Made by a program: the position numbers and the translations under genes. From an uncultured Oscillospiraceae bacterium (GTDB lineage: Bacteria > Bacillota > Clostridia > Oscillospirales > Oscillospiraceae), in contig CANQQI010000006.1 of assembly GCA_947625945.1 (NCBI GenBank), positions 1 through 39,782 on the forward strand: a stretch of 39,782 bases of DNA, given 5' to 3'. Positions 1-39,782 of this stretch are shown here, piece after piece; positions within the stretch are counted from its first letter, which is position 1; each line of letters starts with the position of its first letter. Under the pieces are notes generated by a model that was not told the origin of the DNA, searched no databases, and saw only the letters and a program-made list of their open reading frames with translations.

Positions 1-3
1 GAT

Positions 4-58
4 GGCTCAAGTATTCGTTAGCATAAGTGGCTCAAATATTGGCTAGCACTTGGCTCAA
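4..58. repeat. Three short imperfect direct repeats (TGGCTCAA-A/T-TATT-type units, spacing about 25 and 23 bp); possible transposon-end repeats
   Basis: ggctcaa occurs at 4-10, 29-35 and 52-58; the first two units share ggctcaa(g/a)tatt...tagca. Confidence 0.4.
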
Positions 59-247
59 TTTTTTATTGACATTTACATCCCATGCCTTTATCGAAATATG
101 CCAAAATCCCTTGTTTTCATAAAGCCTCCCGTAATTTTCAAAAAGCTTTCGGCTTTAGAGCCGGGAAAGTTGGCAGGTTTTCGGACAGGGAAAGCGCGGA
201 CGACCATGGCATCGTCCGCGCTCTCGCTGTCGGCTGCAAACGGGAAT

Positions 248-1144
248 TTAATAACCGCCTTGAATCTTTTCCAGCAGAAGATCGTCAATTTTCTGCTCCA
301 GCCGCCGGATCTTTGGCACAAAGATTCTGCCGCAATCACCACAGGCAAGCAATCCGGCATAACGGTGCGAGGCGGTATTGCCATGATAGGGCTTGGCATT
401 GACTTTCAGCAGCGTTTGCACCTGTTCCCATTCCTCCCGCTCCACGATCACCGGATAGAAGTTTTCATGACGGTACTGCTCGTCCTTCGGCACCGAGGTG
501 ACGGTTCGCCCATGGGTTTCCGTCCGATGGTTCACCAGTAGGCCCGTATAGCTTTCCTCCGTCAGTATGTTCTTCACACTTTGGTATGTCCAGCGGTACA
601 CTTTTCCGTCAGCCTTGCCGCACCGTTCATCATTGAGCTGCCGGGGTGTTCTCCTCTCCATGGCATTGAGCCTGCGGGTTATTTCCTTCTGCCCCATCCC
701 CATACCGTAGTAGGAGTAAATCATCTGCACCGTCACCGATGCTTCCGGGTGGAGCCGGATACGGCCGGTTCCGCGGTCTTTCCAGTAGCCGAAGGGCGGT
801 TTCACGACCAGCCCTTCTTTTTGCTTTTCACGGTAACCGTGGCGGATCTTGTTGCCGATATCCCTGGCATAGTAATCGTTCATGAGCTGCCGGATACCGA
901 TGATCAGGTCATCCCTATCATCCATAGTGTTCAGCCCCTCCGTGGCAGAAATAACCGACACGCCGCATTGCCGAAGGTAATCGACGAACAGGGCGGTCTG
1001 CATCCGATGCCGCCCCAGCCGGGACAGGTCTTTCACGATGACCGCGTCGATCAGTCCGGCATCCAGCGCGGACTTTAAACAGGAGGCGATCCCCAATGCT
1101 GAATGAAACGCGGGAATTTTCAGACTACACGACCCCTGTGACAT
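248..1144 (-). pseudogene. Large serine recombinase remnant (resolvase/recombinase/zinc-ribbon family), truncated
   Basis: Contains IDAVIVKDLSRLGR, the recombinase domain (GYREKQKEGLVVKPPFGYWKD) and LLACGDCGRIFVPK zinc-ribbon start. Lacks the N-terminal Y-x-R-V-S catalytic segment; the zinc ribbon jumps directly to LEQKIDDLLLEKI, indicating an internal deletion. Confidence 0.75.
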
Positions 1145-1614
1145 ATACAGCCAAAGCGAAAGCGGATACCACCTACCTGCGCCATTTCACGCTGGATTTC
1201 TTCACCAGCTTCGATGGGCTAAACCGGGTACTGACCATCCTTGCCAGAGGATACCTGTTCCAAGATGAAAAGCCGGATGTTGACCGGGCGAAGCGAGCGC
1301 TTCTCGCTTGGAGCAGCATCCCGGAAAGCAAAAAAGCCACCCCAAAGAAGGGGTGGCAATATCGGACGGATTTCCGGGAGCTGCATGGTCCGTTCCCGGA
1401 GCTGGTGGACCAGAACGGCAAAGGCTGGCTTTACCGCCATGCCCATGGGGTGGAGAAATTCATTTGGAGGTGTACCTATGCAGCACTATATCAATGCCTT
1501 GCAAGACTACTGCCAGCAGAATCCACTAAACCACGGAAGCGCCGAATCCGTCATGGAGTTTCTATACTGGCACTATGCGGAATTCAATCCCATTGTCAAT
1601 CAGAAAATTCGTGA
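1096..1614 (+). CDS. Hypothetical protein; C-terminus overlaps the next gene out of frame, possibly degraded
   Basis: ORF from 1096; continuous with the recombinase junction near 1085; overlaps the better-supported ORF at 1478 by about 137 nt. Confidence 0.35.
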   Translation: MLNETREFSDYTTPVTYTAKAKADTTYLRHFTLDFFTSFDGLNRVLTILARGYLFQDEKPDVDRAKRALLAWSSIPESKKATPKKGWQYRTDFRELHGPFPELVDQNGKGWLYRHAHGVEKFIWRCTYAALYQCLARLLPAESTKPRKRRIRHGVSILALCGIQSHCQSENS

Positions 1615-1786
1615 TGGCTTTACTCAAATCCGTCAGCAGTATTCACACCTGTCCATGGAGGAGTTCGACCCCATTTTCACAACCGTCAGTGGCCTCTGCG
1701 TGGAGCATGAGCGCCTTGCCTTTCTGGAGGGCCTCCGCCTGGGGATGACGCTGATGATGGAACTGGCAGAGAAAAAATCCGCTTGA
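1478..1786 (+). CDS. Small DUF6809-like hypothetical protein (102 aa, MQHYINALQDYCQQ...)
   Basis: ATG at 1478 preceded by ggagg at 1467-1471; in-frame stop at 1784-1786; part of ORF 1241..1786. Confidence 0.6.
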   Translation: MQHYINALQDYCQQNPLNHGSAESVMEFLYWHYAEFNPIVNQKIRDGFTQIRQQYSHLSMEEFDPIFTTVSGLCVEHERLAFLEGLRLGMTLMMELAEKKSA

Positions 1787-1809
1787 GCAGCGCGTCGGGC
1801 TGACCTTGA

Positions 1810-3003
1810 TCAGCGGTTAAAATATTTCTTCCGATATGCAAACGGCGTCATATGGAAGTGCTTTTGAAATACATTTTGGAAGTGAGACTGGCTGGAAAAG
1901 CAGAGATAGGTGCTGATCTCAGCCAGAGACTTATCGGTATATTTCAGCAGCGACTTCGCCTCCCGGAGGCGGCAGTCCATGATGTACGCGCCGATGCTCA
2001 TGCCCAGCTCCTCCCGGAATTTTTTGAACAGGTAGGCCCGGCTTTTCCCGGAAAAGGAAACCACGTTCGCGGCGCTGATCGGCTCATTGATATGGGTGGC
2101 GATAAACTGCATACAGGAGAATACCTCCTTGGATATTCCATCCGGTTTTCTTTGCTGGGCCACTCGCCGCGCAAAGTCTATAGGCATATTGTATTGCAGA
2201 TTCTTCACCGCTTCCTCTGTCTGCAGCTTTTCACACTCTTGAATGTAAGTGTCGATGAGCTGATAGGTTTCCTCAATATCCATACCGCCGGGAATGGCGG
2301 CGAATTTCCCAACCATGGTAATCAAACCGATAAACAGGTTTTTGGCCTGCCGGAGCGGCGTTTCCGCCAGCTTCCCCTCCCGTGTATTGGCGGTGTTGGC
2401 CGCCGCCAGAAGGAATGCGTTCAGCTTGTCGGGTTCGCCACTTCGAATCAATTCCAGCATCTGCTGTTCAAAAAAGTAAGTTCCATGCTTCACGCCTTCT
2501 TCCCGTGCCTCAAAAAAGCTCTGGGAATGATGCTGTGCGACGATCGCTTGATATTCCGTATTGGTCAATCCAAATGTCTGCCCCAGCCCCAGCTTTCTGC
2601 CCGTCAAAGTAAAATGCAGGTACAGCAAAAGGTTCAGAAATTGATTGTAGGTATATTGGGAGATCCCGCCCAGAAATGACGCAATTTCTCCGTAGCGCTC
2701 CGGAGGAATTGCGTTTTTGCTCATGTAGGAGCGGATAAACCCATCGGTAACAGGCGTGGAATAGGCAGGGCCCAAAACAAGGCCGTGCAGCCCATCTTTG
2801 CATTGCACATAACCATAGTAGCCCGTATCCGATGAGACATAGACAGCGGGGCTTCCCATTTCCATCAGCTTTGGCAAAACAAATGGGTAGGGGTCTCCCT
2901 CCTCATAGCAGCCGGAGGAGCAAAGAAAGCTCTTTCCCGCATACGCGGCAATCGGCAGATAGTGCGCGGCATAGAACATCTCGCAATAGGCAGAATAGTC
3001 CAC
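1810..3003 (-). CDS. AraC family transcriptional regulator (AraC-1)
   Basis: C-terminal double HTH: ISAANVVSFSGKSRAYLFKKFREELGMSIGAYIMDCRLREAKSLLKYTDKSLAEISTYLCFSSQSHFQNVFQKHFHMTPFAYRKKY. Confidence 0.9.
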   Translation of the reverse strand: MDYSAYCEMFYAAHYLPIAAYAGKSFLCSSGCYEEGDPYPFVLPKLMEMGSPAVYVSSDTGYYGYVQCKDGLHGLVLGPAYSTPVTDGFIRSYMSKNAIPPERYGEIASFLGGISQYTYNQFLNLLLYLHFTLTGRKLGLGQTFGLTNTEYQAIVAQHHSQSFFEAREEGVKHGTYFFEQQMLELIRSGEPDKLNAFLLAAANTANTREGKLAETPLRQAKNLFIGLITMVGKFAAIPGGMDIEETYQLIDTYIQECEKLQTEEAVKNLQYNMPIDFARRVAQQRKPDGISKEVFSCMQFIATHINEPISAANVVSFSGKSRAYLFKKFREELGMSIGAYIMDCRLREAKSLLKYTDKSLAEISTYLCFSSQSHFQNVFQKHFHMTPFAYRKKYFNR

Positions 3004-3023
3004 GTTTTTTCACCCCGAATACA

Positions 3024-3052
3024 AATATATAATATTATAGCCTTTCATGCAA
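3024..3052 (-). promoter_or_regulatory. Putative sigma-A promoter for AraC-1: TTGCAT-N17-TATATT
   Basis: Minus-strand -35 at 3047-3052 and -10 at 3024-3029. Confidence 0.45.
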
Positions 3053-3079
3053 TACATTTCAAGAACTGTCCGCTATAAT
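3047..3079 (+). promoter_or_regulatory. Putative activator-dependent promoter of module A: ATGCAA-N21-TATAAT
   Basis: TATAAT at 3074-3079, no recognisable -35 at 17 bp; same layout found upstream of the module B symporter. Confidence 0.45.
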
Positions 3080-3108
3080 ATAGTCAAAAAGGACAGTGCG
3101 GTGATAAA

Positions 3109-5445
3109 ATGACATTGGATTTTTGTAAAAACTGGACATTTCGGAAAGAAGGCGGAGCGCCTGTGCCCGTTGACCTGCCCCATGATGCCATGCTGCTGGA
3201 AAAGCGGGACGGTGGATGCGGGAACGGCGTCAATTCCGGATACTTCCCAGGTGGCAAATATACTTACGAAAAGACTTTCGCGCTGGACGCTGCCATGCTC
3301 GGAAAATCCGTGGCGCTGCACTTTGAGGGCGTCTACCAAAACTGCAAGATCTACGCAAACGGAAAGTTCGCCGGCTCCCATCGGTATGGATTTACCGCCT
3401 TTGAGGTAGACATTTCCGACTTCGTGCAATCGGGAAAAAACACCGTTCAGGTGGAAGTGGACAACTCTCTGGAGCCCAACTGCCGCTGGTATTCCGGCTC
3501 CGGCATTTATCGCCCGGTGCGGCTAATCCTTCGGGAGCAAAACCACATTTCGCGAATCCATCTGGAGACGGTTCAGATTTACCCGGCGAAAATAAGGGTG
3601 GACGTGCGGACCACACAGGAAAGCAGCGTCACCGTAGCGGTCTACGAGGAAAAGAGGCTGGTAGCCAGCGGGAAGCCCGGCGTTTTGGAGGTGCCGGCGG
3701 CCAAGCTGTGGAGCGGAGAGAATCCCTTCCTTTATACGGTTCTGGTCAAAACGGATACAGACCAGCGGGTGATTCCTTTTGGTATCCGCAAGTTGGAATG
3801 GAACGCTGAAAAGGGTTTGACCGTCAACGGACAGCGTGTCCTGCTCCGGGGCGGGTGTATTCACCACGATCACGGTGTGCTGGGCGCCTGTGAGTTTCCC
3901 GACGCGGAGGAACGTCGTATCCGAATCCTGAAAGAGAACGGCTTCAACGCGGTTCGGATTGCCCACAATCCGGCATCCCAGATCACCCTGGATGTCTGTG
4001 ATAAGCTGGGGATGTATGTGCTGAACGAGACCTTCGACGGCTGGTATGTGCCCAAAACCTATCACGACTATGCCCGGTGGTTCACAGAAGATTGGAAGCA
4101 GGATATTACCGCCATGGTGGAATCTGCCCGGAACCATCCCTGTGTCATCCTGTATTCCCACGGCAACGAGGTATCCGAAACCGCGACCAAGCGGGGTGCC
4201 CAGGTCTGCCGGGAACTGACAGACTTTATCCATGGACTTGACCCGACACGGCCTGTAACCGCCGGCGTCAATGTGCTGCTGAATGTCTATGCCAACATGG
4301 GCCTGGGCGTTTACAAGGACAGGGGCGACTACAAGGCGGAACCCCTCCCAAGGAAGGGCGGCTACAAGGAGAAGAAGACCGGGTCGGCCTTTTTCAATGC
4401 CATGGCGCAAAAGCTGGGTCCCCTGATGTTCTTTATGAGCAAGGGGCGAAAGGGTGACAAGGCCTGTCTGGGAGCAGCCGCCGGCTTGGACGTTCTGGGG
4501 CTGAACTATGCCTCCTCCCGGTATGATGAGGACGTCAAAAAATACCCGAACCGGCTGATGGTGGGCAGCGAGACCATGGCCGCGGATCTCCCCTACAACT
4601 GGGAACGGGTGAAAAAGTATCCTCAGCTTCTGGGGGATTTCGTCTGGTCCGCCTGGGATTATCTAGGGGAAGCCTGCATCGGCGACTGGACGTATCATTC
4701 CTATCCGGGGCTGCCGCTGTTGGCAGGACAGGGCATGATCGACATTACAGGAAAGCCGTTGGCGTCCATGTACTTTATGCAGATCGTCTGGGGTCTGCGA
4801 AAAAAGCCTTTCATTGGCGTTCGCCCGGTGAATCACGCAAAAGAAGCCCCAAGCACCGGGGCATGGCAATTCACCAATGCCATTGACAGCTGGAGCTGGG
4901 CAGGTTATGAGGGAATAAAGGCAACGGTGGAGGTCTATGCGGACGCGGCATCTGTACGGCTGCTTTTGAACGGCAAAGAGATGGACGTCAAGGCCGTCAA
5001 AAAATACAAGGCGATTTTCAAGCTGCCTTACCAGCCGGGGACTCTGACAGCGGAAGCGTTAGACGAGCAGGGTCATGTGGTTTCCTCCCACAGCCTGACC
5101 ACCGCGGGGGATGAAACGGTTTTGACCGTAACGCCAGAGAAGAACGTACTGCGGGCAAACAATCAGGATCTTTGCTATCTGCCCATCGAATTTACGGATC
5201 GGAAAGGTCATTTGAAGCCTTCTATCGAGCAGCGGGTGGAGATCACCGTAGACGGCGCGGTGGCCCTGGCAGGCTTCGGCAGCGCTCTGTGCAAAACCGA
5301 CGAGGTCTTTGACAAGCCTTTTCACAATTCCTACCGGGGCCGGTGCCTTGCGGTGCTTCGGGCCGGAAATACCCCCGGCGAGGCAACCATTACCGTAAAG
5401 TCCAAAGGCTGCGCGCCTGTAACGATGAAAGTGGAGGTCGAATGA
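3109..5445 (+). CDS. Glycoside hydrolase family 2 protein (beta-galactosidase/beta-glucuronidase-like)
   Basis: GH2 sugar-binding, immunoglobulin-like and TIM-barrel regions; acid/base segment LYSHGNEVSE, nucleophile segment LMVGSETMAAD. Confidence 0.9.
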   Translation: MTLDFCKNWTFRKEGGAPVPVDLPHDAMLLEKRDGGCGNGVNSGYFPGGKYTYEKTFALDAAMLGKSVALHFEGVYQNCKIYANGKFAGSHRYGFTAFEVDISDFVQSGKNTVQVEVDNSLEPNCRWYSGSGIYRPVRLILREQNHISRIHLETVQIYPAKIRVDVRTTQESSVTVAVYEEKRLVASGKPGVLEVPAAKLWSGENPFLYTVLVKTDTDQRVIPFGIRKLEWNAEKGLTVNGQRVLLRGGCIHHDHGVLGACEFPDAEERRIRILKENGFNAVRIAHNPASQITLDVCDKLGMYVLNETFDGWYVPKTYHDYARWFTEDWKQDITAMVESARNHPCVILYSHGNEVSETATKRGAQVCRELTDFIHGLDPTRPVTAGVNVLLNVYANMGLGVYKDRGDYKAEPLPRKGGYKEKKTGSAFFNAMAQKLGPLMFFMSKGRKGDKACLGAAAGLDVLGLNYASSRYDEDVKKYPNRLMVGSETMAADLPYNWERVKKYPQLLGDFVWSAWDYLGEACIGDWTYHSYPGLPLLAGQGMIDITGKPLASMYFMQIVWGLRKKPFIGVRPVNHAKEAPSTGAWQFTNAIDSWSWAGYEGIKATVEVYADAASVRLLLNGKEMDVKAVKKYKAIFKLPYQPGTLTAEALDEQGHVVSSHSLTTAGDETVLTVTPEKNVLRANNQDLCYLPIEFTDRKGHLKPSIEQRVEITVDGAVALAGFGSALCKTDEVFDKPFHNSYRGRCLAVLRAGNTPGEATITVKSKGCAPVTMKVEVE

Positions 5446-5448
5446 ATC

Positions 5449-7146
5449 ATGGCAACAAAGCAAAGGAAAAAAGGCCTGCTGGCGGGCGGCTTGTTTGACA
5501 AGCCCTTTATGGACAGCAAAGCCACCACCAACTCCGTATCCACGAAGGAATGGGTGCTGGGGCACCTGATCGGCCCGCTGGGTCTGATCTTCGTGGTCAA
5601 CACCATTGCCGCGCTGGTGGAAAAATTCTTCACCCAGCAGACCGGCGCCATGTACGGCGTCGGAAATGTGGCAATGATCCAGCAGATGGGCGGCGTTTAT
5701 GAGATCGTCATGACGGTAGCAAAGGTACTGGCTGTGGGCGTTGGCCTGCTGAACGGCTGGCTGATCCAGAAAACCGAATCCCGGCAGGGCCGGATGCGTC
5801 CCTGGCATCTGATTTTCGGATTTATTTCCATCATCATTGGTTGCCTGATCTTCCTGTTCCCCGGGAATACCCTGGGGGAAGCCTACTGGTATTATTTCTT
5901 CTTCCTGCTGATCTGCTACCACACCGTAGGTTCTTCTTACTTCTACCTGTTCCGGGATACCATTTGCTCCCTGACGACCCGTGACCCGAAGGAAAAGACC
6001 CATATCCAATTCATCCGCAAAATGTCCTGGACGCTGCTCTCCGGCATTGTCATCGGTATGGTATTCAACATGGTGGTGCTTCCCCTGTGGCTGGAGAAGG
6101 ATATTATGGGCTATCCCATTCTGATGGTCACCATGTCTGTCATCGCGATCCCTCTGCTGCTTCTGGAATACTACTATACCCGTGAGCGGATCACCGAGGA
6201 CGTGGCTGTGGAGCATGAGCGGCTGGATGAGGAAAAGATCCCGCTGCGGGATCAAATGAAAGCGCTTCTTTCCAACAAGTATTTTGTGATCCTGATTTTC
6301 ATTGCCACCGTCAGCGGTATCGTAGACAACTTCAAGGGCGGCAATGTGCAGTACTTCTACATCAAGTTCCTGCTGGGCGGCGCGGAAAATCCCCTGATGT
6401 ACACCATCTATCAGGTGGTCACCGGTATCCCCCTGGGGATCGGCGCCTTTGCCATCTACCCCCTCGCGAAAAAGGTGGGTATTAAAAATCTGACGGTTGG
6501 CGGCTACGCGCTGGTGCTGATCGGCAGCATCATGGGTTGGATGTTCCCGGATCAGATAATCCCGGCCATGGTGGGCGGTTTTCTTCGGAACGTCGGCTGG
6601 CTGCCCAACGCCTATATCTTTGCGACCCTGCTGTGCTTTGCCTATGACAGTGTGGAATACAAATCCCATATGCGCTTAGAGGGCATGATGGGCGTCGCCG
6701 TCATTACGGCGATCCAGGCCCTGATCTACGCGCCCTTTGCGGGCGGCTTTGAGTCCACAATCCTGCACCTGGGCTTTGTAGATGTGGAAGGCGTCATTCC
6801 CAGCGTGGAAGTGACCAACTTCATGACCCTGTCGTTCTATCTGTTTGACGCCATTCTGGCCGCTGTGGTGGTGATCCTGCTGCCCTTCGTGGACGTGGAA
6901 AAGAAGCTGCCCGAGATCAACGCGGAGCTTCTGCGCCGCAAGAAAGAAGCGGTGCTTGCCCAAGGTGGCGTATGGGTCGAGCCGGAGGAACAGGAGCGGC
7001 TGGACGCTGAGCGCGCGGAAGCGGTACGGGAAGAAAACCGCATTGCCGACCTGAAAGTAAAATGCGCCAGAAAGGGCCTAGACTTTGACACGGAAAACGC
7101 GAAATACCTTACCAAGCAGGCGAAGAAAAACGCCAAGAAGAAATAA
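5449..7146 (+). CDS. GPH-type (glycoside-pentoside-hexuronide) MFS symporter 1
   Basis: Polytopic membrane protein with LGHLIGPLGLIFVVNTIAALVEKFF and MRPWHLIFGFISIIIGC motifs; RBS ggagg; 3 nt downstream of GH2. Confidence 0.85.
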   Translation: MATKQRKKGLLAGGLFDKPFMDSKATTNSVSTKEWVLGHLIGPLGLIFVVNTIAALVEKFFTQQTGAMYGVGNVAMIQQMGGVYEIVMTVAKVLAVGVGLLNGWLIQKTESRQGRMRPWHLIFGFISIIIGCLIFLFPGNTLGEAYWYYFFFLLICYHTVGSSYFYLFRDTICSLTTRDPKEKTHIQFIRKMSWTLLSGIVIGMVFNMVVLPLWLEKDIMGYPILMVTMSVIAIPLLLLEYYYTRERITEDVAVEHERLDEEKIPLRDQMKALLSNKYFVILIFIATVSGIVDNFKGGNVQYFYIKFLLGGAENPLMYTIYQVVTGIPLGIGAFAIYPLAKKVGIKNLTVGGYALVLIGSIMGWMFPDQIIPAMVGGFLRNVGWLPNAYIFATLLCFAYDSVEYKSHMRLEGMMGVAVITAIQALIYAPFAGGFESTILHLGFVDVEGVIPSVEVTNFMTLSFYLFDAILAAVVVILLPFVDVEKKLPEINAELLRRKKEAVLAQGGVWVEPEEQERLDAERAEAVREENRIADLKVKCARKGLDFDTENAKYLTKQAKKNAKKK

Positions 7147-7160
7147 GGCCGGTACAGCAT

Positions 7161-8705
7161 ATGAGAATATCCATTGATCGAAATTTGCCGGCCATCCCAA
7201 CAGACTTTTCCTGGCAGTTGGGCTTGGGCAATGACCACGCTTATCAGCTTCACAGGACGGATGTGTGTGCGCATATCAAGCTCGCCCATGAGGAGCTGGG
7301 AATAAAGTACATCCGCTGTCACGGTGTTCTGGATGACGATATGCTGACCTATCAGCGGATGGGTGACTGCCGAATGTTTGCCGCTGTTCCTTTTAAGAAC
7401 AAAATTGAGGAGATCAACTTCCGTCAGGTGGGCCATGTCTATGACAATCTGCTGCAATGCGGCGTGAAGCCCTTTGTAGAGATTTCCTTCATGCCCTCCG
7501 CGCTGGCAAAGGGAAGGAAACTGGGCCTTCGGTATAATCCCAATATCACCATGCCCAAATCGCTGACGGCCTGGGGCGAATACATTCAGAAGCTGATCCG
7601 TTTCCTGCTGGGCCGCTACGGTTCGGAAGAAGTGGAAAGCTGGTATTTTGAAATCTGGAACGAGCCGGATCTTAGCTGCTTCTTTGCGGGAAGTCAGAAG
7701 GACTACTTCAAGCTCTATGAAGCAACGGTTCGAGCCATTAAGGAAGTAGACCCGAACCTCCGTGTCGGTGGTCCGTCTACCAGCGCCTGCCTGTGGCTGG
7801 AGGAGTTCCTTGCGTACTGCAAGGAGCGTGATGTGCCCTGCGATTTTGTATCCACCCATCACTATCCGGGCGATGCCTTCGGTAATTTTATCAGTCTGAG
7901 AAATGTCAAGCAGATGTTTGGCGCGGCCATGGACGCGGTTCAAAACCACCGAACACTCAGCGAGGCTATGACTAAAATGTTCTTCCTGCCGGAGGACTTT
8001 ATCCGCTGGGATAAGGGAACGCTGGCGAAAATGGATGACGAAGCCAAGGCCAAGGTTGGCGACAAGCCTCTGTTCATCACAGAGTGGAACTCCATGGCGG
8101 TGTTCGGTTCCCCGGTGCATGACGAAAAATACTCGGCGGCCTTTGCGGTGAAAAGCTGCATGGATTTGAGTAACACGTTGGCGGGGTACATGTTCTGGTG
8201 CTGCTCCGATGTGTTTGAGGAACAGTTCATGCTGCCCCAGCCCTTTGTGGGCAGCTTTGGCATTGTGTCCAATGACGGGATTCCAAAGCCCAATTTCTGG
8301 GGGTTCAAGCTGCTGTCCCAACTGTATCCGAAACGGCTGAAGCTCCCCATGCGGACCAATGAACCGGTGGAATACGCGGCATTTGTGGACGGTGATAAGA
8401 CACAGATCTTAATTTTCGCGCAGGATCAAGACTACCACAAGAATGAAACACACGGTATCACCATTGAAGTGAACTGTGAAGCGAAGAAAGCTACCGTGCA
8501 GCGCATTGACGATACCCATTGCAATCCCAAGGCGGAGTGGATAAAACTGGGCAGCCCGGATCATTTGACGAGGGCCCAGGTGGAGCAGATCAAGGAAAAG
8601 ACCCGCTTACAGGCAGAACCGCTGCCCTTTACAACAGATCGTGGAGTAACGAAACTCTCCGTGCGGCTTCATACCAATGATGTAGTTTTGATTACACTGA
8701 CATAG
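7161..8705 (+). CDS. Glycoside hydrolase family 39 (beta-xylosidase-like)
   Basis: FEIWNEPDL acid/base and LFITEWNS nucleophile motifs, IKYIRCHGVLDDDM N-terminal motif. Confidence 0.9.
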   Translation: MRISIDRNLPAIPTDFSWQLGLGNDHAYQLHRTDVCAHIKLAHEELGIKYIRCHGVLDDDMLTYQRMGDCRMFAAVPFKNKIEEINFRQVGHVYDNLLQCGVKPFVEISFMPSALAKGRKLGLRYNPNITMPKSLTAWGEYIQKLIRFLLGRYGSEEVESWYFEIWNEPDLSCFFAGSQKDYFKLYEATVRAIKEVDPNLRVGGPSTSACLWLEEFLAYCKERDVPCDFVSTHHYPGDAFGNFISLRNVKQMFGAAMDAVQNHRTLSEAMTKMFFLPEDFIRWDKGTLAKMDDEAKAKVGDKPLFITEWNSMAVFGSPVHDEKYSAAFAVKSCMDLSNTLAGYMFWCCSDVFEEQFMLPQPFVGSFGIVSNDGIPKPNFWGFKLLSQLYPKRLKLPMRTNEPVEYAAFVDGDKTQILIFAQDQDYHKNETHGITIEVNCEAKKATVQRIDDTHCNPKAEWIKLGSPDHLTRAQVEQIKEKTRLQAEPLPFTTDRGVTKLSVRLHTNDVVLITLT

Positions 8706-8715
8706 GAGTAACACA

Positions 8716-11043
8716 ATGAAATTTCAGGTATTTGGCGCGGCATCCCCGGAAGAATCCCAGCGGGAAAAGGAGCATAAAGCGCTGGCCCGCCGGGCCGCGG
8801 CGGAAGGCATCGTCCTCCTAAAAAATGACGGCGTTCTTCCCATTTCCCCCGGAAAAGTGGCCCTTTACGGCCCCGGCAGCCGCATGACAGTCAAGGGCGG
8901 TTCCGGCAGCGGTGATGTACATGAGCGGCACAGCGTTACCATTGAAGAGGGTCTTCGGAACGCCGGATTTCAATTTCCGACAACCCTTTGGATGGATCGC
9001 TTCAAGGGAAAGTACGACGCGAATGTAGACCGCTGGCGGAGCGATCTGGAAGAGAAAATCAAAAGGTACAACCCCATCCAAACCATGCGGATGTTCATTT
9101 TTATTGGCGAGCATCCCATGCCGTACCCCTCCTGCACGCCGATCTTATCAGATGAGCTGACGGAGGAAACGGATACTGCCATTTATGTGCTGTCCCGGCA
9201 GGCTGGCGAAGGCAAAGACCGCCGAGTAGAAAAGGGCGATTATCTGCTTTCCGATGTGGAGAAAGAGAGCCTCCAGCTGCTGTCCCGGCATTACAAAAAG
9301 CTGATCCTGGTTTTAAACTGCGGCAGCGTCGTGGATTTGTCTATTCTGGACGAGATCCGCGTCGACGCGGTGCTGTTCTATGGGCAGGGCGGTATGGAAG
9401 GTGGCAACGCGCTGGCAGATATTCTGACAGGCGCGGTCACCCCCAGCGGCCGCTTAACGGACACCTGGGCTATGCGATACGAGGATTACCCCAGTGCGGA
9501 CACCTTTGGCCATCGAAACGGCGACCTGGAGAATGAAGAATACAGCGAGGGCATCTATGTGGGCTACCGCTGGTTTGACAGGCAAAAAATCGTTCCCCGT
9601 TATCCCTTTGGCTACGGTCTCAGCTATACTGGCTTCCGGCGGGTGGTGACGGAAGCTACCAGCGACCATGTGACCGTGACCGTCACCAACACAGGGGCTG
9701 CCCCGGGAAAGGAGACGCTGCTGCTTTCTATCCGCAAGCCGGAAGGAACGCTTGACCATGAGGAAAAAGCGCTCGCGGCATTCGCAAAGACAAAGACCCT
9801 GGCGCCCGGTGAAAGCCAGAGCGTCACCGTTCCCTTTGACCTGAAAAATATTGCCTGCTTCCATGAGGAACGCTCCACGTTTGTGCTGGAAGCAGGTAGA
9901 TATGACTTGATTTTGAATGACGCGCCCTGCGGTGGTTTCGTGCTGGAAGCAGAGCGAAGTTTAGAAACCCTGCCGCCCATTGGAAGCGATGAGGAAAGGC
10001 CCATTCAGGAGCCTCTCACCCCAAAAATACAAGCGCTTCTGAACAAGCTGACCGACTGGGACAAAATTCGCTTGGTCACAGGCGGCGGCTACTCCATTCG
10101 CTGCTACAATAATGTGATGGGCGCGGCGGGCCGCACCTGTACCACGCTGCTAAAGAAGGGCATTCCCAATATCGTACTGTCCGACGGCCCGGCGGGACTG
10201 AATGTAAATCAATCCATCACCGTCATGCCCGACGGTACGCCTCGTTATCCCGACGGGCTGCCCGCGGACTGGCAGTGGGGCTGGCTGAAAAAAATTGGGC
10301 CGCTGCTGAAGGGCAGACCCGGCAAGGGGAAAACGGTTTATCGCTATATGACCGCATGGCCCAGCGAAACAGTACAGGCCCAGACCTGGAATACCGAGCT
10401 GGTGGAGGAAATCGGCAGAGCCGTGGGAACGGAAATGCTGGAAATCGGCGTGTCTGTCTGGCTGGCTCCGGGACTGAATATTCACAGAAATCCCCTTTGC
10501 GGACGGAACTTTGAATACTACTCGGAAGACCCTCTGGTCTCCGGCAAAATGGCGGCGGCGATTACCATCGGCGTCCAGAGCATGGGCGGCGTGGGTGTCG
10601 CCCAGAAGCATTACTGTTGCAACAACCAGGAAGACAACCGCACGGGCGTATCCGCCAATGTGTCCCAGCGGGCACTGCGGGAAATCTACCTTCGGGCATT
10701 TCAGATTGCCGTTACTGAGGGAAAACCCTGGACGGTCATGACCAGCTATAACCGGGTCAACGGAAAGTATGTGTGCAACAGCTTTGATTTCTGCACCCGT
10801 GTGCTTCGGCAGGAATGGGGCTTTGCAGGCTTGGTGATGAGCGACTGGAACGCGACGGAGCAATGCTCCTATGCCGACGCCATCAACGCGGGCAACGACC
10901 TGATCATGCCCGGTACCTCTGCTGTCAGCAAAATGCTGCGGCAGGAACTGAAGCAAGGCAAACTAAACCGTGACGCTCTGAATTTGTCTGCCGGACGGGT
11001 TCTGGAGCTCATCTTCAAAAGTGATACCTGCCAAGGATTCTGA
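8716..11043 (+). CDS. Glycoside hydrolase family 3 beta-glucosidase-like, domain order reversed (C-domain and Fn3-like first, TIM barrel last)
   Basis: AAAEGIVLLKNDGVLP at the N-terminus, YPFGYGLSYTGF mid-protein, then LAPGLNIHRNPLCGRNFEYYSEDP...LVMSDWNATEQ near the C-terminus. Confidence 0.92.
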   Translation: MKFQVFGAASPEESQREKEHKALARRAAAEGIVLLKNDGVLPISPGKVALYGPGSRMTVKGGSGSGDVHERHSVTIEEGLRNAGFQFPTTLWMDRFKGKYDANVDRWRSDLEEKIKRYNPIQTMRMFIFIGEHPMPYPSCTPILSDELTEETDTAIYVLSRQAGEGKDRRVEKGDYLLSDVEKESLQLLSRHYKKLILVLNCGSVVDLSILDEIRVDAVLFYGQGGMEGGNALADILTGAVTPSGRLTDTWAMRYEDYPSADTFGHRNGDLENEEYSEGIYVGYRWFDRQKIVPRYPFGYGLSYTGFRRVVTEATSDHVTVTVTNTGAAPGKETLLLSIRKPEGTLDHEEKALAAFAKTKTLAPGESQSVTVPFDLKNIACFHEERSTFVLEAGRYDLILNDAPCGGFVLEAERSLETLPPIGSDEERPIQEPLTPKIQALLNKLTDWDKIRLVTGGGYSIRCYNNVMGAAGRTCTTLLKKGIPNIVLSDGPAGLNVNQSITVMPDGTPRYPDGLPADWQWGWLKKIGPLLKGRPGKGKTVYRYMTAWPSETVQAQTWNTELVEEIGRAVGTEMLEIGVSVWLAPGLNIHRNPLCGRNFEYYSEDPLVSGKMAAAITIGVQSMGGVGVAQKHYCCNNQEDNRTGVSANVSQRALREIYLRAFQIAVTEGKPWTVMTSYNRVNGKYVCNSFDFCTRVLRQEWGFAGLVMSDWNATEQCSYADAINAGNDLIMPGTSAVSKMLRQELKQGKLNRDALNLSAGRVLELIFKSDTCQGF

Positions 11044-11132
11044 AAGGGCGCGGGAAAGTGACAAAAGGCATTGTTACAAATTGGAAGCTTGGATCTCATT
11101 CGCTTTCGTGTTAACATTAAGGAAGTGGAATC

Positions 11133-12605
11133 ATGCCCAATCCATTTTTACCGCTCACGGAATATATCCCAGATGGAGAAGCCCATGTGTTCGGCGACCG
11201 GGTGTACTTATACGGTTCTCACGATCAAGCTCGGTCCGACCGCTTCTGCGCGCGGGATTATACAGTATGGTCCGCGCCAGTGGATGATCTGTCCGCTTGG
11301 CATTGTCATGGGGTGACCTATCGGAAGGATCAGGATCCCCGCTCGAAACCCGGGAAGCTGGTGGACTTCTATGCCCCTGACTGCGTCCGAGGTAATGATG
11401 GCCGATACTACCTTTACTACTGCGCCATGGGTCCCAACACAAGGAATTTTGGCCCCATGTCCGTTGCGGTATCGGATAACCCCGGCGGCCCGTTCTCCTA
11501 TCTGGGGGATATCCGCTACCCAGATGGACGGCCTGTTCTGAAATTTTTGACCAATGATCCGGCGGTGCTGAATGACAGTGGGCGTATCTGGCTTTACTAC
11601 GGCTGGGGCCTGGCCAGAGATTTCAGGAATAAGCTCTTTGAACCCATTTACAATATCGTCCAGAGCAAGCTGTTTCAGCGCTCGATCGCTGAAATCCAGG
11701 CAACGAAGCCAAGCATCCTGTCTTGCGCGGTAGTGGAACTGGAACAGGACATGCGCACCGTCAAGGGAGAACCCAAGGCCGTGCTGGACAGCAAGACCAC
11801 CGCGGATAAAGGCAGCGGCCTTTATCGCCACGCCTTTTATGAAGCGCCCTCTATCCGAAAAATCGGCGACCTTTACTATCTGGTCTACTCCTCCGGAGAA
11901 AATAACGAGCTGGCCTATGCGACCAGCCGTTACCCTGACCGGGATTTTCAATATCGAGGTGTGATCATCTCCAATAGCGATCTGGGCTATCAGGGCAACA
12001 CCATACCGAAGGCCCCGGCAGGCACCATTCATGGCAGCATCGAACGGGTGAATGGACAGTGGTATGTATTCTACCACCGCTGCACCAACAACACGGATTT
12101 CTCCCGGCAGGCCTGCGCTGAGCCGATTCAGATTCTGCCCGATGGCACGATCCCACAAGTGGAGATCACCACTCAGGGCATGGACGGCAACCCGATCCCT
12201 GGGGTGGGCAGCATTCCGGCTGCTTATGCCTGCAATCTGACCTGCGGCAAGCCTGTCAAACTAGGCGTCGGGAAGCAGCAAGCTCTTCCCCGGATCGATG
12301 ACTCAAACGGCGAAGTGTTTGTCGCGGATCTGATGGACAACACCCAGCTTGGCTATAAGTATTTTGATTTCCGGGACGTGAAAAAAATCCGCGTAACTTA
12401 TCGTGGCGCCGGAAGCGGCGCGGTGGAAGTACGTACACAGGAGGGCGGGAACACCGTCGGCAGCATCGACCTTTTGCCCTCTGCCGGTTGGACGCAGGCA
12501 AGTGCCGAGGTAAAACTGGACGGGGTGTATCCGCTGTATCTGCGCTTCCGTGGCAAGGGCAGGATCGACCTCAAGATAATTTCATTTTCAGAGGAGGACA
12601 CGTGA
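11133..12605 (+). CDS. Glycoside hydrolase family 43 (arabinosidase/xylosidase-like) with C-terminal CBM6-like domain
   Basis: YIPDGEAHVFGDRVYLYGSHD, DPAVLNDSGRIWLYYGWG, YEAPSIRKIGDLYYLVYSSG; C-terminal VRVTYRGAGSGAVEVRTQ...LYLRFRGKG. Confidence 0.88.
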   Translation: MPNPFLPLTEYIPDGEAHVFGDRVYLYGSHDQARSDRFCARDYTVWSAPVDDLSAWHCHGVTYRKDQDPRSKPGKLVDFYAPDCVRGNDGRYYLYYCAMGPNTRNFGPMSVAVSDNPGGPFSYLGDIRYPDGRPVLKFLTNDPAVLNDSGRIWLYYGWGLARDFRNKLFEPIYNIVQSKLFQRSIAEIQATKPSILSCAVVELEQDMRTVKGEPKAVLDSKTTADKGSGLYRHAFYEAPSIRKIGDLYYLVYSSGENNELAYATSRYPDRDFQYRGVIISNSDLGYQGNTIPKAPAGTIHGSIERVNGQWYVFYHRCTNNTDFSRQACAEPIQILPDGTIPQVEITTQGMDGNPIPGVGSIPAAYACNLTCGKPVKLGVGKQQALPRIDDSNGEVFVADLMDNTQLGYKYFDFRDVKKIRVTYRGAGSGAVEVRTQEGGNTVGSIDLLPSAGWTQASAEVKLDGVYPLYLRFRGKGRIDLKIISFSEEDT

Positions 12606-13915
12606 TGGGTGAGTCTGTATTTCCCAAGGATTTTTTATGGGGCGCGGCCACGGCCTCTGCCCAAATCGAAGGTGGCTGGGACTGCGACGGCAGGACCCCC
12701 AGTATCTGGGACGTCGCGCCGGTGAACAAAATCAAGGGCGGCGCGGACTGCCATACCGCCTGTGACCACTACCATCACTGGCGGGAAGATGTGGCCATGA
12801 TGAAGGAGCTGGGGCTGAAGTCCTACCGATTTTCCGTTTCCTGGTCACGGGTCCTGCCGGAAGAAGGGAAGCGGAATCCTAAGGGGATTCAGTTCTATTC
12901 TGATCTTGTAGATGAGCTGCTGAAAAATGGCATTGAGCCCCTGGTAACCATTTATCACTGGGATCTGCCGGTATGGATGCAGGAAAAGGGCGGCTGGCTT
13001 TCCAATTCCATCGTGCCCCTGTTTGCCGACTACACCAGGGTCGTGGTAGACGCGCTGTCCGACCGGGTAAGCTGGTGGATCCCCATGAACGAGCCCCAGT
13101 GCTTTATCATGAACGGACACATGACAGGCAATCATGCGCCCTTTGTGAGCCACTACCTGGCCCTGCCAAAGCTGACTCGAAACTGCCTGATGGCTTTTCA
13201 CGAAAGCGCGGAGGTCATTCGGAAGAACGCGAAAAAGAAGCCCAAAATCGGCATTGCTTCCGCTTCCTCCGCTTTTATCCCGGAAAATGAGGGTAAAGCT
13301 GCCGTTGCCGAAGCCAGAAGAAAATCCTTTTATTACAAAAGCGGCGTTATGAGCAACCGATGGTGGCTGGATCCCCTGCTGCTGGGGGAAACTGTCCGCG
13401 CCTATGGGATATACAGCCTGAGAAAATCCGACATGCCCAAGATCCAGACAAAGCTGGATTTTATTGGCGTCAATAACTACTCGCCCTTCCAGGAAAACTG
13501 GTACGGCACCAATGACGCCCTGCCTGCGGAAAAGAAAAACTCCTTGGGGTGGGTCAATGACGGGAGGGGAATTTACTGGGCCATCCGATTTCTCCATGAG
13601 CGCTATCAGCTTCCCATTATGATCACAGAAAACGGCATGTGTGACAACGACGATCTATCCGATGACGGCTGTGTTCATGACGCGAAACGCATCGGATATA
13701 TGGATGACTATATCGGCAACGTGCAGCGTGCGGTCAGCGAGGGCATTCCGGTTCTGGGCTTTCAATACTGGTCGTTGATGGATAATTTTGAATGGGCCGA
13801 AGGCTATGGTCCCCGGTTTGGCCTGATCCACGTGGATTACAAGACGCAAAAGCGGACGATCAAGGACTCCGGCTTCCATTACCGCGAAATCATCGAAACG
13901 GGCGCACTGGGATGA
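12605..13915 (+). CDS. Glycoside hydrolase family 1 (beta-glucosidase-like)
   Basis: FPKDFLWGAATASAQIEG, MNEPQCF acid/base, MITENG nucleophile; ATG overlaps the GH43 stop by 1 nt (tgATG), so ORF 12488 is trimmed. Confidence 0.93.
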   Translation: MGESVFPKDFLWGAATASAQIEGGWDCDGRTPSIWDVAPVNKIKGGADCHTACDHYHHWREDVAMMKELGLKSYRFSVSWSRVLPEEGKRNPKGIQFYSDLVDELLKNGIEPLVTIYHWDLPVWMQEKGGWLSNSIVPLFADYTRVVVDALSDRVSWWIPMNEPQCFIMNGHMTGNHAPFVSHYLALPKLTRNCLMAFHESAEVIRKNAKKKPKIGIASASSAFIPENEGKAAVAEARRKSFYYKSGVMSNRWWLDPLLLGETVRAYGIYSLRKSDMPKIQTKLDFIGVNNYSPFQENWYGTNDALPAEKKNSLGWVNDGRGIYWAIRFLHERYQLPIMITENGMCDNDDLSDDGCVHDAKRIGYMDDYIGNVQRAVSEGIPVLGFQYWSLMDNFEWAEGYGPRFGLIHVDYKTQKRTIKDSGFHYREIIETGALG

Positions 13916-13987
13916 TAAAAAGACAGGATCTGAGGGGATTCGGCTGGGTGTTCTCTTGGTACAGGCGCTGACGGAGGAGGAGAACGG

Positions 13988-16342
13988 TTATTCCCCTCGG
14001 ATCATGGCGCCCAGCCCCCGAAGCCAGTGCCCGTTGGCCATCTCTATCAGGCCCTTGGCGACTCCGTCGCTCAGCGTGCCGCCGGCATTGATTGCCGCGC
14101 CTCGCATTGGACAGTCTGTGGAGCAGATGAGCGTCATTCGGTACGCGGGATCGGAGAGGTCCTTTTTACCGCCGAAGCTCTTGGCAATAATATTTTCGGT
14201 GACGGAGTACATGATCTTCATGATGAGGGAATGGTCCTTCATCTCCATGCTGCTGTTGTCTAAGGTATAGCTGCCCTTTTTCGGCTCCGGCAGAACAGGC
14301 ATCGAGCGCCCCATGGCCTTTTCCCAGTCCGCGCGGGCGGGTGCGCCGTCGGGCCTAAAATACCAGCTCCCCGCCTGCCACGCGGGGGCAGGGATGCGTT
14401 CCCCGGCAATCTGGACCGCGCCGCGCAGCCGTACATCCCGGCTGGAGGCGGCAAGCTCGATCTCATAGGTCCCGGCAGGTATTTTCCAGCCCTTGTCCCA
14501 AATGGCAAAGCAGCGGTCATCCAGGGTGAAGGACACCTCTTTCCGCTCTCCGGGAGCCAGCTCCACCCGGGCAAACCGCTTCAGCTCCCGTACGGGACGA
14601 TAGGGTCCGTCCTGGGGAGGCGCTACATAGAGCTGCACCACCTCCGCACCGGCCACAGGGCCGGTGTTCTTAATGGTGGCCGTTACTCTGCGCCCGTCAA
14701 TCTTCAAATCGCTGTACGCAAAGCTTGTATAGCTGAGGCCAAAGCCGAATGGAAAACGCACGTCCTTCCCGGCCTTGTCATAATAGCGGTAGCCCACATA
14801 GATACTCTCCCGGTATTCCGGGTGGTACACACCGAAGGTGTCTTTACTGGCCACGTCGTCATACCGCATGGGCCAACTTTCCGTGAGCTTGCCGGAGGGA
14901 ACGGCCTTCCCGGTAAGCAGGTCCGCGGCGGCCTGGCCCCCCGCCTGGCCGGACAGGCCCATGTACAGCACCGCCTTCACCTGGTCGAACCAGGGCAGCT
15001 CCATGGGGCTGCCCCCCAACAACACCACCACAGTGTTGGGATTGGCCGCCGCCACGGCCTCGATCATCCGGTTGTGGCCCTCCGGCATCGCCATATCGTC
15101 CCGGTCCAGTCCCTCGGACTCAAAGCGGTCCGGCAAACCGGCCACCACCACAGCCGTCTTCGCGCGCCCGGCCAGCTTTGCCGCCTCTTTCAGCGCCTCC
15201 TCTGTCACGTTCCCGTCCTTGTCGCAGCAGGGACAGAAGGGCACGCCCGGCAGGGCGTCGGTCAGGTTTACCAGCTTGGTGGGGTTGATGTGGCTGGAGC
15301 CGGCCCCCTGATAGCGGAACTCCCTGGCCATATGGCCGATCAGGACCATATCTGCCTCATTAACCGGCAGGATACCGTCGTTTTTCAGCAGTACCGCCCC
15401 CTTCCGGGCGATCTCCAGCGCCAGGGCGTGATGGGCTTCCCGGTCAAATTCCACCTTCTCACGCTGGGCAGACGACAGGGCCAGTGTGAGGATGCGCCGA
15501 ACGGAGGCGTCGATGTCCGCCTCGGGCAGCGTGCCGCCCTTCACCGCTTTCAGCGCGGCCTTCTCCATGAATTGGGCTCCGCCGGGCATATTCAGATCGC
15601 ACCCGGCTTTGAAGGCCGCGATACGGTCGTTCAGCGCCCCCCAGTCGGTGACCACCATGCCGTCAAAGCCCCATTCCCGGCGGAGTACCTCGGTGAGCAG
15701 CCATTTGCTGTCGCTGGCGTGGACGCCGTTGATCTTGTTGTAGGAGCACATGACCGTCCGGGGCTTCCCCTTCTTCACCGCCGTCTCGAAGGGCGCCAGA
15801 TAGATCTCCCGGATGGCCCGTTCGTCCGCCTGGCAGTCCCCCATCATCCGCTTGTACTCCTGGTTGTTCATGGCAAAGTGCTTCAGGGAGGCGGCGGTGC
15901 CGGTACTCTGAAGCCCCCGGATGAAGGAGGCGGCCATCTCCCCAGCGTGAGCCGGGTCCTCGGACAGATACTCGAAGTTCCGGCCACAGAGGGGATTTCG
16001 CTTGATGTTGCAGCCGGGGCCAAGGGCTACCGCCACCCCCGCGGCGCGGGCTTCTTTGCCGATGGCCTCGCCCTCTCGGGCATACAGCTCCGGGTCCCAG
16101 GTGGCCCCCGCCGTCACCGCTGTGGGGAAACAGGTGGCGGGCACAGAGTCGTGAACGCCGATCATATCCGCGTCAGCTTCCTGACACCGCAAACCGTGAG
16201 GGCCGTCAGACATCTTGAACGCCGGGATGTCATACTGGGGCATCGCTTTGGTGTTCCAGAAATCCGCTCCGGTACAGTACGCGATCTTGTCCTCCAGCGT
16301 CATCCGCCGAATGATTTCATCCACATTATGTTCAGTACTCAT
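13988..16342 (-). CDS. Glycoside hydrolase family 3 beta-glucosidase-like, canonical domain order
   Basis: FKMSDGPHGLR, LGPGCNIKRNPLCGRNFEYLSEDP, MVVTDWGAL, then KGAVLLKNDGILP and FPFGFGLSYTSF. Confidence 0.93.
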   Translation of the reverse strand: MSTEHNVDEIIRRMTLEDKIAYCTGADFWNTKAMPQYDIPAFKMSDGPHGLRCQEADADMIGVHDSVPATCFPTAVTAGATWDPELYAREGEAIGKEARAAGVAVALGPGCNIKRNPLCGRNFEYLSEDPAHAGEMAASFIRGLQSTGTAASLKHFAMNNQEYKRMMGDCQADERAIREIYLAPFETAVKKGKPRTVMCSYNKINGVHASDSKWLLTEVLRREWGFDGMVVTDWGALNDRIAAFKAGCDLNMPGGAQFMEKAALKAVKGGTLPEADIDASVRRILTLALSSAQREKVEFDREAHHALALEIARKGAVLLKNDGILPVNEADMVLIGHMAREFRYQGAGSSHINPTKLVNLTDALPGVPFCPCCDKDGNVTEEALKEAAKLAGRAKTAVVVAGLPDRFESEGLDRDDMAMPEGHNRMIEAVAAANPNTVVVLLGGSPMELPWFDQVKAVLYMGLSGQAGGQAAADLLTGKAVPSGKLTESWPMRYDDVASKDTFGVYHPEYRESIYVGYRYYDKAGKDVRFPFGFGLSYTSFAYSDLKIDGRRVTATIKNTGPVAGAEVVQLYVAPPQDGPYRPVRELKRFARVELAPGERKEVSFTLDDRCFAIWDKGWKIPAGTYEIELAASSRDVRLRGAVQIAGERIPAPAWQAGSWYFRPDGAPARADWEKAMGRSMPVLPEPKKGSYTLDNSSMEMKDHSLIMKIMYSVTENIIAKSFGGKKDLSDPAYRMTLICSTDCPMRGAAINAGGTLSDGVAKGLIEMANGHWLRGLGAMIRGE

Positions 16343-18881
16343 CGGTGTATTCTCCTTTCGTCACTGTTCTGGATTCCTGACCTGGCAGCTCGATCTCCGC
16401 CGTGGTGTTTGCGGGAATGCGGATGGTATAGCGGTACTTGTCCCCTGTTCTCTCCCAGCGGACGGACACCGTTCCATAGACGCTCTGATAGGTAAAGTCC
16501 GCGAAGGTGAAATGTCCGCCGGGCCGGGGCGCGATTTTAAAATGATTTTCTCCATCGGGCCGGACGCCGCACATAACGGAGAATATCCACTCCAGGCAGG
16601 CGCCCTTGGAGTAGTGGTTCAGCGAGGCGATACCGCCCTGGGCCTCGGTGCCCTCCCAGGACTCCCAGACAGTGGTAGCGCCCGCCTTGGGCATGAAGAG
16701 CCAGCCGGGCATTTCCTCGTTCTCCAGCAACCGATATGCGTACGCAATATCCATATCCCCCAGCACATAGAGGATCAGCGGCGTGGAGAGGAAGCCGGTA
16801 CCCACCCGCCATCCATAGCGATCCATGGCGGTGAGCAGACGTTTCCTGGCGAATTCGGCTTGGCCCTCGTCCAGCAGGCCCAAATACAGTGGACGCACCA
16901 GGCAAGCCTGCCGGTCGGTGTCCAGGCTGTAATCTTTTGTGGTCACCAGCTCCTGATAGGCGCCTCTGCATCCGTCCCGGTGTTCCCGATAGAAGGGCAG
17001 ATCGTCCGTCCTGCCCAGCTCCTCCGCGATCTCCGCCATGACAGCCATGATGTAAGCGGTATAGGCGGTGGACACCTCCGGATGGGGAGCCACCATGTCC
17101 GTCCATTTGTTGGGGTGGATGTCCGCCGGCTCCGCCCACTCGCCGTAGGACTGGCCGGCGTTGACGGCATATTTCTTATAGGGTCCTTTCAGACCCAACG
17201 GCTTTGCCAGAAGGCCCAGTCTGCCGCACCGCTTCGCCATGAACCGGGCATAGCGGGCCATAGCGTCGTAGTTCTCCGCCAGAATCTCCCGGTCTCCGTA
17301 CAGCTTCCACAGCCGGTAGGGGATCAGCACGCCGGCATCCGCCCAGCCCACCGATCCGTTCATGGTGTCCATGTAGAAGTCCACACCCCCCGCCGGGGCG
17401 ATCTGAGGGAAGGCCCCATCCTTCCGCTGCCAGTCGGTCAGGTCCCGGATGTGCTTGCGGGCAAAGGGGAAGTAGTTCATCAGGTAGTTGGCCGTCACGC
17501 AGAACAGCTGAGAGTCGCCGGTCCAGCCGTGGCGCTCTCTGGTAGGACAGTCGGTGGGCACGTCTGCGGAGTTGTTCTTAGCGCTCCACAGGGTGTTCTC
17601 CACAAATTTGTTCAGCAGCGGGTTGGAGCTGTCGAACCGGGCTGTGACCTCCAGATCAGAGTAGACCGCGATGGCGGTGAAGTCCTCCGGCGAAAAGGGT
17701 ACGTCGGTGTCCACCTCCACATACTGGAAGCCAAAGATGGCAAAGGAGGTTTTATAGCGATTTTCGCCCGCTTTGCAGAAGTATTCTACCTGCTGGAGGG
17801 GCGTCGTGATCTTCTTGTTGGAGCACTGGATGTTCTTTTGGGTGAACTCCCCGCTTTTATCCAGCATTTCCCCAAATCGGAGAAGCACCCGCTGGCCTGC
17901 CCGCGCGTTCAAAACGAAGGATACATACCCGGCGATGTTCTGGCCAAAGTCCAGCACCTTCTTGCCGGAGGGGGTGGTGATAAGGACCGGCTTGAGGGTC
18001 TCATGCTCGGTGACGGGCACGTTGTTGGAGGCGGTGGGGACGACCCCATGCCGGGTGACCTTGGCCCTGCCGGAATAGCTGGGCACACGCCCGGCCTCCA
18101 CAATCTCGCCGTCCTTGTTGTCGGCAAAGCGGATGGGACCGTCGTTGGACCATTCCCAGCTTCCGTCGGTACAGACAGCGGTAACGCTTCCGTCGGCAGT
18201 GGTCAACTCCAGCTGGGCCAGCAGCTTGGTCTCCGTGCCGTACTGGTTCTTCAGGCCCCAGGCCCCACAGGAGCCGCGATACCAGCCGTCCGCCAGCTGG
18301 AAGGTCAGCTCGTTTTCCCCGTTTCGGAGAAGGCCGGTCACGTCGTAGGTCTGATACTGGACCCGTTTGCGGTAGTCGGTGTGGCCGGGAGCCAGCACAA
18401 AGTCCCCGATCCGCCGCCCGTTCAGGCGGCCCTCATACAGCCCGCAGGCGGTGACGTACAGACGGGCGGAGGTCCCTTCTCCCCCTTGGAACACCTTGCG
18501 GAAGCAGTCCACGGGATATCGCTGTTTTTTATGGACCTTATAATCCCCCGTGATCCACCTGGCAGTCCAGTCGGTAGGATTCAGCAGCCCCATCTCAAAG
18601 AACGCGGTGCTTGCGGGGCCGGGTTCGTCGTTTTCATCCCACAAAGTGACGGTCCACTCTACTTTCATGCGGGAGGCAAGCTGTCCGCCAAAGGGGATGC
18701 CGGTCATCCGGTGGGAGGTCACCTTTCCGCTGTCCCAGACGGTCTTGCCACCGCAGACCGCTGTGATCTGATAGGCTGTCTGGGTGACGCCACCCTCGCA
18801 GTTCCAGAACAGCCGGGGCCGGGGCATGTCGATGCCAATGGGGTTTTCCAGATACTCTGTTCTCAAACGGATCGCTTTCAT
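16332..18881 (-). CDS. Glycoside hydrolase family 78 (alpha-L-rhamnosidase)
   Basis: ENPIGIDMPRPRLFWN N-terminus and ADVPTDCPTRERHGWTGDSQLF catalytic motif; overlaps the GH3 start by 11 nt. Confidence 0.93.
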   Translation of the reverse strand: MKAIRLRTEYLENPIGIDMPRPRLFWNCEGGVTQTAYQITAVCGGKTVWDSGKVTSHRMTGIPFGGQLASRMKVEWTVTLWDENDEPGPASTAFFEMGLLNPTDWTARWITGDYKVHKKQRYPVDCFRKVFQGGEGTSARLYVTACGLYEGRLNGRRIGDFVLAPGHTDYRKRVQYQTYDVTGLLRNGENELTFQLADGWYRGSCGAWGLKNQYGTETKLLAQLELTTADGSVTAVCTDGSWEWSNDGPIRFADNKDGEIVEAGRVPSYSGRAKVTRHGVVPTASNNVPVTEHETLKPVLITTPSGKKVLDFGQNIAGYVSFVLNARAGQRVLLRFGEMLDKSGEFTQKNIQCSNKKITTPLQQVEYFCKAGENRYKTSFAIFGFQYVEVDTDVPFSPEDFTAIAVYSDLEVTARFDSSNPLLNKFVENTLWSAKNNSADVPTDCPTRERHGWTGDSQLFCVTANYLMNYFPFARKHIRDLTDWQRKDGAFPQIAPAGGVDFYMDTMNGSVGWADAGVLIPYRLWKLYGDREILAENYDAMARYARFMAKRCGRLGLLAKPLGLKGPYKKYAVNAGQSYGEWAEPADIHPNKWTDMVAPHPEVSTAYTAYIMAVMAEIAEELGRTDDLPFYREHRDGCRGAYQELVTTKDYSLDTDRQACLVRPLYLGLLDEGQAEFARKRLLTAMDRYGWRVGTGFLSTPLILYVLGDMDIAYAYRLLENEEMPGWLFMPKAGATTVWESWEGTEAQGGIASLNHYSKGACLEWIFSVMCGVRPDGENHFKIAPRPGGHFTFADFTYQSVYGTVSVRWERTGDKYRYTIRIPANTTAEIELPGQESRTVTKGEYTDEY

Positions 18882-18896
18882 ATCAGGCGCCTCGCG

Positions 18897-20459
18897 TTAC
18901 CGCTTCAGCTCCCGCTGGACCTTGGTTCGGAACGCCGCGCCGGCCTTCCGCTCCTTTTCCCAGGCGGCGGCTTCCTTGGCGGTGAGCTTTACGTCCACCG
19001 GCTCTAATTCCGTTCCCTCACGCAGGGCCTTGATCTCCGCCTGCTTCAGGGGGACGGTCTTTTCTACGCTGAGGAATACTAAAAGTCCGGCCAGCACAAG
19101 GCCCGTGATGATCTCCAGCCCCAAAAAGGCGAAGATGATGACCTGTTCAACAGCGGCGGGCTGCACGGCGGCCACGGTGTTTCCGGCGGCGTCAATGGTG
19201 GGGGCGATATAGCCGGCCCCAGCCAGCATCCCGTTGAAAATGCCGGTGCAGATGCCCACCATGGCCACCGCGATAATGTTGTAGACAGACATGGCGGTGC
19301 CGTCACAGCGGATGCCGGACTTCCACTCCACATGGTCCAGCACATCGGCAAACAGCGCCATGAACACATAGGAACAGGGCAAACCGCCGATGTTCTTGAT
19401 GAACTGTCCAACCAGCACCACGACCATATTGCGCGGGGCCGCACAGCAGATGACGCCGCCGAGGGCATACAGGATGAAGCCCGCCAGCGTCACGTTCCGT
19501 TTGCCGAACCGCTTTGCCAGTGGCCACACGGCGAAGATGCCGATGCCCATGGGGATCCCGCCGATGGCGGAAACCATGGTCTGGGTGATGCCGTCGTTAT
19601 ATGTACCAAGCACATAGTTGCAGAAGTACACGAGCCCCAGGTTCTTGACACAGCTTCCCACGGTGTAAATAAGGAAGTAGGCCAGGATCAGCAGGATGTA
19701 CTTATCGGTAAAAATGATTTTCAGCTGGAGGACAAAGGGTATCTTCCGCTCGTCCCCGCCGGTCTCCTCCGTGACACGCTCCTTGGTAAAGTAATACTCC
19801 AACAGCGTAAGCGGCAGGGCCAGGATGGACAGCACCGACATCAGCGCGATCCACTTTCCCTTGTCCACCCCCAGCATGGGCATGATCACCATGGGGAAAA
19901 GCAGCGCCACCACGATACCGGACATCATGATGGAGGCGACCTGGTTGAAAACAGAGAGCTTGCCGCGCTGGGTGGTATCGCGGGTGGAGAGCGGCACCAT
20001 CAGATTGTGGCTCATGTTGTAAATGGTATAGGCGAAGGAGTAAAACAGGTTATAGCTGAGCATCACCCAGATAACCTGGACCGTCTCGTTTACGCTTGGC
20101 ACAGTGAACAGGAGGATGCCGGAAACGGCAACCAGCGGGGCGCTCAGCAATAGCCACGGCCGCGCTTTGCCCTGGGCGGTACGGGTGCGGTCAATGATGT
20201 ACCCCATGATCACATTGGTGATGGCGTCGATGACCTTGGATATCACCGGGAACACAGCCAAAAAAGCGCCGCCCCACACGGTCGTCAGCTTCAGCACATC
20301 GGTGTAGTACACGTTGAGGTACGTGGCCAGTACCGCGTTGAGCAGCAGGGCTCCGGCCGGGCCGATGAGATACCCCAGCCACCGCTCCCGCGCCGTGACA
20401 TTCTCATCTTTGATCCTGGAGGAAAAAGGCTTCCGCTTGAGCATTTCGCTCGTTTTCAT
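18897..20459 (-). CDS. GPH-type MFS symporter 2
   Basis: [41 protein letters not shown]; many predicted TM segments; homologous layout to symporter 1. Confidence 0.88.
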
Positions 20460-20511
20460 ACCGCATACATCCCCTTCTCATTTTTTGTGGAATAGTTCCC
20501 ACCATGTTATT

Positions 20512-20544
20512 ATTATATCGGTTCTGCACAAACTTTTCTTGCAT
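20512..20544 (-). promoter_or_regulatory. Putative activator-dependent promoter of module B: ATGCAA-N21-TATAAT
   Basis: Minus strand: ATGCAA at 20539-20544, TATAAT at 20512-20517. Confidence 0.45.
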
Positions 20545-20567
20545 TGTTGTTTGATTTATGGTAGAAT
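20539..20567 (+). promoter_or_regulatory. Putative sigma-A promoter for AraC-2: TTGCAT-N17-TAGAAT
   Basis: -35 at 20539-20544, -10 at 20562-20567. Confidence 0.5.
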
Positions 20568-20610
20568 TGTTCTAACTTCATAAGGCCGTTGCCAGAAGGA
20601 GGTATGGATC

Positions 20611-21810
20611 GTGGCAACCATAGACTATCCCTATCTCTGTCGCGCCATCAGCAGGTTGTCCAGTGTGCCGGTCCGCATTTATGAGCGGGGCCAGAAGACA
20701 TCTTTTCACAGTGTGATGCCCCTCCCTGTTGATCCGATCCTGCCTCATGAGCAACAGGTCCTTGCGTCAAAAGATCAGGTAGGGTATTTTATCACCGGGG
20801 ACTTCGACTTTTACGGTGTGATCCATGTCATGGATCATGCGGTTGTCATGGGTCCCTGCCGTCAGATCCCCCGCACGCCGGCGGAGCTACGCCGCCTGGC
20901 CTTCGACCTGGACGTGCCCCGTGGTGAGGTCGAACAGTTTGTCGCTTCCCTCGGCGCCATCATTCCTTTGCCGCTGGATTTTCTCTTGGAGATCCTGTGT
21001 ATGGTCAACTACATGATTTGTGGCGAGAGGCTCGGACACGGCGACTTACGGGTGACCGACTTGGAACAGGCGGCCCTCCGCCGTCAGGCCACGGAGGAGC
21101 AGACACGCGGAACTTTTGACGAGCCTGCGCCGGGAGGCGCTGTGGATGTCTACCACGCCTATCAGATCGAACAGGAGATGCTGGCTCTGGTTCGCGGCGG
21201 CGATGTAGAGCGGTTAGAAGAGTGGACCTCACACGCTCCCGCCGTGAAGCCCGGACAGATCGCTTCGGACACGCTCCGGCAGGAGAAGAACATCTTTACT
21301 GTTACCACAACGCTGGTGTCGCGGGCTGCCGTACAGGGCGGAATGGATGTGGAGGACGCCATGCGCCTTAGTGATTCCTACATCAAAAAATGCGAGCGCC
21401 TGTCTTCGCTGGATACTATTGTCAACCTCCAACTCAGTATGGTTCGCAATTTCACCGGGCAGGTGGCCCGGATCAACGATTTCGGCGCTCGCTCAGAGTT
21501 GGCGCAAAAGGTCGCTTCCTACATCCTGCATCACTTGTCAGAACCTATCCGCACAGAGGAGATCGCCCAAGCGCTGCATTACAGTCGAAGCTACCTGTCC
21601 ACACGTTTCAAAAAGGAGCAGGGCGTTGACCTGGCTGATTTCATCCAGCACTTTAAGGTTAACGAGGCAAAGCACCTGCTTCGGCATACCGACCGCAGCC
21701 TGCTCACCATCAGCAGCTACCTGGGGTTTTCCTCCCAAAGCCACTTCTCCCGGGTGTTCAAGACTGTGACCGGCGTGGCGCCGGGAGACTACCGAAAACA
21801 GAAAGCGTGA
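20611..21810 (+). CDS. AraC family transcriptional regulator (AraC-2), GTG start
   Basis: RBS aaggagg upstream of gtg 20611; C-terminal HTH IRTEEIAQALHYSRSYLSTRFKKEQGVDLADFI...ISSYLGFSSQSHFSRVFKTVTGVAPGDYRKQ. Confidence 0.9.
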   Translation: MATIDYPYLCRAISRLSSVPVRIYERGQKTSFHSVMPLPVDPILPHEQQVLASKDQVGYFITGDFDFYGVIHVMDHAVVMGPCRQIPRTPAELRRLAFDLDVPRGEVEQFVASLGAIIPLPLDFLLEILCMVNYMICGERLGHGDLRVTDLEQAALRRQATEEQTRGTFDEPAPGGAVDVYHAYQIEQEMLALVRGGDVERLEEWTSHAPAVKPGQIASDTLRQEKNIFTVTTTLVSRAAVQGGMDVEDAMRLSDSYIKKCERLSSLDTIVNLQLSMVRNFTGQVARINDFGARSELAQKVASYILHHLSEPIRTEEIAQALHYSRSYLSTRFKKEQGVDLADFIQHFKVNEAKHLLRHTDRSLLTISSYLGFSSQSHFSRVFKTVTGVAPGDYRKQKA

Positions 21811-21811
21811 C

Positions 21812-21851
21812 ACGCCAATGCCCTCCCTTTCATTGAGGAGGGCATTGGCGT
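21812..21851 (+). terminator. Intrinsic terminator-like hairpin, 15-bp perfect stem
   Basis: acgccaatgccctcc / ggagggcattggcgt followed by ttt, directly after the AraC-2 stop. Confidence 0.75.
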
Positions 21852-21924
21852 TTAGAGAAGTAGGAGGTGAGGCGCGGGAGGTCAGACAGTGCTGGTCTTC
21901 GCGTTGATTTCGTTCAAGATGTGG

Positions 21925-24900
21925 TCACTTTACCATGCCTTTCACCTCTACGGTGATACCGGTTTCCGCGTTGACGAACTGGATTTTATAGGTGTCGCCC
22001 TCCGCCGTGACGGTGTACTCAAGATTGCCGGTGAGGGTCAGCGTACCACCGTCAGTGGTCCAGGTGCCAGCGTCGATTTCAATATCGACGTATTCGGCGC
22101 TGTAGGTCACCATAGTGGAGAAGGTACCGTCGCCTTTGAGGACGATCTTGCCGGTGAGCCAGGCACCGTCGTCCAGGCCCGCGCCAGTGAGTTCGGCATC
22201 GCCGCCCGCACTCTGAGAGCTGCCAATTGTTCCGGCCACCTCCACGGTGATACCGGTTTCCGCGTTGACGAACTGGATTTTATAGGTGTCGCCCTCCGCT
22301 GTGACAGTGTACTCAAGATTGCCGGTGAGGGTCAGCGTACCACCGTCAGCGGTCCAGGTGCCTGTGTCGATTTCAATATCGGCGTATTCGGCGCTGTAGG
22401 TCACCATAGTGGAAAAGGTACCGTCGCTCTTGAGGACGATCTTTCCGGTGAGCCAGGCGCCGTCGTCCAGGCCCGCTCCGGTCAACTCCATGAATACATC
22501 GGACACAGGCTCACTGGGTTCCTCGCTCTCCGTGGGAGTCTCAGACTGCGTCGGCTCCTCGGAGGTGGAAGACGCGGTAGCATTGGGGTCGGCAGCCGCC
22601 ACTCCGCCAGTGCGGAAGAAGCAGAACCAGAAAATCAGCGTGAAGACGGCAGCCACAAGAATGACAATCAGGATCTTTACAGGAACATTGAGTTTCACAC
22701 TCCGCAGGAAGACGAACAGGGCAGCACACACCACTACGGTATCCAGAATCACCAGAAGGATCAACCAGTAGGGAGAGGTATCCGCGGCGGCGGACACAGC
22801 GGCGCTGTTGGCCTGGGTGTAGAGGATGTTGTGACTGGCCCGACGCATGGCCTGCTGAGCGGTGTTGGTGCTACTGTCCAGGTTGACTCCCATGAGGCAC
22901 AGCATCATATCTCCGCCGGCGCGAATGGCCAGGTTCACGTCCATCCAACTGGTGTTGCCCATAGCTGAGTCGGTGATAACCATGCCCTGGAAGCCCCACT
23001 CGTCTCGCAGTACCTCGGTGAGCAGAGCATGGCTGCCACCGGCCCAGGTGTTGCCCAGATTACTATAGGAGCTCATGATGGCTGTGGTCTTGCCTTCCTT
23101 CACCACGATCTCAAAGGCTTTCAAATACAGTTCCCGCATGGCCTGCTCATTGCACCACACGGAAATGGACAGGCGGTTGCTCTCCTGGTCGTTGAGGGCA
23201 AAGTGCTTCACGTAACCGTAAACGCCCTGGCTGGCATAGCCCTTGACCATTGCCGCACCCAGTTTGCCGGATAGCAGCGCGTCCTCGGAGTAGTACTCGA
23301 AGTTGCGGCCAGAATAGGGGGTGCGGTGGATGTTGACGGCGGGTGCGTACAGGCCCACCACATGGTTGGCAACAGCCTCAGCACCGAAAGTCTGTCCGAA
23401 TTCCTCCAGAAGAGCCTGGTTCCAGGAGGCGCCGATCAGCGCTTCGCTGGGATAGGACACGCCCTGGAGATTGCTGACCAAGCTATTGATACCGGCGGGG
23501 CCGTCCAAATCGTTGGTGGCAGGCTTGCCCACGCTGGCAACCTCGGGGGTAGACCAGCCGCCGTTGGCAATCATACTGGTCATATCCTCAACGCTAAGCT
23601 GCTCCAGAATACGTCCCCACTTGGGATCGTCGTAAGGAAGCCCCGCCATATCCTCCAGCGTCAGCCCGTTGTTTGCAAAGGTGATGGGCTGGGCGCTGGG
23701 ATCGTCATCGTAGACGGCAGGGTTGGAGAAAGCGGCCACAGTCTCATCAGAGGCGGTCTTTCCGTCCTGACGCGCGGTGGGGGTGGGGCCCTCCCAATCG
23801 GCGCGGGAGACATACTGCGTAATTTGGCCTGTGGACACATCGGTAAAGCGGTTGACAGCGGCGGTCAGGTCCGTGGCGCGGGGACTGCCCTCGCCGTAGG
23901 TGACGGTCTGATTCACCGTGTACTCACGGCTGTCGATGACCTCGTGAGCGTTGGCCATGAGCTTGATCTGATAGGTCCCGGCCTCCAGAACGTAGCAGCC
24001 GGCTCCGTTCTCATCATAGGAAGCCATGTCGTCCGCCGCAAAGGACAGGGTGAGCGTCTCGCTCTGCCCCGGCTCCAAAAGGTCGGTCTTGCCGAAGGCG
24101 GCCAGCACAACATGGGCTTTTTCAATACCACCTACGGTGTAAGGGGCGGTGAAGTAGACCTGGGCCACGTCCTTTCCAGCGGTATCGCCGGTGTTGGTCA
24201 CCTTCACCTCCATGGTGATGGTTCCATTTTCAGTAGTAAAATTCTCTATTGTCTGCTCAAAGGAGGTATAGCTGAGGCCGTAGCCGAAGGGATACTGGAC
24301 CACCTGCCGGTAGGCAGTCTCGTCGCACTCCCCGGTGGCATTGTCGATGTACCGGGTCTCGTAATAGCGGTAGCCCACATAGATACCCTCGACATACTCC
24401 ACATAGTTACGCTTATTCAGATTGCTGTAAGTGAAATCACCGGCATTCCAGTATGCGGGAGCGGTGCTGTGGTCGTATGCGTAGGTGTCGGGCAGGCGAC
24501 CGGAGGGGTTCACCGCCCCGGACAGGACCTTCCCCACCGCGTTCATGCCCCGGCTGCCGGGGCCGCCGATCCACAGCGCGGCGTCGATACTGTCATCTTC
24601 CAGGAAGCCCAGTTCCATGGCATTGGAGGAGTTGATGAGCACCACAACGGTGCCGAACCCCTGTTCCTTGATGAGGGCCAGCAGATCCTCCTCATCTTGG
24701 GTCAGCTCCAGATATTTGCGGTTTCCCACGCCAGTGTAGCCGGCCGCCTCCATATCCATGGGCAGATCGCCGCCCTCGCCGCCGATCCGGGAGAACATGA
24801 CGATGGCCACATCGGAGAAGGATTTGGCGTTCTGAAGGAGAGCATCGCCATATTGGGAAGCAGGCACCTCGGCAGGGGTGAAGTTGGAACCGGTAAAGCC

Positions 24901-25380
24901 TGACTGGTCAGGCCGCTTGACCCCGGAGTTTTTGTAGAAGTCCACCAGCTCCTGATTGACTTCAAAGCCAGCACTGGTGAGGCCGGAGATCAGGTCAGCG
25001 TTGGCGGAGGCGTCGCTGGCGCCGGAGCCGGTGCCGCCGTACAGCGGGGAAACGGAGGCGTAGCCGAACAGGTTGACCTTGGCGCCACTCTCCAGGGGCA
25101 GGGCGGCGTTTTTGTTCTCCAATAGCACGATACCCTCAGCGGCTAGTTCCTCCGCCATAGTAAGGGCGGCCTCCTTAGCCTGTTCGGGAGTGAGCTGTTC
25201 CGCTGTGGTGGAGCTGTGGTGTCCCGGCAGCCTGGTGTTCAGGTTGGCCGCCATGAACGCGTTGATGGCGGAGAACATCTGGATGCAAACGATGTTCACG
25301 ACCAGCGCAATCACCAGCAGGATGCACACGATGATAATGGGCAGCTTGCTTCTGCCCTGGGCGGTTTTTTCCTTGCTCAT
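21925..25380 (-). CDS. Membrane-anchored glycoside hydrolase family 3, reversed domain order, with internal double-TM segment and two C-terminal lipocalin-like domains
   Basis: N-terminal TM (LPIIIVCILLVIALVVNIVCIQMF); LAAEGIVLLENKNAALP and YPFGYGLSYTSF precede YAPAVNIHRTPYSGRNFEYYSEDA and GMVITDSAMGN; two TM segments (WLILLVILDTVVVCAALFVFL, ILIVILVAAVFTLIFWFCFF), acidic Ser/Thr linker, two near-identical domains. Confidence 0.92.
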   Translation of the reverse strand: MSKEKTAQGRSKLPIIIVCILLVIALVVNIVCIQMFSAINAFMAANLNTRLPGHHSSTTAEQLTPEQAKEAALTMAEELAAEGIVLLENKNAALPLESGAKVNLFGYASVSPLYGGTGSGASDASANADLISGLTSAGFEVNQELVDFYKNSGVKRPDQSGFTGSNFTPAEVPASQYGDALLQNAKSFSDVAIVMFSRIGGEGGDLPMDMEAAGYTGVGNRKYLELTQDEEDLLALIKEQGFGTVVVLINSSNAMELGFLEDDSIDAALWIGGPGSRGMNAVGKVLSGAVNPSGRLPDTYAYDHSTAPAYWNAGDFTYSNLNKRNYVEYVEGIYVGYRYYETRYIDNATGECDETAYRQVVQYPFGYGLSYTSFEQTIENFTTENGTITMEVKVTNTGDTAGKDVAQVYFTAPYTVGGIEKAHVVLAAFGKTDLLEPGQSETLTLSFAADDMASYDENGAGCYVLEAGTYQIKLMANAHEVIDSREYTVNQTVTYGEGSPRATDLTAAVNRFTDVSTGQITQYVSRADWEGPTPTARQDGKTASDETVAAFSNPAVYDDDPSAQPITFANNGLTLEDMAGLPYDDPKWGRILEQLSVEDMTSMIANGGWSTPEVASVGKPATNDLDGPAGINSLVSNLQGVSYPSEALIGASWNQALLEEFGQTFGAEAVANHVVGLYAPAVNIHRTPYSGRNFEYYSEDALLSGKLGAAMVKGYASQGVYGYVKHFALNDQESNRLSISVWCNEQAMRELYLKAFEIVVKEGKTTAIMSSYSNLGNTWAGGSHALLTEVLRDEWGFQGMVITDSAMGNTSWMDVNLAIRAGGDMMLCLMGVNLDSSTNTAQQAMRRASHNILYTQANSAAVSAAADTSPYWLILLVILDTVVVCAALFVFLRSVKLNVPVKILIVILVAAVFTLIFWFCFFRTGGVAAADPNATASSTSEEPTQSETPTESEEPSEPVSDVFMELTGAGLDDGAWLTGKIVLKSDGTFSTMVTYSAEYADIEIDTGTWTADGGTLTLTGNLEYTVTAEGDTYKIQFVNAETGITVEVAGTIGSSQSAGGDAELTGAGLDDGAWLTGKIVLKGDGTFSTMVTYSAEYVDIEIDAGTWTTDGGTLTLTGNLEYTVTAEGDTYKIQFVNAETGITVEVKGMVK
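21943..22488 (-). repeat. Tandem direct repeat, period 294 bp, encoding two copies of an 84-aa beta-rich domain
   Basis: Copies at 21943-22194 and 22237-22488; proteins differ at 4 of 84 positions by eye. Confidence 0.9.
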
Positions 25381-25435
25381 TTTTGTACGCTCCTTACTTT
25401 TTTCTTTCTGGGGCTTGACGATTGGCTCCGCTATG

Positions 25436-25455
25436 GTGTATTATATAAAACACAC
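25436..25455. promoter_or_regulatory. Imperfect palindrome gtgtattatataaaacacac, candidate TetR operator overlapping a promoter -10
   Basis: gtgtattat vs reverse complement gtgtgtttt; located between the divergent GH3 and TetR genes. Confidence 0.4.
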
Positions 25456-25468
25456 TGTTGGTTTGCAA
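25440..25468 (-). promoter_or_regulatory. Putative sigma-A promoter for the membrane-anchored GH3: TTGCAA-N17-TATAAT
   Basis: Minus strand -35 at 25463-25468, -10 at 25440-25445. Confidence 0.5.
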
Positions 25469-25516
25469 TCATCAATATGTATTCTAAACGTCGCAAAACC
25501 GACAAATCGGAAGGAA

Positions 25517-26131
25517 GTGTTGGGCTTGCGCCATTTTTCAGAAAATCCACGAAATGCACAAAAAACTGAGGCCCGGGAGAACCAGCGTACCCGCCTGACC
25601 AAGCGTCTGCTGCGGGAAAGTCTGCTGGATCTGCTGCGGGAAAAGCCGGTAGACCACATTACGGTGAAGGAGTTGTGCGAATATGCCGAACTGAACCGCT
25701 CCACTTTCTACGCCTATTACAATGATGTGCCCGCCCTCTATGAAGAGATGGGCAACGAGTTGGCAGACAGCCTGCTGGAATACGTCCAAGAGATGCAGGA
25801 GCAGACGGATGTCCACACCGAACCAATGCTCTCCTATATTCAGAACAACAAGGAGATGTTCCGGCTGTTGGTTTACTGCGATCACTACACCGAACTGAAT
25901 CAGGCCATCAGCCGGCGTATTTTCCGGCGTTTTCTGGACATCCAGCTACGGGACGCCCTGCCATATTCCTCAGAAGAACGTGACTATGCCTTCCAATTCC
26001 TCTTTATGGGCGGAACGGGCGTGATCCACTACTGGGTGCAGCAGAATTGCGCATTGCCCCCGCGTCAGGTCGCCCAACTGATCGACGGAATGATCGTGAA
26101 ACTCTTAAGCGCATGGACTCCGCGGCGGTGA
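25517..26131 (+). CDS. TetR/AcrR family transcriptional regulator
   Basis: RTRLTKRLLRESLLDLLREKPVDHITVKELCEYAELNRSTFYAYYNDVPALYEEM HTH. ORF track start 25073 is too long because it overlaps the divergent gene; likely start is GTG 25517 or TTG 25526 after aaggaag. Confidence 0.85.
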   Translation: MLGLRHFSENPRNAQKTEARENQRTRLTKRLLRESLLDLLREKPVDHITVKELCEYAELNRSTFYAYYNDVPALYEEMGNELADSLLEYVQEMQEQTDVHTEPMLSYIQNNKEMFRLLVYCDHYTELNQAISRRIFRRFLDIQLRDALPYSSEERDYAFQFLFMGGTGVIHYWVQQNCALPPRQVAQLIDGMIVKLLSAWTPRR

Positions 26132-26449
26132 CATCCAGCTCGTCTAAGTCCAAGTCGACCTCTACCACGTCATCCGGGATTTTTCTGGATATGGTGACCA
26201 TCGTCTCGGAGGTCCGGCACCTGGTGAAACAGATCTATGCCGAATATCAGCAGCTTTCAGGACTTTTCAAAAATACTACGGCCTGTCCCCAGCATCATGT
26301 TTCCGCGTCTCCGGGGAGGGGAAGAATCAGTAACCCTTTACGTTCAAACCGCATACCGCTGACTTAGGAAGGCTCAAAGACATTTCTCCATGAAGCCGAT
26401 CCTGCTATTGGGCGTCCTTCAATGAAACCTTCACCAAGGTGACGTCGCC

Positions 26450-26501
26450 CTTAGGTTCCACTGCCAATGGCGTGCAGATTCGAATCCTGTTGCCCGCACC
26501 A
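26450..26501 (+). pseudogene. 3' half of tRNA-Leu(UAG): anticodon loop, long variable arm, T-arm, acceptor 3' strand and CCA; 5' half absent
   Basis: cttaggt loop + tccac, variable arm tgccaatggcg, T-loop ttcgaat, acceptor tgcccgc-a-cca; no gcgggca 5' acceptor strand upstream. Confidence 0.7.
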
Positions 26502-26502
26502 C

Positions 26503-26540
26503 GTCGGAGCGGACTTTCGATCGTTCGCTCCGACTTTTTT
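26503..26540 (+). terminator. Intrinsic terminator downstream of the tRNA-Leu remnant
   Basis: gtcggagcg ... cgctccgac (9-bp perfect stem) followed by tttttt. Confidence 0.85.
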
Positions 26541-26675
26541 CAAAAACCGGCAGGCCCGCCCGCCCAGGATCAAGCATCCAAAACCCTTCCCCGTGACCGC
26601 CTTTGCTCAGGCGAGAAATTGACGGGTTTTCGGGCCGTGTTTCCCGGCCCTGGATCGAAAGGAGCGTATTCCGAT

Positions 26676-27341
26676 ATGTCAAAATCCATCTTCAACGCAG
26701 AGAAAATGTACACCTATATCCGGGGCTTCGCCGCCGGAGCCAACATGCCGGAAACCACACGGGCGCTGGGCTTCGCCAGGGAAAAGCACACGGGGCAGTT
26801 CCGCAAAAGCGGCGAACCGTACATCATCCACCCCCTGACCATGGCCTGCAACGCCCTGAGCCTGGGCATCCGGGACGACGGGATCATCGCCGCTACGCTC
26901 CTGCACGATGTCTGCGAGGACTGCGGCGTGGGCCTCGCGGAGCTTCCGGTCAATGAGACGGTCAAAAACATCGTGCGGCTCCTGACCTTCGACATTCGGG
27001 ACGGCGAGACCAAGGAGATCGCCAAAATTCGCTATTATAACGCCATCGCGGAGTGCCGGGAGGCGTCCATTACGAAGATCATTGACCGCTGTCACAACGT
27101 CTCCAGCATGGCCGGGACCTTTTCCGAGGAGAAGCTGCGGGCGTACATCGAGGAGACCCGCCATTTCGTCCTCCCCCTGCTCAAAAAGGCAAAGGCCCGG
27201 TACCCGGAGTATTCGGACATCCTCTTCGCCCTCAAGTATCACATGGTCAGCGTGGTGGATTCCATCGAGGCCGCCATGCTGGTGTACCGGCCCAAGGAGA
27301 AGCCGGCCTCGGACGGAAAAGACGGGCGGCCGTCGGATTGA
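26676..27341 (+). CDS. HD-domain protein of RelA/SpoT hydrolase type (221 aa, hydrolase region only)
   Basis: HTGQFRKSGEPYIIHPLTMA...AATLLHDVCEDCG (HD...ED) ...IIDRCHNVSSM; RBS aaaggag upstream of ATG 26676. Confidence 0.85.
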   Translation: MSKSIFNAEKMYTYIRGFAAGANMPETTRALGFAREKHTGQFRKSGEPYIIHPLTMACNALSLGIRDDGIIAATLLHDVCEDCGVGLAELPVNETVKNIVRLLTFDIRDGETKEIAKIRYYNAIAECREASITKIIDRCHNVSSMAGTFSEEKLRAYIEETRHFVLPLLKKAKARYPEYSDILFALKYHMVSVVDSIEAAMLVYRPKEKPASDGKDGRPSD

Positions 27342-27365
27342 ACAATACCTTGGAGGTAAAGACCC

Positions 27366-29825
27366 ATGATCACTGATTTTTTGAATTATTGGCTGAACAA
27401 ACGCAATAAAAACCCGCAGAATCAACACCCGGAAACCGGGTCTGCGGAGGGAAAGCCGGAATTTACGGCGCCGGACTCGGTCGTGAAGCACTATAACGTG
27501 CCGGCGGGCACCAAAAGGCTCCTCCCGGGGGTGCTGAAGGGACGGCGGGAGCTGGTATCCGTATCCGTCCCGGCGTCGGTGCGGACCATCGGAGGGAAGG
27601 CCTTCGCCGGCTGTGAGAATCTGGAAAGCGTGACGCTTTGCGAGGGGCTCAGGCGGATCGAAAACAAAGCCTTTGATGGGTGCAAAAAACTAAAGCGCAT
27701 CGTCATCCCGGACAGCGCGCGAGACGTCAGCGGCTCGGCGTTCACGGGCAGCGGCATTGTAGAGCCGGTGCGAACCGCCTCCGGCGACACGCTGCTCTAC
27801 TGCCCGGCCTCGGCGGCGGGGGCGGAGTTCACCGTGCCGGAGGGGGTGCGGCGTATTGGGACCGATGCCTTTTCGTTTCTTCCCGGCCTCAAGAAGGTCC
27901 ATTTCCCACGGTCTTTGGAGCGCATCGACCCTCTGGCCTTTTATAGTTGCGGGATCACGTCGATATCGCTCCCCAAATATCTGGAGGCGCTGGCGCGAAG
28001 CTCGTTTTTTGACTGCAGGGAGCTGAAAGATGTCTACTTCAAGGGAGAGGACCCCATCCGCCAGGCCATGTTCAATCTGCAGGCAAGGGGGATGTACTTC
28101 CTGTTGCCCGTCAGATGCGCCCCGCCTGACAGCGACCGGTACTGGGAAAGTCCGGCGTTCTGTGCCCTGGCGGAGGAATGCGTCTCCGGGAACGCCGGCG
28201 CCATGGAGCGGATGGTCGCATTCTTTGAGGAGAAGAGCAAGGCCGCGCCGGAGGAGGCCTTTTATCCCGCCGCCGCCAATTTTTGGAGATACCGGGCCTG
28301 GGAAAACGGCAGCGAGACCCAGCGGCAATGGCTGGAGCGCTACGTCAAGGCGTCGCCGGGGGAGCGGCTGCCCGCCGCCTGCCTGACGGAAACCCTGGAG
28401 GGCGACGCCCGGGGCTCCACGCTGAACGCCCTGGGGTTCTTCTTCTTTGAACCCGAAAGGGTGTACCACTTTGCGGGACTGGACGCCGACGGGGTGGTGG
28501 AGGTTTACGCCTATGTGCGCGAGGACGGCCCGGACGCGGACGACTTCAACCGGGAGCCGCTTTACGACTGGTGGTATCTGGACCGGGACCTGCGGCCCGT
28601 GCCGGGGGCGGCGTGCCTGCACAGCTACACCATCATCGACAGAGACATCTATGAAGTCCAGGACCGCTTCGCCAGGGCCCACGACGCGGTGGCCAAGGCC
28701 GGGACGCTCGAAAATATCCGGCGTGGACTGGAATTGGAGCAGGAGGGCCGGCTGGAGGAGGCGTTCAAATTCTATAAGCGCGCCGCGGATCAGGGCAGCG
28801 GGGACGCCATGTTTGCCGTGGGCAATCTCTATTTTCACAAGCGCTTCCACGGCGTCCCGAGCATCGCCAGTATCATGATGCCCTGGGACGAGGGGCCTTT
28901 ACAGCCGGACATGGCGGCGTCCTTTCGGTGGTTCATGAAGGCCGCCCAGGCCGGGAATATCAACGCCATGAGCAATGTGGGCGTCTTGCTCACAAACGGC
29001 ATCGGCTGCGGGAAGGACCCGCAAGCGGGCCGGTCGTGGCTGGAAAAGGCCGCCCAGGCGGGAAATAAGTACGCCGAGAAGGCCCTTCACGACTATTTTG
29101 ACGGGTTCGCCGGGGAACGGCTGACGGACCAGGCCTATGACCGGCAGATGGAAAAATTCTTCACGGCGGTGGAGCAAGCCGACACGCTCACGGCCCAGGG
29201 CATGTACGAGACGCTTATGAACGGGACGGAGACCCAGCTTTCCCGTCTGGGGCTCCGGCTGGCGGAGGCCCGCTATAGCCGGGGCGAGGCATACTGGGCG
29301 TACGCCTATCCCAATCTCCGAAAGGACCGCTCCTGCGCGCCGGTGGAGAGCTTCCGGTGCGGCTGGGCGTCGGCGGTGGTGGTGAATCTCCGGGCGCTTC
29401 CCGAAGGAGCGGCGATTACCTTCGCCCCAACCGGTATACTGCTTGTGCCCGTGCAAGGCATCCGGTTGAGCGGCGAGACGGTCTCCTACGAAGCCTCGGA
29501 CTTTGGATGGATCGGCCTCCCCCGCCGCCAGGCCCGGGTCCTGCGCCCCGCGCCGGGATATGTCAATGAAAACGCCACCGAAGCGCTCAAACACTGCGGT
29601 GTGAACGTGCCGAAGCTTCTGGAACACCTGAAGCTCACGGAACAGGAGGCGCTGTTCGTCGAATGCGGCGAGAAGGAGTACTCCGTGGAGATCGGATGCC
29701 TGGTTGGAACGGAGCTGCGGGTCCTGCTTCGCTATACCATCGGCGGCTGGGACCAGGGGGGAAACCATCCGGCGGAGGTAAGCGGCGTCACCCTGGATTG
29801 CGGTCCCGAAGCGCCCCAGTCATAA
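27366..29825 (+). CDS. Leucine-rich repeat (LRR_5/BspA-like) protein with Sel1-like repeats
   Basis: LESVTLCEGLRRIENKAFDGCKKLKRIVIPDS LRR_5 units; EEAFKFYKRAADQGSGDAMFAVGNLYF and FRWFMKAAQAGNINAMSNVGVLLTNG Sel1 units; RBS ggagg. Confidence 0.85.
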   Translation: MITDFLNYWLNKRNKNPQNQHPETGSAEGKPEFTAPDSVVKHYNVPAGTKRLLPGVLKGRRELVSVSVPASVRTIGGKAFAGCENLESVTLCEGLRRIENKAFDGCKKLKRIVIPDSARDVSGSAFTGSGIVEPVRTASGDTLLYCPASAAGAEFTVPEGVRRIGTDAFSFLPGLKKVHFPRSLERIDPLAFYSCGITSISLPKYLEALARSSFFDCRELKDVYFKGEDPIRQAMFNLQARGMYFLLPVRCAPPDSDRYWESPAFCALAEECVSGNAGAMERMVAFFEEKSKAAPEEAFYPAAANFWRYRAWENGSETQRQWLERYVKASPGERLPAACLTETLEGDARGSTLNALGFFFFEPERVYHFAGLDADGVVEVYAYVREDGPDADDFNREPLYDWWYLDRDLRPVPGAACLHSYTIIDRDIYEVQDRFARAHDAVAKAGTLENIRRGLELEQEGRLEEAFKFYKRAADQGSGDAMFAVGNLYFHKRFHGVPSIASIMMPWDEGPLQPDMAASFRWFMKAAQAGNINAMSNVGVLLTNGIGCGKDPQAGRSWLEKAAQAGNKYAEKALHDYFDGFAGERLTDQAYDRQMEKFFTAVEQADTLTAQGMYETLMNGTETQLSRLGLRLAEARYSRGEAYWAYAYPNLRKDRSCAPVESFRCGWASAVVVNLRALPEGAAITFAPTGILLVPVQGIRLSGETVSYEASDFGWIGLPRRQARVLRPAPGYVNENATEALKHCGVNVPKLLEHLKLTEQEALFVECGEKEYSVEIGCLVGTELRVLLRYTIGGWDQGGNHPAEVSGVTLDCGPEAPQS

Positions 29826-29835
29826 AATGGGGCGC
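29811..29835. terminator. Hairpin spanning the LRR gene stop codon, possible terminator
   Basis: gcgcccca / tggggcgc 8-bp stem, 9-nt loop; convergent gene arrangement. Confidence 0.35.
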
Positions 29836-29913
29836 CTGGGCCGTTTCAAAGCGGGGCGCTTTGCCGTCCGGTACCCTCTGTAAAAATGGGAAGGCGATTC
29901 CCGGCGGGTTGCG

Positions 29914-30987
29914 TTACGGTTCATGGGTGATCTCCTCCCACAGCTTGCGGAGCGATTCGTTCTCCATGCTATGGATCGCCGCGGCGGCGGCTTCCATGGC
30001 GGTGGTGCCCAAGGTGTCGAAGGCCGTCTGGCCCTTGGCGGCGCCGGCAAAACGCAGGCCGCCGGCAGAATAGTCGGGGTCCCGGTCAAATTCCTCCGCC
30101 AGCTTTTTCGCCGCCAGCAGAGAGGCCCGGGCCTCATCGAATCTGCCCAGCTTCAGCTGGGCGTGGGCAAGGCAGACCTCGAAACCCACACAGCTCTTGT
30201 CAAAGAGGTTGCTTTTTCCCGCCCGCTTCAGCCCCGCAAAGAACCCGGTCGCCAGTTCCAGGATCGCGGCGCCGGAGGCAAAATCCCCCCGCTTAAAGTA
30301 CACGTTCACATAGCCCATGACGGTCTGGATCAGCATGGCGGCGGCGGAGACCAGGGCCGTGGACAGGTACTCCTCCGCCTCCTCCGGGCGGTCGCAGTAG
30401 CCTGCCAGATATTGACCGATCACATCGTCGTTGATCCCCCTGGGATTGCTGCCTTTCAGCAGTTCCAGGGCTTTTTCCGCCTCTCCCAGCTCCATGTACG
30501 CCCCCGCCATGTCGTAGGTGACGGAAATTTCGCTGATCTTTGGGTCCGTATTCTGCCCCAGCAGTAACATGGAACGCTCCATAAGCTCTATTGCCCGGCG
30601 CAGCTGCGGCTGTTCACCGGTCATCAGGCCGAAAAGATAGTAGAGCATCGCGCTTTGGTGGACGATCTCAAAGCTGTTGGGATAGCGCAGCAGCGCCTTT
30701 TCCGCCTCGGCAAGTCCCTGGGCATCCCGGTTTTGCAGATACCCTTTGAGCCGGGCAACCGTATCGGCCTGCTTGTTGCTCTTTACCTCATAACCCAAAA
30801 GCACGTCCACCGAGGTGTCGAACAGGTCCGCCAGCTCCACAAGAATCGACAGGTCCGGCGCGGACAAGCCTGCCTCCCACTTGTAGACCGCCCCGACGGT
30901 GACGCCCAGGGCGTCCGCCAGCTGCTGCTGGGTCAGGGAATGGGCCCGGCGCTGGGCACGGATGTTTTCCGAAAGGTTGATCATCAT
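29914..30987 (-). CDS. XRE-family HTH regulator with C-terminal TPR-like region
   Basis: IRAQRRAHSLTQQQLADALGVTVGAVYKWEAGLSAPDLSILVELADLF; RBS aggagg upstream of ATG at 30987; ORF track extension to 31167 not needed. Confidence 0.88.
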   Translation of the reverse strand: MMINLSENIRAQRRAHSLTQQQLADALGVTVGAVYKWEAGLSAPDLSILVELADLFDTSVDVLLGYEVKSNKQADTVARLKGYLQNRDAQGLAEAEKALLRYPNSFEIVHQSAMLYYLFGLMTGEQPQLRRAIELMERSMLLLGQNTDPKISEISVTYDMAGAYMELGEAEKALELLKGSNPRGINDDVIGQYLAGYCDRPEEAEEYLSTALVSAAAMLIQTVMGYVNVYFKRGDFASGAAILELATGFFAGLKRAGKSNLFDKSCVGFEVCLAHAQLKLGRFDEARASLLAAKKLAEEFDRDPDYSAGGLRFAGAAKGQTAFDTLGTTAMEAAAAAIHSMENESLRKLWEEITHEP

Positions 30988-31107
30988 TAATTCCTCCTTT
31001 TTTCTTTCGATTATAGCACCGCCATTTGGCCTTTTAAACTCACCATCCGGATCATTTGGAGGGTGTTTTTTATACCGCCGGTAGGGTCCCGGCGGAAGAA
31101 ACGCGTC

Positions 31108-31136
31108 TTGACGGCGGGGCGGAAGTACAATATAAT
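31108..31136 (+). promoter_or_regulatory. Putative sigma-A promoter TTGACG-N17-TATAAT for carbonic anhydrase
   Basis: -35 at 31108-31113, -10 at 31131-31136. Confidence 0.75.
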
Positions 31137-31165
31137 TAAAGAAAGAAAAAGAAGGAGGGATCCCC

Positions 31166-31726
31166 ATGAACGCGTCCGTTCCCTGTTCGGCGGCCGACGC
31201 CCTGGACCGGCTAAAGGCCGGAAACCGGGCCTACCTACAATCCGTCACCCCCACCGGGGATATTTCGCCGGAGATCCGGCGGAAAACCGCCCTGGAGGGC
31301 CAGAAGCCCTTCGCCGTGATCATCACCTGCTCCGATTCCCGGGTCATCCCGGAGGATCTTTTCTCCTGCGGCATCGGGGAGCTGTTCGTCATCCGGGTGG
31401 CCGGAAACGTGCTGTCCTCTCACCAGCTGGGCAGCGTGGAATACGCCATCTCCCATCTGGGCTGCCGGCTGGTGGTGATGCTGGGGCACACCCACTGCGG
31501 CGCGGTGGACGCGGCGATCCATCACGACCCGGACGGGTATGTGAAGTCCATCACCGACGAGATCCGCCTGGCCATCGGCCAGGAGCGGGACGAGGAAAAG
31601 GCCTGCGTCCTGAATGTCCGCCGGGGCGTGGAGATCCTGCGCTCCAGCTTCCCGGAGGAGACGGTCCTGGGCGCCATCTACCGCCTGGAGGACGGGCAGG
31701 TGGAATTTCTGCCGGAGGAACCGTAA
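31166..31726 (+). CDS. Beta-class carbonic anhydrase
   Basis: ITCSDSRVIPE and LGHTHCGAVDAA zinc-ligand motifs; RBS gaaggaggg. Confidence 0.92.
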   Translation: MNASVPCSAADALDRLKAGNRAYLQSVTPTGDISPEIRRKTALEGQKPFAVIITCSDSRVIPEDLFSCGIGELFVIRVAGNVLSSHQLGSVEYAISHLGCRLVVMLGHTHCGAVDAAIHHDPDGYVKSITDEIRLAIGQERDEEKACVLNVRRGVEILRSSFPEETVLGAIYRLEDGQVEFLPEEP

Positions 31727-31736
31727 ATTGAATGCC

Positions 31737-31762
31737 AAGACCCCCGCGCCGGCGGGGGTCTT
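31737..31762 (+). terminator. Intrinsic terminator, 11-bp perfect stem
   Basis: aagacccccgc-gccg-gcgggggtctt. Confidence 0.75.
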
Positions 31763-31777
31763 GTCCTTTTCACGGCC

Positions 31778-31806
31778 TTGCATTTCGGGCCCGGTTCTGA
31801 TAGAAT
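31778..31806 (+). promoter_or_regulatory. Putative promoter TTGCAT-N17-TAGAAT for GH13
   Basis: -35 at 31778-31783, -10 at 31801-31806. Confidence 0.55.
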
Positions 31807-31832
31807 AGGGAAAAAGACGGGAGGGATCGCCC

Positions 31833-33548
31833 ATGGAGTACGCCGCAGTCTGCCACTTTGCCGACGCAAGGTACTGCTTTGCCCTGGACAAGGACCGGTT
31901 TTTGTTCCGTATCCGGGTGAAAAAGAGGGACGTGCGGGAGGTCCTCCTGCACTGCCAGGACAAGTACCTGCCCCTCTGGCGGAAGGACACCCGCCGGATT
32001 GTTGCCATGTCCCTTGCCGCCCAGGACCGGGTCAGCGACTATTTTGAGGTAGAGCTGGCCTTCCATGTGGTCTGCCTGCGCTACTTTTTTGAGCTCCGGG
32101 GGGCGGATGGGGAGACCGTCTACTACGGAAACTACGAATTTTCCCCCGTGCCTTTTACAGATATTGAGCGGATGTTCGACTGTCCCCAAAATCTGCGGGA
32201 GGAGGAACGGCTCACCGTCCCCGACTGGGCGGCGGGCCGGGTGGTGTACCAGATCTTCCCCGCCAGCTTCGCCCCGGAAGGAGAAATCGCGGAAAAGAAG
32301 TGGTACCGGGCCCCGGTGGATCACCGGCGGGATCTGGGCGGCACCATCCGGGGCGTCATCCAGCGGCTGGACCATCTCCAGGCCCTGGGGGTGGACGTGC
32401 TCTACATGACCCCGGTATTCCGGGCCGGGACCGTCCACAAATACGACACCCTGGATTATTACGCCGTGGACCCCGCTCTGGGCACCCTGGAGGATTTGAA
32501 GGAGCTTACGAACCGGGCCCATGAGCTGGGCATGAAGGTCATTCTGGACGCGGTGTTCAACCACACCTCCCGCCAGTTTTTCGCCTTCGCCGACATTGAG
32601 AAAAACGGCCCCGCCTCCCCCTACATCGACTGGTACTACATCGAGGGCTTCCCCCTGAAAAGCGCCTGGGGGCAGATCCCCAATTTCAAGACCTTCAGCT
32701 ATTTCGGCGGGATGCCCAAGCTGAACCTGCGCAATCCCCAGGTGGAGGCCTATTTTTTGGACGTGGGCCGGTACTGGGTCCGCGCCTGCGGCATCGACGG
32801 ATGGCGGCTGGACGTGGCCGACGAGGTGAGCCACCGGTTCTGGCGGCGGTTCCGGGAGGCCGTCAAGGCGGAGAAGCCCGACGCCCTGCTGATCGGGGAG
32901 GAGTGGCACTACGCCGGGGACTTCCTCCAGGGCGAAGAGTGGGACAGCGTGATGAACTACCACTTTTACAACAGCGTCCTGGATCTGGTGGCTCGGGAAT
33001 GTATCCCGGTGTCCGCGTTTTTTGAAAATCTGGGTTTTTTGCGGGGGAATCTCCACCCCGCCGTCTTCGGGGTGCTGTGGAACCTGATCGGCTCCCACGA
33101 CACGGAGCGGTTCCTCCGGGCGGCGGGAGGCAGTCTGCCCAAGCTGAAGATGGCGGCAGCCCTCCAGCTGCTGCTGCCCGGAATGCCCATGATCTACTAC
33201 GGCGACGAATACGCCATGGACGGGGGCGGCGACGGGGACAGCCGCCGGGGTATGGTATGGGACGAAAAATATCAGGTCCCGGCGATTTTCGACTGGTATC
33301 GCCGGCTCACCGCCGCCCGGCGCGCCCACCCCTGCCTGTACCGGGGCCAGGTGACGGCCTACCAGGTAGACGACCGGTCCGGGACCGCCGCCCTGACCAT
33401 GAAGCTAAGTGGCGACCAAGTCACCCTCCTGCTCCACTGCAAGGACGGCGCCGCGCCCCTGCCCCATTACGCCGGGCGGCAAGAGCTGCTCAGCGCCTCG
33501 CCCTTTGGCGGCTGTCTGGGCCCCTGGGAGGCCGCGCTGATCGGATAG
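31833..33548 (+). CDS. Alpha-amylase family GH13 (neopullulanase/cyclomaltodextrinase-like, CBM34-like N-terminus)
   Basis: VIQRLDHLQALGVDVLYMTPVF, VILDAVFNHTS, GWRLDVADEV, LIGEEWHYAG, LIGSHDTERF. Confidence 0.92.
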   Translation: MEYAAVCHFADARYCFALDKDRFLFRIRVKKRDVREVLLHCQDKYLPLWRKDTRRIVAMSLAAQDRVSDYFEVELAFHVVCLRYFFELRGADGETVYYGNYEFSPVPFTDIERMFDCPQNLREEERLTVPDWAAGRVVYQIFPASFAPEGEIAEKKWYRAPVDHRRDLGGTIRGVIQRLDHLQALGVDVLYMTPVFRAGTVHKYDTLDYYAVDPALGTLEDLKELTNRAHELGMKVILDAVFNHTSRQFFAFADIEKNGPASPYIDWYYIEGFPLKSAWGQIPNFKTFSYFGGMPKLNLRNPQVEAYFLDVGRYWVRACGIDGWRLDVADEVSHRFWRRFREAVKAEKPDALLIGEEWHYAGDFLQGEEWDSVMNYHFYNSVLDLVARECIPVSAFFENLGFLRGNLHPAVFGVLWNLIGSHDTERFLRAAGGSLPKLKMAAALQLLLPGMPMIYYGDEYAMDGGGDGDSRRGMVWDEKYQVPAIFDWYRRLTAARRAHPCLYRGQVTAYQVDDRSGTAALTMKLSGDQVTLLLHCKDGAAPLPHYAGRQELLSASPFGGCLGPWEAALIG

Positions 33549-33563
33549 GGGCCGGAAAATTCC

Positions 33564-33592
33564 TTGACGGAAGGAATCGGATGGGCTATAAT
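33564..33592 (+). promoter_or_regulatory. Putative sigma-A promoter TTGACG-N17-TATAAT for galT
   Basis: -35 at 33564-33569, -10 at 33587-33592. Confidence 0.75.
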
Positions 33593-33639
33593 GGCCCTAT
33601 TCGGGGGCGAAAGGCCCAAATCATTTGGAGGCAAGCGCC

Positions 33640-35130
33640 ATGGTCAATGAAGCGATTTCTCAGCTGATTTCCTACGCCCGTTCCACCGGGCTGATTGAGG
33701 AGGGGGAGACGGCGTGGGCGGTCAACGCCCTTTTAGAGACGCTGAAGCTGGATTCCTACACCGATCCGGGTAAGACCTGGGACCGGGTGGACCTTCCCCA
33801 GGTGCTGCAGATCCTGACCGACGACGCCTGCGCACGGGGCGTGGTGCCGGAGGACTCGCCGGTGTACCGGGACCTGTTCGACACGGCCCTCATGGGCCGC
33901 CTGACCCCCCGGCCCGCCCAGGTGACGGAAAAATTCCGGGCCCTGTACGCCCAGAGCCCCCAGGCCGCCACGGACTGGTACTACCAATTCTGCCAGGACA
34001 CCAACTACATCCGCCGGGACCGGATCGCCAAGGACGTGAAGTGGATCGCCCCTACGCCTTACGGCGACTTGGACATCACCATCAACCTGTCCAAGCCGGA
34101 GAAGGACCCCAAGGCCATTGCCGCCGCCCGGAATCTGCCTGCCGCCGCCTACCCTCGGTGCCAGCTGTGCCGGGAGAACGAGGGTTACGCCGGTCGGGTC
34201 AACCATCCCGCCCGGCAGAACCACCGGCCGGTGCCCATCACCATCAACGGCAGCCCCTGGTTCTTGCAGTACAGCCCCTACGTCTATTACAATGAACACT
34301 GCATCTGCTTCAACCGGGAGCACACCCCCATGAAAATTGACCGGGCCTGCTTCGCCAAGCTCCTGGACTTTGTGGGGCAGTTTCCCCACTATTTCGTGGG
34401 CTCCAACGCGGACCTGCCCATTGTGGGCGGCTCCATTCTGGCCCACGACCATTTCCAGGGCGGGCACTACACCTTCCCCATGGAGCGCGCCCCCGTGGAG
34501 ACGCCGGTGGCGTTCCGGGATTACCCCCAAATTCGGGCGGGGATCGTCAAGTGGCCCATGTCGGTAGTGCGGCTCACCGGGCCGGCGCCGGAGGCGCTGA
34601 TCAGCCTTGCGGATCGGGTCCTCACCGCCTGGCGGGGGTATACCGACGAGGCGGCCTTCATCTACGCCGAGACCGATGGGGAGCCCCACAATACCATCAC
34701 CCCCATCGCCCGCCGCCGGGGGACGGACTATGAGCTGGACCTGGTGCTGCGAAACAACATCACCACGCCGGAGCATCCCCTGGGGGTGTACCATCCCCAC
34801 GCCCAGCTGCACCATATCAAAAAGGAGAACATCGGCCTGATCGAGGTGATGGGCCTGGCGGTCCTCCCCGCCCGGCTGAAGGTCGAGCTGGCGGCGGTGG
34901 CGGAGGCCCTGGCAAATGGCGGAGACCTGCGGGGTAGCGTTTTGACGGAAAAGCACGCCCCCTGGGCCGAGGGGTTCCGAGGGAAGTACGCCCTGACGGC
35001 GGAAAACGCCCTGGACGTCGTGAAAAAGGAGACCGGGCTGGTGTTTGCCCGGGTTCTGGAGGACGCCGGGGTCTACAAGCGGACGCCGGAGGGCCGGGCG
35101 GCCTTCCTGCGCTTCCTGGAGACCATATAA
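33640..35130 (+). CDS. galT: UDP-glucose--hexose-1-phosphate uridylyltransferase, Firmicutes-type GalT
   Basis: Characteristic Firmicutes GalT sequence including FVGSNADLPIVGGSILAHDHFQGG and GVYHPHAQLHHIKKENIGLIEVMGLAVLPARL; start moved from 33625 to ATG 33640. Confidence 0.93.
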   Translation: MVNEAISQLISYARSTGLIEEGETAWAVNALLETLKLDSYTDPGKTWDRVDLPQVLQILTDDACARGVVPEDSPVYRDLFDTALMGRLTPRPAQVTEKFRALYAQSPQAATDWYYQFCQDTNYIRRDRIAKDVKWIAPTPYGDLDITINLSKPEKDPKAIAAARNLPAAAYPRCQLCRENEGYAGRVNHPARQNHRPVPITINGSPWFLQYSPYVYYNEHCICFNREHTPMKIDRACFAKLLDFVGQFPHYFVGSNADLPIVGGSILAHDHFQGGHYTFPMERAPVETPVAFRDYPQIRAGIVKWPMSVVRLTGPAPEALISLADRVLTAWRGYTDEAAFIYAETDGEPHNTITPIARRRGTDYELDLVLRNNITTPEHPLGVYHPHAQLHHIKKENIGLIEVMGLAVLPARLKVELAAVAEALANGGDLRGSVLTEKHAPWAEGFRGKYALTAENALDVVKKETGLVFARVLEDAGVYKRTPEGRAAFLRFLETI

Positions 35131-35133
35131 AAA

Positions 35134-35402
35134 GAAGCCGGAGCGACCGCTCCGGCTTCCTTGTTTGCCGTCCGCAGACGGCAAACCAAGTTCAATCATT
35201 TTTTGCCGGGGCGTGTACCTGGCAAAAAATACCTTACAGGCTGAGAGTGTGCGAGCCGGGGACAAAGGCCCCGGCGAGTGCGCGGGTCAGCCTGCAATCC
35301 CCACCAAACGGAAGCCCAGCGCAGCGGGTTCCGTTTGGAAGGCTGTCAAAAACGTTCGTTTTTGACAGCCGCAAAGGAAGCCGGAGCGGCTGCTCCGGCT
35401 TC
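35134..35402. repeat. Array of seven palindromic hairpins bracketed by two near-identical terminator-like hairpins
   Basis: Stems at 35134-35159, 35163-35186, 35198-35230, 35255-35275, 35304-35338, 35341-35370 and 35377-35402. Confidence 0.85.
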
Positions 35403-35418
35403 TTTTGCGTTGTATGGA

Positions 35419-35955
35419 TCAATAGTTTTCCGCGTGGACCTCGAAATAGCTCTGGGGATGATTGCAGGTGGGGCAGACCTCGGGGGCTTTGGTGCCCACC
35501 ACGATGTGGCCGCAGTTGCGGCACTCCCACACCTTGACCTCGCTCTTTTCAAAGACCTGGGCGGTCTCCACGTTCTTTAACAGGGCGCGGTAGCGCTCCT
35601 CATGGGTCTTCTCAATGGCGGCCACCAGGCGGAACCGGGCGGCCAGCTCCGGGAAACCCTCCTCCTCGGCGGTCTTGGCAAAGCCCTCGTACATATCCGT
35701 CCACTCGTAGTTCTCCCCGGCGGCGGCGGCGGCCAGGTTGGCCTTGGTGTCGCCAATGCCCTGGAGCTCCTTGAGCCACAGCTTGGCGTGCTCCTTCTCA
35801 TTGTCGGCGGTCTTCAGAAACAGAGCGGAGATCTGCTCGTAGCCCTCCTTCTTCGCCACGCTGGCAAAATAGGTGTACTTGTTCCTGGCCTGGGATTCGC
35901 CGGCAAAGGCGGCTTCCAGGTTCTTCTCGGTTTGGGTGCCTGCGTATTTGCTCAT
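35419..35955 (-). CDS. rbr: Rubrerythrin
   Basis: [21 protein letters not shown] diiron domain plus [31 protein letters not shown] rubredoxin-like domain. Confidence 0.95.
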
Positions 35956-36006
35956 GGGACATACCTCCTGATCAAAATTCCGGCGGCCTCGGCTGCCTTT
36001 TGGGAT

Positions 36007-36035
36007 ATTATATCGGATCGGAGGGAAAAATGCAA
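36007..36035 (-). promoter_or_regulatory. Putative sigma-A promoter TTGCAT-N17-TATAAT for rubrerythrin
   Basis: Minus strand -35 at 36030-36035, -10 at 36007-36012. Confidence 0.65.
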
Positions 36036-36126
36036 TCCCTATTTGAGAATTATTCTTATTTTATCGCAGCGTATGGCCTTTTCGATGGAGACGGTCTACA
36101 GAAGGTCCCCCTGCCAATGCTGGTCG

Positions 36127-36798
36127 TTACCTGGTACGGGACAAGCGGCCGTCGTTTAGCGCGTAAGCGATGGGGCATTTTTCGGCTATGGCCATGTTGT
36201 GGGTGACGATGACCACCGTCAATCCGTTTTGATTCAGCTCCGTCAAGAGCCGCACCAGCGACTCCGCGTTTTGCTGATCCAGGGCGCCGGTCGGTTCGTC
36301 CGCCAGAAGCACCTCCACATTCATCGTCAGCGCCCGGGCGATGGCCACCCGCTGCCGCTGGCCGCCGGACAACTGATTGACCGGTTTTTTGATGGCGTTT
36401 CCCAGACCCACCTGTTCCAAAACCTGCCGGGCCTTTTGGTCGATTTTCCTATTGTAGGTACCGCCGATGATGTGGGGCAGAACTACATTATTCAGGGCGG
36501 ACTCCGTGCCAATCAAGCCAAAGCTCTGCAAAATGATGGCAATTTTCTTGTTCCGCAATTGGCATTTTTCCCCATCGGACATGGCGGAGACGTCCTGGCC
36601 CCGGAAGAAGTATTTTCCGGATGTGGCCGTATCCAAGCCCGCGAGAATATGCAACAGCGTAGACTTCCCGGAGCCGGAAGGTCCGGTGATTGCCACAAAA
36701 TCCCCGGAATGGATTTCCAGGTTTACATCCCGCAGGGCGAAAACCTCCGTGGGCTTTCTGGGGTTGTACACCTTTTCGACGCCGGATAATTGGATCAT
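36127..36798 (-). CDS. ABC transporter ATP-binding protein (LolD/MacB-like class)
   Basis: Walker A GPSGSGKST, signature LSGGQRQRVAIARAL, Walker B VLLADEPTGALD; start at MIQLSGVEKVY, not the 37332 extension. Confidence 0.93.
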   Translation of the reverse strand: MIQLSGVEKVYNPRKPTEVFALRDVNLEIHSGDFVAITGPSGSGKSTLLHILAGLDTATSGKYFFRGQDVSAMSDGEKCQLRNKKIAIILQSFGLIGTESALNNVVLPHIIGGTYNRKIDQKARQVLEQVGLGNAIKKPVNQLSGGQRQRVAIARALTMNVEVLLADEPTGALDQQNAESLVRLLTELNQNGLTVVIVTHNMAIAEKCPIAYALNDGRLSRTR

Positions 36799-36800
36799 TT

Positions 36801-38066
36801 CTAGTCTCCTCCCTGAAGCAAAAAGATGGTGGATACGTTGCGGAACCGATGGAACGCGGAAAGAAAACTGAAGATCAGCACCAAAAGCAGCAGCCCGAAG
36901 CAGTAGGACAGCCCAACAACGCCCACCGTAGCGGTGGCGGAGCTGCCGCTTCCCAGCAGCTGCCGGAACCAGGGATAGCTGGCATAGGCGATCACCAGGG
37001 CGATCAGCAAATTCACGCACCCGAAGACGCAGTTCAGAACCAGCATTTTCCTTCTGGTCATGCCGAGGAGAAAGAAAACGGAAAACTCCTGCTGCCGCTG
37101 GAAGGTCATGAGGAACAGATATCCGCCGTAGCCGAAAAAGGCCAGCAGGCTCAGCAGCAGGAACTCCAGGATGGCCATGGAGTTGTTTACAAAGACGCGG
37201 GAAAAGGCCACCTTCTCCAGCTCCCCCATGGTGGCAAAGCTGCCCCAGGCGCCGACCTGGACATTGAGCGCTTGAACGGTTGCCGCCACATCCGCGTTCT
37301 CCTCCAGGGGCACCAGGAAGCTGCTTTCCCACTGGATCTCCGGGAAATACGCCGGGTCATAGCCCATCACGATGAAATCCGTCCCGGGATAATCGGACAG
37401 CTTCGTTCCGAAGCAGGATAGGGACGGGAAGCTCCCAAAACCGTGGCAGGTGGGCAGAACGGCTTCGTCTGAAAGAACGCCGGCGACCACGCAGGGGATG
37501 CCCGTATCGCCGTCTTGAAGGGTAACGGTGGCCTCCGCCCCCAGGGGGATCAAACCCGCGAGAGACGGACTGATCAGGATGGGCACGGCGCCCCTTTGCC
37601 CGGAGGAAGAGGCGCTCTCGCCGCTGAAAAGCCCGGTGGCTTCCAGCATTTCCTCCGAGTAAACCAGCAGGTTCCGAACCGCCGGCTGGTCCTGGCTGTC
37701 TCCCTCCGACTCGGTTCCCGTTCCCGCGTCGATGTACGCGGAATAAAGCGCCATCCGCATGGGACCGTCGATTCCGGCGGAGGCCAGCGCGTCTTTCGCG
37801 GCGGCGTCTACAAAGCCCGCGGATTCCGGGTCTATTTCGTTGGTGTAGGCATTATAAACCGCTTCGTTTGGATTAAAAAACAGGGTGCGCGAATCGTCCA
37901 CGGCGGCATAAGTCCCTTTTATTTCCTGCGCAAATTGCAGAAAGGCGTCCACGGGGCTAAATACAACCATCGAAAGCACAAACATCAGGACCAGCTGAAC
38001 GATCAAAACCGCTTCCTGCATGTACCGCCTGGAATAAAAATAACGGGCAAGTCTTATCGCGTTCAT
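36801..38066 (-). CDS. FtsX-like ABC transporter permease
   Basis: N-terminal TM, large extracytoplasmic domain, three C-terminal TM segments; adjacent to the ATPase gene. Confidence 0.85.
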   Translation of the reverse strand: MNAIRLARYFYSRRYMQEAVLIVQLVLMFVLSMVVFSPVDAFLQFAQEIKGTYAAVDDSRTLFFNPNEAVYNAYTNEIDPESAGFVDAAAKDALASAGIDGPMRMALYSAYIDAGTGTESEGDSQDQPAVRNLLVYSEEMLEATGLFSGESASSSGQRGAVPILISPSLAGLIPLGAEATVTLQDGDTGIPCVVAGVLSDEAVLPTCHGFGSFPSLSCFGTKLSDYPGTDFIVMGYDPAYFPEIQWESSFLVPLEENADVAATVQALNVQVGAWGSFATMGELEKVAFSRVFVNNSMAILEFLLLSLLAFFGYGGYLFLMTFQRQQEFSVFFLLGMTRRKMLVLNCVFGCVNLLIALVIAYASYPWFRQLLGSGSSATATVGVVGLSYCFGLLLLVLIFSFLSAFHRFRNVSTIFLLQGGD

Positions 38067-39202
38067 TGCAGTCCACCTTTGTCCTGAATTTGCAAGATGT
38101 TACTGACTTTTTTCCCGGTCAGCAGAATGGTCGCCAAGTACACCAGAAGCAGCACGATCAAAAGCGGCCCAATGGCCGGGGCGGCGTCCGCGTCTATCAC
38201 TTCCAGTATGGGAAAACAAAGGATGTGGGCCAAAACCGCTGCGATCGAGCCGGCAATGAACACGATTGCCCAATGGCCCCATAGAAGCAGAACGCAGGTA
38301 AACTTCCGCATTCCGCAGATGCGATACACCATCATCTCTTTTTTGTAGAACGCGAGCCACTGTTCCATGATCTGGACGATCGTGATACAGGCGACCACGC
38401 CCAAAAACAGCGCGCCGATCATGGCGTTTTGGTTATTGAAGTTATAGGAGCTGGCGGAGTCCTTGCTTACGAAGCTGATCTGCGAATCGGGGAAACGGGA
38501 GCGCAGAATTTCGCTGTATCTCAGCAGGTCCGACCGGGAGGCGTGGTCAAAATGGACGAGGATCAGGGCCGGAGAGGCATTTTGCAGAAAGGTTTTGTAT
38601 GGGAGGATGGTGAAAAGCGTCTCCTCCACGTTTGCCTGCTCCTCGGGGGAGAGATCCTTTTCCGGAAAGAGGACCGCCTGCGCCTGATCGGAAATGCCGC
38701 TGCGAATATTAAATGTAGCGATCCACCCCGTCCCGATGATCTCATAGGTATCTGAAAACAGCTCGATCTCTTTCTCCGGGATTTTCCCAATATACTCGTA
38801 AGAGATGTAGGCCGCTTTCGCCCCCTCCCGCTGTTCCTGGGCGTTAAAGAAGCGCCCGCTGACCATGGGAAACCAGCGGTCCGGCTCCGACCCCTGCCAG
38901 CCGATGAGGACGCTGCTCGGAGATTCCCTGACCAGATAGAGGACATTCGACACATCCGATCCAAACAGCGCGTCTATTTCCTGGGGGAAGGATTGGACGT
39001 CGGCGAGCAGCTCCGCGCCAGGCTCTATGGTGACCGTGGAATACTCTGGGGACGAAGTCGAATAGAAATACTGCTTCATGGCATATCCCAGGATGATGCT
39101 GATGCAAAGCACCGCCACAAATACCCCCAAAAACAGCATGGCGCTGACAGCTTTGTTGCTTAAAATATGCCGCTTTAAGGAACCGAAAAATAGACGCCCC
39201 AC
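38063..39202 (-). CDS. FtsX-like ABC transporter permease, probable GTG start
   Basis: FtsX-like TM topology; GTG at 39202 preceded by aggagga on the minus strand; upstream ATG 39238 lies next to and partly inside the putative -10 box. Confidence 0.85.
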   Translation of the reverse strand: MGRLFFGSLKRHILSNKAVSAMLFLGVFVAVLCISIILGYAMKQYFYSTSSPEYSTVTIEPGAELLADVQSFPQEIDALFGSDVSNVLYLVRESPSSVLIGWQGSEPDRWFPMVSGRFFNAQEQREGAKAAYISYEYIGKIPEKEIELFSDTYEIIGTGWIATFNIRSGISDQAQAVLFPEKDLSPEEQANVEETLFTILPYKTFLQNASPALILVHFDHASRSDLLRYSEILRSRFPDSQISFVSKDSASSYNFNNQNAMIGALFLGVVACITIVQIMEQWLAFYKKEMMVYRICGMRKFTCVLLLWGHWAIVFIAGSIAAVLAHILCFPILEVIDADAAPAIGPLLIVLLLVYLATILLTGKKVSNILQIQDKGGLQ

Positions 39203-39238
39203 TTCGATCCTCCTCCTATTCCTTTCTCGGTCGATCAT

Positions 39239-39267
39239 ATTATATCTTTCGACTTTGCAAAAGTCAA
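39239..39267 (-). promoter_or_regulatory. Putative sigma-A promoter TTGACT-N17-TATAAT for the ABC transporter operon
   Basis: Minus strand -35 at 39262-39267, -10 at 39239-39244. Confidence 0.7.
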
Positions 39268-39321
39268 CAAATCTAAAATGATAATAAAAACCGTTAACGG
39301 GGGACGCAGACATTGGCAAAG

Positions 39322-39354
39322 CCAGGCCGGGGACCGTGCAGGTCCCCGGCCTGG
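39322..39354 (-). terminator. Strong hairpin (14-bp perfect stem), possible terminator of the truncated ORF
   Basis: ccaggccggggacc-gtgca-ggtccccggcctgg; weak U-tract. Confidence 0.5.
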
Positions 39355-39395
39355 GGTTTGTGGGCGACACGGGGGATTTTCCCCGCGCCAATGTT

Positions 39396-39782
39396 TTAGT
39401 TGAAGACGAGCTCCTCCAGGGTCTGGGTCTCCAGGTTCAGGATGTACTGCATCTCATGCAGGCCCTTGGACTGGCAGAAATAGACCTGGTTTTCGGCCAT
39501 GTACTGGCAGTCCACCATGGCCTCGGCCTCCAGAAGGGTCCGCTGCCGCATGGTGGTCAGGTCCAGCTGCACCAGATAGTCCCCGTCCAGCAGGAACACC
39601 ATGCCGCACTGGTAGTCCACATCCCGGAGTGCGCCATACCGGGCCCGATAGAGGGTGTTGCGGACGCTGCCGTCCAGGCTCACCTGCATCAGCGCTCCAT
39701 CGCCGGTGATGGCGTAGAGGTAGTACCGGGAATTTTCCCACTGGGTCACCGGCTCCGCCAGCACCTGCTTCAAAGGCTCCCC
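39396..39782 (-). CDS. Beta-propeller/DUF5050-like protein, C-terminal fragment continuing past the window edge
   Basis: Repeated YYLYAITGDGALMQVSLDG / VFLLDGDYLVQLDLTT pattern; no start codon can be confirmed inside the window. Confidence 0.6.
   Translation of the reverse strand, partial: GEPLKQVLAEPVTQWENSRYYLYAITGDGALMQVSLDGSVRNTLYRARYGALRDVDYQCGMVFLLDGDYLVQLDLTTMRQRTLLEAEAMVDCQYMAENQVYFCQSKGLHEMQYILNLETQTLEELVFN

Follow-up and report, generated by a model that had tools for sequence, protein, structure and literature searches.

The window analysed here, a stretch of 39,782 nt that is the entire contig C6 of the draft genome G000 of an uncultured Oscillospiraceae bacterium (2.19 Mb, 224 contigs, 92% complete), contains the second half of a tRNA-Leu gene without the first. 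This raises the question of whether the fragment is the scar of an integrated element and, if so, of what kind. A preliminary description had read it as a 3' half of tRNA-Leu(UAG) that lacks its 5' half, keeps its native terminator and decays in the T stem. The two features concerned are:

26451 to 26501, forward strand: orphan 3' half of the native tRNA-Leu(UAG), comprising the anticodon loop, variable arm, T arm (A53), 3' strand of the acceptor stem and CCA.
26503 to 26540, forward strand: native terminator of the split tRNA gene, identical behind the intact tRNA of genome G036.

All four points of that description hold. The 3' halves of intact tRNA-Leu(UAG) genes from at least ten congeners match positions 26451-26501 through to the CCA, with alignments that begin exactly at the anticodon loop. 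In the closest relative, G036, contig C7 carries a complete tRNA-Leu(tag) and is 99% identical over 26451-26545, which includes the 3' half and the terminator (stems 26503-26511 and 26526-26534, then T6). As the same terminator stands behind the intact G036 gene, it represents native context, and as position 53 is A in the window and G in G036, the half is decaying. ARAGORN found no tRNA in the window and Rfam, at gathering and relaxed thresholds, no match at 26451-26501, so that no complete tRNA folds at this site; a search for the 5' half within the window returned chance GCGGGC words only. As a separate observation, the TCGGAGCG-type terminator hairpin (window 26503-26540; loci L003, L005, L007, L008 and L009) recurs in the genus, both after several tRNA genes and at other places.

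The missing half was located through the sister genome G036, whose tRNA-Leu(UAG) is intact. With its 5' half as query, a match was obtained in G000 at C19:6233-6271, which reads GCGGGCATGGTGGAATTGGTAGACTCGGTGGA-CTTAGG and then switches to TGATGTCACCTCAGTGAAGG. This left junction (C19:6233-6290) thus consists of a tRNA 5' half, which carries a T32C change, followed by CTTAGG and an inverted arm. When the 5' half (C19:6233-6265) and the window 3' half were joined, ARAGORN called a tRNA-Leu(tag), as the 5' and 3' halves from eight genomes also do when joined; the element-flanked halves submitted separately gave no tRNA call. On a single G036 contig, sequence homologous to C19:1-5840 (93.6%) is connected through the intact tRNA to the homologous counterpart of window 26451-29850 (95.5%). 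Since this empty site joins both flanks via an intact tRNA, C19 and C6 represent the left and right flanks of one insertion, a linkage that in G000 is given by the synteny of the sister genome and by the presence of only two arms, with one end on each contig. The left part of the element is C19:6266-20597, and the window is divided as follows:

1 to 26449, unstranded: right part of the element; the contig starts at 1 and the stretch is absent from the G036 empty site.
26502 to 36063, forward strand: chromosomal sequence flanking the split tRNA gene on its downstream side, in synteny with G036:C7 (about 94-97%).

Both ends of the element share a 22-bp inverted arm, CCTTCACYRAGGTGAYRTCRCC, of which G000 holds only two close matches, namely the left end (reverse complement CCTTCACTGAGGTGACATCACC) and the right end, which form inverted repeats:

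26428 to 26449, forward strand: right end (arm), CCTTCACCAAGGTGACGTCGCC, matching in inverted orientation the left arm at G000:C19:6269-6290.
26450 to 26455, forward strand: core or crossover CTTAGG, common to the element end and the tRNA anticodon loop, from the attL/attB comparison.

The attL in C19 is CTTAGGTGATGTCACC and the attB in G036 is TTTAGGTTCC; attP and attB share just about 5-6 bp, with the core TTAGG(T). Inverted arms at both ends imply a palindromic attP of about 48 bp, typical of large serine recombinases, and the two arms, when joined, would give a near-perfect palindrome of that length around CTTA (CCTTCACTRAGGTGACATCACC-CTTA-GGTGATGTCACCTYAGTGAAGG). The left junctions of G028, G249 and G121 retain the host T before TTA, and their right junctions have C in G028 and T in G249 and G121. 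From these bases the crossover falls most likely at TT; together with the symmetry axis they make 26451-26452 the probable crossover dinucleotide.

A draft as fragmented as this one, in 224 contigs and 92% complete, could in principle produce a chance pseudogene or an assembly artefact that has nothing to do with an island. This explanation is scarcely tenable, as fusion at this very point, with this arm, is seen again in many independent genomes, isolates included, and an island in G026 has the same end. The arm at 26428-26449 is the conserved end that adjoins split tRNA-Leu genes in other genomes, which places the fusion far beyond chance. Contig G026:C20 carries window 7909-26452 at 96-98% identity and ends at the same arm, with a different flank to the right of the island end and no tRNA half there. 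Because this copy stops at window 26452, the right boundary is fixed independently. The proposal that the half tRNA marks the right edge of a glycoside hydrolase island as a scar of integration is thereby borne out, and the empty site that was to be sought in a relative lacking the island is that of G036, where the intact tRNA-Leu joins both flanks. The occurrence of the same right end beside non-tRNA sequence in G026 suggests that other sites are used or that later rearrangement occurs; the island end at about position 23244 of G026:C20 (L180+L181) is near an ORF resembling a CCA-adding enzyme, and may be a secondary integration site or the product of a later rearrangement.

Recurrence was assessed by a scan for the left end over 84,980 species genomes, which returned 53 exact left ends in 42 contigs, all from Clostridia and nearly all labelled as Oscillospiraceae or its genera. 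The 33-nt tRNA-Leu 5' half precedes the exact left end in all 53; a fuzzy arm combined with a stricter 5'-half test gave 62 junctions in 38 contigs. No match to the exact left and right arm patterns was found in 2.9 million viral contigs. Outside the family, arm matches with two mismatches were mostly chance occurrences in coding sequence. An exception is G319:C28:342-363 (L038), in a genome belonging to a different family within the order: a similar arm stands there in front of a tRNA-like 3' end, and an intact tRNA-Leu(UAG) is present in G319 as well.

Complete elements with the same layout are present in G249 (C4, 10815-29625; 18.8 kb) and G121 (C1, 333074-359381; 26 kb). They encode two adjacent serine recombinases of about 430 and 552 aa, both with the PF00239/PF07508/PF13408 combination (Resolvase, Recombinase and zinc-ribbon), which in G121 gives the domain set of a large serine recombinase, as well as a MobA-type relaxase (PF03432) and an AAA_25 ATPase. 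A site-specific recombinase and a relaxase are thus found on one element in both G121 and G249, a combination expected of an integrative mobilizable element (IME). Homologous recombinases lie at most 8 kb from the left end in 7 of 42 loci, and the G026 copy has relaxase-like and MobC-like ORFs, identified by eye. The window itself retains only a recombinase remnant:

248 to 1144, reverse strand: decayed large serine recombinase, residues 60-329 of 427, with the N-terminal catalytic part and the C-terminus missing.

The remnant is 66% identical to LSR-B of the complete elements (residues 60-329) and 45-50% identical to LSR-A, and is the only LSR-B match at E<=1e-60 among the 36 genomes searched. 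From its linkage to the element ends, the recombinase pair would be the enzyme that acts on them. The recombinase at C19:18706-20597 was rejected as the integrase, not being of the arm-linked family. The left part on C19 (L026:7366-18787; L062:707-2279) also has genes resembling type I restriction-modification systems, together with a CcrB-like serine recombinase that is unrelated and is spread over two reading frames.

No complete tRNA is present at the left or the right junction. An intact tRNA-Leu(UAG) sharing the last ~50 nt of the orphan half had been predicted, and this expectation failed: the island supplies a different one, a complete, divergent tRNA-Leu(tag) at C19:6468-6551, about 200 bp inside the left end, hereafter the rescue tRNA. 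In G000 the UAG-type tRNA-Leu 3'-half pattern occurs only in the rescue copy and the orphan half. With copy number assessed by a degenerate sequence pattern on draft genomes, exactly one intact tRNA-Leu(UAG) was found in each of G000, G121, G249, G060, G028 and 13 further carriers, among them isolates of Flavonifractor, Pseudoflavonifractor, Oscillibacter, Gemmiger and Angelakisella. In each case checked this sole copy is the rescue tRNA, which is unique in the genome within the sensitivity of the pattern; orphan 3' halves are also present in several. In the fuzzy-arm set of 38 contigs, a rescue tRNA-Leu(UAG) is found in all 30 whose sequence continues beyond 355 nt, and the scanned stretches of these contigs contain no other UAG tRNA-Leu. 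G018 has a split 3' half alongside an intact native-type tRNA-Leu(UAG) elsewhere in the genome. Near-identical rescue tRNA-Leu genes with an unusual TCTTAGGAGCC loop are found in L026:6468-6551 and L140, in genomes of two species, which suggests transfer of the tRNA together with the element.

An ordinary tyrosine-integrase island is classically recognised by a tRNA 3' half at its edge (PMC4383910): its attP carries the tRNA 3' half, an intact tRNA is re-formed at attL, and the half that is displaced remains at attR. Here, however, no intact tRNA is rebuilt at either junction: the left one has just the 5' half and then the arm, as in 53/53 exact left ends, and the classical attL/attR arrangement is rejected on this ground. 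The sharing of about 5-6 bp between attP and attB, the inverted-repeat arms, the linked serine recombinases and an intact tRNA of different sequence, at least 60 bp in from the element end, also speak against it, and we consider such an island very improbable. It is no easier to credit that the two halves are still used as a trans-split or intron-like tRNA joined as RNA. Both persist, with promoter and terminator, and are broken in the anticodon loop; yet they are 18-40 kb or more apart with arms and cargo between them, carry changes (a damaging A53 in the 3' half, T32C in the 5' half), and the element supplies a complete tRNA-Leu(UAG).

The rescue tRNA is more probably transcribed from the promoter of the gene that was split. 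Sigma70-like sites precede the outermost 5' half at 13 of 36 loci (1.1 expected by shuffling), and show no enrichment before the rescue tRNA (1 of 26, 0.7 expected); four rescue tRNAs start just 34-43 nt behind the arm. The simplest reading of these counts and of the close spacing is promoter capture, with the rescue tRNA presumably read from the captured promoter. Most elements have a conserved RNA leader of ~75 nt, with a three-way junction, 11-93 nt before the rescue (or split former rescue) tRNA. It is located at L026:6319-6399 on C19 of G000 and has 37 further matches, mostly in L103-L144. Compensatory changes affect six of its pairs (20 cells, versus 6.0 in shuffles). With no match in Rfam, the leader, present in just 2 of 61 family genomes including G000, is possibly a new structured RNA; one may guess at a role in processing or anti-termination. 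All else being as proposed here, the rescue tRNA might instead be driven by its own promoter or by the structured leader, given the conserved leader, or in L103 a TTGATT-N17-TAAAAT sequence, before many rescue tRNAs. We regard this variant as possible, though the less likely one, in view of the missing sigma70 enrichment before rescue tRNAs, several of which lie just 34-43 nt behind the arm.

Insertions also appear to accumulate at the same locus. At least 18 contigs carry two to six successive tRNA-Leu 5' halves, spaced about 100-1600 bp apart, and in G031:C152 the two corresponding 3' halves are separated by 1.9 kb. The stacked halves and their spacings look as if later elements had entered earlier rescue tRNAs, the order of nesting being deduced from the arrangement.

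The cargo in the window is as follows:

1810 to 3003, reverse strand: AraC-family regulator (PF12833).
3109 to 20459, unstranded: GH2, GH39, GH3, GH43, GH1, GH3, GH78 rhamnosidase and two MFS_2 sugar transporters (Pfam).
20611 to 21810, forward strand: AraC-family regulator (PF12833).
21925 to 25380, reverse strand: GH3 enzyme (PF00933/PF01915), 98% identical in G026:C20.
25073 to 26131, forward strand: TetR-like regulator (PF14278, residues 250-341); ORF as listed, with the true start probably further in.

As G026 shares window 7909-26452 at 96-98% identity, this glycoside hydrolase cargo (GH1, 2, 3, 39, 43 and 78, with the sugar transporters) has been transferred. In G031 an ANTAR-like regulator ORF (L022:598-1182), beside sequence resembling glutamine synthetase, ends just left of a right arm, and in G018 (L024, near 10123) this sequence again stands before the arm, a cargo common to two genomes.

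Direct observation covers the two junctions and the empty site, the rescue tRNA and, within the sensitivity of the pattern, its uniqueness, as well as the recurrence, the stacked 5' halves and the recombinase and relaxase of intact relatives. On this basis the half tRNA marks, with a probability of about 0.88, the right-hand junction of an integrative mobilizable element that splits and replaces a tRNA by means of serine recombinases. In the mechanism that we propose, one or more large serine recombinases would recombine the ~48-bp palindromic attP with an attB located in the tRNA-Leu(UAG) anticodon arm, leaving two dead tRNA halves and rebuilding neither. The element's own complete tRNA-Leu(UAG), just inside the left end, would then substitute. 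The fixed orientation would set this tRNA directly downstream of the host tRNA promoter, from which it is probably read. Being the genome's only tRNA-Leu(UAG), the rescue copy should make the element hard to lose, and judged by this copy number the host probably cannot survive without it; being also the next attB, it would let later elements nest inside. In G000, where the recombinase has decayed, the island and its glycoside hydrolase cargo look fixed. The mode of insertion is best supported as splitting with replacement of the serine-recombinase type, in place of the usual reconstitution by a tyrosine integrase.

More generally, it is likely that one family of serine-recombinase elements in the Oscillospiraceae destroys the single-copy tRNA-Leu(UAG), seizes its promoter and substitutes its own tRNA behind a new structured leader. 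Each insertion would renew the target, so that hosts repeatedly replace this tRNA horizontally while islands stack (up to six split 5' halves seen). Target destruction with replacement would thereby operate with a second type of recombinase chemistry as well, and in islands of common gut bacteria that are not viral. It would act as a simple addiction, in which a cell that loses the island should die unless the site is precisely repaired, would account for the horizontal replacement of a core tRNA gene, and would show how one site can take up several islands and still remain available. The arm with the split tRNA can serve as a marker by which such islands are mapped together with what they carry, in this case enzymes for plant glycans; software that searches for a complete tRNA accompanied by a fragment would overlook or misplace these islands. 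The system may also offer an orthogonal serine integrase whose chromosomal target is conserved in Oscillospiraceae.

Among known systems, SCC elements (CcrA/CcrB) likewise have two adjacent large serine recombinases and target a single-copy chromosomal gene. That gene is rlmH. Unlike here, the SCC target is restored, and the match of the present recombinases to Ccr models is far below their cut-offs. Gut IMEs such as IME_Rho_tet (PMC12904643) also share a relaxase, a serine recombinase, terminal inverted repeats of about 21 bp and hosts among gut Bacillota, but that family inserts mainly in MAFF2-type small ORFs and has no tRNA target. In classical tRNA genomic islands, as collected in Islander (PMC4383910), a tRNA fragment bounds the island as here, but a tyrosine integrase restores an intact tRNA at attL, which the present element does not do; Islander reports no serine recombinases known for tRNA genes. 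Rare cases are cited in PMC3218068, namely phiRSM1 (tRNA-Ser 3' end) and Mycobacterium AICEs (tRNA-Leu), and the Dehalococcoides ssrA islands (PMC3146451) have paired recombinases, tandem accretion and a module with a tRNA-Gly-like structure. In these, as in the present element, serine recombinases target tRNA-like genes. As far as the cited passages describe them, phiRSM1 uses the tRNA 3' end and the Dehalococcoides islands the ssrA T-loop, leaving a 20-bp 3'-end repeat, whereas here the anticodon arm is used; a replacement tRNA of the same isotype, which the present element brings, is not described there for any of the three. Our literature search, largely confined to journals outside subscription, found no serine-recombinase element that splits and replaces a tRNA.

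The logic is the same as that of tRNA-dependent lysogeny (Guerrero-Bustamante and Hatfull 2024, PMC10865867), which is defined for tyrosine integrases of temperate actinobacteriophages: attB lies in a host tRNA gene, the core is short, a functional tRNA is not rebuilt, and the element brings a tRNA, here a tRNA-Leu(tag) inside the left end. The linked enzymes here are PF00239/PF07508 serine recombinases instead of a tyrosine integrase, and the complete elements have a relaxase and AAA_25 where a temperate phage would be expected, their exact arms being absent from the viral contigs. Unlike those phages, the present elements thus combine large serine recombinases, a palindromic attP and a relaxase in Oscillospiraceae, with the rescue tRNA beside attL in the direction of host tRNA transcription, serial nesting and a conserved leader RNA. 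Splitting with replacement is therefore already known for tyrosine-integrase phages, and what differs here is the enzyme, the element type, the stacking and the structured RNA.
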